Of a stretch of 49,291 nt of DNA, positions 1-49,291 are shown piece after piece. The translations under genes were made by a program, and so were the position numbers. A model generated the notes under the pieces. The model made no database searches. It was not told the DNA's origin and saw only the letters and a list, made by a program, of their open reading frames with translations. Position 1 is the first letter of the stretch. Every line of letters starts with the position of its first letter. Where the stretch lies: assembly GCF_021206925.1 (NCBI RefSeq), contig NZ_JAJPRF010000022.1, positions 1 through 49,291 on the forward strand, read 5' to 3'. Source of the DNA: Rhodoflexus caldus (GTDB lineage: Bacteria > Bacteroidota > Bacteroidia > Cytophagales > Thermoflexibacteraceae).

Positions 1-206
1 CCTGTGGCAGCCTTACATTTCTTGTCACTTTTAAGATGCGACGTGCAACGTGTGAAAAATACTTGCCATAGTTATATAAATTTGAAAGAATCACCAAGTA
101 AAATTAGGTAATTCACTGATAGTCACCAACCAAAAGGTCTAATGTTATTTCACTGCATTATTCATAAGCTTAATGAGAAATTTACCTTCTTAAGTAAACA
201 TATTTA

Positions 207-812
207 TCAGTTAGAGGATTGTTTACTGCTATCATACTTTAATGATAACGATTTCAGAAAGTAATCACCCACCTGAAATGAATCATTTTTTTCTAATATG
301 ATCATATTTGTAACTCTCAAAGAATCATCAATTATGAGATAAGAAGGCTGAGATAAAATGTCTCTTGTCAAACCAATACGATCTATATCGGTAAAAAACA
401 GAGGATATTTAATTTTATTTTTCTTCCAATAATATTGAATCTCCTCTTCTGTTGACTTATCTGAAATAACTACCATATTTGGTATATTATACTCTTCCAA
501 TCGCTCTATCTCTCTGTAAATACAACTTGAGCAATTTATAAAACCTGTTACGAAAAATACCTTAAAGGAATTATCGCTCAACAGTGTTTCAAAGTGTACT
601 GTATCAGTTCCGGAAATTAAAGGGCACTTAAATGTAAGTCTTTTCCCTATCTCAGCTAAACTTTTTGCCTGCCTATTCTTCTGTGAATCCAGCTGAGCTT
701 TATATTCAAACTCTGCTTGAGAATAACTGGAATACTCCCTGAAAATAAGAAGTACTAAAGATAGATTCAACGTAACCGAAGCAGCCAAAATGACCTTATC
801 TAATTTATTCAT
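207..812 (-). CDS. Membrane-anchored thioredoxin-fold protein with CSSC motif
   Basis: The 201-residue protein starts with one hydrophobic segment (about residues 7-24), probably an uncleaved anchor that puts the rest in the periplasm. A thioredoxin-like fold follows. FINCSSCIYREIE places a CxxC pair at C94/C97 after a beta strand (VFFVTGF), and SQPSYLIID around P156 fits the cis-proline strand that faces the active site. A further cysteine sits at C63. Proteins of this shape, related to the TlpA/AhpC-TSA group, reduce, oxidise or isomerise disulfides. The gene lies 6 bp downstream of the propeller lipoprotein gene and probably shares its transcript, which also seems to include a four-cysteine secreted peptide. 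I infer, without proof, that this protein acts on those cysteines. No close named family was recognised. Confidence 0.75.
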   Translation of the reverse strand: MNKLDKVILAASVTLNLSLVLLIFREYSSYSQAEFEYKAQLDSQKNRQAKSLAEIGKRLTFKCPLISGTDTVHFETLLSDNSFKVFFVTGFINCSSCIYREIERLEEYNIPNMVVISDKSTEEEIQYYWKKNKIKYPLFFTDIDRIGLTRDILSQPSYLIIDDSLRVTNMIILEKNDSFQVGDYFLKSLSLKYDSSKQSSN

Positions 813-818
813 GAGTAA

Positions 819-2087
819 TTAATAGTTTTGAGTATGTTTCAATCTAAACTGAATCAGAAATGGCATTTCCTGCTCTTCAAATTTTAATAGTTTAGCAAGT
901 TCCGCTTTGGTTTTAGCATGTACTTTGTCGCTGGCAATGGCCTGTTTCAAGAGTGTTTTATTGATTTTATGTAGATAGCTATAGCCTATAAAATCGTGAA
1001 GCTTACTAAAACTAAGTCGCTCTATGCCAATTCCAAAAAGAGAAAAATTTTTCTCCCGAACTTTGTAGGAAAGATATTCGTGCCTGTCCACAAAATGAAA
1101 AAACTTATCCTCGCGGTCTTTCTCATTACTGAGCCATTCAAAGTGAAGAAAAGTACGTCCGACTAAGAGGTTGCCGATACTAAATGAACTCCCCGCTTGC
1201 TGAATCATCTGCCCGATACGCATCAGGTCTTCCTGCTTTTTAATTTCTTCCGGCAGTTTCTTCTTACCAAAGTCTATCACATAATCAGGACAAATTTGTC
1301 CATTTACCGGGCCAATCCAGTAAATAGTATCCATCATGGCGCTTGAAAAATAGACGCTGCCATCGTACAGTGAAAATTGAATACGACTTGGGAAGGCATC
1401 TACCATTCCATATTCCCATGCTCCTTTCTTCATTACTTTTTCACCGCTGATGTCACTGTAAAGCAATAAAGGCTTTTTCTGCCCCATGTAGTCGCGCCCA
1501 TCTAAGTGATAAATGTACCAGTCTTCAGTTACGGGATAAAATGACACTATTTCCTTATTTATTTTCTTTTCTTCCAAAAAATCGCCGTTGAGAGAAAAAC
1601 TAAGCATTTTGTGTTGGGGTAAGTCCCAAACCTGCAATATTTTTCGGTGCACGTTGTATTGTACATCCCACATTTTTTTGTATTGCCCCGGTCCTTGTCC
1701 GGTATCATCAATGACAAACTTCAGTTTTCCGTCCCTGTTGAAAGCGTATATTTTATTGGCAATCTGTAAGTCAGCTATATAAATAAGCGAATCGCCATAA
1801 TCCCAGAGTTTGCTTATCTCTCCTAACAGGTGTTTAGGGTCGTCTATCTGTAAAGGAGTGATGGAAATAGCGTAATTAGAATCCAATAAATCTTCTAAGG
1901 TCTTTTCCTGTGCATTTTCCATGCTAATCAGATAATTGTACCCCGCCGGGTTCGTGCAATCCTTTCCACGCGGAAACAGGACATCGGTACTGTACTGCGA
2001 TTGCTCAGTTTCTTTATTATCGCTTTGGCAGGAACCTAATAGCAAACATAAAAACAGACAGCCGGATAAATAAATAAGTTGTTTCAT
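819..2087 (-). CDS. 6-bladed beta-propeller lipoprotein (Bacteroidota type)
   Basis: The 422-residue precursor has a type II signal peptide with lipobox LLGSC (lipidated Cys at about residue 20), so it should be anchored to a membrane facing the periplasm or cell surface. The body has repeated beta-rich blades with patterns such as SLIYIADLQIANKIYAFNRDG and DGSVYFSSAMMDTIYW. These are typical of the 6-bladed propeller lipoproteins of Bacteroidota (BF3164-like, PF17170-type). In the family these are often encoded beside small NVEALA-type secreted peptides, which matches the peptide gene 154 bp upstream here. The substrate or partner is unknown. The C-terminal 60 residues are helical and charged rather than blade-like. 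The ATG is followed directly by the signal peptide, so the start is secure. Confidence 0.8.
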   Translation of the reverse strand: MKQLIYLSGCLFLCLLLGSCQSDNKETEQSQYSTDVLFPRGKDCTNPAGYNYLISMENAQEKTLEDLLDSNYAISITPLQIDDPKHLLGEISKLWDYGDSLIYIADLQIANKIYAFNRDGKLKFVIDDTGQGPGQYKKMWDVQYNVHRKILQVWDLPQHKMLSFSLNGDFLEEKKINKEIVSFYPVTEDWYIYHLDGRDYMGQKKPLLLYSDISGEKVMKKGAWEYGMVDAFPSRIQFSLYDGSVYFSSAMMDTIYWIGPVNGQICPDYVIDFGKKKLPEEIKKQEDLMRIGQMIQQAGSSFSIGNLLVGRTFLHFEWLSNEKDREDKFFHFVDRHEYLSYKVREKNFSLFGIGIERLSFSKLHDFIGYSYLHKINKTLLKQAIASDKVHAKTKAELAKLLKFEEQEMPFLIQFRLKHTQNY

Positions 2088-2241
2088 TCTTGTTGGGAAT
2101 TGAATATGGATGAATACCTGCGTAATAATTTAAATTGATTCACTCTTTTGAATTGAAAGCTTAAAAGTGGGGAAATATACAACTGTAACTTCCCCACTGA
2201 AAATTTTGCTATAAGCCTAATATTTGTTTAAGCAAAAAATA

Positions 2242-2478
2242 CTACCAGTGGTTACAACTACCTCCTGTTGAGCAGGAATACTCATGTGAATTGTCACATG
2301 CTATCTCCCATCTACACTTCCAGTATTGCTTCCCTTTACCATCTCCGGGACCAAGATTCTCCTGTGCTTTCACATTACCAGGAAAGGCTATCCAGATAGC
2401 GGATGACAATATTAACCCTAAGAAACCTCCATAAATATGAGGCTTTGCTGAGGTAAAAACGGCTCTAATTTTCGTCAT
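2242..2478 (-). CDS. Secreted four-cysteine peptide precursor, NVEALA-like
   Basis: A 78-residue product. Residues 1-38 form a basic then hydrophobic leader (hydrophobic core about 16-32) that ends in GNVKAQ, a likely signal-peptidase site. The mature part would be about 40 residues, glycine-rich at its start, with the pattern C-x5-C-x7-C-x5-C-x3-end. NVKAQ followed by a short Cys-rich tail recalls the NVEALA peptides (PF14055) of Bacteroidota, which also sit beside propeller lipoproteins; similarity to the named motif is partial. Two disulfides are possible. The gene is first in a minus-strand set with the propeller and CXXC genes. Its upstream region carries a TTTG-N19-TTTATTTG promoter-like arrangement with a T14 tract in the spacer. 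The function is unknown; signalling peptide, bacteriocin or adhesion ligand are all possible. Confidence 0.65.
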   Translation of the reverse strand: MTKIRAVFTSAKPHIYGGFLGLILSSAIWIAFPGNVKAQENLGPGDGKGKQYWKCRWEIACDNSHEYSCSTGGSCNHW

Positions 2479-2547
2479 GATTGAAAAATTTTTAAAGTGA
2501 TAGAATAAAGCAGACAGTAGCTTGCGCGCTTATAACTACATCTGATG

Positions 2548-2578
2548 CAAATAAAAAAAAAAAAAATACATCTCCAAA
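2548..2578 (-). promoter_or_regulatory. Candidate promoter of the peptide operon
   Basis: Read on the minus strand, TTTG (2578-2575) is separated by 19 nt from TTTATTTG (2555-2548). This differs by one base from the Bacteroidota -7 consensus TAnnTTTG and has the usual -33/-7 spacing. Transcription would start near 2542, giving a leader of about 64 nt before the peptide ATG at 2478. Most of the spacer is a run of T. The assignment rests on consensus match only. Confidence 0.4.
2553..2566. repeat. A14/T14 homopolymer tract
   Basis: Fourteen consecutive A on the plus strand (T on the coding strand of the peptide operon). It is the longest homopolymer noticed in the window. It lies within the spacer of the candidate promoter, about 75 nt upstream of the peptide start codon. 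Tracts of this length are prone to slipped-strand length change. Confidence 0.9.
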
Positions 2579-2813
2579 TAAATCATTCATTGTTTATACT
2601 GATATTTCCTACTATTTGAGAGGCCATCTGATGATTATTGTACAAATCAATTAGCATTGGTAGTACTAATGAGGCTATATTGATACAACCAGTAGTGAAA
2701 TACATCAATATAAGCGCCTCTGCTTATCAAATAAGCCTTCTATAATTCAGATTTTTAGCAGATGATGCAGATTTTTGCTGATTTTTTAGTCTGATGTGTT
2801 GTAAACAGTGAAA

Positions 2814-2984
2814 TAAGCAGGTGAGCAAATTAACGCGTTCTTTTTTACCGCAGAGTGCGCAAAGGTTTAACCGCAGTGTACACAAAGAAAAAATTTATCA
2901 TAAAAACACTTAGCGCTCTTTGCGTAATACTCAGTGGGCTTTGCGGTAAATTTGAAAGGTCGTTTTAAGTTGCTCACTTACTTA
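2814..2984. repeat. Nested inverted-repeat intergenic element
   Basis: The outer arms are GTGAGCAA (2821-2828) and TTGCTCAC (2970-2977), within about 17-nt imperfect arms. The inner arms are TTTACCGCA (2844-2852) and TGCGGTAAA (2942-2950), a perfect 9-bp inverted pair. Between them are two direct repeats, ACCGCAGAGTGCGCAAAG (2847-2864) and ACCGCAGTGTACACAAAG (2870-2887), and a degenerate inverted copy near 2910-2946. The ACCGCA...CGCAAAG unit resembles dispersed intergenic repeats seen in many Bacteroidota genomes. There is no coding capacity. Confidence 0.6.
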
Positions 2985-2989
2985 CTACT

Positions 2990-3616
2990 TTACTTTGCAG
3001 GACTGCACCACCTGTTCCCTGCAATACGAAAGCGCCAGGGCAGCAGGGCATCTTCACCGGCATAGTCCACACCTACGCGCGGGCTGCTGATAATTTGCTC
3101 ATCGGCAATGGGTGGGCCGTCCGTAATCCATATTTGATTGCCTTGCAGCGATAGTCCGTAATGAATTGTTTGTATGCCCATAGCCTTTGTAAGTGCGCCC
3201 GGGCCTGCTGTCAGGCGGTAATCGTTGGGTTTATATATTTTCCGCCGTTGCATCATCAGTTCTACGTTATAAAGCGGCTCTACCGCACGCACCAGCACGG
3301 CATCCGCAAATCCTTCTTCGTGTGTTACCACATTAAACAAGGCATGAATACCATAGCAAAGGTAAACATAGGCCACTCCGCCCGCTGCAAACATGACTTC
3401 TGTGCGCTTGGTGCGCCTGTTCAAATGCGCATGGCAGGCGCGGTCGGTGGCACCACAGTAGGCTTCCGTTTCTACGATTCGCGCCGCACATAAGCCGTCT
3501 TCCATGTTGGTAATCAGCACCTTACCCAATAAGTCTTTGGCAATTTGCACTACATCGGAGCGTCTGTAAAACGCAAGCGGCAAGGGCGGGGACTCGTAAA
3601 AAAATGACAGATTCAT
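2990..3616 (-). CDS. mpg: 3-methyladenine DNA glycosylase, AAG family
   Basis: The 208-residue protein has the AAG fold signature throughout: LLGKVL, RIVETEAYCG, a basic stretch RRTKRTEVMF, VYLCYGIHALFNVV and LTAGPGALTKAMGI. E51 in VETEAY matches the catalytic glutamate of human AAG, and Y53 matches its base-stacking tyrosine. The enzyme excises alkylated purines and hypoxanthine from DNA as the first step of base excision repair, and acts in the cytoplasm. The length is normal for the bacterial family (about 200). A TAAATTTG box lies only 4 bp before the ATG, with TTTG 23 bp further upstream, so the mRNA may have almost no leader. The gene is divergent from the HAD phosphatase gene, with 57 bp between the starts. 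Confidence 0.92.
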   Translation of the reverse strand: MNLSFFYESPPLPLAFYRRSDVVQIAKDLLGKVLITNMEDGLCAARIVETEAYCGATDRACHAHLNRRTKRTEVMFAAGGVAYVYLCYGIHALFNVVTHEEGFADAVLVRAVEPLYNVELMMQRRKIYKPNDYRLTAGPGALTKAMGIQTIHYGLSLQGNQIWITDGPPIADEQIISSPRVGVDYAGEDALLPWRFRIAGNRWCSPAK

Positions 3617-3673
3617 ACGTCAAATTTAAGGTGCGTTCTCCGGCATTTAACCAAATGAATCGTATTTTTGACT

Positions 3674-4336
3674 ATGAAAACACCTGCTTTTGTATTTGAT
3701 ATGGACGGTGTGATTGTGAACAGCAATCCATATCATAAAGTTGCGCTGCAAATGTTTTGCCGACGGCTGGGCTTTAATTTGGACGAAGAGGAGATGATTC
3801 ACAAAATTTACGGACGTACCAACAAAGAGTGGATTAGCAATCTCTTTGGCGGAGATATTGAAGCCGACCTGCTGGCGCAATACGGTATAGAGAAAGAGTT
3901 ACTCTATCAGGAACTTTATAAACCACATATTCAACCGTTGGCAGGTTTGCAGGAATTTCTTCAATTGCTTGATTTACAGAGTATCCCAAGAGCCATTGCA
4001 ACTTCTGCACCGCGCATGAATGTAGATTTCACTTTGGGTAATACAGGATTGAGCGGTTTTTTCAGTATCATTTTAGACGAGAGCCACGTGTTGCACGGCA
4101 AACCTAACCCCGAAATTTACCTGAAAGCTGCTGCCGCGCTGCAACTGCCACCTGAGCGGTGTATCGTTTTTGAAGATTCGCTTTCGGGGGTGGCTGCCGC
4201 CCAAGCTGCCGGATGCAAAGTAGTAGGCGTACTCACCACACACAGTGCCGACGAACTGGCTCATACCGACATGACTATTGAAGATTTTACTAATTTGCAG
4301 CCCGAAAAAATTTATCGTCAAATCAATTTATTATGA
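3674..4336 (+). CDS. HAD-superfamily phosphatase (beta-phosphoglucomutase-like)
   Basis: The ATG at 3674 gives 220 residues starting MKTPAFVFDMDGV; an in-frame TTG two codons upstream is less likely. Motif I FDMDG holds the nucleophile D9 and acid/base D11. Motif II is ATSAP, motif III lysine lies in GKPNP, and motif IV is FEDSLSG. A helical cap between motifs I and II (about residues 18-85) places it in the PGMB/CbbY subgroup, which hydrolyse or isomerise phosphosugars or other small phosphates. The exact substrate cannot be told. The stop overlaps the next start (ATGA), so it is co-translated with the SixA-like gene. A TATTTTTG promoter box ends 3 bp before the ATG. Confidence 0.85.
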   Translation: MKTPAFVFDMDGVIVNSNPYHKVALQMFCRRLGFNLDEEEMIHKIYGRTNKEWISNLFGGDIEADLLAQYGIEKELLYQELYKPHIQPLAGLQEFLQLLDLQSIPRAIATSAPRMNVDFTLGNTGLSGFFSIILDESHVLHGKPNPEIYLKAAAALQLPPERCIVFEDSLSGVAAAQAAGCKVVGVLTTHSADELAHTDMTIEDFTNLQPEKIYRQINLL

Positions 4337-4821
4337 AAACGCTGTACATCGTTCGCCATGCGCAGGCAGAAGACCACTACCTCTACCAACGCGATTTTGA
4401 CCGCGAACTCACCTCTCAGGGCATCAGAAAGGCTGTTCAGGTAGGTAAGCAATTAGCCGCCGAGGGTAATATCCCCGAAGTGATTATTGCAAGCAGTGCG
4501 GTTCGTACCCGCCAAACGGCTGCCTTGCTGGCCGAAAATTTGGGTGTTGGCGAATCGGCCATCATTCTTGAAGAAGATTTATACAACGCTTCTCCGCGAA
4601 CATTGCTGCATGTGGTTTGTCATATCAGCGATAATTTTCGGAAAGTAATGCTGGTGGGGCACAATCCGGGCGTAAGTTATCTGGCAGAGTGGCTGACGGG
4701 CAGCCGCGACATCAACAGCATGGCAACTTGCAGTGTGGCGCATGTAGTACTCAACCTGCCCCATTGGGCAGCAACCGAACAAAATTGCGGAACTTTGCTG
4801 CAATACCGCGATTTTGATTAA
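4333..4821 (+). CDS. SixA-like phosphohistidine phosphatase (histidine phosphatase family)
   Basis: A 162-residue member of the histidine phosphatase (phosphoglycerate mutase-like) superfamily. The N-terminal LYIVRHAQAED carries the catalytic H9 after R8. ASSAVRTRQTAALL supplies the second arginine, and VGHNPG the second histidine (about residue 109). Its short length and the RHA rather than RHG motif fit the SixA branch. In Escherichia coli that branch dephosphorylates HPt domains and a phosphotransfer protein of the nitrogen PTS. It overlaps the HAD gene by 4 bp and lies 18 bp before the methyltransferase gene. The hybrid kinase at 24373-26955 has an HPt domain, but nothing here links the two proteins directly. 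Confidence 0.82.
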   Translation: MKTLYIVRHAQAEDHYLYQRDFDRELTSQGIRKAVQVGKQLAAEGNIPEVIIASSAVRTRQTAALLAENLGVGESAIILEEDLYNASPRTLLHVVCHISDNFRKVMLVGHNPGVSYLAEWLTGSRDINSMATCSVAHVVLNLPHWAATEQNCGTLLQYRDFD

Positions 4822-4839
4822 CCCTTGTCAATTTATTCC

Positions 4840-5736
4840 ATGCAGGCGCATTACCCTTGTCCCGATTGTAACGGCGAACAATTTGCTGCTTTTCATACCT
4901 GCCGCGACTATACTGTCAGCGGTGAGCTTTTTACACTGGCGCGTTGCCGCCAATGCCAAATGGTTATTACGCAGCAACCTCCGCCTTCCGAAAAAATCGG
5001 AAGTTATTATAAATCAGAAGATTACGTTTCACACAGTGATACGAAGCGCGGGCTGTTTTTTCGCTTGTATCACTTAGCGCGCGGATGGATGCTCCAATCT
5101 AAGCGCAAACTGGTAGAAAAATACAGCGGCAAAACCAACGGCAAACTGCTTGACTGGGGCTGTGGCACCGGCTACTTCCCTGCCGCCATGCAACAGGCCG
5201 GCTGGCAGGTGCAAGGCATAGAGGCCGATGAAGATGCGCGCAACTATGCCCGCCAAAAGTTCAGCCTCGCGGTTTTTGCCCCTGAGAAAGTTACACAATT
5301 GCCTGACAGTCAATATGATTGCATTAGCTTCTGGCACGTGATGGAGCACCTCCACGACCTTCGGGGAACAATTGCCAATATTGAGCGGCTGCTTGCTCCC
5401 CAAGGTATTGTCGTAGTTGCTTTGCCCAATCAGCAGAGTTATGACGCATGGTACTACGGCAGGTATTGGGCGGCATGGGATGTTCCGCGCCATTTGTGGC
5501 ACTTTGCCCCGCAAAATATTGAACGGCTGATGGCTGCAAACGGCTTCGGGCTGCTGCATAAACAAACCATGCCTTTTGACCCGTTCTACGTTGCCCTGCT
5601 TAGCGAAAAATACCGCGAAAAGCGTTGGGGATTCATCAACGGTATTTTGCAGGGGTTTATTTCGCTTGTCAAAGGCTACCTGAATGTTAATCAATCTTCA
5701 TCGGTTATTTACGTTTTTTCCCGCAAGCGGCAATAG
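4840..5736 (+). CDS. Class I SAM-dependent methyltransferase with N-terminal zinc ribbon
   Basis: The ATG at 4840 gives 298 residues. An N-terminal treble-clef or zinc-ribbon-like module has CPDC (C7/C10) and CRQC (C36/C39). A Rossmann methyltransferase follows, with motif I LLDWGCGTGYF near residue 100, the acidic motif II GIEADE, and WHVMEHLHD, typical of Methyltransf_11/23 enzymes. The C-terminal FDPFYVALL and FINGILQGF segments are hydrophobic and may touch the membrane. Relatives with this Cys4 head often act on glycans or lipid-linked substrates; the substrate here is unknown. The stop TAG shares its last base with the GTG start of the SpoIIE gene, so translation is likely coupled. Confidence 0.85.
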   Translation: MQAHYPCPDCNGEQFAAFHTCRDYTVSGELFTLARCRQCQMVITQQPPPSEKIGSYYKSEDYVSHSDTKRGLFFRLYHLARGWMLQSKRKLVEKYSGKTNGKLLDWGCGTGYFPAAMQQAGWQVQGIEADEDARNYARQKFSLAVFAPEKVTQLPDSQYDCISFWHVMEHLHDLRGTIANIERLLAPQGIVVVALPNQQSYDAWYYGRYWAAWDVPRHLWHFAPQNIERLMAANGFGLLHKQTMPFDPFYVALLSEKYREKRWGFINGILQGFISLVKGYLNVNQSSSVIYVFSRKRQ

Positions 5737-7805
5737 TGATTCAGGCATTTGGTTTTACTGCCCGTTTAGTCCGTTTTTTGAGCAACAACGGTTTCCTGCT
5801 GGCAGCAGCTTTTTGTTGGCTGGTATGGGAGATACCGCCCGAAATGGCAGGCTTCCCGCAGAATACGCCGTCCATGTCCTATGCGTTGGAGTCGTTTCTG
5901 CTCAATGGGTTCATTGGTTTTTTGTTTTTAGACCTTTTAAAACGCAATTTTTCGGATTACAGCGAAGCCGGTAGTTTTATCGGCGAAATGGTAAAAATTT
6001 TTTTCGTAGCTGTTGGCGGTACTACTGTGTCATTGTTGCTGTTTCACGCCAATCAAGATTTCAGACAGAGTTTTCTGTTTCAGTGGTTAGGCCATGTCTG
6101 GATTTACAAGATTGAATTTGCAGCCATTGTGGTGGTGCTGCTGTTTGTGTACGTCGTTTGGCGGAAACTGATTTTTTTCGGCAGGTCGCCCTACGTGGTC
6201 ATGGTTTGGCAGTTTTTTGAAGGCTTTCTGTTCCTTAGCCTGCTTTTCCATACGGTGCCGCATCCCTACTTGCATCGCATCACCCACTTTGAGTGGATAG
6301 AACAAGGTTTGATAGTGCTTTCATGGCTGTTGGCTTTTATGGCCTCCTTCAACCTGAGTTGGGTGGCATTGTTGCGCTATCGGGAGAAATGGTTTACGCT
6401 GTTTGTCTTTGTGATACTGTTTGTTTGCTTAGGCTACTTTTTTGGTATCCGAAAAGTGCCGCTGGAAGGCAGCGAATATTACTTTGACCTAACGGAAAGC
6501 ATTTTTCTGGCAGTCATCCTCATTTTTATTACGGTTTACAGTGCCTTTTCTTTTCTTACGGTGCTTTTTAATTTGCCGACTTCTAATATTATTGAGCGCA
6601 AATTTTCGGAAATTTCGGAGCTGAATCGGCTGCTGGTGCACGATTTCCGCAACGAAGAGCAGTTTTTTGAAAAAATTTTAGACATTGCTATCAACACATT
6701 CAAAGCGGATGCTGCATGGTTAGATGTGGCGGGAAGTAAACCCTTCATCGGTCGGCACATTACCAAATTGAAGGCCGGCTACATCCGACAGGCGATTGAC
6801 CAAACAGGCTACGGCTGGGATACAAGTAAAAAGTTTCTTTCCAAAAACCTCGCGCTGCCCGCAGACCTGATACCTTTTGCTACGATATTGGTAGTGCCCT
6901 TGCAGCGCCGCAATCAACAGGTGGGAGTTTTGGTGTTGTTGGCAAAAATTTCCAGCATATTTGATAACGTGCTGCTGCCTCATTCTACCTTGAACCATTA
7001 CGCGGGGCAGGCTGCTCTTGCATTAGACAATATGCAATTACTGGCCGATGCGGTAGATAATGAGCGATTTCAGGCAGAAATTGCAGCGGCTAAAAAAGTC
7101 AGGGAAGAGCTTTTGCCCGCCATCAATTTTAGGCAGGGCAACTTGCAGGTGATTGCCAAAACACATTCGCCGGAAATTATTGGCGGCGATTTTTATGACT
7201 ATTACCGATTTTCGGCACATCGCATAGCTTTTATCCTTGGCGACGTGGCGGGCAAAGGCACGTCGGCGGTGTTTCATATGTCGCAAATGAAAGGCATTTT
7301 CCAGAGTTTAGCCCAGTTGGACTTGCCTCCTGACCGCTTCATGGTACATGCCAATCAGGCTTTGGCACACTGCCTGCCGCCGCAGATGTTTATTACGGCC
7401 ATTTATTTGGTGGTAGATACCGAAAAACAACAGTTTTGCTATGCGCGTGCGGGGCATTGTCCGTTGATTCATGTAAAAGCAGCCACGGGTGAGGCTGTGC
7501 TGGCCGAAAGCAAAGGCATGGGCTTGGGCATTATACGCAGCCGTCAATTTGAGCAATACATCAGCGCGGAAACAGTGTCCTATCAACATGGTGATTTGCT
7601 CGCGCTTTACACCGACGGCGTTGTGGAAATACGCTCCGAAAAGAATCAGGAAGAGTTTGGCTTTGAGCGCCTTCGCCAATTTTGTGCTGCTCATTACAAT
7701 CTTTCGGCAGAACAACTGCTTGCCAAAACCGAGCGCGAACTGCTGTCATTCTCCGGAAACGACAACAGCAACGACGATATGTCATTGCTGTTCATTAAGT
7801 TGTAA
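5736..7805 (+). CDS. Membrane GAF-SpoIIE (PP2C-type) serine phosphatase
   Basis: A 689-residue protein read from a GTG that overlaps the preceding stop; the next in-frame ATG is at residue 38, inside the first membrane region, so GTG is preferred. Residues 1-280 contain about nine hydrophobic segments. A short coiled-coil linker follows, then a GAF-like domain (about 300-440) and a SpoIIE phosphatase domain (about 465-689). Metal-binding acidic residues are visible in GGDFYD (D485) and GDVAGKG (D503), plus LYTDGVVE and DDMSLLF near the end. Such enzymes usually dephosphorylate anti-sigma-factor antagonists (STAS proteins); no STAS or RsbW gene is nearby. The gene ends a four-gene operon with the HAD, SixA-like and methyltransferase genes. 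Confidence 0.9.
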   Translation: MIQAFGFTARLVRFLSNNGFLLAAAFCWLVWEIPPEMAGFPQNTPSMSYALESFLLNGFIGFLFLDLLKRNFSDYSEAGSFIGEMVKIFFVAVGGTTVSLLLFHANQDFRQSFLFQWLGHVWIYKIEFAAIVVVLLFVYVVWRKLIFFGRSPYVVMVWQFFEGFLFLSLLFHTVPHPYLHRITHFEWIEQGLIVLSWLLAFMASFNLSWVALLRYREKWFTLFVFVILFVCLGYFFGIRKVPLEGSEYYFDLTESIFLAVILIFITVYSAFSFLTVLFNLPTSNIIERKFSEISELNRLLVHDFRNEEQFFEKILDIAINTFKADAAWLDVAGSKPFIGRHITKLKAGYIRQAIDQTGYGWDTSKKFLSKNLALPADLIPFATILVVPLQRRNQQVGVLVLLAKISSIFDNVLLPHSTLNHYAGQAALALDNMQLLADAVDNERFQAEIAAAKKVREELLPAINFRQGNLQVIAKTHSPEIIGGDFYDYYRFSAHRIAFILGDVAGKGTSAVFHMSQMKGIFQSLAQLDLPPDRFMVHANQALAHCLPPQMFITAIYLVVDTEKQQFCYARAGHCPLIHVKAATGEAVLAESKGMGLGIIRSRQFEQYISAETVSYQHGDLLALYTDGVVEIRSEKNQEEFGFERLRQFCAAHYNLSAEQLLAKTERELLSFSGNDNSNDDMSLLFIKL

Positions 7806-7852
7806 GTAACAGGTTTATTAACAGGCATTCCAAGATGCTGCTTTGGTTTTGC

Positions 7853-8971
7853 CTAATAGGCACTCTTCAAATCTTTGAATTTGGGGTTGAAGCCCATCCC
7901 TTTCAGCTTGTCCGTATCGGCTTTGGCTTGCTCCTTGGTTAGGTAATTGCCAACCATCACCAAGAACGATATGTCGCGGCTGTATTGGTCGGTAAGAATA
8001 AAGATGTTCTCAAATTTGCGGGTCATCAGTTCTTCGCAAAAAGCCTGTGCGCCTTCCAAATCGCGGAACTGGCTGACAATCAGCGACCACTTGTTCTTTT
8101 CTACTTTGGCACCGCGCACATCGTAAAGTTGCGCATCTTTGGGGTCAAAAGCTACATAGGGCTGAAAATAGGATACCGGCTTGGCTACCGAGCCTGTGCT
8201 GTCTTTCAAAGAAAGCATCCAGTCGTGCATCAACACGCGGAATTGCTTGCCTTCCACATCGCCTTTGGCAAAAATATAGTTGGGCATATTTTGGTCGTTT
8301 TTCAACTGGGCAGCACGGCCTCCATTGACCGTATAGGCAGTAATCAGGTAGGTATCGCCCGTCAGTTTCATGGTTTTTGGGGCATTTTCGGGGAGTTTCG
8401 GAATCAGGCGTACAAAGTCCATCTGCCCGTCCATGTTAAAGTCGCCGTAGCTTTCGCTGCCGCTGAATATGCTGGAAAACGAAACCTGCGTAATGGCTTT
8501 GGGGTTGGTGATGTCGTAGAGATTGTAGCAACGGAAGTTACAGGCTTTCCCCACGCAGTCTTCACGAAGGGTGATGATACTCAGATAGTTGCGTCCTAAG
8601 TAGGTGAACTCGTAAATATCCAGATAGTTGCTGACACTTTGGCGGAATACTTTTTCCACATCACAGAAAAACAGGAAGTGCTGATTGTTCAGGTAAACTC
8701 CCGTAGGGTTGGGGTTAAAGAGGGGAGTGTATTGTTCGCCATCTACAAAATAGTGGCGCAGTGTAACTGATGAATTTTTGTAGATGGTAAAAGTTGTATC
8801 ACCCGACATTTTCGGCATATCCGGCACGGGGCGCTTGGTAATTTTAATGGGTTCTTGGCTGAGCCGTTCCAGCGAGTAGATGAAATCGGGTTTGTTTTGA
8901 GCAAATGCTGCCATTTGCAACAGCCAAAAAAACAGCGCCAGCTTTGCACCATTGGGTAATATCTTCATCAT
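7853..8971 (-). CDS. Secreted protein with C-terminal SPOR-like domain
   Basis: Translation probably starts at the ATG at 8971 (or the next codon), giving MMKILPNGAK and a signal peptide ending AAFAQ. The frame is open 12 codons further upstream, to 9007. The central 250 residues are beta-rich, with an EF-hand-like loop FNMDGQMDF and two cysteine clusters (EDCVGKACNFRC) that could form disulfides. The last 75 residues (KWSLIVSQFRD, ISFLVMVGNYLTKEQAK, LKGMGFNPKFKDL) match the SPOR fold, which binds denuded peptidoglycan glycan strands at division septa. I infer a periplasmic, wall-associated role. The central domain was not recognised. It lies 33-69 bp downstream of folP on the same strand. 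Confidence 0.7.
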   Translation of the reverse strand: MMKILPNGAKLALFFWLLQMAAFAQNKPDFIYSLERLSQEPIKITKRPVPDMPKMSGDTTFTIYKNSSVTLRHYFVDGEQYTPLFNPNPTGVYLNNQHFLFFCDVEKVFRQSVSNYLDIYEFTYLGRNYLSIITLREDCVGKACNFRCYNLYDITNPKAITQVSFSSIFSGSESYGDFNMDGQMDFVRLIPKLPENAPKTMKLTGDTYLITAYTVNGGRAAQLKNDQNMPNYIFAKGDVEGKQFRVLMHDWMLSLKDSTGSVAKPVSYFQPYVAFDPKDAQLYDVRGAKVEKNKWSLIVSQFRDLEGAQAFCEELMTRKFENIFILTDQYSRDISFLVMVGNYLTKEQAKADTDKLKGMGFNPKFKDLKSAY

Positions 8972-9040
8972 GATAAAAAGCAGTTTAATAAAGTAAAAAC
9001 GATGCATTACACAAATTTGGGCAAAAATCGGGCAAATTTT

Positions 9041-9895
9041 TTATGAATCGCTTAGCAGACGAATAATCTCGGCCGCAGGCTTTACGTCGTGCACGCGCAG
9101 TATTTGTGCGCCTTGCAAAAGTGCTATTGTGTGGAGTGCCGTAGTGCCGTTTAGGGCTTGCTCGGGCAATGTGCCTAATTTCTTCCAAATCATGGATTTG
9201 CGCGAAATACCGACCAGCAGCGGTTTGTTCAACTGCCTAAACACCGAAAGATTTTTCAGCAGCGCATAGTTTTGCTCCATTGTTTTGGCAAAACCAAAGC
9301 CCGGGTCAATGATGATATCGCGGCAACCCGATTGCTGCAATTGCAAGATTCGCTCCTGAAAAAAGTACATCAGTTCCGTAAAAATATCCTCATAATGAGT
9401 CAGTTGCTGCATGGTTTGCGGGTTGCCGCGCGAGTGCATCAGCACGTAGGGTACGCCCAGTTCTCCCACAGCGGCAAACATGGCGGCATCGGCCTGCCCG
9501 CCCGAAACATCGTTAATCATGTTTGCCCCTTCGCCTACGGCTACCCGTGCAACAGAGGCGCGAAAGGTATCAACGGAAATGATTGCCTGCGGAAATTTTT
9601 TTGCCAGTGCAGCCACAACGGGGCGAACGCGGCTGATTTCTTCCGTTTCGGGCACTTCTGCCGCACCGGGGCGGGTAGAGTAGCCGCCCACATCCAGAAA
9701 ATCAGCACCTTCGCGGAGCATTTGTTCTGCCTGCCGAAGTGCCTCGTCGGTTGCAGAAAATCGGCTGCCGCCATAAAAGGAGTCGGGCGTGATGTTTAAA
9801 ATACCCATGATGCGGGGCTTGTCTAACGACAGCAACCTGCCGTTTATTTGCAGCGTTTGCGGCGGAAAAAAAGCCATGTCTTTCGTTGTTTCCAT
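9041..9895 (-). CDS. folP: Dihydropteroate synthase
   Basis: 284 residues with the standard DHPS landmarks in order: IMGILNITPDSFYGGSRF, the pterin-site EGADFLDVGGYSTRPGA, VSVDTFRASVA-type strand (SVDTFRA), INDVSGG, DPGFGFAKTMEQNY, VGISRKSMI, and a C-terminal LRVHDVKPAAE. The enzyme condenses 6-hydroxymethyl-dihydropterin pyrophosphate with p-aminobenzoate in folate synthesis and is the sulfonamide target. The length matches the family. The ATG at 9895 is only 9 bp from the GTG of the divergent DUF1599 gene; an internal ATG at 9877 is possible. In many Bacteroidota folP is followed by a diadenylate cyclase gene; here the SPOR-domain gene takes that place. Confidence 0.95.
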   Translation of the reverse strand: METTKDMAFFPPQTLQINGRLLSLDKPRIMGILNITPDSFYGGSRFSATDEALRQAEQMLREGADFLDVGGYSTRPGAAEVPETEEISRVRPVVAALAKKFPQAIISVDTFRASVARVAVGEGANMINDVSGGQADAAMFAAVGELGVPYVLMHSRGNPQTMQQLTHYEDIFTELMYFFQERILQLQQSGCRDIIIDPGFGFAKTMEQNYALLKNLSVFRQLNKPLLVGISRKSMIWKKLGTLPEQALNGTTALHTIALLQGAQILRVHDVKPAAEIIRLLSDS

Positions 9896-9904
9896 TAAAT
9901 TTGC

Positions 9905-10483
9905 GTGGAAATTTACACCATCAAAGCATTGTTTGAACAGACTGTCAGAGAATATCGTGCAGTAATAGCTGCCTGCCGCGAATTGTTTGCCAATAAAACA
10001 CGCGACTATGGCACTTCTTGGCGTATTTTGCGCCTCCCTTCACTTACTGACCAGATTTACATCAAGGCCAAACGCATCCGTTCCATTCAGGAAAAAGGCA
10101 CGCAAAAAATCAATGAAAGCATCAGCGGTGAATTTGTGGCAATAGTCAATTACGGGCTTATTGCACTTATGCAAAGCCGTTATGATGCGCATACAACGCT
10201 GGATTTGCCATTGGAAACGGCTCTTGCCGATTACGACCGCGCCGTTGCCGAAACGCTGGACTTGCTAATGGCAAAAAACCATGACTACGGCGAGGCATGG
10301 CGCGAGATGCGCGTGTCGAGCATAACGGATATCATTCTGATGAAGTTGCTCAGAATCAAGCAGATAGAAGACAATCAAGGCAAAACGCTTGTCTCCGAAG
10401 GGGTAGAAGCCAATTACAGAGATATTGTCAATTACTCGGTTTATGCCCTGATTCTGATAGGCTTTCCTGAAAATAAATCCTGA
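9905..10483 (+). CDS. DUF1599 protein with internal tandem duplication
   Basis: A 192-residue protein. Two halves resemble each other. In the first, NKTRDYGTSWRILRLPSLTD is followed by IYIKAKRIRSIQ and IVNYGLIALM. In the second, AKNHDYGEAWREMRVSSITD is followed by ILMKLLRIKQIE and IVNYSVYALI. The DYGxxW, T-D, and IVNY motifs recur at the same spacing, which is the DUF1599 (PF07659) layout. In Bacteroidota it is commonly encoded between folP and a DoxX-like gene, exactly as here. All-helical and cytoplasmic by composition; biochemical role unknown. The start is GTG; no in-frame ATG occurs before residue 90. It heads a six-gene operon, with 5 bp to the DoxX-like gene. Confidence 0.85.
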   Translation: MEIYTIKALFEQTVREYRAVIAACRELFANKTRDYGTSWRILRLPSLTDQIYIKAKRIRSIQEKGTQKINESISGEFVAIVNYGLIALMQSRYDAHTTLDLPLETALADYDRAVAETLDLLMAKNHDYGEAWREMRVSSITDIILMKLLRIKQIEDNQGKTLVSEGVEANYRDIVNYSVYALILIGFPENKS

Positions 10484-10488
10484 TAGAA

Positions 10489-11583
10489 ATGCACTACGTT
10501 AATTTGATTGTCCGTTGGCTGGTTGGTGGCCTGTTTATCTTTTCGGGGCTGATAAAAATTAACGACCCCGTAGGTACAGCGATTAAGTTGGAAGAATATT
10601 TTGAGGTTTTTTCAACAGATTTCGCATCGTTTTTTCACGCTTTTATCCCGTACGCACTGCCGTTGGCTGTATTTCTTTGCGTATTGGAAGTTGCTTTGGG
10701 TATTGCCTTGCTCATCGGCTATAAAATGCGCCTCACGCTGCTGTGGCTGTTGGGGTTGATTATATTCTTTACTTTCCTGACGTTTTATTCTGCCTATTTC
10801 AATAAAGTTACTGACTGCGGCTGTTTTGGCGATGCCATCAAGCTCAACCCTTGGCAATCCTTTACTAAGGATGTTGTGCTGTTGGTGTTGATTGGCTGGC
10901 TGGCCGCACAGTGGAAGCAATGGGACAATTCGGCTACCCGCTTGCAAACGGCAATAGCAATTACAGCCACATTTATTTCGTTCGGCATAGCCTATTATGC
11001 CATAGCGCACCTGCCTTTTATTGACTTCCGCAACTACAAGGTAGGCAATAACATCCCTGCGTTAATGAAGCCGCAAGAGCCTTGCCGCTATGTGTACATT
11101 ATGGAAAAAGACGGAAAACAGGTTGCCCTGACCGAATATCCGACCGACCCTTCCTACAAATTGGTGCAGATGGTGGCCGAAAATGAAGCAACCTGCAAAC
11201 CCAAAATTTTGGATTACAACATTTGGGACGACAAAGGCAATGACATGACGCAAAGTACTTTTGAGGGCAATAAACTGATTGTGGTAGTGCGCGACGTAAA
11301 AAAGGCTTCCATGGGCGCATTCCCTGCCATTAACCAACTGATTGCCCAATCAGATAAATCGGTTGAAGCCATTGCACTTACTTCGTCCGCACAGGCCGAT
11401 TTTGAAATATTCCGGCATGAAGTACAATTGGCAATTCCTTATTATTTTGCGGATGGAACAGTACTGAAAACCATTATGCGCTCCGACCCGGGCATTTTTC
11501 TGATGAAAAACGGTACTGTTGTCGGTAAATGGCATTACAACGATGTGCCCGATGCGGCAACCGTTCAATCTTTGCTCAAATAG
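10489..11583 (+). CDS. DoxX-like membrane protein with CGCFGD motif and C-terminal soluble domain
   Basis: A 364-residue protein. The first 170 residues carry about five membrane segments in DoxX/MauE-like order, starting VRWLVGGLFIFSGLIKI, with DCGCFGD (C110, C112) after the third segment. That motif is typical of MauE-type proteins that support disulfide chemistry in partner proteins. Residues 185-364 form a soluble, probably periplasmic part with PCRYVYIMEK and a thioredoxin-like end (IFLMKNGTVVGKWHYNDVP). The family is the BT_3928-type fusion known next to DUF1599. It lies 5 bp after the DUF1599 gene and 6 bp before the permease gene. I infer a role in periplasmic thiol or quinone-linked redox; not demonstrated. 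Confidence 0.82.
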   Translation: MHYVNLIVRWLVGGLFIFSGLIKINDPVGTAIKLEEYFEVFSTDFASFFHAFIPYALPLAVFLCVLEVALGIALLIGYKMRLTLLWLLGLIIFFTFLTFYSAYFNKVTDCGCFGDAIKLNPWQSFTKDVVLLVLIGWLAAQWKQWDNSATRLQTAIAITATFISFGIAYYAIAHLPFIDFRNYKVGNNIPALMKPQEPCRYVYIMEKDGKQVALTEYPTDPSYKLVQMVAENEATCKPKILDYNIWDDKGNDMTQSTFEGNKLIVVVRDVKKASMGAFPAINQLIAQSDKSVEAIALTSSAQADFEIFRHEVQLAIPYYFADGTVLKTIMRSDPGIFLMKNGTVVGKWHYNDVPDAATVQSLLK

Positions 11584-11589
11584 GCATCT

Positions 11590-12645
11590 ATGCTGAAATA
11601 CATTCTATGGCGGTTTTTCTCGGGCTTTCTGGTCATCCTTGGGGTGATTGTGATTGTTTTTTTCATTTTCCACGTATTGCCCGGAAACCCTGTAGACAGC
11701 CTTCTGGGGCGCGATAAGTCCGAAGAAACACGACAGCGCATCATGCGCGAGTACCGCTTTGACCGCCCTGTTCATGAGCAACTCATCCTGTACCTGAACG
11801 ACCTTTCGCCTGTATCCGTTCATTGGCGCGTTGAACATCATCGCAAAAAGTTTGATTACATAGAACTCATGCCAATTGGCGAGGATAAAATGCTGGTTGC
11901 CAAACTGCCTTACTTTGGGCATTCCATCTCGCGGGGCAGGCGTGTGATAGATATTTTGCTGGAAGATATTGAGGGGACACTCTGGCTAGCATCTGCTGCT
12001 ATGCTGTTTGCATCGCTGGTAGGTATTGGCATGGGTATGGTGGGAGCGCTTAACCAAGGCAGCAGGTTAGACAAAATTATTTTAAGTGTTTCTGTATTAG
12101 GCATTTCTACGCCTTCCTTTATTACGGCCATCCTTGTTCAGTTGCTGTTTGCTTATTATTGGGCAGACTGGACAGGGCTGGAACTGCAAGGCTCTCTCGT
12201 TATCAAAACTGAATACGGCCGCGAATATCATTTCAAAAATCTGATTTTGCCTGCTCTGACGCTGGGCGTGCGGCCCATGTCAATCATCATGCAACTGACG
12301 CGCAGTTCGTTAATTGAAGTCATGTCGCAGGATTATATCCGCACGGCGCGGGCCAAAGGCGTACCCAAACACCTGATTATTCTCAAACATGCACTCAAAA
12401 ATGCGCTCAACCCCGTAATTACGGCAGTTACGGGCTGGCTGGCATCGCTGATGGCAGGGGCGTTCTTCGTTGAGTTCATATTCAAGTATCGGGGGCTTGG
12501 TTTTGATACCATGCAAGCCGTCAGCGATAAGGATTTTCCTATTGTGATGGGTTCTACAATCGTGGTTGCTTCTTTTTTCGTGCTGGTGAATATTGTGGTA
12601 GATGTTTTGTATGCCTATTTAGACCCTCGCATCAAGTTAAAGTAA
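11590..12645 (+). CDS. ABC transporter permease, DppB/OppB-like
   Basis: A 351-residue permease of the binding-protein-dependent type. The N-terminus KYILWRFFSGFLVILGVIVI and the HVLPGNPVD segment are hallmarks of DppB/OppB. A soluble insertion (about residues 45-120) precedes five more helices. The EAA loop is visible as DYIRTARAKGVPKHLIILKHALKNA, the ATPase contact, shown here only by position (about residues 247-270). It ends with LDPRIKLK. Peptides or nickel are typical cargoes. No second permease, ATPase or binding protein is encoded nearby, so it is either an orphan or works with subunits elsewhere. It lies in the DUF1599 operon, and its stop is immediately followed by the next ATG. Confidence 0.88.
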   Translation: MLKYILWRFFSGFLVILGVIVIVFFIFHVLPGNPVDSLLGRDKSEETRQRIMREYRFDRPVHEQLILYLNDLSPVSVHWRVEHHRKKFDYIELMPIGEDKMLVAKLPYFGHSISRGRRVIDILLEDIEGTLWLASAAMLFASLVGIGMGMVGALNQGSRLDKIILSVSVLGISTPSFITAILVQLLFAYYWADWTGLELQGSLVIKTEYGREYHFKNLILPALTLGVRPMSIIMQLTRSSLIEVMSQDYIRTARAKGVPKHLIILKHALKNALNPVITAVTGWLASLMAGAFFVEFIFKYRGLGFDTMQAVSDKDFPIVMGSTIVVASFFVLVNIVVDVLYAYLDPRIKLK

Positions 12646-13632
12646 ATGTTAGCCCATCCTTTCATTATTGCATTACTGCTTACTCAGATTTCGGTAGCTG
12701 TTATCGTTACCTATGCTGCGTGGAAGGGCATATATGCACTGCGCCATTGGTCAGCCTCATCTTTTGCGGCGCAGCAACTGACATTGGAGCGCGAAAACTA
12801 TTTGTTAGGAGCTATCGTGCAAGTAGCGGTAGGGGCACAAATCGTGAGCCTTGCATTGTTCGTCTGGCTGATTAACAGCTACCTACCCGACCTGATACGC
12901 GGCGCTATGTGTGGTGCGGGCGCATTGGAAGCCAACGAGTACGGTTATCCGCTACTCTACATTAAAACAATCACCTTGCCGCTGTATGCGTTTTATCTGT
13001 TGCTGCAATTTGCTGATAATCAGGCGCCGGACTATCCGCTGACACCTTTCAAATACTATTTTCTGCTGCCGGTAGTAGCGGCCATCCTCGCGGAAACATG
13101 GCTGATGACCTCCTATTTTTTCCGACTGTCTCCCGATGTAATTGTTACCTGTTGCAGTGTGGACTTTCTGACATCTCCTTCGCCTGCTGCTGCCTTTTTG
13201 TCATCAGGTAACTTTTTGCAGATTGCCTTGTGGGCATGGGGCATTACGGGGGCTTTGCTTGTGGCTGCCGACTGGCGCAAGCCTTTTCTGCCGCTGTGGC
13301 TGCACGGACTTTTAATTTTGGCATTTGTTGCATTAAGCCTGTACACGCTCAAATATTTCTTTGTGAAGTACATTTACGGGCTGCCGTCGCATTTATGTCT
13401 TTTTGACCTCTTTTTGCCGCATCATCACTACATCGGTTATGTGCTGTTTTTGTTGTATTATATCCTGATTATCAGCATGATGCTGTCAATTGCCATGCCT
13501 GTTTTGCAAAAGCGAGTACGCCAAACGCTGCCATCTATGCAGTTGTGGGTAAATCTTCGGCTTGTGGCATTGTTATTGAGTTTGTTAATACCGTTGGCTT
13601 ATCGTGTGCTTTGGCCGCACGGAACATTGTAA
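12646..13632 (+). CDS. Polytopic membrane protein with conserved-looking cysteine motifs, unknown function
   Basis: A 328-residue protein with about seven or eight predicted membrane helices. Three cysteine-bearing motifs sit between helices: RGAMCGAGALEANEYG (C89), VTCCSVDFL (C169, C170) and LPSHLCLFDLFLPHHHYIGY (C251, with a HHH cluster). The spacing of single and paired cysteines on loops suggests metal (perhaps copper or haem) handling or thiol redox on one membrane face. I do not recognise a named family. The ATG directly abuts the stop of the permease gene, and 26 bp downstream lies a TlpA-like thioredoxin lipoprotein. That neighbour supports an extracytoplasmic redox role, but this remains inference. 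Confidence 0.75.
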   Translation: MLAHPFIIALLLTQISVAVIVTYAAWKGIYALRHWSASSFAAQQLTLERENYLLGAIVQVAVGAQIVSLALFVWLINSYLPDLIRGAMCGAGALEANEYGYPLLYIKTITLPLYAFYLLLQFADNQAPDYPLTPFKYYFLLPVVAAILAETWLMTSYFFRLSPDVIVTCCSVDFLTSPSPAAAFLSSGNFLQIALWAWGITGALLVAADWRKPFLPLWLHGLLILAFVALSLYTLKYFFVKYIYGLPSHLCLFDLFLPHHHYIGYVLFLLYYILIISMMLSIAMPVLQKRVRQTLPSMQLWVNLRLVALLLSLLIPLAYRVLWPHGTL

Positions 13633-13658
13633 TACATTTTTACCCAAATCTTATTCTT

Positions 13659-14225
13659 ATGTTTTTCAAGTATGCAATCACTATTTTAGGCGCATTTTGG
13701 CTGAGCGCCTGCGAACCTTCCGAAACCAATGCAAACCAAGCGGTTAGTACAAGTGAGTCGGAAGCAACTGCGTCCGCTGCGCTGTCCGATGATATCAAAT
13801 TCATCAATCCGATGAATGCGGAGGGTAAACCCAAATCTTTTGATGAACTCATCAGCGAATTTAAGGGCAAGGTGGTTTATGTGGATTTTTGGGCTTCGTG
13901 GTGCGGTCCCTGCCGTCAGCAATTCCCATATTCCAAAGAATTACACCAACAGTTGAACGGCAAAGACGTAGTTTTTCTGTATATTTCTTTTGATGACAGT
14001 GAAAATGCTTGGCGCAAGGCAGTAGAAAAATTTGCCATGCCCGGCTATCACATCCTGCCAACCGACGAGCAAAAACAGGCATTCTATAATCGTTTTCAAG
14101 TGAGTGGTATTCCCCGCTACATGCTGATTGACAAAACGGGCAAAGTAGCCGATGACAACGCCAAACGCCCCAGCAGCAAAGAAGGCCTGATAAAGGATAT
14201 TGAAAAATTACTTGCAAAAAGCTGA
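13659..14225 (+). CDS. TlpA-like thioredoxin lipoprotein
   Basis: The ATG at 13659 is chosen because it starts a lipoprotein signal, MFFKYAITILGAFWLSAC (lipidated C18); the frame is open further upstream but overlaps the previous gene. The 188-residue product then has a low-complexity Ser/Glu/Ala linker and a thioredoxin domain with FWASWCGPCRQQFP (C82/C85) and the cis-Pro region GIPRYMLIDKTGK. TlpA/ResA-type proteins keep periplasmic cysteines reduced, for example in cytochrome c or copper-site assembly. The neighbours upstream are the cysteine-motif membrane protein and, two genes before it, the CGCFGD DoxX-like protein. The next ATG lies 1 bp after its stop. Confidence 0.88.
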   Translation: MFFKYAITILGAFWLSACEPSETNANQAVSTSESEATASAALSDDIKFINPMNAEGKPKSFDELISEFKGKVVYVDFWASWCGPCRQQFPYSKELHQQLNGKDVVFLYISFDDSENAWRKAVEKFAMPGYHILPTDEQKQAFYNRFQVSGIPRYMLIDKTGKVADDNAKRPSSKEGLIKDIEKLLAKS

Positions 14226-14226
14226 T

Positions 14227-15084
14227 ATGCGTAAATTACTCGTTCTGCTTTTATTCATTGTCGGGCAGCGCGTGTTATGGGCACAAAACCCTGAACACAC
14301 GCTGCTCTGGCGTATTTCGGGGAATGGGTTAGCCAAAAACTCCTACCTTTTCGGTACCATTCACGCCATTTGCAGCGATGATTTTTTTCTGCCGGAAGCT
14401 GCTGAAAAAGCACTTGCGGAAAGCGAACAACTGGCGCTGGAATTAGACATGGACGACCCGATGATGCTTTTGCAGGTGCAGCAAAGCATGATTATGCCCA
14501 ACGGCGGGCACCTGAAAAAATTACTGCCCGAAACCGACTACGAACGCCTCAACCGATTCTTCAAAGATTCGGTTAAAATGGATTTGAGCCTGTTGGGAAT
14601 GATGAAGCCCATGGCACTTTCAGCCCTGATGTATCCCCGACTGATGAGTTGCCAGACTGTTTCCTACGAAATGAAACTGATGGGGATGGCAAAAAAGCAA
14701 AACAAAGAAGTCATCGGCATGGAAACCGTCGCCGACCAGTTGAAAGTATTTGATGCCATTCCATTGGAGACCCAAGCCAAAATGTTGGTGGAAATGCTGG
14801 ATAGCTACGGGAAACAAGCAAACGAAATGCAGGCGTTAATAGCCACTTACAAAAAGCAGGATATTAACGCACTGTACGAAAACATTAAAAAGTCTTCGTT
14901 TGGTGCAGAGCAGTTTGAGGAAGTACTGCTTACCAATCGCAACCGCGCATGGATTGATAAAATCACCCGATTGAGCAACGAAAAGGCAGTCTTTTATGCC
15001 GTAGGTGCGGGGCACTTGGGGGGCAGCAGCGGCGTGATTGCACTGTTGCGCAACAAAGGCTTTACCGTAGAACCGGTTAAGTAA
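14227..15084 (+). CDS. TraB/GumN family secreted protein
   Basis: The ATG at 14227 starts a signal peptide (MRKLLVLLLFIVGQ...VLWAQ). The 285-residue product carries the TraB/GumN signature: YLFGTIHAICSDDFFLP with GTIH near the N-terminus, ALELDMDDP, and a C-terminal FYAVGAGHLGGSSGVIALLRNKGFTVE with the GxGHL motif. The conserved His and Glu residues of this superfamily have led to proposals of a metalloprotease-like (Tiki/EreA-related) fold. The substrate is unknown. The export signal indicates the periplasm or outer membrane. It is the last gene of the 9905-15084 operon, with a strong terminator 31 bp beyond its stop. Confidence 0.88.
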   Translation: MRKLLVLLLFIVGQRVLWAQNPEHTLLWRISGNGLAKNSYLFGTIHAICSDDFFLPEAAEKALAESEQLALELDMDDPMMLLQVQQSMIMPNGGHLKKLLPETDYERLNRFFKDSVKMDLSLLGMMKPMALSALMYPRLMSCQTVSYEMKLMGMAKKQNKEVIGMETVADQLKVFDAIPLETQAKMLVEMLDSYGKQANEMQALIATYKKQDINALYENIKKSSFGAEQFEEVLLTNRNRAWIDKITRLSNEKAVFYAVGAGHLGGSSGVIALLRNKGFTVEPVK

Positions 15085-15115
15085 ACCCTGCTGTCAGGAA
15101 CGAACGACATTTGTG

Positions 15116-15142
15116 AAATCAACCCTTAGGGTTGATTTTTTT
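15116..15142 (+). terminator. Intrinsic terminator after the DUF1599-TraB operon
   Basis: A perfect 10-bp stem, AAATCAACCC (15116-15125) and GGGTTGATTT (15129-15138), with a 3-nt loop and a T run to 15142. It lies 31 bp after the TraB-family stop. Confidence 0.85.
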
Positions 15143-15248
15143 AATTGATACAGTATTTTGTTTATAAATCACCAATAATCAATTGCTTGTAGCCCAATTC
15201 GCCTTTTGACTGACAGCCTCAAACTATAATTAACACCGTACAGGCGAA

Positions 15249-15956
15249 TCAAACTTGCGTAAGCCTGCGGAAAACATCTTCTAAACTGGCGTTGGCAGTC
15301 AGTTCGCTAACGGGCGAATCGGCAACTATTTTACCAAGGTTGATGATGACCGCCCGATGGCAAATGGCCTGTACTTCCTGCATGATGTGGGTGGATAGAA
15401 TCACCGTTTTGTCTTGTGCCGTAGAAAGAATCAGTTGGCGTATTTCGGTAATTTGATTGGGGTCTAAACCTGTTGTGGGTTCGTCCAAAATCAGAACAGG
15501 CGGATTGTGAATCAGTGCCTGAGCCAATCCTACGCGCTGCCTGTAACCTTTTGAAAGTGCGCCTGTTTTTTTGTGCTGTTCCCGCTCCAAACCGCAACGG
15601 TCAATCATTTCATCCACACGGCTTTGCAAAAGCGCACCTTTTAGTCCATATAATTTACCGGCAAATTCAAGATGTTCGCGCACGTACATGTCCAAATAGA
15701 GTGGGTTGTGTTCGGGCAAATAACCGATGCGCTTTTTTACTTCGGCCGCTTGTTGCGCCACATCAAAGCCACAGACTTCTGCCTTGCCCGATGTTGCCGG
15801 GAGGTAGCCCGTAATGATTTTCATTGTGGTGGACTTGCCTGCGCCATTCGGCCCCAGAAAGCCAATAATCTCTCCTTTGCCACACGTAAAGGATACTTCA
15901 TTTACAGCTAACTGACTTCCGTATTGCTTCGTAAGTGCGGAAACGACTACTGACAT
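15249..15956 (-). CDS. GldA-like ABC transporter ATP-binding protein
   Basis: The ATG at 15956 (MSVVVSALTKQYG) gives 235 residues; six more codons are open upstream. Walker A is GPNGAGKST, the signature is SKGYRQRVGLA, Walker B is LILDEPTTGLDPNQ, and the switch is STH. YLPEHNPLYLDMYVREHLEF and SKGYRQRVGLAQALIHNPPV are very close to the gliding-motility ATPase GldA. GldA, as I recall it, is about 300 residues, so this copy appears to lack the C-terminal region after ASLEDVFRRL. No GldF/GldG permease genes are adjacent. It may be GldA itself in a shortened form or another ABC-2-type exporter ATPase. A TAAGTTTG box lies at 15979-15972 on the same strand, 15 bp before the ATG. Confidence 0.85.
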   Translation of the reverse strand: MSVVVSALTKQYGSQLAVNEVSFTCGKGEIIGFLGPNGAGKSTTMKIITGYLPATSGKAEVCGFDVAQQAAEVKKRIGYLPEHNPLYLDMYVREHLEFAGKLYGLKGALLQSRVDEMIDRCGLEREQHKKTGALSKGYRQRVGLAQALIHNPPVLILDEPTTGLDPNQITEIRQLILSTAQDKTVILSTHIMQEVQAICHRAVIINLGKIVADSPVSELTANASLEDVFRRLTQV

Positions 15957-15990
15957 ACCTGTGTGTTTCCACAAACTTAAAGAAATGCGA

Positions 15991-16019
15991 TTGTTTTACA
16001 TCTTTGCATCATAAATTTG
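15991..16019 (+). promoter_or_regulatory. Promoter of the stand-alone receiver gene
   Basis: TTG at 15991-15993, an 18-bp spacer, then TAAATTTG at 16012-16019, an exact match to the Bacteroidota -7 box TAnnTTTG. The start site would be near 16026, leaving a leader of about 78 nt before the ATG at 16104. Confidence 0.55.
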
Positions 16020-16103
16020 CTTGAAGAACGTTATGTAGTTATACTCAGAATTGTTATATTGCTGTAGCAACTTCTGCATGTATATCAACCAATAATCTTG
16101 CTT

Positions 16104-16511
16104 ATGTCTCATTTTCAAGCGCAATCGGCCAGTGCCGAAAGGATGAATATCCTGATTGTGGAAGATGATATGATTAACGCTTTTATCTTCCAAAAGTACC
16201 TTGCTGCTGATTATAATGTTTATCTGGCCGATAATATTGCCAAGCTATCAGGTATTTTACAGCAAACCCCGATTGATTTGATATTAATGGATATTAATCT
16301 TGACACTTCGGACGAAAACGGGATTGAATTGCTTCAAAAGTTGCGCAGCAATTATCCTACACAACAATTTAAGGCCATTGCACTGACGGCTTTTGCAGAA
16401 GAGGAGTACGAAAAGATATGTAAAGAGGCCAATTTTAATGCGTTCTGTCGCAAACCTCTTACCAAAGAAAAGCTGCTTGGCGTAGTGAAAAATACGCTCA
16501 AGCAGCCTTAA
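16104..16511 (+). CDS. Stand-alone response regulator receiver (CheY-like)
   Basis: 135 residues from the ATG at 16104; a shorter start at 16143 (MNILIVEDD) would leave just the receiver domain. The acidic pair is D21/D22 in VEDD, the phosphoacceptor is D63 in LILMDIN, the switch Thr is T95 (ALTA), and the conserved lysine is K117 in CRKPLTKEK. There is no output domain, so it signals by protein contact or as a phosphorelay shuttle. The hybrid kinase at 24373 is a possible partner but is not linked. It has its own promoter and is divergent from the GldA-like gene. The downstream Bcp gene is convergent, 8 bp away. Confidence 0.88.
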   Translation: MSHFQAQSASAERMNILIVEDDMINAFIFQKYLAADYNVYLADNIAKLSGILQQTPIDLILMDINLDTSDENGIELLQKLRSNYPTQQFKAIALTAFAEEEYEKICKEANFNAFCRKPLTKEKLLGVVKNTLKQP

Positions 16512-16519
16512 CAGATGTA

Positions 16520-16969
16520 CTATTTGAGAATTTGGGAGGCGTGCTCTTTGGTTTTCACCTTCTCAATCGTATCAATGATAACTCCCTGTTCATCAATTAC
16601 ATAGGTTATGCGGGCTGTGCCCATATAGGTTTTGCCGTACATGCTTTTTTCTACCCATGTTTCGTACAGTTCGTGAATTTTTTTGTCTGTATCGGCAATG
16701 AGTGGGAAAGGCAGGCTATACTTTTCCCTGAACTTGGTGTGCGATTTTTCGCTGTCCGTACTAACCCCGATGACTTCGTAACCTGCCGCCAAAAATCGGT
16801 CGTAGTTATCGCGCAGGTTGCAGGCTTCTGCCGTACAGCCGGGGGTATCGTCTTTGGGGTAGAAATACAAAACAACCTTTTTGCCTCTGAAATCTGAAAG
16901 GCGAATAGTTTCGCCTGCATGGTTTTTCGCCTCAAAATCAGGGGCTTGTGTGCCGGGTGCTAATGCCAT
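16520..16969 (-). CDS. bcp: Thioredoxin-dependent thiol peroxidase (Bcp/PrxQ)
   Basis: The ATG at 16969 gives MALAPGTQAPDFEA and 149 residues, the usual Bcp length; a TTG-initiated extension of 14 codons is unlikely. The peroxidatic cysteine is C45 in DDTPGCTAEAC and the resolving cysteine is C50, five residues later, the PrxQ arrangement. Other family features are FYPKDDTPGC, GVSTDS, FPLIADTDKKI, and an arginine in GTARITYVID. The enzyme reduces hydrogen peroxide and alkyl hydroperoxides using thioredoxin, in the cytoplasm. It is transcribed toward the receiver gene. Confidence 0.95.
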   Translation of the reverse strand: MALAPGTQAPDFEAKNHAGETIRLSDFRGKKVVLYFYPKDDTPGCTAEACNLRDNYDRFLAAGYEVIGVSTDSEKSHTKFREKYSLPFPLIADTDKKIHELYETWVEKSMYGKTYMGTARITYVIDEQGVIIDTIEKVKTKEHASQILK

Positions 16970-17031
16970 ATAAAAATTGCGGTTTACGGTTTTGAAAAAC
17001 TTTTGCAACAATAACCACCGCGGGTATATTC

Positions 17032-17058
17032 TTGTTTCAAGGGCATTTTATATTTTTG
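17032..17058 (+). promoter_or_regulatory. Candidate promoter of tRNA-Arg
   Basis: TTG at 17032-17034, a 16-bp spacer and TATTTTTG at 17051-17058, which matches TAnnTTTG. The spacer is slightly short. The box ends 12 bp before the first tRNA base. Confidence 0.4.
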
Positions 17059-17070
17059 CACTCCCGCATC

Positions 17071-17142
17071 GGCAGCGTAGTACAATGGATAGTACGTGAG
17101 TCTCCGGAACTCAAGATCCAGGTTCGATTCCTGGCGCAGCCA
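17071..17142 (+). tRNA. tRNA-Arg (anticodon CCG)
   Basis: A 72-nt cloverleaf. The acceptor strands are GGCAGCG (17071-17077) and CGCAGCC (17135-17141). The D stem is GTAC/GTAC with loop AATGGATA. The anticodon stem is TGAGT/ACTCA with loop CTCCGGA, giving anticodon CCG, which reads CGG codons. The T arm is CCAGG-TTCGATT-CCTGG and the discriminator is A17142. CCA is not encoded (CAA follows). The acceptor stem has an A-A mismatch at pair 4-69. Confidence 0.9.
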
Positions 17143-17258
17143 CAAAGTTTTTTATATTCCCCCCAACATCTCTGATTTTTTCGGAAATTTTTCCTCCCCA
17201 ACCAAGGAACATTTGCCTGCCAAAGGTATCAACCCTTGTCAATCAACTTTCTTGGTTT

Positions 17259-18680
17259 ATGATGAGGTTTGTCAAAATAATGACGGTTGCCCTGTTGCCT
17301 TGGGCAGTTGCCGCTCAAAATCCGCCTGCGGTGAAGTAGAAAACCACCACTATCCAACTGCCTGCACCTGTCGCCTATCCCTTAGCCAACGTTTTTGGTG
17401 GGTTCTCTTCCGTAGTAGAGAAAAATCCCGTGTGCGTGGCAGTGCCGCAAAAGGATAACTCGTTGCTCATTGCTTGGCAGTCATACAGAGTTGCCAAGCC
17501 AAAACCGAAGCAGCCAAACAAAACGGCAATGTCGGCTTCATGGCAATCTGAGGAAAAAATTCCGCAGGTGCACATCTCTCAAATTGCTGCCAACGGGAAG
17601 TTTATCAAAGACATCAAGAAGTTTCCCCGCGCACGGCTGGCAGGTTTTTGCCAAAGCAGTGCAGGGGCAGCCATCGGGCTTGCCTATGGCGATACGCTGA
17701 TGGTCGTCGGCTTTGACAAGCAGTGGAAGCAAACCTTTGAGCACTTGGTCATCGGGCATGTACATCCTTACAACCAGAGAGGCGCAAAATTTGACCCGAT
17801 GGATTGGGGCAGCGCCCGATTGGTTGCCTCTGCGGACAGGTACATCTTCATCTTCGCCCATCAGCAGGAATGGAGCGATGACCCAAACAAACGCGACGTT
17901 CATCAGGGCGATATGTTGGTGCAAATGAATCTGGACGGCAGCAATTTACGCGTAATTTGGGATTGGGGCGTTAGCCACAGTTTAGACCAGCGTTTGTTAG
18001 TTCACAACGGGCACATTATCACCGCTGCCTTAGGTGATGCCTACCCCAAAGGCATTTCATTGCACCGCGTTACCGAACAAAAGGCAAAATATGGCGATAC
18101 TACTAAAACAGTGTTTAACCATTTCCCCTATTGGTCGCCTACGGGTAACTGCGTACATCCGATGGCAGCTAATCAAAAAGGCATTACCTACGGCACGTTG
18201 GGCAGCCTGAGCCTGAAAAACAATCGCTACTACATCAGTTTTTCACAACGCGGCAAAACAGGCATTTACTATCCGGGGCTGTTGATTATTTCCGGTAAAA
18301 CGATGAAAAATCCGTGGAAATTGTTGCCTGTTATTGAGGAGCGCGACACTAATAGGAATCCGCTGATTATTCGTTCGGCATGGATAGGCGACTACCTGTT
18401 TATGATTTGGAAGAAAGCACCTTATGATGTTCTTAATCATAAAAAATGGCATGAAACAAGGCATACCCCGCGCTGGGGCGACAGTAATCAACAACTGTGC
18501 GAATGTGTGTTACTCAATGAGCGCGGCGAGGTAGTGCGCAAGCCTGAAAGCCTTGCTACAGACTTCATGGCAAGCGAAGACCTGTTCCATTTTGCCAATG
18601 GCGATATCGGCTGGGTCTATCCTGCCAAAAACGCCAAGGTTGAATATCGTAGTTTAAAGTTGGTGCAGTTGAGCAGGTAG
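17259..18680 (+). pseudogene. Secreted protein gene interrupted by an in-frame TAG after the signal peptide
   Basis: From the ATG at 17259 the frame reads MMRFVKIMTVALLPWAVAAQ, a clear signal peptide, then NPPAVK and TAG at 17337-17339. The same frame then stays open for 446 sense codons to 18680 with protein-like composition. No ATG occurs soon after the TAG; the first alternative start is GTG at 17430, which would give a 416-residue protein without an export signal. The body has repeated tryptophan- and aspartate-rich strands (DPMDWGSARLVASADRYIFIF, shown to 20 residues as DPMDWGSARLVASADRYIFI) consistent with a beta-propeller, but no family was recognised. Possible readings are a recent nonsense mutation, a sequencing error, or readthrough. 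Confidence 0.7.
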
Positions 18681-18713
18681 GTAAGTAGCCTACAAACAAC
18701 TTGATAAATTATT

Positions 18714-18725
18714 GCGAATTTTCGC
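18714..18725. promoter_or_regulatory. Distal operator-like site upstream of aceBA
   Basis: GCGAA-TT-TTCGC, a perfect 5-bp inverted repeat with a 2-bp spacer. It uses the same GCGAA/TTCGC half-sites as the palindrome next to the aceB promoter, 133 bp downstream. Confidence 0.35.
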
Positions 18726-18808
18726 TGAGAAAAAGAATTTCAGCAAACTGAAAAAATTTTTCGGGCTTCTCCAAAGGATATAACTGCCTGCCTGCCTATC
18801 CTGTAAGG

Positions 18809-18836
18809 TTTCGCTCAAAAATTACATTTAGCGAAA
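18809..18836. promoter_or_regulatory. Operator-like inverted half-sites upstream of aceBA
   Basis: TTTCGCT (18809-18815) and AGCGAAA (18830-18836) form a perfect 7-bp inverted pair separated by 14 bp. They are the same half-sites as in the palindrome at 18847-18860, in the opposite order. Confidence 0.45.
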
Positions 18837-18846
18837 AAAATTATAT

Positions 18847-18860
18847 AGCGAAATTTCGCT
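18847..18860. promoter_or_regulatory. Perfect 14-bp palindrome overlapping the aceB -33 element
   Basis: AGCGAAATTTCGCT is a perfect palindrome. Its last base is the first base of the TTG at 18860-18862, so a bound protein would cover the -33 region of the aceB promoter. It is most simply read as a repressor or activator site for the glyoxylate shunt. Confidence 0.55.
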
Positions 18861-18890
18861 TGACTTATGTTTTTCTCTGTTGTAAGTTTG
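18860..18890 (+). promoter_or_regulatory. aceB-aceA promoter
   Basis: TTG (18860-18862), a 20-bp spacer and TAAGTTTG (18883-18890), both exact matches to the Bacteroidota promoter form. The transcript would start near 18897, about 28 nt before the aceB ATG. Confidence 0.65.
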
Positions 18891-18924
18891 TATCATCCAT
18901 TCCACCAAACACTATCAGGACAAT

Positions 18925-20520
18925 ATGGAAGCCATACAAACAGACAGTGCTATTCAATTTTTAGCGCCCCTCAGTCCTCAACAGGAGGAAATACTCAGCC
19001 CTGCGGCATTGGAATTTCTGCATTATCTGCATGAAAGTTTTGATGCCCGTCGGCAGATTTTGCTCGCCCGCCGTCGGGAGCGGCAGCAAGCATTTAACGC
19101 CGGTGAACTTCCCGACTTTCTGCCCGAAACCGAACACATTAGGCAGGCAGACTGGCAAGTAGCCCCCATTCCGCCTGCCTTGCAAGACCGCCGTGTGGAA
19201 ATAACCGGCCCTGTGGACAGGAAAATGGTGATTAACGCGCTCAATTCGGGTGCAAAGGTTTTCATGGCCGACTTTGAAGATGCCAACGGCCCGACTTGGG
19301 ACAACTGTTTGGAAGGGCAAATCAACCTGTACGATGCTGTACGAAGAACCATTGAGTTTCGTTCGCCCGATGGCAAATTGTACGAACTTCAGGCACAAAC
19401 TGCCGTGCTGAAAGTACGTCCGCGGGGCTGGCATCTGACCGAAAAACATCTGCTCATCAACGACGAACCGATTTCGGCTTCACTTTTTGACTTCGGCTTG
19501 TACGTATTTCACAATGCGCATGAACTGCTTTCACAGGGCAGAGGCCCTTATTTCTATCTGCCCAAACTGGAAAGCCATCAGGAAGCCCGCCTGTGGAACG
19601 ATGTATTCACGGCAGCGGAAAACTATCTCCGCATCCCTCGTGGCAGCATCAAAGCCACCGTGCTGATTGAAACCATTACGGCGGCTTTTGAAATGGATGA
19701 AATTATCTACGAGCTGCGCGAACATATGGCAGGTTTGAATGCCGGCCGCTGGGATTATATTTTCAGCTTTATTAAAAAATTTCATCAACATGCCGCTTTT
19801 GTGTTGCCCGACCGCTCCGATGTTAAAATGACCGTGCCTTTTATGCGTGCCTACGCCGAGCTGTTGGTTGCAACCTGCCACAAACGCGGTGCACATGCCA
19901 TTGGCGGCATGGCGGCATTTATTCCCAGCAAAGATGAGCAAGTAAATGCCGTAGCATTTGCCAACGTCCAAGCCGATAAGGAACGCGAGGCACAGCAAGG
20001 CTATGACGGCACTTGGGTTGCGCACCCGGGGCTGGTGCCTGTTGCCAAAGCTGTATTTGACCGATTTTTGGGCGAACGACCGCACCAGAAACACCGCCTG
20101 CGCGAGGATGTGGCCGTTACGGCCGAACAACTGCTCAATGCCCAAGCAACGCCGGGGCAAATTACACGGGCAGGCATTATTACCAATATCCGCGTAGGGA
20201 TTCTTTACACGGCCTACTGGCTCAAAGGACAGGGGGCAGTAGCCATCAACAACCTGATGGAGGATGCGGCAACTGCCGAAATTTCGCGGGCACAGTTGTG
20301 GCAATGGCTACACCACGGCATCACCACCGCCGAGGGGCTGCGGTTTGATAAATCTGCCTACCGCACGCTGCGCGCACAGATTCTGGAACAACTCACACAG
20401 GAGTATCCCGAAACTTTTGCCGACAAACTCACCACCGCCGCCGAACTCCTTGACCATCAGGTGCTTTCCGATGAGTTTGAGGATTTCCTGACGGTTCGGG
20501 CATATCAACTGCTGGCTTAA
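18925..20520 (+). CDS. aceB: Malate synthase A
   Basis: 531 residues, close to the 533 of Escherichia coli malate synthase A. Landmarks run in order: the N-terminal helical clasp, [16 protein letters not shown], the glyoxylate-site [15 protein letters not shown], the metal-site Glu in [42 protein letters not shown], and the C-terminal catalytic aspartate in [18 protein letters not shown]. The enzyme condenses glyoxylate with acetyl-CoA to malate, the second step of the glyoxylate shunt, in the cytoplasm. With aceA 49 bp downstream it allows growth on acetate or fatty acids. A well-formed promoter with a palindromic site precedes it. Confidence 0.96.
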
Positions 20521-20569
20521 AAAACATATCAACCTAAAATTATTTCATCACCCAAATTTTTTGTCAATC

Positions 20570-21847
20570 ATGCAAAATAAACAAGAACGCATCAACCAAT
20601 TAGTAACCGACTGGACAATTAATCCGCGTTGGAAAGGCATTGAGCGGCCGTACACTGCCGAAGAAGTTGTCAATCTGCAAGGTAGCTTTACATTGGAATA
20701 CTCTATCGCTCGCATGGGTGCAGAGCGGCTCTGGAATCTGCTGCACAGCGAACCTTACGTGGCCGCCCTTGGCGCACTCACAGGCAATCAGGCAGTACAG
20801 CAAGTGCAAGCCGGCTTGAAAGCCATTTATCTGAGCGGCTGGCAGGTAGCGGCAGATGCTAACTTGGCAGGGGAGATGTACCCCGACCAAAGCCTGTATC
20901 CTGCCAACTCCGTTCCGATGGTGGTTAAAAGAATTAACAATGCATTGCTTCGCGCCGACCAAATTGCCACGCTGGAAGGCAATAATGACACCTACTGGCT
21001 TGCACCCATCGTGGCCGATGCAGAGGCCGGTTTCGGCGGCAATCTCAACGCTTTTGAACTGATGAAAGCTATGATTGAAGCGGGTGCAGCCGGCGTGCAC
21101 TTTGAAGACCAACTTTCCAGTGCCAAAAAATGCGGGCATTTGGGCGGGAAAGTGCTTGTGCCTACTCGCGAAGCCGTGGACAAGCTCGTAGCGGCAAGGC
21201 TGGCGGCTGACGTAATGGGCGTGCCCACGCTGTTGATTGCCCGCACCGATGCCGACGCTGCCAACCTGCTTACCAGCGACATAGACGAACGCGACCGACC
21301 TTTTATTTACGGTGAGCGCACCGTGGAAGGCTTTTACAAAGTGCGCAACGGCATTGAGCAGGCCATCAGCCGCGGGCTTTCCTACGCACCTTTTGCCGAC
21401 CTGATTTGGTGCGAAACCTCGCATCCCGACCTTGGCGAAGCGCGCGAATTTGCACAGGCCATCCACGAAAAATATCCCGATAAAATGCTGGCCTACAACT
21501 GCTCGCCGTCTTTCAATTGGGCATCTAAACTGAGCTACGAGGAAATGCTGACCTTCCGCGAAAAAATTGCTGATATGGGTTATAAATTCCAGTTCATCAC
21601 GTTGGCGGGCTTCCATTCGCTCAATACGAGCATGTTTGAATTGGCAGGGGCTTACCGCGAGTTGGGTATGGCGGGCTATTCACAGTTGCAGGAGAAAGAA
21701 TTTGCGCTCACTGCCAAAGGTTTCCGCGCCGTTAAGCACCAAGCATTTGTCGGTACGGGTTATTTTGATGCCGTTCAAAATACTGTAATGAACGGGCAAG
21801 CCTCCACTGCTGCCCTGAAAGGCTCTACGGAAGAAGCGCAGTTTTAA
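20570..21847 (+). CDS. aceA: Isocitrate lyase
   Basis: 425 residues from the ATG at 20570 (a TTG three codons upstream is unlikely). The signature [12 protein letters not shown] carries catalytic C188. Other family segments are [44 protein letters not shown], and [11 protein letters not shown]. The enzyme splits isocitrate to glyoxylate and succinate, the first glyoxylate-shunt step. It follows aceB by 49 bp with no promoter or terminator between them, and a terminator follows its stop, so aceBA is a two-gene operon. No isocitrate dehydrogenase kinase gene is present. Confidence 0.97.
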
Positions 21848-21874
21848 GTTGATTTTTCATTTATGTTCATGTGG

Positions 21875-21911
21875 AAAGGTTGTTCGGATATTCTGAACAG
21901 CCTTTTGTTTT
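21875..21911 (+). terminator. Intrinsic terminator after aceA
   Basis: An 11-bp stem, AAAGGTTGTTC (21875-21885) and GAACAGCCTTT (21895-21905), with one T-G pair and a 9-nt loop, followed by TTGTTTT. It lies 27 bp after the aceA stop. Confidence 0.75.
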
Positions 21912-22031
21912 ATACAAAAGCGCAAGTGATGGGCAAAAAAATCGTGTAAGTTTTTGAAAAACAATCGCTTCAACCTGACATAAGCCCTAAGCCCCCTGCG
22001 GTTGATATATCCCCTTTTCGGGAGGCTGTCT

Positions 22032-24365
22032 TTATTCCACCCGAATCTCAATGGTAGTGGTCATGCCTTTGTCGTCGGTGCAGGCAATTTTGCGCTTGCC
22101 GGGCAGTGGTTTAAAAAACACCGACTCTTGGGGGCGTGCACGCCGATAGAACTTATCGTCCACATACCAAAAAACCTCGCTTACGTCATTGGCAACTTGG
22201 CAGGACAGCAACAGTTCAATCCCATCCGCATCGGTGCGGAGGTAGGTGCGCCCTTCGGCAGGTGAGATAATGGCAGGCGGCTGTCGGTCAAATACCTTTG
22301 TGCAGGCGGGGTTGTGGGGCGGAATCTGTTCAAAGCGAATGCCCGATGCAGTCAAAAACGCGACCATATCGGGCGAATGATTCGGGAAGCGCTTTCGTCC
22401 AAACTGTCCGTTGGCAGGCAAACAATGCGAGCAATAGCTCATACTGCTATCGGGCGCCGTAAAAACGGGTTTCAGATGTTCGCAACGAAGTGCAGGAGAA
22501 ACGCCCGGCACATACCAGTCGGTAGTCAGTCGGTTACAAAACTCCGAAGGAGGCAGCCCTGTTTCCATACAGACGCTGCGCTTTTGCAGGCCTGCGGGCG
22601 GCTCAAACCAACGGATGGGCTGGTTATAGTCTATGGCATTAAACAGGCGAAACAGCAGCGGCGTAGCAACCCCTGCGCCTGTCAGTTCGGGGGAGCCGAT
22701 GCCGCTAAAATTGCCCATCCATACGGCAATGGTATAACGAGCATTGTAACCGATGCTCCATGCATCGCGCCTGCCATAGGAAGTCCCTGTTTTCCATGCA
22801 ATTTTCGGTACGTGCGGATTGTGCTCGTAGTCGGAAGGCAGCTCAGGGCGCGTTACTTGTGTGAGAATCTCATTCACCATAAAAGCAGCTTCGGGGCTGA
22901 CAATCGTTTCGGCTGTTGCATCCTGTGCGGCAGCCATAAACTGCAAAGGGGCAAACTTCCCCCCGTTGGCAAAGGAGGCATACAGACCTGCCATTTCCCA
23001 AACGCTTACGCCGCAACCGCCCAATGCCAAAGAAAGCCCCAACTGTTTTTCCTGACGGCTGACATATGCAAACTGTGCCGATTTCAGGGCTTTTATCATT
23101 CGGTTTACGCCCAGCTCATGCAGTACTTTGACCGCCGGAACATTGAGCGAATAGGCCAAAGCCTGCGTAACACTGACATATCCGTTGAATTTTTGGTCAA
23201 AATTTTCGGGCGTATAGCCGTTAAAATCTACCGGAACATCTGAAATAATCGTTTTGGGAGTAAGCAAACCTGCATCAAAAGCAACAGCATACAGCAAGGG
23301 TTTCAGTGCGCTTCCCGGCGAACGAATCGCACGGATGCCATCTACTTGCCCTGCATGGGCATTGTCGGCAAAATCCTGCGAACCGATATAGGCCAGTACA
23401 TGCCGCGTGCGGTTATCCACTACCAATACAGCGGCGTTGTGTATGCCTATTTTGGCCATGCTTTTGGCATATGTTGCCGTTATTTCCGCTGCTTTCCGTT
23501 GAATATCGATGCGAATGGTGGTGGTGATATTAGCCTCCGACGGACTGCGTGTGCGATGCACCCATCGCCCCAGATGCGGTGCAAGCGAAGGCAAGGCCTC
23601 CCGATTGGTTTGCAAAGGCTCGCGCAGTGCATCGGCAATTGCTTCGCGGTCAAATGTGCCGTCTTCCAGAAAGGTTTGTAACCATCGGTTGCGTTCTTCC
23701 AGCAGTTTGTCGCTGTTGCTGCCTAATGCCAGCGATGTGGGGCGGTTGGGTACAATGGTCAGCGTTACGACTTGTGCCAGACTCAACTTATCGGGCATTC
23801 TGCCGAAATAAAGCAGCGAAGCAGCTTTTACACCTTCCACATTGCCGCCGTAGGGTACCATGTTTAGGTACAACTGTAAAATTTCTTCTTTGGAATATGT
23901 CCATTCCAATTGCAGCGCGCGAAAAATTTCTACCAACTTGTTGGCATAGCTGCGTTTTTTGGGCTCCAATAGGCGTGCAACTTGCATGGTGATGGTGGAA
24001 GCCCCCGATGTGGTTTTTCCACGAACAATATTTTTAAGCAATGCCCGCACAATTGCAAGCGGATTTACCCCCGGATGGTAGTAAAAAAAGCGGTCTTCTT
24101 TGTTGATGAAAGCGCGACGCAGGTCGGGTGTAATTTCGTGTAATTCGGTTTTCATGCGCCATTTGTCATCGGGGCTGAGATAAGCCTGCAACAAAGTGCC
24201 GTCTTGTGCCAGCACCATGCGCGAGTATTGCACCTGCGGAGGCAACGGGAAGGCCAGATGTAAACCTGTAAACAACAGCAGGCACAACAAAAAGACTATT
24301 GCACCCCATCGGGCATAACGAAACGAAGGATGATTTTGCAATAAATGCCGGTAGTTGCGCAGCAT
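22032..24365 (-). CDS. pbpC: Penicillin-binding protein 1C
   Basis: 777 residues from the ATG at 24365; an upstream extension would overlap the kinase gene. There is one membrane anchor (about residues 21-40). The glycosyltransferase 51 domain contains INKEDRFFYYHPGVNP with the catalytic Glu near residue 89, and TITMQVARLL. The transpeptidase domain has the SxxK serine in SPGSALKP (near 352), SLN, and KTG in WKTGTSYGRRDAWSIGYN. The tail is the PBP1C-specific C-terminal domain with several cysteines (CSHCLP, DRQPPAIISPAEG). It makes and cross-links periplasmic peptidoglycan. It lies 7 bp after the hybrid kinase gene on the same strand and is probably co-transcribed with it. Confidence 0.95.
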   Translation of the reverse strand: MLRNYRHLLQNHPSFRYARWGAIVFLLCLLLFTGLHLAFPLPPQVQYSRMVLAQDGTLLQAYLSPDDKWRMKTELHEITPDLRRAFINKEDRFFYYHPGVNPLAIVRALLKNIVRGKTTSGASTITMQVARLLEPKKRSYANKLVEIFRALQLEWTYSKEEILQLYLNMVPYGGNVEGVKAASLLYFGRMPDKLSLAQVVTLTIVPNRPTSLALGSNSDKLLEERNRWLQTFLEDGTFDREAIADALREPLQTNREALPSLAPHLGRWVHRTRSPSEANITTTIRIDIQRKAAEITATYAKSMAKIGIHNAAVLVVDNRTRHVLAYIGSQDFADNAHAGQVDGIRAIRSPGSALKPLLYAVAFDAGLLTPKTIISDVPVDFNGYTPENFDQKFNGYVSVTQALAYSLNVPAVKVLHELGVNRMIKALKSAQFAYVSRQEKQLGLSLALGGCGVSVWEMAGLYASFANGGKFAPLQFMAAAQDATAETIVSPEAAFMVNEILTQVTRPELPSDYEHNPHVPKIAWKTGTSYGRRDAWSIGYNARYTIAVWMGNFSGIGSPELTGAGVATPLLFRLFNAIDYNQPIRWFEPPAGLQKRSVCMETGLPPSEFCNRLTTDWYVPGVSPALRCEHLKPVFTAPDSSMSYCSHCLPANGQFGRKRFPNHSPDMVAFLTASGIRFEQIPPHNPACTKVFDRQPPAIISPAEGRTYLRTDADGIELLLSCQVANDVSEVFWYVDDKFYRRARPQESVFFKPLPGKRKIACTDDKGMTTTIEIRVE

Positions 24366-24372
24366 GAGCGAA

Positions 24373-26955
24373 TTAGTCTGGTAATTGCAACATATCAATT
24401 GCCGTTGCGGACATGTCTATCAGCTGTTGCAAGGCATCATCGGCAGGCTCCTGATTTTTCATGCGTTGCAAAATGGTGCGGAGTATAGTTTCAATGCGCC
24501 GCGCCGCTAAACTCTGCAACGTGGGTTTTACCTTGTGCAGCAAGGCATCCAATTGTTGCGCATCGGCTTTGGCAACGCACTCGCGCACTTGCTCGGGCAA
24601 CTGACGAAACGTTTTGAGGTAAACATGAATCAGTTCGCGTTCAAATGCGGGGTCGCCCATGGCAAAGTCGGCAATTTTGTCTAAATGGATGACTGGATTT
24701 TCACTTTTTCGTTTGCGGCTGCTTTTAGGCGGTACAGGTTGGCTGGTTTCCATCGCCGTCGGGGTGAAGTCGGGCGGCAGATATGCCGTCAGCTTCTGAT
24801 ACAGCTCTTCGGGATGGAAAGGTTTGCTGATGTAATCCGTCATGCCGGCCTGCGCTACTTTGTTGCGCACATCGCCCAGAACGGATGCCGTAAGGGCAAT
24901 AACAGGCACAGGCGGAAGGTTTAACTCCTGTTCCATTTTTCTGATGGCAACCGTAGCCTGATAGCCGTCCATTTCGGGCATTTGCAAGTCCATCAGAATC
25001 AGGTGGTAGGTCTGCTGACGCACTGCCTGCAAGGCTTCTATGCCATTAATTGCGATATCGGGTTTAATGCCCCACTTTTCCAAAAATTTGGAAGCTACCG
25101 TGCGATTGGTTTCGTTGTCTTCCACGAGCAATACTTTCAGCCCTTCCAAATACATTTTTTTGTTCAGGCTTCCCGCGTGAGCACCCGTGCTCGGGCGTTC
25201 GTTGGTTTTGCTGAATGAAAGGGTGAACGAAAAGCAGGAGCCTTTTTGTTCTTCGCTTTGCAAATGAATTTGACTGCCCTGCAATTCCAGCAGACGCTTA
25301 ACGATTGCCAGCCCCAATCCCGTGCCGCCGTACTTGCGCGTGGTATCTCCGGAAGCCTGCGTGAAGTAGTCAAAAATGCGGCCGTGCTGCTCTTTCGGAA
25401 TCCCGATGCCCGTATCGGTAACGGAAAAATGCAATGCCACATGCTCGGCGGAGCTTTCCTGAACGCTTACTTCCAATATTACCTTGCCCCGTTCGGTAAA
25501 CTTAATGGCATTGCTGAGCAGGTTGTTAATAATTTGGTTCAACCGAACGGGGTCGCCTTTGACAAACTGCGGAACGTTTTTGTCTATCCTGACGCGGAAA
25601 TGAATGCCTTTTTCATCGGCTCTCAAATTAAACGTGTTTTTGGCCGATGCAATGAGTTCGCGGAGATTAAATGCCGTATTTTCAAAAACGATTTTTCCGG
25701 CTTCAATCTTGGAAAAGTCTAAAATATCGTTGATGAGCACCAGCAGGTTTTCGGCGGCAAAACGAAGGGTTTGCAAATGCGGCACCTGCTCGGGGCGCGG
25801 GTTTTCTTCCATGAGCAGGTGAGTCATGCCTACCACCGCATTGAGTGGCGTGCGCAACTCATGGCTCATCGTAGAGAGGAAGGTTTCTTTGGCCTTCATT
25901 GAGCGCAGTGCTTCTTCTCGGGCTTCAATCAGTTCCTGCTCAAAGGCTTTGCGTTGGTCAATATTGCGCGAAGTGCTCTGAATCTGAATCAGTTTGCTTT
26001 GCGGATTAATAATTGCTTTGGCAATGGTTTCAAACCAGCAATAAGTGCCGTCGGAGCGCCTGATGCGATATTCTATGGCCTCGGCGCGGCCTTGGCGGAT
26101 GATTCGCCGATGATAGCGCGCCAGTTTCATCCAGTCTGCCGGATGCACAAACAGGTGCGGAGAGAGGGACACCATTTGCGAAGGCTCATAGCCCAGCAAA
26201 TCGGAAACCGACTGCGACACGTACTGAAAATCGCCGTTGGGATGGTGTACACAAATCAAATCCTGAGCATTTTCAGACAACAAACGGAACAAATTAACGC
26301 TTGTGCGCAATTTCTCTTCGGTTAGTTTGCGGTCGGTAATGTCCTTGGGGTGGATGTACACATAGCCTAATTCGGGCAGCGGCGTAAAATTGAAGCGATA
26401 AAAACGGTTGCCAATCAGCGATTCGGTTTCTGTGCTGAACCCTTTGCCAAGATTAGCCAACAACTGTGCGCCTTCCTCTTTAGCAAAAAGGCTGTTTAGG
26501 TAAGGTTGAAAAACCTGATGTTTTTCCGAAAAACCAATCAGATTGCCTTGAAAGTCAATGCATAACAGATTTTCTGCCAACTGTGCTGATGATACATCGG
26601 CCTCATTGGAGCGATTGTCGGGCAAGCCGTAGAACAAATAACCGCCCGTTTGCTGGCGCATGGCCTGTAATGAAAAGTACTTTTTGTGTCCGCCGGCATC
26701 TATCATGGCCAACTGAATGGGGCGGCTGTAGCCCGAAGCGGGCAGCAGCGCCATCAGAATGTCGGAGGAAATAGCGCTCAACCGCGACATAAACGACACC
26801 CCCAAACTTTCTTCCTGCTCGTAACCGGTGGCTTTGACCGCACCGTTGCTCCAATGCGTAATGTGCCACTGCTCATCGGTGGCGATGAGCACGTGGGAAT
26901 CCAGCAGCGTAAACAAAGCGCTTGTATCCAATCCGGTTATTTCGGGCTGCACCAT
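24373..26955 (-). CDS. Hybrid histidine kinase: PAS-PAS-PAS-HisKA-HATPase-REC-HPt
   Basis: 860 residues with no clear membrane segment, so probably cytoplasmic. There are two degenerate PAS-like regions (about 10-120 and 125-210), then a canonical PAS/PAC (about 225-345, NGDFQYVSQSVSDLLGYEPS). HisKA has FLSTMSHELRTPLNAVVGM with H near 364. The HATPase has NLLSNAIKF, DTGIGIP and GGTGLGLAIVKRLLEL. The receiver has VLLVEDNETN and the acceptor Asp near 655 in LILMDLQMPEMDGY. The HPt-like C-terminus has LLHKVKPTLQSLA with H near 807, slightly divergent from the usual HxLKG. It should run an internal phosphorelay; the final DNA-binding regulator is not adjacent. It lies directly upstream of pbpC. 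Confidence 0.92.
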   Translation of the reverse strand: MVQPEITGLDTSALFTLLDSHVLIATDEQWHITHWSNGAVKATGYEQEESLGVSFMSRLSAISSDILMALLPASGYSRPIQLAMIDAGGHKKYFSLQAMRQQTGGYLFYGLPDNRSNEADVSSAQLAENLLCIDFQGNLIGFSEKHQVFQPYLNSLFAKEEGAQLLANLGKGFSTETESLIGNRFYRFNFTPLPELGYVYIHPKDITDRKLTEEKLRTSVNLFRLLSENAQDLICVHHPNGDFQYVSQSVSDLLGYEPSQMVSLSPHLFVHPADWMKLARYHRRIIRQGRAEAIEYRIRRSDGTYCWFETIAKAIINPQSKLIQIQSTSRNIDQRKAFEQELIEAREEALRSMKAKETFLSTMSHELRTPLNAVVGMTHLLMEENPRPEQVPHLQTLRFAAENLLVLINDILDFSKIEAGKIVFENTAFNLRELIASAKNTFNLRADEKGIHFRVRIDKNVPQFVKGDPVRLNQIINNLLSNAIKFTERGKVILEVSVQESSAEHVALHFSVTDTGIGIPKEQHGRIFDYFTQASGDTTRKYGGTGLGLAIVKRLLELQGSQIHLQSEEQKGSCFSFTLSFSKTNERPSTGAHAGSLNKKMYLEGLKVLLVEDNETNRTVASKFLEKWGIKPDIAINGIEALQAVRQQTYHLILMDLQMPEMDGYQATVAIRKMEQELNLPPVPVIALTASVLGDVRNKVAQAGMTDYISKPFHPEELYQKLTAYLPPDFTPTAMETSQPVPPKSSRKRKSENPVIHLDKIADFAMGDPAFERELIHVYLKTFRQLPEQVRECVAKADAQQLDALLHKVKPTLQSLAARRIETILRTILQRMKNQEPADDALQQLIDMSATAIDMLQLPD

Positions 26956-27091
26956 TGAGCAAAAAAGTTTCAGACTATACTACTTGCACGACTGCCAAGC
27001 GGCAGTTTTGTTTAAATAACGCAAGTTAGTCGTCGTGGTTTATTTAACGGCGATATTCGTACCAAAAAAAGCGTGCAGTCCATTTTTTCGG

Positions 27092-28213
27092 TTACAAACG
27101 AATGGGGCTGCCGTGCGTTTGGCGAATCAGTAATTCCGCAGCGGCAGGTGCCATTTGGAAACCGCCTACGAGCATTTCGGTCAGCACCGGTGCACCGAAG
27201 AAGCGTTGAATTTGACGGCCTGTCCATAATCGCAAGGAAAAAAGTTGTTTCCATTGTTGTTGGTACTGTCGGTACAGCTCCTCGCGGCTGAATTTGCCTG
27301 CTTCACATTGGGTCAGCAGATGCGCCAACAAAGCACCGCCGTGCATAGCCATTGCCATCCCGTTGCCGCAAAGGGGCGTAATCATTCCCGCAGCATCACC
27401 GCACATCAGAATGCCGTTTTCAACCAATGTTTTGGGGGCAAAGGATACCTCGTTAATTACTTTGGGGGCATCGTAGAGTATATTGGCCTTAGAAAAAATT
27501 TCTTTTAAAAAGGGGTTCTTATGTAAGGTTTTTGCCTCTAATTGTGCAATTGTACCATGTTTTCGTAGCTGTTGGCGGTCAACCAAGTAGCAAAGGCAAC
27601 ACTTATCATCCTCAATTCGCGAAATGCCGCAGTAGCCGTCCTTAAAGTTGTGTAATGCAATCAAATCTTGATTATGTACAATTTTTATGTGATACTTTAC
27701 ACCCACGTAAGGCGAACGCTGAGTGAAAAAACGACGGTTCAGTTGCTTGTCTATATTGGAGCGTTTGCCATGTGCGGCAATAGCCCATCGGCCGCTCCAT
27801 TGTTGCCCTCTGCTATTCCGAACGGTGAACTTGTGCTCATCCGTGCGTTCTATGCGCTCCACGGCGCAGCGTTCTATGATTTCCACGCTGTTGGCAGCCG
27901 CCATTGCCGCCAGTTTGGCATCCAGCACATAGCGGCTGATGCCAAATCCGCCGCTTGCCAAGGGTAGTTCAAGCGACTTGCCCGCGGGAGAGGTGATTTG
28001 TAAACGACTGATAGCCACCGCTCCCCAGTCAAAAGGATTAATCCCTAATTTGTTGAGCAGGGGCAGCGTTTCGTTGGAGATATACTCGCCGCAAACGCGA
28101 TGGAACGGATAGCTGTTTTTTTCCAGCAAAACGACCTTAAATCCGGCCTTTCCCAGCATAATGGCACTTATCAAACCGGCAAGCCCACCTCCGATAATTA
28201 CAAAATCGTACAT
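27092..28213 (-). CDS. FAD-dependent oxidoreductase, geranylgeranyl-reductase-like
   Basis: A 373-residue flavoprotein. The N-terminal dinucleotide-binding motif is FVIIGGGLAGLISAIML with the acidic strand end VVLLEK. RVCGEYIS follows, the CGE-type segment of the geranylgeranyl reductase/PHBH-like group. The second FAD motif is ILMCGDAAGMITPLCGNGMA. GGR-type enzymes saturate isoprenoid chains; relatives hydroxylate or halogenate aromatic compounds and occur in flexirubin and polyketide clusters. No prenyl or polyketide genes lie nearby, so the substrate is open. Upstream, at 28233-28248, is a perfect palindrome 19 bp before its ATG. Its start faces that of the secreted protein at 28317. Confidence 0.82.
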   Translation of the reverse strand: MYDFVIIGGGLAGLISAIMLGKAGFKVVLLEKNSYPFHRVCGEYISNETLPLLNKLGINPFDWGAVAISRLQITSPAGKSLELPLASGGFGISRYVLDAKLAAMAAANSVEIIERCAVERIERTDEHKFTVRNSRGQQWSGRWAIAAHGKRSNIDKQLNRRFFTQRSPYVGVKYHIKIVHNQDLIALHNFKDGYCGISRIEDDKCCLCYLVDRQQLRKHGTIAQLEAKTLHKNPFLKEIFSKANILYDAPKVINEVSFAPKTLVENGILMCGDAAGMITPLCGNGMAMAMHGGALLAHLLTQCEAGKFSREELYRQYQQQWKQLFSLRLWTGRQIQRFFGAPVLTEMLVGGFQMAPAAAELLIRQTHGSPIRL

Positions 28214-28232
28214 TCAACAAACAAAGTTCATC

Positions 28233-28248
28233 TGAGTAATATTACTCA
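28233..28248. promoter_or_regulatory. Perfect 16-bp palindrome in a divergent promoter region
   Basis: TGAGTAATATTACTCA is fully self-complementary. It lies 19 bp upstream of the flavoprotein ATG and 68 bp upstream of the secreted-protein ATG, a position expected for an operator. No clear TAnnTTTG box was found for either gene. Confidence 0.5.
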
Positions 28249-28316
28249 TAACATTGCAGAAAACCCAATATACAAAAGCGATAATTTTGACGTTAGTAAG
28301 ATAAGCGTTTGTTTTG

Positions 28317-28943
28317 ATGTTTACCCCTATGACTCACACTAACTATCACACAGCCAAAATCGGCTTTTTGTATTTATTTCTGATGTTTTTTGCCTTGTGC
28401 GCACAGGCACAATTTATTGACGACCCGCTGAAAAAACCGGCACAGTGGGAAAAAGTCCGCAAGAACCCGACTGACATTGAAACATGGGCTAATTACTACG
28501 GCAAGAAGTGGATTCTGATGACTCCCGCCGAACAGCAGCAGGTAATGGAGTGGAAACATCAACTCATCTTGCAAGACATTGCCGACAAAGAGGCCATCGT
28601 AACCTCAGCCGAAAATCCTGCTTCCGCATCTTCGGAGATAAGCTCCTCAACGGAATTGCCCGCAAAAGCCCTTCAGGATATGGAAGCCTTCATCCGCGAA
28701 GAGAAAAAGGGGTTGAACGATTTGCGCAGCAACATCCATGAAAATTTTGTCATATTGGAAGACATGTACCGCGATATTTTCAAGGAATTGGGTGTTACCT
28801 ATATCGCTTATGAAAAGAAATATCCCAAGGGCGATTACAGCCGCGTAAAATGGATTGAAGAACAGGAAGCGCAAATCAGAATACTGAAAGAAAGTAAAAT
28901 TAAGCAGGTGAGAAGCCAGCTTTCTTCCAATGCACGCAATTGA
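28317..28943 (+). CDS. Secreted protein of unknown function with helical C-terminus
   Basis: About 208 residues from the ATG at 28317; an ATG at 28329 is equally possible. The N-terminus has a signal peptide (IGFLYLFLMFFALCAQAQ). The mature protein begins FIDDPLKKPAQWEKV. It has a Ser/Ala/Glu-rich linker around residues 100-115 and a charged, coiled-coil-like C-terminal half (EEKKGLNDLRSNIHENF, WIEEQEAQIRILKESK). No family was recognised. It is probably periplasmic. Its own terminator follows at 28981-29011, so it is a single-gene transcript divergent from the flavoprotein gene. Confidence 0.65.
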   Translation: MFTPMTHTNYHTAKIGFLYLFLMFFALCAQAQFIDDPLKKPAQWEKVRKNPTDIETWANYYGKKWILMTPAEQQQVMEWKHQLILQDIADKEAIVTSAENPASASSEISSSTELPAKALQDMEAFIREEKKGLNDLRSNIHENFVILEDMYRDIFKELGVTYIAYEKKYPKGDYSRVKWIEEQEAQIRILKESKIKQVRSQLSSNARN

Positions 28944-28980
28944 TGAATGAGTTAAGAAATATACCATAGAATAACAGATT

Positions 28981-29011
28981 AAACCTTTGGGCATTGCTCA
29001 AAGGTTTTTTT
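28981..29011 (+). terminator. Intrinsic terminator before the DPP-IV gene
   Basis: AAACCTTTG (28981-28989) pairs with CAAAGGTTT (28999-29007); the stem extends inward by a G-T and a G-C pair. A T run to 29011 follows. Confidence 0.75.
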
Positions 29012-29068
29012 GTTGGTGGAGAGTTATCTTTACGACCCGTAAACTCCATACACCAAACCATCTCTGAT

Positions 29069-31249
29069 ATGAAACAAAACACACGCTTGTGGGGGCTGCT
29101 GTTACTCTGGCTGTTCTCTTGGTCTGCTTTTGCACAAAATAAACTTACGGTCAATGATATTTACCGCAATGGTGCGCTGCGTGCCCGTTCGGTAGATAAT
29201 GTCAATTGGATGAAAGACGGCAGGTTTTACACTGCTCAAAACGGTGCGGATATTGTCCAATACGATGTAACTACCGGGCAGGCAGTACAGACTATTTTGG
29301 ACGGCAAAAGCCTGAATATCAATTACAGCAACTATGATTTCAGTGCAGACGAAAAGAAACTGCTGCTCACTACCGACTTTGAATCCATTTACCGCCGTTC
29401 ATACAAGGCAGAGTTTTTTGTATATGACTTGGCTGCCAAATCCTTGTCTCGGCTTTCCGAAGGCGGCAAGCAGTCCTACGCGACTTTTTCGCCCGATGGC
29501 AGCAAAGTAGCTTTTACTCGCAATAACAACCTGTTTTTCAAAGACTTGGCTTCGGGTAAAGAAACAGCCGTTACTACTACCGGCAAGTTCAACGAACTCA
29601 TTCACGGCAGTGCCGACTGGGTATATGAGGAAGAATTCAGCATGGCACAGGCATTTGAGTGGTCGCCCGATGGCAGTAGAATCGCATTCATCAGCTTTGA
29701 TGAACGCAAAGTACCGGAATACAACATGCAAATGTGGCCTGCGAATGCGCTTTATCCTACCGACTATCGCTTCAAGTATCCCAAAGCGGGTGAAAGCAAC
29801 TCGGTCGTAAGCGTTTCAATTTATGACTTGGCTTCGGGCAAAACCACTGCCGTTGAACTTGGCAGCGAAACCGATATTTACGTGCCGCGCATCAAGTGGA
29901 CAAGTATGCCTAATACACTTGCCGTGCTGCGCCTGAACCGCCTGCAAAACAAGATGGAACTACTTTATGCCGATGCAGCTACAGGGAAAACCAAACTTGT
30001 ATTGGAAGAAAACAGCAAAACCTACTTGGAGGCTGAAGATTTTGACATGATGGTTTATCTGAAAAACGGCAAGCAGTTTATTTGGGCAAGTGAGCAAAGC
30101 GGTTACAAACATTTGTACCTCTACAACAACGACGGCAAACTCGTGCGCCCCCTGACACAAGGCAACTGGGAGGTAGATAACTTCCTCGGCGTTGATGAAA
30201 CCGCCAAAGTACCCGTGATTTACTACACATCCACAGAGGTTTCGCCTTTGGAGCGCCATTTTTATCGCATAGGGCTGGACGGGAAAAATAAACAGCAACT
30301 GACTGCCGCATCAGGGGCTAATCGCATCAATTTGAGCCGCGATTTTAAATACTATTTCTGTTACAACAACAGCAACAAAGCGCCGCTGAATGTGAAGCTG
30401 TATCAGGTAGCAGGCAATAAATTGGTGAAAGTATTGGAAGAGAATCAGGGTTTGCAGAAGGCCGCCGCTGATTTTCGCCTTTCACAAAAAGAGTTTTTTA
30501 CTTTTAAAACAACCGACGGCACAGAGCTCAACGGTTACTTTATCAAACCTCCCGATTTTGATGCCGGCAAGCGCTACCCTGTACTGATGCACGTGTACGG
30601 CGGCCCGGGCTCACAGCAGGTACTCAACACCTATGCCAACGGCGCTAACGACCTCTGGCACAACATGTTGGCTCAAAATGGCTATTTGGTTGCCTGTGTG
30701 GACAATCGCGGTACAGGCGCACGCGGTGAGGCTTTCAAAAAGATGACCTATGCCAACTTAGGTAAATACGAGGTGGAAGACCAAATCGCAGCCGCTAAAT
30801 ATCTCGGCGGGTTGCCCTATGTGGACAAAAACCGCATCGGTATTTGGGGGTGGAGCTACGGCGGCTACATGAGTTCGCTGTGCCTGTTGCTGGGCAACGA
30901 CGTGTTCAAAGCCGCTATTGCCGTAGCGCCTGTAACCAATTGGCGTTTCTACGATACCATCTACACCGAGCGGTTCCTGCAACGCCCGCAAGACAACCCC
31001 AAAGGCTATGATGACTATTCGCCCGTTACCCATGCCGATAAGCTGAAAGGCAAGTTTCTGCTCATACACGGCACCGGCGATGACAACGTGCATTTCCAAA
31101 ATGCCGTAGCGCTGCAAAATGCGTTAATTGCCGCTAACAAACAGTTTGAATCGTTCTATTATCCCGACCGCAATCATGGCATTTACGGCGGCATCACCCG
31201 CATTCATTTGTACCAGATGATGACTGATTTTATCTTGAAGAATTTGTAG
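29069..31249 (+). CDS. Dipeptidyl peptidase IV-type S9 peptidase
   Basis: The ATG at 29069 starts a signal peptide ending WSAFAQ; 726 residues in all. An N-terminal eight-blade propeller (about 30-480) contains DWVYEEEF (E187-E189), the Glu pair that grips the free amino terminus of the substrate. The C-terminal alpha/beta hydrolase has nucleophile S596 in GWSYGGY, D671 in HGTGDDNVHF, and H703 in RNHGIYGG, in the right order for the S9 triad. It should cleave Xaa-Pro or Xaa-Ala dipeptides from peptides in the periplasm. It is monocistronic: terminators lie on both sides. Confidence 0.95.
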   Translation: MKQNTRLWGLLLLWLFSWSAFAQNKLTVNDIYRNGALRARSVDNVNWMKDGRFYTAQNGADIVQYDVTTGQAVQTILDGKSLNINYSNYDFSADEKKLLLTTDFESIYRRSYKAEFFVYDLAAKSLSRLSEGGKQSYATFSPDGSKVAFTRNNNLFFKDLASGKETAVTTTGKFNELIHGSADWVYEEEFSMAQAFEWSPDGSRIAFISFDERKVPEYNMQMWPANALYPTDYRFKYPKAGESNSVVSVSIYDLASGKTTAVELGSETDIYVPRIKWTSMPNTLAVLRLNRLQNKMELLYADAATGKTKLVLEENSKTYLEAEDFDMMVYLKNGKQFIWASEQSGYKHLYLYNNDGKLVRPLTQGNWEVDNFLGVDETAKVPVIYYTSTEVSPLERHFYRIGLDGKNKQQLTAASGANRINLSRDFKYYFCYNNSNKAPLNVKLYQVAGNKLVKVLEENQGLQKAAADFRLSQKEFFTFKTTDGTELNGYFIKPPDFDAGKRYPVLMHVYGGPGSQQVLNTYANGANDLWHNMLAQNGYLVACVDNRGTGARGEAFKKMTYANLGKYEVEDQIAAAKYLGGLPYVDKNRIGIWGWSYGGYMSSLCLLLGNDVFKAAIAVAPVTNWRFYDTIYTERFLQRPQDNPKGYDDYSPVTHADKLKGKFLLIHGTGDDNVHFQNAVALQNALIAANKQFESFYYPDRNHGIYGGITRIHLYQMMTDFILKNL

Positions 31250-31294
31250 GCCTTACGCCGCGCAGTACGGCTAACTTATATCTTCACAACTCTT

Positions 31295-31331
31295 GTCCGT
31301 AGAGCGTCGCATTGCCTCTACGGACTTTTTT
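31295..31331 (+). terminator. Intrinsic terminator after the DPP-IV gene
   Basis: A perfect 10-bp stem, GTCCGTAGAG (31295-31304) and CTCTACGGAC (31316-31325), with an 11-nt loop and six T, 45 bp after the peptidase stop. Confidence 0.85.
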
Positions 31332-31535
31332 ATGCAGTTAAGCAACTTACGCTGCATTTTTTGGCGGACATATCTCAGGCACATGGTGCTATATGTCGCT
31401 GATTTTTAACGTGAAGTTTTCAATCCGAATTGCTGCTCAATTAATTATACGGGACTTTGTTGTTTTTTGTATGAGGCTGCAAGAAACCCGCGCGCATAAA
31501 AAACGTAGAAGCATGAACAGCACATCCTAAAACTC

Positions 31536-32108
31536 ATGAAGAAATTACTTTTTCTTATACTGATGTTTTTATTGACAATTTTAATTGTCTGCGCATATTA
31601 TTTTTACTACGAAAGTTACAATTTTGACAAACAATCAGCTAACGCATCAAAAAAAGACAACATGAATATCCCGATTAACGAAAACGCCCCCGTCGTTTCA
31701 AGAAATCAAATGGAGATAGCCGCACCTGTTGATACGGTCTGGCAAGTACTGACCGACATCAAAAAGTGGCCGCAATGGCAAAAAGCCGTTTCGGAAACCA
31801 TTGTGCCCGAAAAGGTTGAGGAAGGAACAGAGTTTCATTGGAAAGCCGACGGACTTTCTTTTACTTCTAAAATTCATACAGTCAATCCGCATCGGGCATT
31901 CGGCTGGACTGGCAAGACCATCGGCGCAAGTGCCATCCACAATTGGAAATTTGTCAAAAAAGACGACCATGCGCTTGTTATCGTTGAAGAAAGCCTTCAA
32001 GGGGTATTCCCGCGTCTGTTCAAAAATTTTTTTCAAAAAAATCTTAACCAAGGGGTTCTGACCAACTTAGAGGAACTTAAAGCCGCATCCGAAAAGGCAG
32101 CCCGATGA
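31536..32108 (+). CDS. SRPBCC-family protein with N-terminal membrane anchor
   Basis: 190 residues. The first 25 (KKLLFLILMFLLTILIVCAY) form an anchor or signal. From about residue 58 the pattern fits a polyketide cyclase/START-like SRPBCC fold: QMEIAAPVDTVWQVLTDIKKW, a central FHWKADGLSFTSKI strand pair, and the long C-terminal helix NQGVLTNLEELKAASEK. Such folds bind small hydrophobic ligands in a deep pocket. An exported version is less common than cytoplasmic ones. The ligand is unknown. It is flanked by intergenic sequence on both sides and convergent with the MFS gene at 32403. Confidence 0.8.
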   Translation: MKKLLFLILMFLLTILIVCAYYFYYESYNFDKQSANASKKDNMNIPINENAPVVSRNQMEIAAPVDTVWQVLTDIKKWPQWQKAVSETIVPEKVEEGTEFHWKADGLSFTSKIHTVNPHRAFGWTGKTIGASAIHNWKFVKKDDHALVIVEESLQGVFPRLFKNFFQKNLNQGVLTNLEELKAASEKAAR

Positions 32109-32300
32109 GGCAAGCAAGTAATTCATCACATTAGAGCGCACTTTTGTAAAAATGCAGATTTCGGATTTGTGTGGAAGTTATATTACGCAAATTATATGAT
32201 ATTCATCTGATAATCAGTGCGTTTTGTATGAAAAAATCAAAATGACGCATTAGCGCAAAGAGGCATGTTTGTAAATTGTATTTTTCCGATGCAGGTAAAT

Positions 32301-32345
32301 TTGTAGGAACAGGCGACGTGCAACGCGCATCCCCTGTCCCTACAA
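32301..32345. repeat. Inverted repeat in a convergent intergenic region
   Basis: TTGTAGGAACAGG (32301-32313) and CCTGTCCCTACAA (32333-32345) match at 12 of 13 positions around a 19-nt centre. The 13-mer GCGACGTGCAACG at 32313-32325 also occurs at 38-50. It looks like a dispersed palindromic repeat; as a transcript it would form a long hairpin between two convergent genes. Confidence 0.55.
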
Positions 32346-32402
32346 GTGCAACACAAAACTAAATTAAATTTTTCCAAGATTCTGCTGCAAATCGCATCCC
32401 TT

Positions 32403-33584
32403 TCAACCATGTGCGGCTTTTTCGGGGGCAGGCAAGCCCGCAAAATAGACAACCAACGCAGCAACAGCTGCAGCCGTGACAATAAACGCCGCAGCCGCAC
32501 CAAATTTGAACCAAATCAAGCCCGTAAGCGAACTTGCCAGCAGTGAGCCAATACTTTGCAGCCCCGTAAACGTACCGATGGCGGTTGCGGTGTCTTTTTT
32601 ATCGGTGATGTTAGAAATCCACGCCTTGGCGATGCCTTCCGTTGCGGCGGCATAAATGCCGTACAGGAAAAACAGCATCGCAAAAGCATACCACTGCGTG
32701 CCGAAAGCCATTCCCAGATACACTGTTGCAAACAGCACCAACCCGATAATAAAAATGCGTTTCAGCCCCAACTTATCGGCCAATATGCCCACGGGAAAGG
32801 CAAACAGAGCATAAACAAGGTTGTAAAAAATGTAAATGCCGATAACGGTTTTATCGTCAATGCCTGTTTCTTTGATTTTCAGCAATAAAAACACATCTGA
32901 ACTGTTGAACAAGGTAAACACCAGCAGCCCGATGATTAATTTTTTGTAGCTGTGCGGGCTTTCTTTCCAATAGCCGAAAGCAGCGAAAAAAGAAACTTTT
33001 GCGTGTGCAGGTGGGGTCGGGTGCGCTTTGTCGCGCAGCAACAGGGAAGCTCCAACCGCCAACAACCCGGGAATAAAGGCTATGAAAAACAGCATTCTGT
33101 AATCCTGCGGATAAAAATGCAGGAAAAGCAGCGCCAGCAAAGGCCCTAAAACAGCCCCCAGCGTATCCATAGAGCGGTGGAAACCAAAAACTCTGCCTTT
33201 GGTTTGCGGGGTTGCTTCGTCGGAAAGGATGGCATCCCGCGCCCCCGTGCGAATGCCCTTACCGAATCGGTCGGCAGTGCGCGCCAGAAACACCCACAGC
33301 GGATAAGTGAAAACCGCCATCATCGGCTTGGAAACGGCACTTAGCGCGTAGCCCAGCCGAACAAAGGGCGCACGCTTGCCCGAAAGGTCGGAAAGTTTGC
33401 CAAAGTAGCCTTTGCTAAGCCCTGCCGTAGCTTCGGCAATGCCTTCCAGCACGCCAATCAGCACCACCGAAAAGCCGATGCTTTGCAGGTAAATCGGCAT
33501 AACAGGGTATAACATTTCGCTTGCCGTGTCGGTAAACAGGCTGATAAGCGACAAAATCCAAACCGTGCGCGTCAGATGTTTCAA
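32403..33584 (-). CDS. MFS transporter
   Basis: 393 residues with about 12 hydrophobic helices in two halves of six. The loop between helices 2 and 3 has GYFGKLSDLSGKRAPFVRLG, and the matching loop in the second half has GILADKLGLKRIF, the MFS signature positions. SLFTDTASEMLYPVMPIYL at the N-terminus and RTADRFGKGIRTGARDAILS are typical of a subfamily of putative drug/sugar exporters in Bacteria. The substrate is not predictable. It is the last gene of a minus-strand MFS-MarR-MFS set, with 21 bp between it and the MarR gene. Confidence 0.88.
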   Translation of the reverse strand: MKHLTRTVWILSLISLFTDTASEMLYPVMPIYLQSIGFSVVLIGVLEGIAEATAGLSKGYFGKLSDLSGKRAPFVRLGYALSAVSKPMMAVFTYPLWVFLARTADRFGKGIRTGARDAILSDEATPQTKGRVFGFHRSMDTLGAVLGPLLALLFLHFYPQDYRMLFFIAFIPGLLAVGASLLLRDKAHPTPPAHAKVSFFAAFGYWKESPHSYKKLIIGLLVFTLFNSSDVFLLLKIKETGIDDKTVIGIYIFYNLVYALFAFPVGILADKLGLKRIFIIGLVLFATVYLGMAFGTQWYAFAMLFFLYGIYAAATEGIAKAWISNITDKKDTATAIGTFTGLQSIGSLLASSLTGLIWFKFGAAAAFIVTAAAVAALVVYFAGLPAPEKAAHG

Positions 33585-33605
33585 AATCCGTTCGTTAGTT
33601 GAGTG

Positions 33606-34103
33606 TTAAGCATTGGCGCGTTTCAGTACCTGCAAGAGTTCTTCCAAATTGTGCAGCGTATCTTCTAATTTTTCCTTGCTCAACACCGAAAACAAGGCAA
33701 TATTGGCTTTTCGGCGAAAGGGTTCTATGCGTTGCAAAATCTGAATACCGCGAGGCGTGAGCCGCAAAATTTTGCGTCGGCGGTCGGTTTCGTCAAGCGT
33801 TTGTTCTACCAAGCCCTTGGAAGTCAGCAGATTGAGAATGTTGGTGATATTGGGGCGCGATACGTTCAGCGCTTCGGCAATGTCGGAAGCCAGCATTCCC
33901 GCGTTGTGCTGAAAGTGCTTGTCGGCAGAATAATGCTTGCCGATATACGGAATATTGGGGTCGCCGTAGATGTAGAGCATGATAATCCACTGTTGAGTGG
34001 TGATGCCCACCAACTCACTGATAATATCGCCGCGGCGGTTCAATGCCGCAGCAAGTTCCAGAATTGTCAGCACTAATTTTTCTTCAATGGCAGGGCTTTG
34101 CAT
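33606..34103 (-). CDS. MarR-family transcriptional regulator
   Basis: 165 residues with a winged helix-turn-helix. The recognition region is ASDIAEALNVSRPNITNILNLLTSKG (about residues 71-96; shorter core ALNVSRPNITNIL), followed by the wing with DETDRRRKILRLTPRG, the D-x-R motif of MarR proteins. N- and C-terminal helices should dimerise. An insertion of about 20 residues (DPNIPYIGKHYSADKHF) before the HTH is longer than usual. It lies between two MFS genes and probably controls them, binding the inverted repeat at 35380-35418; that link is inference. Confidence 0.9.
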   Translation of the reverse strand: MQSPAIEEKLVLTILELAAALNRRGDIISELVGITTQQWIIMLYIYGDPNIPYIGKHYSADKHFQHNAGMLASDIAEALNVSRPNITNILNLLTSKGLVEQTLDETDRRRKILRLTPRGIQILQRIEPFRRKANIALFSVLSKEKLEDTLHNLEELLQVLKRANA

Positions 34104-34121
34104 GGCTGTATGGTTGAATTG

Positions 34122-35372
34122 TTAATGAGCAGGTTGCAATTGCGGCTTTTTCATGAATTGCAAAGCAAGTACACAAATACAGGCAAAGCCGCAAAGTAAT
34201 ATCATCGTATCAAATGCGCCCAGATAGCTGCCGCTGTTTTTGCGCATAGAGCCTAATACAATAATGCCCATGCTGCCGGCAAGTGTGTCTATCATGGTAA
34301 AAATTCCCAAAATTTTTCCGTAGGAACTGCCGCTGTACAGTTCAGCCACTACAACCTGAATCATGGTGAATGCGCCGCTGAATGCAATTCCGTACACTAA
34401 TGCGTACACATACATCATCGCCGTCGGTAAGTCGGCAAGGTAGCGCAGCAATACAGTGCCTATCAGCAGGTTGATAATGGATATGAGCATGATAATCAGC
34501 TTGTTGAATCGGTCGCCTAACCAGCCGAACAGCAACTTGCCGATAATGCTGCACAGGAAAAACAGCGAGGTTACGTTCGTTACAATCTCTTTTGTCTGAT
34601 TCAAATCTTTTTCAATGAACAAGACCTGATGGTTTACTACGCCCGTAATGCAAAACCAAAGCGTAGCCGTTGCCACCAGCAGTAAGTAGAAATAAGGTGT
34701 GCGCATGGCAGCGCCTAAGGTCATCCCCGCATGGCCATGTGTACGGTGGTTGTCGGTGGTGAGGTTAGGTGTTTCTCCGTCGGGCAGCAGTCCCATATCG
34801 GCAGGGCGGTTGCGAATCAGCAATATCAGCGGCAAGAGCATCCCCGCTACGGCACAGCCCAACAAAATCCACGCGGCACTGCGCCAACCCAGCGTAGCAA
34901 TGCCCCAACCCGCAATTTTATTAAATAGAGCACCTCCAAAACTTGAACCCATCAGGAAAATGCCGACCGCCAACCCGCGGTATTTGACAAACCACTGCGT
35001 AATCAGGTACATGCTGGTAACAATGCCTGCCAGCGTAAGAGCAAAGGCATACAGCACATAAACTCCCTGAATTTGTATGAATGAAGTCGCGCTTGCAAAA
35101 CCTGCTAATGCAATCAACAAAATGATTGCACCGGATAGCATAATGATTTTGGGCGAATATTTATCTAACAAAATACCGACAAAAGCCGCAAGAATGGATA
35201 CTAAAAGATACAACAACTGTGCGGGGCGCGAAACCTGTTGATTGTCTAATTGGAACTCATCCAACAATTGCGGGGCAAAAAGCGGCATGGTATTGAGCAA
35301 AATACCATTTGTAACCATGTAAATCAGTACCAGAGCGAGCAGTACCCACCAGCCGTAGAAGATGTTTTTCAT
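34122..35372 (-). CDS. MFS transporter, OFA (oxalate:formate antiporter)-like
   Basis: 416 residues with 12 predicted helices. The start YGWWVLLALVLIYMVTNGI and the loop ITQWFVKYRGLAVGIFLMGSSFGG, given here in part as TQWFVKYRGLAVGIF, fit the OFA/monocarboxylate branch of MFS. FGWLGDRFNKLIIMLI marks the second-half signature loop. It probably moves small carboxylates, but the residues that define oxalate specificity cannot be judged here. It is first in the MFS-MarR-MFS set, 18 bp before the MarR gene. Confidence 0.85.
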   Translation of the reverse strand: MKNIFYGWWVLLALVLIYMVTNGILLNTMPLFAPQLLDEFQLDNQQVSRPAQLLYLLVSILAAFVGILLDKYSPKIIMLSGAIILLIALAGFASATSFIQIQGVYVLYAFALTLAGIVTSMYLITQWFVKYRGLAVGIFLMGSSFGGALFNKIAGWGIATLGWRSAAWILLGCAVAGMLLPLILLIRNRPADMGLLPDGETPNLTTDNHRTHGHAGMTLGAAMRTPYFYLLLVATATLWFCITGVVNHQVLFIEKDLNQTKEIVTNVTSLFFLCSIIGKLLFGWLGDRFNKLIIMLISIINLLIGTVLLRYLADLPTAMMYVYALVYGIAFSGAFTMIQVVVAELYSGSSYGKILGIFTMIDTLAGSMGIIVLGSMRKNSGSYLGAFDTMILLCGFACICVLALQFMKKPQLQPAH

Positions 35373-35379
35373 TTTCGGA

Positions 35380-35418
35380 TTTGCTAAACCAACAAATTAG
35401 TTAATTAGGTTAAGCAAA
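35380..35418. promoter_or_regulatory. Operator-like inverted repeat before the MFS-MarR-MFS set
   Basis: TTTGCTAAACC (35380-35390) and GGTTAAGCAAA (35408-35418) match at 10 of 11 positions, 17 bp apart, just upstream of the MFS ATG at 35372. On the minus strand TTTTG then TAATTTG inside the region resemble promoter elements, so a bound MarR dimer would block transcription. Confidence 0.45.
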
Positions 35419-35533
35419 ATACACTTTCTTTTTGGAATGCGCAAAGGGGGCTGTCGGCTTGCAAATTTATACCGGCCGATAACCAACGGCATCGGTTCAT
35501 CATTTGATTTGTTTTTATGAAGCCTTGACGCGT

Positions 35534-35552
35534 GCGGTATTTTGAATACCGC
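35534..35552. promoter_or_regulatory. Perfect 8-bp stem inverted repeat upstream of a membrane-protein gene
   Basis: GCGGTATT-TTG-AATACCGC, 48 bp upstream of the ATG at 35601. It could be an operator or a leader hairpin. There is no adjacent T run that would make it a terminator. Confidence 0.4.
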
Positions 35553-35600
35553 TAAAATCAATGTTTTTTAGCTGCCAACATATTTAAAGCAATTTTTAAC

Positions 35601-36014
35601 ATGGAACAGCAGCAAAAAACCTTTGAGGAAATCATGCGCGAAGAATTTGCGCAACAGGACAGAGCCAATAAGCGCCCGACCATCATCACAGTCATGTGTG
35701 TATTAAGGTTTACAGGCCTTATCTTGGTGCTGATATACGCGTTATGGCTCATGCAAGACCCGCTCATAGGCCAATTTGCAGGTCAATTCACGAGTAATTG
35801 GTACGCATATTTCATGATAGTTATGGCTGTGGCAAATGGTATAGCCCTCATGGGAATCTGGCAGATGAAGAAATGGGGCGCTTACAGTTACATTGCGCTT
35901 TTAACATTTCAACTGTTTTTTGCTTTGATTATCGGAAGATTGTCGGCTGTTGCCGGTATTGCCGATTTTATATGCGTTTTTATAACATTTTTCCATCTTG
36001 ATAAGATGAGATAG
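35601..36014 (+). CDS. Small four-helix membrane protein, unknown function
   Basis: 137 residues. The first 28 are polar and charged (MEQQQKTFEEIMREEFAQQD), then about four hydrophobic segments (VMCVLRFTGLILVLIYALWL, AYFMIVMAVANGIALMGI, YSYIALLTFQLFFALIIG, VAGIADFICVFITFF). It ends with a short basic tail HLDKMR. No family was recognised. It is a single gene; its stop is 6 bp from the stop of the convergent amine oxidase gene, so the two transcripts must overlap. Confidence 0.65.
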   Translation: MEQQQKTFEEIMREEFAQQDRANKRPTIITVMCVLRFTGLILVLIYALWLMQDPLIGQFAGQFTSNWYAYFMIVMAVANGIALMGIWQMKKWGAYSYIALLTFQLFFALIIGRLSAVAGIADFICVFITFFHLDKMR

Positions 36015-36020
36015 TTTGCG

Positions 36021-37370
36021 TCACACCTGCATCAGCTCCTCTGCCGCCCGATAGCCGCTTTGGATGGCTCCGTCCAAGTAGCCGTTCCATCGGTCGGCGG
36101 TTTCAGTGCCTGCAAAGTGAATATTACCGAAGGGCGTGCGCAGGTGCGGCCCGAAATGCGTCAGTGTATTGGGTGCCATCAGCCCGACGTAGCAACCGCG
36201 TGTCCATTCTTCCTCCGTCCAGCATTTGTCGGTGTAAAAAAGCGGGAATGCTGCTTCTTTGCCGAAAAATCGCACGAGCGTTTCCAAGACCATTTGCTTG
36301 CGCATGTCAGGCGGCAGGCTGATGAAGTTCCGCGCATCGTTGCCTTCTACGAACACCAGCATTTTGCCGTAGTCGTTGTCGCCCTGCCCAACGTCAAAAG
36401 TTACCTTAACGGGAAACTCATCGCTGATGACTTGTCCGCTCAGCCCGTGTTTGCGCCAAAAAGGCACGGGATACACGGCAAAGCATTTCATTGCTGCGCC
36501 CATGGGCATCCGCTGGCAGAGTTGCGCTTTCTGTTGCGGCAGCGGCGGCTCAAATCGGATGCGTTCCAGCAGCGCAGGCGGTACGGTCAGGATACACTTC
36601 CGCGCCCGAATGATGCCTTGGGCAGTATGTGCCGTAACACCTGTGGCATCTTGCACAATCTTTTGCACGGGACTTTGCAGCACGATGCGGTCGGCAAAGG
36701 GGGCAGCTACTTTTTTCAGCAGCCCCTGCGTGCCTTCTTTTAGGATGGTCTGCTGTGCACCGTTGGTAATGCTGATGAGCGTTTCCAGATTGTCGCCTGA
36801 GCGCAGGTAGAACAGTGCAAACAGCAGCGAAATTTCCGACGATTCGGCAGCAAAAACCGTCTGTATGCCGATTTCCAGCATGTGCCGCGCTGCTTCCGTG
36901 CGCGTGTGTTGCCGAATCCACGTGCGCAGCGTCATTTCATCGTAGCGTTCTGCTTTGGGGTGTTGCCAAGGTTGCAGGGTATCTATTGTGGCAGCTAATT
37001 TTTCCAATTGGTTAATCGCGTTTCCCAAATCCAGCAGGCTCAAAATACCGATTTTCGGGATGGTTCCCGTGTAATGGGAAATTTTACCCTTGTAGCTCAG
37101 GATGTTGCGCCCTGTGTTGTAGGTTTCGTAAGTGACGGCGTTGGTTTCGTGTACCCATTCCCACACAAGTTGCTGCGTTGGGCCGAGCCACTTCGCACCT
37201 AAGTCCAGCGTAATGTCGCCTTCAAAAGTTTCGGTAAGCGTGCGTCCGCCGATGCGGTCGCGGGCTTCTACGACCAGAAAATCGCGGTTGAGGCCATGCA
37301 GTTTTTTGGCGGCTGCAATGCCTGCAAAGCCCGCCCCGATAATGAGAATGTCTGTTTGTCGTTCGTTCAT
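36021..37370 (-). CDS. Flavin monoamine oxidase family protein
   Basis: 449 residues from the ATG at 37370 (MNERQTDILIIGAGFAG); 12 upstream codons are open but have no typical start context. The FAD-binding GxGxxG is followed by VVEARDRIGGRT, the GG motif doublet of the amine oxidase family, and LDLGAKWLGPTQ. The C-terminal FAD contact is IHFAGTETADRWNGYLDGAI. The substrate cavity residues cannot be assigned. It oxidises amines with release of hydrogen peroxide if typical. Cytoplasmic; no signal peptide. It is divergent from arfB, with 87 bp between the two starts. Confidence 0.88.
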   Translation of the reverse strand: MNERQTDILIIGAGFAGIAAAKKLHGLNRDFLVVEARDRIGGRTLTETFEGDITLDLGAKWLGPTQQLVWEWVHETNAVTYETYNTGRNILSYKGKISHYTGTIPKIGILSLLDLGNAINQLEKLAATIDTLQPWQHPKAERYDEMTLRTWIRQHTRTEAARHMLEIGIQTVFAAESSEISLLFALFYLRSGDNLETLISITNGAQQTILKEGTQGLLKKVAAPFADRIVLQSPVQKIVQDATGVTAHTAQGIIRARKCILTVPPALLERIRFEPPLPQQKAQLCQRMPMGAAMKCFAVYPVPFWRKHGLSGQVISDEFPVKVTFDVGQGDNDYGKMLVFVEGNDARNFISLPPDMRKQMVLETLVRFFGKEAAFPLFYTDKCWTEEEWTRGCYVGLMAPNTLTHFGPHLRTPFGNIHFAGTETADRWNGYLDGAIQSGYRAAEELMQV

Positions 37371-37457
37371 GGTTGTGCTGTTGCTGTGGTGAAAAAATAC
37401 CCGCAAAAAGCCTCCGACAGAGGAATCTTATTGCGAGATACAACGTTTCTTTGCCAT

Positions 37458-37865
37458 ATGCAAACCGAAGATTTCAGCCGCGAATGGACATTCCATACTT
37501 CGCGCAGCAGCGGGCCGGGCGGGCAAAACGTCAACAAGGTAGAAACCAAAGTTGAGTTGCGTTTTTCCATCCCTACCTCTGCGTTGCTGACCGAGGCAGA
37601 AAAAGCGATGCTATTTGCCAAAGTGCCGCATTTGATTAATGCAGCGGGTGAATTGGTGCTTACTTCTCAAAAAACGCGCAGCCAACTTGCCAATAAGGAG
37701 GACGTTATCCGCAAGTTTTATGCAATACTTCGGGCAACTTTTACCATTCCCCGCAAGCGAAAAGCTACGCGCCCCTCATTGGCTGCTCAAAAGGAACGCT
37801 TGCAGGAAAAGAAACGCCACAGTGCCAAGAAGGCCAACCGTAGGCGCTTTTATTTGGAAGAATAA
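37458..37865 (+). CDS. arfB: Alternative ribosome-rescue factor ArfB (peptidyl-tRNA hydrolase)
   Basis: The ATG at 37458 gives 135 residues; the frame is open upstream but has no homology-like content and overlaps the amine oxidase gene. The catalytic GGQ loop is SSGPGGQNVNKVETKVELRF (G21-G22-Q23). The C-terminal tail is strongly basic (RKRKATRPSLAAQKERLQEK onward), the segment that enters the empty mRNA channel of stalled ribosomes. The length agrees with E. coli ArfB (140). It hydrolyses peptidyl-tRNA on non-stop ribosomes. It is convergent with the EamA gene, 16 bp apart. Confidence 0.93.
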   Translation: MQTEDFSREWTFHTSRSSGPGGQNVNKVETKVELRFSIPTSALLTEAEKAMLFAKVPHLINAAGELVLTSQKTRSQLANKEDVIRKFYAILRATFTIPRKRKATRPSLAAQKERLQEKKRHSAKKANRRRFYLEE

Positions 37866-37881
37866 ATTGGGTCAAGACCTG

Positions 37882-38796
37882 CTACTTGCTCATGCGTCGG
37901 CCAAGGGTAATCAGTACTACTCCTGTCAAAATGATGGCAGAGGCAGTCAGTGTGCGCCCGCTGAGCGATTCGTTCAGGAACAACCAGCCTAAAATAATAG
38001 CCACTACCGGATTGACATAGGCATAAGTTGAAACCAATGCAGGAGGCGCATTGCGCATCAGCCAGTTGTAAGACGAGTAGCCCAGAAAAGAGCCGATAAA
38101 AATCAGGTAGCCCATCGCCAGATAGGTTCGGAGGTTCATCCGCGAAATGGCTTCCCATGCGTCAGGTTCTGTGAAAGTGCTGATAATCAACGCAAAAATG
38201 CCGCCTGCCAGCATTTGAATGGCCGTTGATTGCAGGGGGGGCGGCATGGTCAGGTGGGGAGCACGCAGCGAGCCATATGCCCACGAAACGGAGCCCACTA
38301 ATACAAGCACGGCAGGAAACCAAACAAGGTCAGATGTGTTCAATCCTGAAAAAGGATTCAGCAGCACAGCCATTCCGAAAATGCCCAGCAGCAAGCCCGT
38401 AACTGTAAGTTTGTGCGGCTGCAACTTGCTGAATAACAGAAAGTCCAATACAACCGTCCAAATGGGTAAGGTGGCTACTAACAACGCCACAATGCCGGTC
38501 GGCATAAACTTGATGGCATAGGAGAGGGCAGTATTACCAACACCTACCAACATTACGCCAACCTGAACCGCTCCCAGCGTTTGCCGGCCGTTGGGTAGCA
38601 CAGGGTGCATACCTTTGGCAAGCCTCCAGAGAACGGCAATCAGCAATAAGATAACTCCGCCGACCAGAAAGCGAAGGGAGGATGCCAGAATAGGCGGCAG
38701 CACTTCCAGCGCATAGCGAACACCTAAAAAAGTAGAACCCCAAACCAAGTAAATTACCAACAGGTTCAAATAAACGGGCAGAGAATTTTTTTGCAC
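37882..38796 (-). CDS. EamA/DMT-family transporter
   Basis: 304 residues with ten predicted helices in two EamA repeats. LVIYLVWGSTFLGVRYALEV is the first repeat start and SYNWLMRNAPPALVSTYAYV the typical C-terminal EamA segment, followed by the basic tail RRMSK. Members export amino acids or metabolites, but specificity is unknown. It lies 37 bp downstream of a second EamA gene (38834-39718); the two are about equal in length yet diverged, so they are not a recent tandem copy. Confidence 0.88.
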   Translation of the reverse strand: MQKNSLPVYLNLLVIYLVWGSTFLGVRYALEVLPPILASSLRFLVGGVILLLIAVLWRLAKGMHPVLPNGRQTLGAVQVGVMLVGVGNTALSYAIKFMPTGIVALLVATLPIWTVVLDFLLFSKLQPHKLTVTGLLLGIFGMAVLLNPFSGLNTSDLVWFPAVLVLVGSVSWAYGSLRAPHLTMPPPLQSTAIQMLAGGIFALIISTFTEPDAWEAISRMNLRTYLAMGYLIFIGSFLGYSSYNWLMRNAPPALVSTYAYVNPVVAIILGWLFLNESLSGRTLTASAIILTGVVLITLGRRMSK

Positions 38797-38833
38797 GGTT
38801 TATATGTGAAAAATTAAACGATACAGCTTCTAT

Positions 38834-39718
38834 TTATGTGCGATTGGCCACATAAACGCCTCCTACAATCAGTCCCATACCTGCCAGATGTAAAAGGCCG
38901 AACGCTTCGCTGTCGGCAATGCCCCAGAGCATAGCAAAAACGGGAATCAGATAGGTTACGGAACTTGCAAAAACGGGAGAGGTCATTTTTACCAGTTTGT
39001 TGAAAAAAACCAGCCCCAGCGCTGTGCCGAAAATACCCAAGATACCGATGTACCCCAAAGCAGCCCACGCTTGTTCACCTTGTGCAAGTTTGGCGGGCAA
39101 ATCGCCTGTTACCGACAGATAGGCGAGGGCGAGCGGCCCTACCATACCCATTGCAGTAGCGGAAATAGCCAAAGAAGGCAGTTGGCGCAAATATTTACCA
39201 ATCACATTGACACTGATGCCATAACAAAGTGTTGCCGCTACAATCAGCAGTGCGTAAGGGTTAAATCCGCCGACTTCGCCGCCCGACTGAATCAGGCTAA
39301 GCCCGATAGACCCTGCAAAGCCCATTGCGATGCCGAGCAACTGCCACTTTTTCAGTCGGAAAGAAAAAAACAGTACCCCGATAAGCAGCGTAAAAATGGG
39401 CGTGAGTGCATTTAGAATACCTGCTACCGAACTCGGCAAGTATTGCTGTGCCGTAGCAAAAAGAAAAGCGGGCAGCAGATTGCCGCAAAAACCCGTGATA
39501 AAAATGTAGGGCAGGCTCTTGGCAGGAATCAGCCGCAGGTTGTTGATTGCAATGGGCAGCAGTAGCACAAAAGCTATAACAATGCGGAGCGCGCCCACTT
39601 CACCCGCAGCAAATACCGTCAGTCCGCGTTTCATCAGGATGAACGAACTGCCCCATACAAAAGCCAGCGCCAGCAGTATCAGCCATGCCAGCCTTTTGTC
39701 AGTTTGCGGAACACTCAT
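38834..39718 (-). CDS. EamA/DMT-family transporter
   Basis: 294 residues, ten predicted helices. It starts AWLILLALAFVWGSSFILMK, with the WGSSF motif of the first EamA repeat; the second repeat has GILGIFGTALGLVFFNKLVK and VTYLIPVFAMLWGI. Its ATG overlaps the aroA stop by 4 bp (ATGA), so it is translationally coupled to the shikimate gene. That may mean export of an aromatic amino acid or a related metabolite, though this is only suggested by position. Confidence 0.88.
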   Translation of the reverse strand: MSVPQTDKRLAWLILLALAFVWGSSFILMKRGLTVFAAGEVGALRIVIAFVLLLPIAINNLRLIPAKSLPYIFITGFCGNLLPAFLFATAQQYLPSSVAGILNALTPIFTLLIGVLFFSFRLKKWQLLGIAMGFAGSIGLSLIQSGGEVGGFNPYALLIVAATLCYGISVNVIGKYLRQLPSLAISATAMGMVGPLALAYLSVTGDLPAKLAQGEQAWAALGYIGILGIFGTALGLVFFNKLVKMTSPVFASSVTYLIPVFAMLWGIADSEAFGLLHLAGMGLIVGGVYVANRT

Positions 39719-40986
39719 GCAGTGGTCGGATTTTCAATGGGGTGAACGGTAAAACCTGCTGCTGCCAAGTGTTCCCAGAATCGGGGATAAGATTTTTCCA
39801 CTACTTCGGGGCGTTCTATTTGCAGCGGATGCAACAACGCAAGCGGTGCAAATGCCATTGCCATGCGGTGGTCTTTGTAGGTACGTACCATCTCCTCCGA
39901 TGCCCGAAGCGGTGTAACTTCGTTGCCGTGCACGTAGAGTGTATGCCCATCCACTTCATGCGTGGCGATGCCGAAGCGGGCAAGTTCTGTTTGCAGGGCG
40001 GTCAAGCGGTCGGTCTCTTTGATGCGCAGACTTTCCAAACCGCTGAGTTTCATGCGGATACCTTTGGCTGCGCCAATAACGGCGATGGTTTGTGCCAAGT
40101 CGGGGCAGTCGCTGAAATCCCACTCAAAACTTTCCACATGAGAGGTTTTCGTCAGTTGCAGGCCATCATCGGTGAAGTCCGATTTTACGCCGAGTTGCTC
40201 CATAATATCAATAATAACGCGGTCGCCTTGCAGCGAGTCGGTCTTTAGCCCCAGCAGTCGGATATCGGCTTTGTGTGCCAGCGCCGCTATGCTGAACCAG
40301 TAACTGGAAGCCGACCAGTCCGATTCAACAGTGTAAGCAGCGGCATGATAGGATTGTTCGGGTACATGGATGCTGTCGCCTTCCCAAGTTGCCTGTGCGC
40401 CAAAGCGTTGCATCAGTTGCAGCGTCATTTCAATGTAGGGGCGCGAGCCGATTTTACCCGTGAGTTGCAGCGTAAGCCCCCCGGGAATCACAGGGGCAAC
40501 CATCAGCAAGGCAGAAATATATTGACTACTTACATCGCCCCGAATGGTAATATGATTTTGACGTGGCGAAAATCCGTTGATGCGGATAGGAGGGAAGCCC
40601 TCATTTTTTTCATAGGAGATATCCGCACCGATTTGCCGCAGTGCATCTACCAAAATGCCAATGGGGCGTTCCTGCATACGCGCGGTGCCCGTGAGTATGC
40701 TTTTGCGACGGGTTGCCGCACAAAAGGCCGTCAGAAAGCGCATGGTAGTTCCGGCATCCAGCACATCCAGCACCTCATCCGAAGACGCAAGCAAGCGTTG
40801 CATGGTTTGAGTATCGCGGGCTTCGGAAAGGTTTTCCAATCGGCAGTATTCTTGGCACAAAGCAGCGATAATCAATGCGCGATTGCTTTCACTCTTGGAA
40901 GAAGGCAGTGGAACAACAGATTGTATAATGCCTGTGGGGTGTTGCAAAGCAATGGCAAAAGCATTACGGTTGGCAGATAATTCCAT
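39715..40986 (-). CDS. aroA: 3-phosphoshikimate 1-carboxyvinyltransferase (EPSP synthase)
   Basis: 423 residues from the ATG at 40986. LPSSKSESNRALIIAAL carries the phosphoshikimate-binding Lys/Ser, DAGTTMRFLTA the PEP-site loop, and RGDVSSQYISALLM, SDWSASSYW and LRIKETDRLTAL the later contacts. The last domain has TYKDHRMAMAFAPLAL. Residues fit the Bacteroidota type of enzyme. It makes EPSP in the chorismate pathway. A TATCTTTG promoter box lies at 41014-41007 on the minus strand, so the alternative GTG at 41007 is unlikely. It overlaps the EamA gene by 4 bp. Confidence 0.95.
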   Translation of the reverse strand: MELSANRNAFAIALQHPTGIIQSVVPLPSSKSESNRALIIAALCQEYCRLENLSEARDTQTMQRLLASSDEVLDVLDAGTTMRFLTAFCAATRRKSILTGTARMQERPIGILVDALRQIGADISYEKNEGFPPIRINGFSPRQNHITIRGDVSSQYISALLMVAPVIPGGLTLQLTGKIGSRPYIEMTLQLMQRFGAQATWEGDSIHVPEQSYHAAAYTVESDWSASSYWFSIAALAHKADIRLLGLKTDSLQGDRVIIDIMEQLGVKSDFTDDGLQLTKTSHVESFEWDFSDCPDLAQTIAVIGAAKGIRMKLSGLESLRIKETDRLTALQTELARFGIATHEVDGHTLYVHGNEVTPLRASEEMVRTYKDHRMAMAFAPLALLHPLQIERPEVVEKSYPRFWEHLAAAGFTVHPIENPTTA

Positions 40987-41090
40987 GTACAACAATTGAT
41001 ACTGCACAAAGATATGTTCTTTTTTAATCTGCCGGTGCTTGTGAAACTCTACCCGTTTGGTGTAAATTGTGGCTCAATCGGAATGATGTA

Positions 41091-43112
41091 ATGAATAGGA
41101 TAGGTGTGATTTTATTTGCGGTGCTGTGTTGCCTCGCAATTACGGGTAATGATGCATACGCACGTCAAGCGGCAGAGGCAGACAGTTTGGAGCGTTCGCT
41201 GCAAAACCCCCAACCCGATACGGTACGCATCCGTGCACTGAACCGCTTAGCATTTCTGCTCCGCAATTCTCAAATAGAGAAAGCCCGCACCTATGCCGAA
41301 GCGGCCTATAAACTCGCCCAAAGTGCATCCTACAAACTTGGCATGGCCGAAAGTCTGGGCTTTTTGGGGCTGATTTATTACAGGTTGGGCATGCACGACC
41401 AAGCCATTGACCGACATTTGCAGTCGCTCAAACTGTTTGAAGAACTGAAAGACAACCGCCAGATAGCTTTCCGATACAACGATATTGCCAATATCTACGT
41501 TACGCAGGGCTACTACGACCGTGCGTTGGAATACCACAATAAGTCGCTGATTCTCAAACAGAAAATCAACGACCGCGAGGGTGTAGCCACAAGTTTGAAA
41601 AACATTGCCAATATGTATTTGGCGCAAAAAAAGTACACCGAGTCGTTGGAATATTGCCTCAAAGCGCTGCCCATTGCCGACTCGCTCGGCGACCAGCGGC
41701 TGCGTGGTCATATCCTGCAATTTTTGGGTGAAATTTACTTGGCACAGCGCGACTACAAACGTGCCATTGATTACCTGCAAACATCTTACAATATCAAAGC
41801 CGCCATCAACGAGCAATTTACCCTCTCGCGCCTGCTGAACAGCATCGGCAATGCTTACCTGAACCAAAACGATATTCCCCGTGCCCTGAAATACTATCAG
41901 GATGCGCTGACGCTTGCCAAAAAGACAGGCGTAAAATTGGAAGAACAGATTTCATACGGCAATATCTCCAATGCCTACCGCTTGCTGAACGACTATAAAA
42001 AGGCATACGACTACCACGTGCTGTTTATGAACATGAAAGATTCTATTTTCAATGAAACAAGCCGTGAGAAAATCACCATGCTGGAAACCCGTTTTCAGTC
42101 GGAGAAGAAACAGGCCGAAATAGACCGCCTGAACATGGAAAGTACCCTGCAACAACAAGAAATAGCACAGCAAAACCAGCGATTTTATTTTATTGTGGGC
42201 TTGGTAGCCATTTTGGCTGTATTTGGTGTGGTGATGGTGCGTGCCAACAATCAGCGCAGGCTTACCAACCTGTTGCTGCAAAAGCAAAAACAGGAGATAG
42301 AGATAGTTTACAAGGAATTAGAACTGAAAAACAACGATATTACCGCAAGTATCAACTATGCCAAGCGGATTCAGTCGGCCATTATTCCTTCCGAAGAACG
42401 CCTGCGTTCATTCTTCCCCGAATCCTTTGTGATGCTCAAACCGCGTGATATTGTTAGCGGCGATTTTTATTTCCTCGAGAAAGTAGTTGCTACCGACGGC
42501 AGAGAAAAAATTGTACTGGCAGCAGCCGACTGCACCGGGCACGGCGTGCCGGGCGCACTGATGAGTATGGTAGGCAACGACCTGCTCAGTCAGATTGTGA
42601 ATGAGCGGCAAATTACCCATCCCGACCTAATTCTGAATCAGTTGCACCAGAATCTGCGCCGTGTGCTCAAAATAGAAGACTCCGACAGCCGCGACGGGAT
42701 GGATATCGCCATCTGCACATTTGATATGGAAACCCGTCAATTGGAATATGCAGGAGCAATGAGTCCGCTCTATCTGGCACGCAACGGAGAAATTACCAAG
42801 GTAAACCCCGATAAAAAACCAATCGGCGGCAGAATGGCGGGCTACTCGGGCGCTTTCACCCGCTGCACATTTGATATTGAAGGGGAAACCATGCTATACC
42901 TTGCCTCCGATGGCTACCAAGACCAGTTCGGGGGGATTCACAACAAGAAATTCATGTCTAAAAACTTCCGCCAATTGTTACAGGATATTCACATGTTGCC
43001 TATCTATCAGCAGCAACAAAAAGTAGAGTCTGTATTGGCACACTGGATGAGTTTTGGCCCCCAAAAACAAACCGATGATATTCTGCTCATTGGGGTTAGG
43101 TTGAAAGGATAG
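41091..43112 (+). CDS. TPR-transmembrane-SpoIIE serine phosphatase
   Basis: 673 residues from the ATG at 41091; an in-frame TTG eight codons upstream is unlikely. A signal peptide ending AYARQ is followed by about seven TPR units (residues 30-310; for example IANIYVTQGYYDRALEYHNK and IGNAYLNQNDIPRALKYYQD). Then come a coiled coil, one membrane helix (about 365-385), another coiled coil and a SpoIIE phosphatase domain with metal ligands D458 (SGDFYF) and D480 (AADCTGHGVPGA). It should sense periplasmic partners through TPRs and dephosphorylate a cytoplasmic STAS-type protein. It is a single gene, divergent from aroA. Confidence 0.93.
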   Translation: MNRIGVILFAVLCCLAITGNDAYARQAAEADSLERSLQNPQPDTVRIRALNRLAFLLRNSQIEKARTYAEAAYKLAQSASYKLGMAESLGFLGLIYYRLGMHDQAIDRHLQSLKLFEELKDNRQIAFRYNDIANIYVTQGYYDRALEYHNKSLILKQKINDREGVATSLKNIANMYLAQKKYTESLEYCLKALPIADSLGDQRLRGHILQFLGEIYLAQRDYKRAIDYLQTSYNIKAAINEQFTLSRLLNSIGNAYLNQNDIPRALKYYQDALTLAKKTGVKLEEQISYGNISNAYRLLNDYKKAYDYHVLFMNMKDSIFNETSREKITMLETRFQSEKKQAEIDRLNMESTLQQQEIAQQNQRFYFIVGLVAILAVFGVVMVRANNQRRLTNLLLQKQKQEIEIVYKELELKNNDITASINYAKRIQSAIIPSEERLRSFFPESFVMLKPRDIVSGDFYFLEKVVATDGREKIVLAAADCTGHGVPGALMSMVGNDLLSQIVNERQITHPDLILNQLHQNLRRVLKIEDSDSRDGMDIAICTFDMETRQLEYAGAMSPLYLARNGEITKVNPDKKPIGGRMAGYSGAFTRCTFDIEGETMLYLASDGYQDQFGGIHNKKFMSKNFRQLLQDIHMLPIYQQQQKVESVLAHWMSFGPQKQTDDILLIGVRLKG

Positions 43113-43625
43113 TTTTTTGTTTCGGCAGGTAAAAAAACATTGTATAATATTTCTACACTTTTGCCCGTAAATGCACTTTCTCTTACAAATTTCACGGCAG
43201 GTGCAGCTATTATGCCAATCACTCCTATACGATGGTTGCTTATTCAGTAATAACGCAACAGGTTTAACAATGTATCAATGTAGGGCTGAATATGATGAAA
43301 AAAATGCAATACATCTTGCTTTAATGCTTACTGACGCATATGCACTACATAGGATGTACTAAACGATTTTGTTGCGAAAAAGTTGCAAAAGTTACATGTT
43401 ATTTTTTGGGTACATCTGTTTACATACTTGCAACCATCATATAACTAAATTATGTTTGCGATTAAGGGTGTGTTACCCGTAAGTTAAAAACTATTTGCAA
43501 CCTACATCCTTAGAATTTCACATGCGTCGAGTCAGTTTACCATTCTAATTAATTGACTGCTGCCCGGGTGGCAGGGTTATTTCGTCTCTTACAATCACTA
43601 CCAATTTTAATTTTATTACTAATCG
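43113..43625. other. Gene-free region with protease promoter and leader
   Basis: No supported gene. A 63-codon plus-strand frame at 43171-43362 lacks a start context and homology-like content. The right half holds the promoter of the S8 protease gene and a 160-nt leader that contains a GC-rich hairpin, CTGCTGCCCGGGTGGCAG (43557-43574). TTGCAACC occurs twice (43428-43435 and 43495-43502). Confidence 0.65.
43428..43458 (+). promoter_or_regulatory. Promoter of the S8 protease gene
   Basis: TTG (43428-43430), a 20-bp spacer and TATGTTTG (43451-43458), an exact TAnnTTTG match. Start near 43465 would leave a leader of about 160 nt. Confidence 0.6.
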
Positions 43626-46600
43626 ATGAAGCAAAAATTACTTCATTGGCTGGGTGTGCTATTGCTTGGCATATCCTTGCCCCTCCATGCGCAGGTAATT
43701 GCGCCGCTACCGGACAAAACCGACAAAGTGCGTCTGGAGCAAATCAGAAAAGAAGCGACACAACGCTCTGAGGCGGTTAAGCAGCGCTTGGAAGAGTTTT
43801 CTAAGCGTCCCGATTGGGCGAAATCGCGCTATGCGAAGTACTACCAAAACGGAAAGGTGTACGGCGTTGAGGCTATCCTGCCCGATGGTACGGTGTTGGT
43901 GAATGAAATCAACTCTAACGTAGGAGCAGCCAACACTACCCGTGCCAGCAGCTTGTGGACAGGTGGCAGCCTTGGTCTAAACCTGAACGGTGAGGGTACG
44001 CAGTTTGGTGTGTGGGAAGCCTTTGATACCACTCCTGAGGGTTCATCTGTGGCGGCGGTACTGCCTACGCACCAAGAGTTAATCGGTCGTGTTACGATTA
44101 TGGACGGCACAGCATTGCCCGGAGGCCGTGGTTCAAACCATGCTACACACGTAGCCGGTACGCTGGCGGCCTTAGGCGTAGTTCCTGATGCCAGAGGGAT
44201 GGCACGTGCCGCACAAATTCTTTCCTACGACGTAACCAACGATGCTGCCGAAATGGCTGCCGCTGCGGCAAGCGGTCTGGTAATTTCGCAACACTCTTAC
44301 GGTGTAAATGCTGTTGGTACAGGTGTTACAGAGGCATTTCGCGGTGCATACAGCGTAACTGCTCAGCGTTGGGATGAGATTGCCAATGCAGCGCCTAACT
44401 ATCTGATGGTAAAATCAGCCGGCAATAACGGTTCTGATGGTACTAACCCTGCTTTTGGTACGGGCTACAACGTTTTAACGACTTCTTCCAACTCTAAAAA
44501 CGTACTGGTAGTAGCCAATGCTTCTATTGTAAACTTTTACGGCGGCCCTTCCAGTGTGGTTATTGCATCATCCAGTTCACGCGGCCCTACCGATGACGGT
44601 CGTATCAAGCCGGATATTACAGGTGCAGGGGTGCTTCTTTACTCACCTATTGGTAATACAGCGACCTCTTATGACAGCTATACGGGAACATCAATGTCCG
44701 GCCCCAATGTTGCCGGTTCTGCAGCGCTTTTGCAACAGCACTGGCGCAATTTGTTTTCCGGTGTTTCTTTCCGTTCGGCTACGCTGCGCGGTTTGATTAT
44801 TCATACAGCAGATGAAGCCGGTCTTGCTCCGGGGCCTGATTACATCTATGGTTGGGGCTTGATGAATGCCGCACGTGCTGCGCAAATGATGTCTCACGTG
44901 GCCGCAAGCGGTACGCAACACATATTGCAGCAAAACATCCTGAACAACGGCGGTACATTTACTACCAATGTAGTCGCTTCGGGTAACGAGCCGCTCCGCT
45001 TTACCATCTGCTGGAACGACCCGGCAGCTACCGGCTCTGACTCGCCAACCCTGAACGACTTTACTGCCCGTTTGCGTAATGATTTGGACTTGCGTATTAC
45101 AGATAATGTAACCGGGCAGGTGTTTTTCCCTTGGACAATGCCCTATCAGACAACTAACCCTCCGACCGCGGCATCGCGTTCTACTGTGGCGACACAAGTG
45201 GCACAGCAAAATGCAGACAACAACCGCGATAACGTAGAGCAGGTAGTTGTTTTCACCCCCGTACCCGGTCGCAGCTATACGGTTTCTATTACCCACAAAG
45301 GTTCATTAGTGGGTGGTTCTCAGGAATATGCTCTGTTGGGAAGCGGTATCGGCGGTACTCCGATTGCCGGCTCACAGGCTACCAATACTGCCGACTCACG
45401 CATTGAGAACGTTACTTTTGCTACCATCAATAATACCAGCAACGCACCCGGTGCATGTACGGGTTATACAGATTTCAGACAGTCTGTAACAGCGCCATCT
45501 TTGTTTGTAGGACAAACCGTGAACTTCAGCGTAACGCTGGGTACTTGTGGCGCTAACGCAAACAAGCATGTTCGTATGTATCTTGACTGGAACGGCGACG
45601 GCGATTTTGACGATGCAGGCGAACTGATTGCTCAATCAACTGCTCCGGTGAACGGAATAGGCGGAGCTACACTGAATACATCTTCTGTGGTTGTTCCGAG
45701 TAATGTAGCGATAGATGGCGTGGCAACGTTACGTGTGGTTTGCGTGGAAACCAGCAATGTAAACGATATCCAGCCTACAGGTGCTTATCTGAAAGGTGAA
45801 ACAGAAGACTATCTGGTACGCTTTACCCGTCCAAGCAGCGATGTGGGTGTAGAGAGTTTTGTATCTCCGTCCGGTTCTCCTTGTGCCGGTAATATTCCTG
45901 TTACCGTGCGTATCCGTAATTTTGGTACAGGTGCTGTTAGCAACATTCCGGTGCAGTTTACTGTAAACGGTGGTGCTCCTGTTACAGCTACCTTCACAGG
46001 AACCATTGCAGGTGGAGGCGTTGCAACCTTTACTGTTGGTACATTTGCAGCAACTCCTAACACACTTTATACAATTGTAGCGCAGACTACACTGTCTGGC
46101 GATGCAAATAATGCTAATAACAGCCGCTCATTAAACGTTACTACGGCTGTTACGCCATCTATTCTGGCATCCTCTTCGGCAAGCTGCGGTGCTGTGAATC
46201 CGACCGACCTGATATCTTTAATTGCCACTGTAAGCGGCAGTACAGATGTGGTTCATTGGTACAATCAGGCAACAGGAGGTACACGCATTGCTTCAGGTAA
46301 TAATACAACAATTACCAAAGCAGTGGCAGATGCCCTTCCGGTGTCTAATACCGTTTACGCAGCACTGAATGAATTTAGTGCTACGGGAGTAGGCCCTGCC
46401 AATACAACGCTGGGTGCTACAGCAACAGGTAGTTATGCACAAGCTACGGCAAGACCTATATTCAATGTTACAACACCTTTCCGTATTGCAAGTGCAAGGC
46501 TGTATATTAGCGAAGTTGCCAGTGGGACTACACCTACCGGTACGCCGGGCACACCTGTAGGCACCATTATTTTCCGTGTCATCCGCACAAGCGATGGGCA

Positions 46601-49291
46601 GATTATGAGCACCTCAGTAGTACAGGCACGTGTAACTTCTGCCGCAGGTGATATTTTCCCTGTAGATATTCTCTTCCCTGCTGCGGGTGAATATTCTATT
46701 GCTATTGAATATGAAGGGACTTTCGGTTTGTTCAGAAACAACGGTTCTGTGCCGGGAACATTATATCCTATGAATTTGGGACCTGCGCCTTCTGTTGCTC
46801 AAATCACAGGAACAAGTGCAGGTGCCGGATTCTATTATTGGCTATATGACATGACGCTTGCCGGTGCTGGTTGCTCTGCCGGCAGCCGTGTGCCTGTAAC
46901 TATCAATATCAGCCCTGCTCCTGTGGCAACTATTACACCCGCAGGCAGCACCGTAGTATGTGATGGCAGCACTGTTACATTGAATGCTAACACCGGTACA
47001 GGTTTCACTTATCAGTGGCAGCGCAGAACCGGTGCAGCGGCATTCGCCAATATTGCAGGTGCAACAAGTGCATCTTTCAATGCAGGCAGAGTGGCAACAA
47101 CAGAGGTTACAGCAAACGAGGTATTTGAATATCGCGTGATTGTTACCCGCCCTGACGGCTGTCAGGCAACTTCATCGCCTGTTACGGTTACGGTAGTGCC
47201 TTGGCCTACACAGGTGCGCATTATTCCGCAAAACGGCAGCACACAACTGTGTACAGGCGCAACACCAAACTTAATACTGCGTGCTTCTGCACCTGTTGGT
47301 CTTAATAATAATACCAATTTCAATTACGAATGGCGCAGAAATGGCGCAGTGGTAGCTACCGGTACAGGAACGGGTGCCAACGGTTGGGAATATACTGCTA
47401 CGCAAACCGGTGAATATACCGTAACCATTACTCCTATTACGGCGGGTTCGACCTGTTCAATGACTTCGCCTCCAATTACTATCACGGCAGCAACTCCTGT
47501 ACTTTCTGACTTGAATGCAATTGCCTGCGCAGGCAGCCCTGTACAACTGTCAGGAAGCACTACAAGCGGCAATATTCACTGGTACACAGCACCTACAGGC
47601 GGTACGTGGTTAGGAACAGGCAATAGCATTACTACAACAGCTATTGCATCACCTACCACTTATTATGCGGCCGTAAATGAATTTACAGGTACAGTGCCTT
47701 CTCCACCGTTGGGTGTAAACGGTAGCTTTACAAATTTTGGAAGCGGCTTTATGTATTTTAATGCCGAGCAACCGCTTCAGATTAATCAGTTCTCTATCCG
47801 ATTGCAGAATACAGGTGCTACTGCCGGTACCGTAATCTTATTCTTGTTGGATAAAGATTTTGGCAGTGTCATATCTTCTCGTTCATGGGCAATTCCGGGC
47901 GGAACCCCTGCAGGCAACTTTAACCTTTCTATGGCCGCCGCACCGCTGGTTGTGCCTGAGGCAGGTAATAACTATGCCTTACTGGTGCAGTTCCAAGGTA
48001 CTACGATGCAAGGATACCGTAATAATACCGGTATAGGTTTAGCTTATCCTTATACTATTCCGGGTGTCATTTCTTTTACAGGTACTAATCAAGCACCATC
48101 AACGGGATTCTACTATTACATGCATGACATTCAGGTATCTGCTATTGGTTGTGCTACCACACCTCGCACAGCAGTTCATGCAATCCCCGGCCCTGCAACA
48201 GCTACACTGTCTGCATCCGCTTCTGCTATTGAACTGTGCGACGGTCAGACAACTAATTTGAGCGTAGCCCTGACAGGTCGTGCGCCATGGTCGCTGACTT
48301 ATACCAACGGTACAACCAACACAACGGTGAATAACATCATGTCATCACCTTATGTAATCAACGTTGGAACGGCAGGCAATTACTCGCTGGTGTCAGTATC
48401 TGATGCCAATAACTGCGCCACAGGCAATACAGTAAGCAATAATACAATTACTGTTACTACACCTGCACGCATTGGCGTAACACAAGGAGCAACTGCACTG
48501 GCATCGGGCAGTACGGTTAATTTTGGCACGACTACCTACGGGTCGCCTGTGGACGTAACGCTGACACTGAGCAATACCTGCAACAGTACGCTGAACATTG
48601 TTTCGCTGCCTATTACAGGGCCATTCTCTTTGGTTGGTGCAACCCTGCCTATTAACCTTGCTCCGGGCGCTTCTACTAATATCACAGTACGTATGTTAGC
48701 CAATGCAGCAGGTGCTGCCAACGGCATACTGACTGTGAACAGTAATGCACTAAATGAGCCTTCGTTTGTGATTAACCTGAACGGTACGGTTAATAAAGCT
48801 CTTGCAACGTTCCGTGCCAATGACAGAAGTATTTTCTTCCGTCAGCCAATACCAACGCTTACTTTTACGGTAACAGGCTTACAGTTTGGCCAAACCTTAG
48901 CAACATCGGGCATTACAGGTTCGCCGGCTATTTCCACAACAGCTACAAGCAACAGCCCTGCGGGTGTTTATCCGATTACGATTAGTATTGGTTCACTTGC
49001 GTCTGCCAACTACGATTTTGCATTTGTCGATGGTACGCTGCGTATCTTTACACCTGTACCTCCTCCTCCATCAGGCTTAAACCTGAGCACGCTGCCTGTT
49101 TTGCAGGACAGAGTGTTTAACCCGCAAGGTGAGCTCATCAATGCGCAGATGCAGTTGCAAAACGGTCAGGCGGCACAGCGGACGGTTTCAGGGCCGATAG
49201 TCCCCGTGTTTGAGCGCGGACAATTGGTCGGCTATCGCATCACAGGTGCAGGTACGGTATGCTTCACCTTCTTCGGTGAGCCCAATACCAA
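43626..49291 (+). CDS. Giant modular secreted S8 (subtilisin-like) protease, 3' end outside window
   Basis: From the ATG at 43626 the frame stays open to the window end (1,888 codons). A signal peptide ends LPLHAQ. A short propeptide-like, charged region (30-110) leads to an S8 domain (about 120-400) with H172 in SNHATHVAGTL and S356 in GTSMSGPNVAG. The usual Asp position reads GVWEAFD (E131, D134). A jelly-roll/pre-protein domain (410-560) follows, then a GEVED domain (about 600-735), a CARDB-like domain (737-835) and Ig-like and jelly-roll modules. An abnormal-spindle-like ASPM/MBG part (about 1550-1800) closes the visible part. The missing end probably carries a type IX secretion tail. It is likely an outer-surface or secreted protease. 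Confidence 0.85.
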   Translation, partial: MKQKLLHWLGVLLLGISLPLHAQVIAPLPDKTDKVRLEQIRKEATQRSEAVKQRLEEFSKRPDWAKSRYAKYYQNGKVYGVEAILPDGTVLVNEINSNVGAANTTRASSLWTGGSLGLNLNGEGTQFGVWEAFDTTPEGSSVAAVLPTHQELIGRVTIMDGTALPGGRGSNHATHVAGTLAALGVVPDARGMARAAQILSYDVTNDAAEMAAAAASGLVISQHSYGVNAVGTGVTEAFRGAYSVTAQRWDEIANAAPNYLMVKSAGNNGSDGTNPAFGTGYNVLTTSSNSKNVLVVANASIVNFYGGPSSVVIASSSSRGPTDDGRIKPDITGAGVLLYSPIGNTATSYDSYTGTSMSGPNVAGSAALLQQHWRNLFSGVSFRSATLRGLIIHTADEAGLAPGPDYIYGWGLMNAARAAQMMSHVAASGTQHILQQNILNNGGTFTTNVVASGNEPLRFTICWNDPAATGSDSPTLNDFTARLRNDLDLRITDNVTGQVFFPWTMPYQTTNPPTAASRSTVATQVAQQNADNNRDNVEQVVVFTPVPGRSYTVSITHKGSLVGGSQEYALLGSGIGGTPIAGSQATNTADSRIENVTFATINNTSNAPGACTGYTDFRQSVTAPSLFVGQTVNFSVTLGTCGANANKHVRMYLDWNGDGDFDDAGELIAQSTAPVNGIGGATLNTSSVVVPSNVAIDGVATLRVVCVETSNVNDIQPTGAYLKGETEDYLVRFTRPSSDVGVESFVSPSGSPCAGNIPVTVRIRNFGTGAVSNIPVQFTVNGGAPVTATFTGTIAGGGVATFTVGTFAATPNTLYTIVAQTTLSGDANNANNSRSLNVTTAVTPSILASSSASCGAVNPTDLISLIATVSGSTDVVHWYNQATGGTRIASGNNTTITKAVADALPVSNTVYAALNEFSATGVGPANTTLGATATGSYAQATARPIFNVTTPFRIASARLYISEVASGTTPTGTPGTPVGTIIFRVIRTSDGQIMSTSVVQARVTSAAGDIFPVDILFPAAGEYSIAIEYEGTFGLFRNNGSVPGTLYPMNLGPAPSVAQITGTSAGAGFYYWLYDMTLAGAGCSAGSRVPVTINISPAPVATITPAGSTVVCDGSTVTLNANTGTGFTYQWQRRTGAAAFANIAGATSASFNAGRVATTEVTANEVFEYRVIVTRPDGCQATSSPVTVTVVPWPTQVRIIPQNGSTQLCTGATPNLILRASAPVGLNNNTNFNYEWRRNGAVVATGTGTGANGWEYTATQTGEYTVTITPITAGSTCSMTSPPITITAATPVLSDLNAIACAGSPVQLSGSTTSGNIHWYTAPTGGTWLGTGNSITTTAIASPTTYYAAVNEFTGTVPSPPLGVNGSFTNFGSGFMYFNAEQPLQINQFSIRLQNTGATAGTVILFLLDKDFGSVISSRSWAIPGGTPAGNFNLSMAAAPLVVPEAGNNYALLVQFQGTTMQGYRNNTGIGLAYPYTIPGVISFTGTNQAPSTGFYYYMHDIQVSAIGCATTPRTAVHAIPGPATATLSASASAIELCDGQTTNLSVALTGRAPWSLTYTNGTTNTTVNNIMSSPYVINVGTAGNYSLVSVSDANNCATGNTVSNNTITVTTPARIGVTQGATALASGSTVNFGTTTYGSPVDVTLTLSNTCNSTLNIVSLPITGPFSLVGATLPINLAPGASTNITVRMLANAAGAANGILTVNSNALNEPSFVINLNGTVNKALATFRANDRSIFFRQPIPTLTFTVTGLQFGQTLATSGITGSPAISTTATSNSPAGVYPITISIGSLASANYDFAFVDGTLRIFTPVPPPPSGLNLSTLPVLQDRVFNPQGELINAQMQLQNGQAAQRTVSGPIVPVFERGQLVGYRITGAGTVCFTFFGEPNT

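Follow-up and report, generated by a model that had tools for sequence, protein, structure and literature searches.

A cysteine-rich precursor peptide gene paired with a propeller lipoprotein gene and followed by a thioredoxin-fold protein gene at a likely acquired locus of Rhodoflexus caldus

The stretch of DNA analyzed, called the window here, is the 49,291 nucleotides at positions 1 to 49,291 of Rhodoflexus caldus contig NZ_JAJPRF010000022.1. Three genes lie on the minus strand between positions 207 and 2478, and open reading frames of 78, 422 and 201 aa were confirmed there, as a first-pass annotation made from the sequence had proposed. In order of transcription they encode a predicted exported peptide precursor with four Cys in its mature part (2242..2478), a six-bladed beta-propeller lipoprotein of the DUF5128 family (PF17170; 819..2087) and a membrane-anchored thioredoxin-fold protein (207..812), with CSSC at residues 94-97 and a conserved Pro156, recognized by alignment, profile and model. 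The peptide and propeller genes are separated by 154 nt, the propeller and CXXC genes by 6 nt. The larger gap holds a minus-strand hairpin (2166..2198), predicted by folding, with 14 pairs and one bulge followed by UUUU, which is a possible partial terminator. Positions 1..145, where the contig breaks, are a dispersed repeat that is probably an IS-element end.

From window position 2990 on, a same-genus genome is 95% identical over 3 kb; past the end of that gene it carries a different gene, and the three-gene locus is absent. In three same-genus genomes no match to any of the three proteins was found. The GC content is 0.359 in window positions 1-2989 versus 0.482 in the remainder. Counting itself, the terminal repeat matches 13 places in the genome, in some with an identity of only 72-77%, and a split DDE_Tnp_4 transposase lies next to one of the interior copies. 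Its high AT content, the IS-like repeat at its end and its absence from the corresponding site of a close relative make the locus look acquired, and it was likely acquired with a mobile element; loss in the relatives is the alternative.

The 78-aa precursor has the leader ending ...GNVKAQ and the C-x5-C-x7-C-x5-C tail that had been reported for it. A V-x-A/Q site resembling those of signal peptidase I, judged by eye here (signal-peptide calls in the survey below used a simple hydropathy rule), would leave a mature peptide of 40 residues (2245..2364, minus strand) with a net charge of -1. A sequence search yielded no clear homologs: 3 of 148 genomes were matched, namely its own and two with weak matches that fall within longer open frames (607 and 213 aa) and look like chance. 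The question is thus raised whether the peptide is itself a chance reading frame, with the propeller and CXXC genes the only ones that matter, and it bears on this that the bare ORF criterion is satisfied by the peptide and by eight further ORFs at other places in the window, nine in all. Position relative to propellers speaks against that view. A strict rule accepted ORFs of 45-130 aa with an ATG start, a signal-like core and at least four later Cys, on the same strand and no more than 350 nt upstream of the gene. PF17170 was searched in 291 genomes of the order, with matches in 37 (at least 150 matches, at most seven scored per genome), and 100 regions were fetched around 122 of the matches listed. 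For these 122, the strict rule was positive upstream of 38/122 propellers versus downstream of 4/122. When ORFs in the fetched regions and the window were sorted by a propeller profile, a Cys-rich precursor passing the strict rule stood upstream of 46/159 propellers versus 12/344 other genes (p = 1.8e-15). The true background is lower than 12/344, because four of the 12 genes are, by profile, DUF4221 (L067, L107) or TolB_like (L081) genes or else a CXXC gene (L065); the rest are five lipoprotein-like frames of 354-396 aa, one 206-aa frame (L121) and two chance-like cases (L100). L086, the one scanned among the five lipoprotein-like frames, had no family match.

The count was repeated by strand on 244 distinct propellers from both region collections, each with at least 300 nt of upstream sequence. 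Strict signal-like ORFs with at least four Cys were present within 500 nt upstream of 59/244 propellers in the sense direction and of 0/244 in the antisense direction, where shuffles expect 0.2. The window peptide ORF is therefore not a chance frame. In addition, it shows a partial likeness (KCRW..AC..S..C) to other propeller-adjacent peptides, specifically to a CRW..(A)SCDVS.Q..C branch at other loci, in an alignment of 13 hand-picked peptides whose only invariant residues are the start Met and the Cys. On this evidence we regard a chance frame as extremely improbable.

The whole peptide-propeller gap gave a fold z-score of -2.38, and its hairpin is absent from the terminator-scan output. Across gaps of 40 nt or more, the fold-based rule found a terminator-like hairpin in 23/42 peptide-propeller gaps versus 68/209 other same-strand gaps (p = 0.008); an ungapped rule (16/42 versus 35/213) misses the bulged stem of the window, and the fold-based rule was used instead. 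The hairpin fits a peptide made in excess of the propeller, with an enrichment that is modest. A scan for sigma-70 promoters returned 13 versus 11.1 expected, which is chance level, and the 200 nt upstream of the peptide contained no motif of the TAnnTTTG type, which we take to be the Bacteroidota -7 box.

The description of the second gene product as a lipobox-bearing six-bladed propeller was upheld. A lipobox-like LLGSC is seen by eye, the protein scores 99.2 bits against PF17170 (cut-off 22.9, E = 3.3e-28), and it is the sole match to that profile in its own genome at E ≤ 0.001. Its AlphaFold model, from a 32-row alignment, is propeller-like (pLDDT 79.7), with best PDB fold matches to 4raa (BF0058, an exported Bacteroides fragilis protein; E = 1.3e-17) and 3s9j (a DUF4221 protein; E = 2.9e-8). 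When an acidic surface-export signal was looked for after the lipobox, at least two acidic residues were counted in 12/60 and 29/169 propellers, with a search pattern that in some cases picked up a Cys of the signal peptide itself.

The third product had been called an anchored CSSC protein with a thioredoxin fold, and an N-terminal hydrophobic helix, the CSSC motif and a model (pLDDT 70.9, 8 rows) matching AhpC/TSA and ResA-type folds all agree with that. The protein had no Pfam match at E ≤ 1, and so none to Redoxin or AhpC-TSA over the cut-off, and no NCBIfam match over the cut-off; the NCBIfam searches as a whole returned nothing over cut-off. A single-sequence search for homologs with the same protein gave nothing useful. 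CXXC proteins adjacent to propellers were drawn from the propeller-matched regions of the order, the second region collection and the window, and 20 rows were kept of 23 (L081 and L120, which are Rrf2-regulator-like, and L089, the peptide itself, were dropped). In these 20 proteins C94, C97 and P156 are invariant at a mean column identity of 21%, weak matches occur to AhpC-TSA_2 in 6, AhpC-TSA in 4 and Redoxin in 3, and the profile made from them matches PDB DsbC at 5.9e-6 as well as thioredoxins. Pro156 stands in the cis-Pro place and is conserved, its cis state being assumed. Because of the invariant residues, the DsbC and thioredoxin profile matches and the fold matches of the model, the 201-aa protein very probably has a thioredoxin fold with an N-terminal membrane anchor.

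The CXXC profile was run against 12 genomes chosen for their propellers. It yielded 21 matches with E ≤ 0.001, and each of the 16 with E ≤ 1e-9 adjoins a propeller; 11 of these are profile rows, and the five new ones are each beside a propeller, though most resemble profile rows. Among the three examined of the five weaker matches, L254 adjoins a propeller, L256 adjoins a TolB_like lipoprotein and the locus of L255 also encodes a C39 exporter and a double-glycine peptide. A specific thioredoxin-fold family thus travels with the propellers. The third position can also be taken by DUF1573: a stand-alone DUF1573 protein follows the propeller in L074, L121 and L105, and L215 and L216 (genome G625) carry fusions of a CTSC domain with DUF1573. 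L074 is on the same contig as L162, from Thermoflexibacter ruber, which is listed in the family to which the window belongs.

An adjacent CXXC gene was found for 10/65 propellers with an upstream Cys-rich precursor versus 12/179 without one (p = 0.045); a cruder count, with looser merging of duplicate records, gave 10/65 versus 12/195 (p = 0.036). The first-pass annotation had treated the three genes as one system, and this stands insofar as they recur together. A general dependence of the peptide on the CXXC protein does not stand: a CXXC neighbour is missing from 55/65 peptide-propeller pairs, and in six of the 12 CXXC-bearing propeller loci without a strict precursor no candidate peptide was seen in 600 nt upstream (45 nt only in L103). 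In relatives the peptide frame is in part not conserved where both other genes are, an outcome that the first-pass annotation had counted against its reading. The family of CXXC proteins is thus tied to propellers and shows only a mild enrichment beside peptides, which is the main finding against the mechanism first proposed.

These counts invite a reading in which the CXXC protein, and DUF1573 likewise, is a helper of the propeller in a redox or folding task at the surface, while the peptide is a separate neighbour under common control. It gains from the tighter tie of the CXXC protein to propellers (16/16 strong matches) than to peptides, from the CXXC-propeller pairs that have no peptide directly upstream, and from the two Cys that the window propeller has beyond its lipobox, C44 and C266. 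Further Cys in propellers next to a CXXC gene number between 0 and 7, and the peptide is therefore not the sole possible CXXC substrate. On the other side, further Cys are lacking in 6/20 such propellers, which for that reason cannot be disulfide substrates, and the peptides have even Cys numbers. We consider a propeller-only helper rather unlikely.

The Cys numbers are the property that the peptides share. In 65 distinct peptide-propeller pairs, where at least 4 Cys had been required, there are 4 Cys in 33 peptides, 5 in 6, 6 in 24 and 8 in 2. The number is even in 44 of 48 non-redundant peptides, with 21 having 6 or 8 Cys versus 4 having 5 or 7 (p = 0.0005). Even numbers point to disulfides, and the peptides are probably held in shape by such bonds. 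Sequences are otherwise highly divergent across pairs. The proposal that the CXXC protein sets the disulfides of the peptide is therefore only partly sustained: even Cys numbers fit disulfides, and most pairs do without the CXXC protein. After the predicted cleavage the peptides have a mean net charge of -3.5, with 0/48 at +2 or more; this acidity argues against an ordinary cationic antimicrobial.

Peptide and propeller distances among 51 non-redundant pairs gave a mirror-tree rank correlation of 0.17, as high in 1/1000 permutations. On this weak signal and the gene pairing, the propeller may bind the peptide, as the first-pass annotation had proposed. Several divergent pairs can occur in one genome, for example G237. 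Beyond the phylum, a Holophagae MAG (L208) shows the gene order peptide, propeller, CXXC, and in a Candidatus Aminicenantes MAG (L196) a propeller is preceded by a six-Cys peptide.

The reading we put first, with somewhat less than even confidence, is a cognate pair in which a disulfide-folded peptide would act as ligand or small subunit of the propeller lipoprotein, with an optional thiol-disulfide helper; the contacts and the substrates are those that the gene arrangement suggests. On this reading the module would be recurrent and have three slots, and the window locus would be a copy of it that was probably acquired horizontally. The first slot would supply a Sec-type precursor, exported and cut after VKA to release a mature peptide of about 40 residues with two disulfides. 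The second would be the cognate carrier or receptor of the peptide, the propeller lipoprotein, with the peptide as its small ligand-like subunit. In the third, filled in a minority of copies, a membrane-anchored thioredoxin-fold protein may form, reduce or proofread the peptide disulfides as export proceeds; relatives can have a DUF1573 protein in this position, alone or as a fusion with the CXXC domain. The localisation of the products is predicted, and display, recognition between cells and surface sensing are candidate purposes. A bolder generalization would make this a phylum-wide and as yet undescribed class of paired systems. In each, a highly divergent, acidic peptide folded by disulfides would have a propeller lipoprotein of its own and form with it a cognate ligand-receptor pair for cell-cell recognition. 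The class would have spread in part by mobile elements and would sometimes be accompanied by a propeller-linked thioredoxin or DUF1573 helper, with the NVEALA peptides of Bacteroidales as one branch and with reach into other phyla (the Holophagae MAG). We hold that extension to be doubtful.

NVEALA peptides and DUF5128 propellers are already named families. In the literature searched, which excluded preprints and covered few subscription journals, no paper was found on NVEALA, DUF5128 or DUF4221, nor any discussion of a peptide-propeller pairing. Judging by titles, the string PF14055 appears there probably as malaria-parasite gene names. In the part of PMC10434189 consulted, the B. thetaiotaomicron 6-bladed beta-propeller gene BT0664 is among iron-responsive genes. 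The present survey places such pairs outside gut Bacteroidales as well. What had been an annotation oddity becomes a testable module, in which it can be asked which peptide binds which propeller and whether the CXXC protein sets its disulfides.

Four known systems offer comparisons. The operon of methylamine dehydrogenase encodes a propeller and a small disulfide-rich subunit, which is served by the thioredoxin-like MauD. A propeller enzyme with a small disulfide-rich subunit of this kind would share the same three-part logic with the window locus: a propeller, a small Cys-rich exported partner and a thioredoxin-fold helper. The likeness is by analogy only, as no shared cofactor residue was seen in window-type peptides: Trp is absent in 13/48, and Met and Cys alone are invariant in the 13 aligned rows. 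Such a dehydrogenase chain is also missing from the 50 best PDB fold matches listed, and a literature search gave no link to methylamine dehydrogenase. We judge an enzyme of this type very unlikely.

Bacteroidetocins resemble the window locus in combining a small Cys4 peptide with a thiol oxidoreductase (PMC6671954, in the passages cited here). According to section 8 of that paper, Bacteroides lack general disulfide-forming machinery, and for this reason the authors credit the disulfides of the Cys4 bacteroidetocins to the oxidoreductase that comes with them. Should that lack extend to other members of the phylum, the folding of the peptides would be explained by a dedicated helper, and the bacteroidetocin enzyme is the precedent for the redox step proposed above. 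The window peptide could accordingly be imagined as a Sec-exported antimicrobial cousin of the bacteroidetocins, with the propeller as immunity protein of the producer. Its four Cys, its length of about 40 residues, the nearby thiol oxidoreductase, the several divergent pairs in G237 and the mobile-looking context would suit that role, and bacteroidetocins do have a dedicated thiol oxidoreductase (PMC6671954, same passages). Their charges of +6 and +2, however, contrast with the acidic peptides described above, and their loci encode a double-glycine leader, a peptidase-ABC exporter and a membrane protein, with no propeller mentioned in those passages. Neither such a leader nor a peptidase-ABC (C39) exporter was noticed by eye among the ORFs of window positions 1-6000, the contig ending at 1. 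The locus that does look bacteroidetocin-like, L255, contains only a distant relative of the window CXXC protein. Because bacteroidetocins are basic, with double-glycine leaders and a peptidase-ABC exporter, the window locus is not a bacteroidetocin locus. We know of no propeller that serves as an immunity protein, and an antimicrobial role appears unlikely to us.

Among propeller families, the window protein belongs with the DUF5128 propellers by profile cut-off and by modelled fold. Its likeness to 4raa is structural (TM-score 0.77 over the target), yet identity is 17%. TolB_like (PF15869) and DUF4221 (PF13970) lipoproteins also have an upstream Cys peptide in some relatives (L081; L067 and L107).

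A further comparison for the cognate pair is with NVEALA (PF14055), the type with which the first-pass annotation had compared the peptide. Membership was not supported, the profile giving no match to the peptide at E ≤ 1 and none in its own genome at E ≤ 0.001; PF14055 was found in 2/395 genomes of a phylum sample and 3/80 of the order of G625. The accompanying statement that NVEALA peptides occur beside propeller lipoproteins proved correct: in the Bacteroidales records L193 and L205, NVEALA peptides over the Pfam cut-off stand directly before PF17170 propellers. In L216, presumably from Bacteroidales, a propeller is followed by a CXXC gene. L217 was left out of the count of three-gene sets, as its NVEALA and CXXC genes flank a 367-aa lipoprotein below the propeller-profile threshold. 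The leaders differ by eye, the NVKAQ of the window following directly after the hydrophobic core and the motif of NVEALA leaders lying well beyond it. The genomic setting is shared: at the window locus, too, a DUF5128 propeller lipoprotein has as its neighbour a short Cys-rich precursor with predicted export, and in L218, presumably also from Bacteroidales, NVEALA, propeller and CXXC genes occur in that order. The window peptide occupies the NVEALA slot and is not a PF14055 member by profile.

The locus (window 207-2478, minus strand) is separated from the next gene by a non-coding gap, in which reading of the sequence revealed an imperfect, palindrome-like stretch at window 2840-2960 with the motifs accgcag... 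and ...ctttgcggtaaa. The end of a dispersed repeat, probably that of an IS, occupies window 1-145, and several other contigs of the same genome also begin with this repeat.

DUF5128 propeller frames were also found in tandem in regions fetched from other genomes, nine at 3947-15389 of region L073 and eight at 2685-12860 of region L083. Under our peptide ORF rule (ATG, signal-like core, at least four later Cys, 45-130 aa, same strand, no more than 350 nt upstream), a peptide ORF was detected in neither array.

The pairing of peptide and propeller extends outside Bacteroidota, to a Candidatus Aminicenantes locus (L196, 1256-2329 and upstream) where a six-Cys exported peptide precedes the propeller. 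CTSC thioredoxin-like domains fused to DUF1573 are encoded in regions L215 (6196-7065) and L216 (4304-5167), and both fusions adjoin NVEALA-type peptide and propeller genes.

In a genome from the window's order, region L255 (310-4277) carries a gene set resembling the bacteroidetocin type (PMC6671954). It encodes a C39 ABC exporter, a CXXC protein of the AhpC/TSA type, a double-glycine peptide with two Cys, and a further protein of 212 aa.
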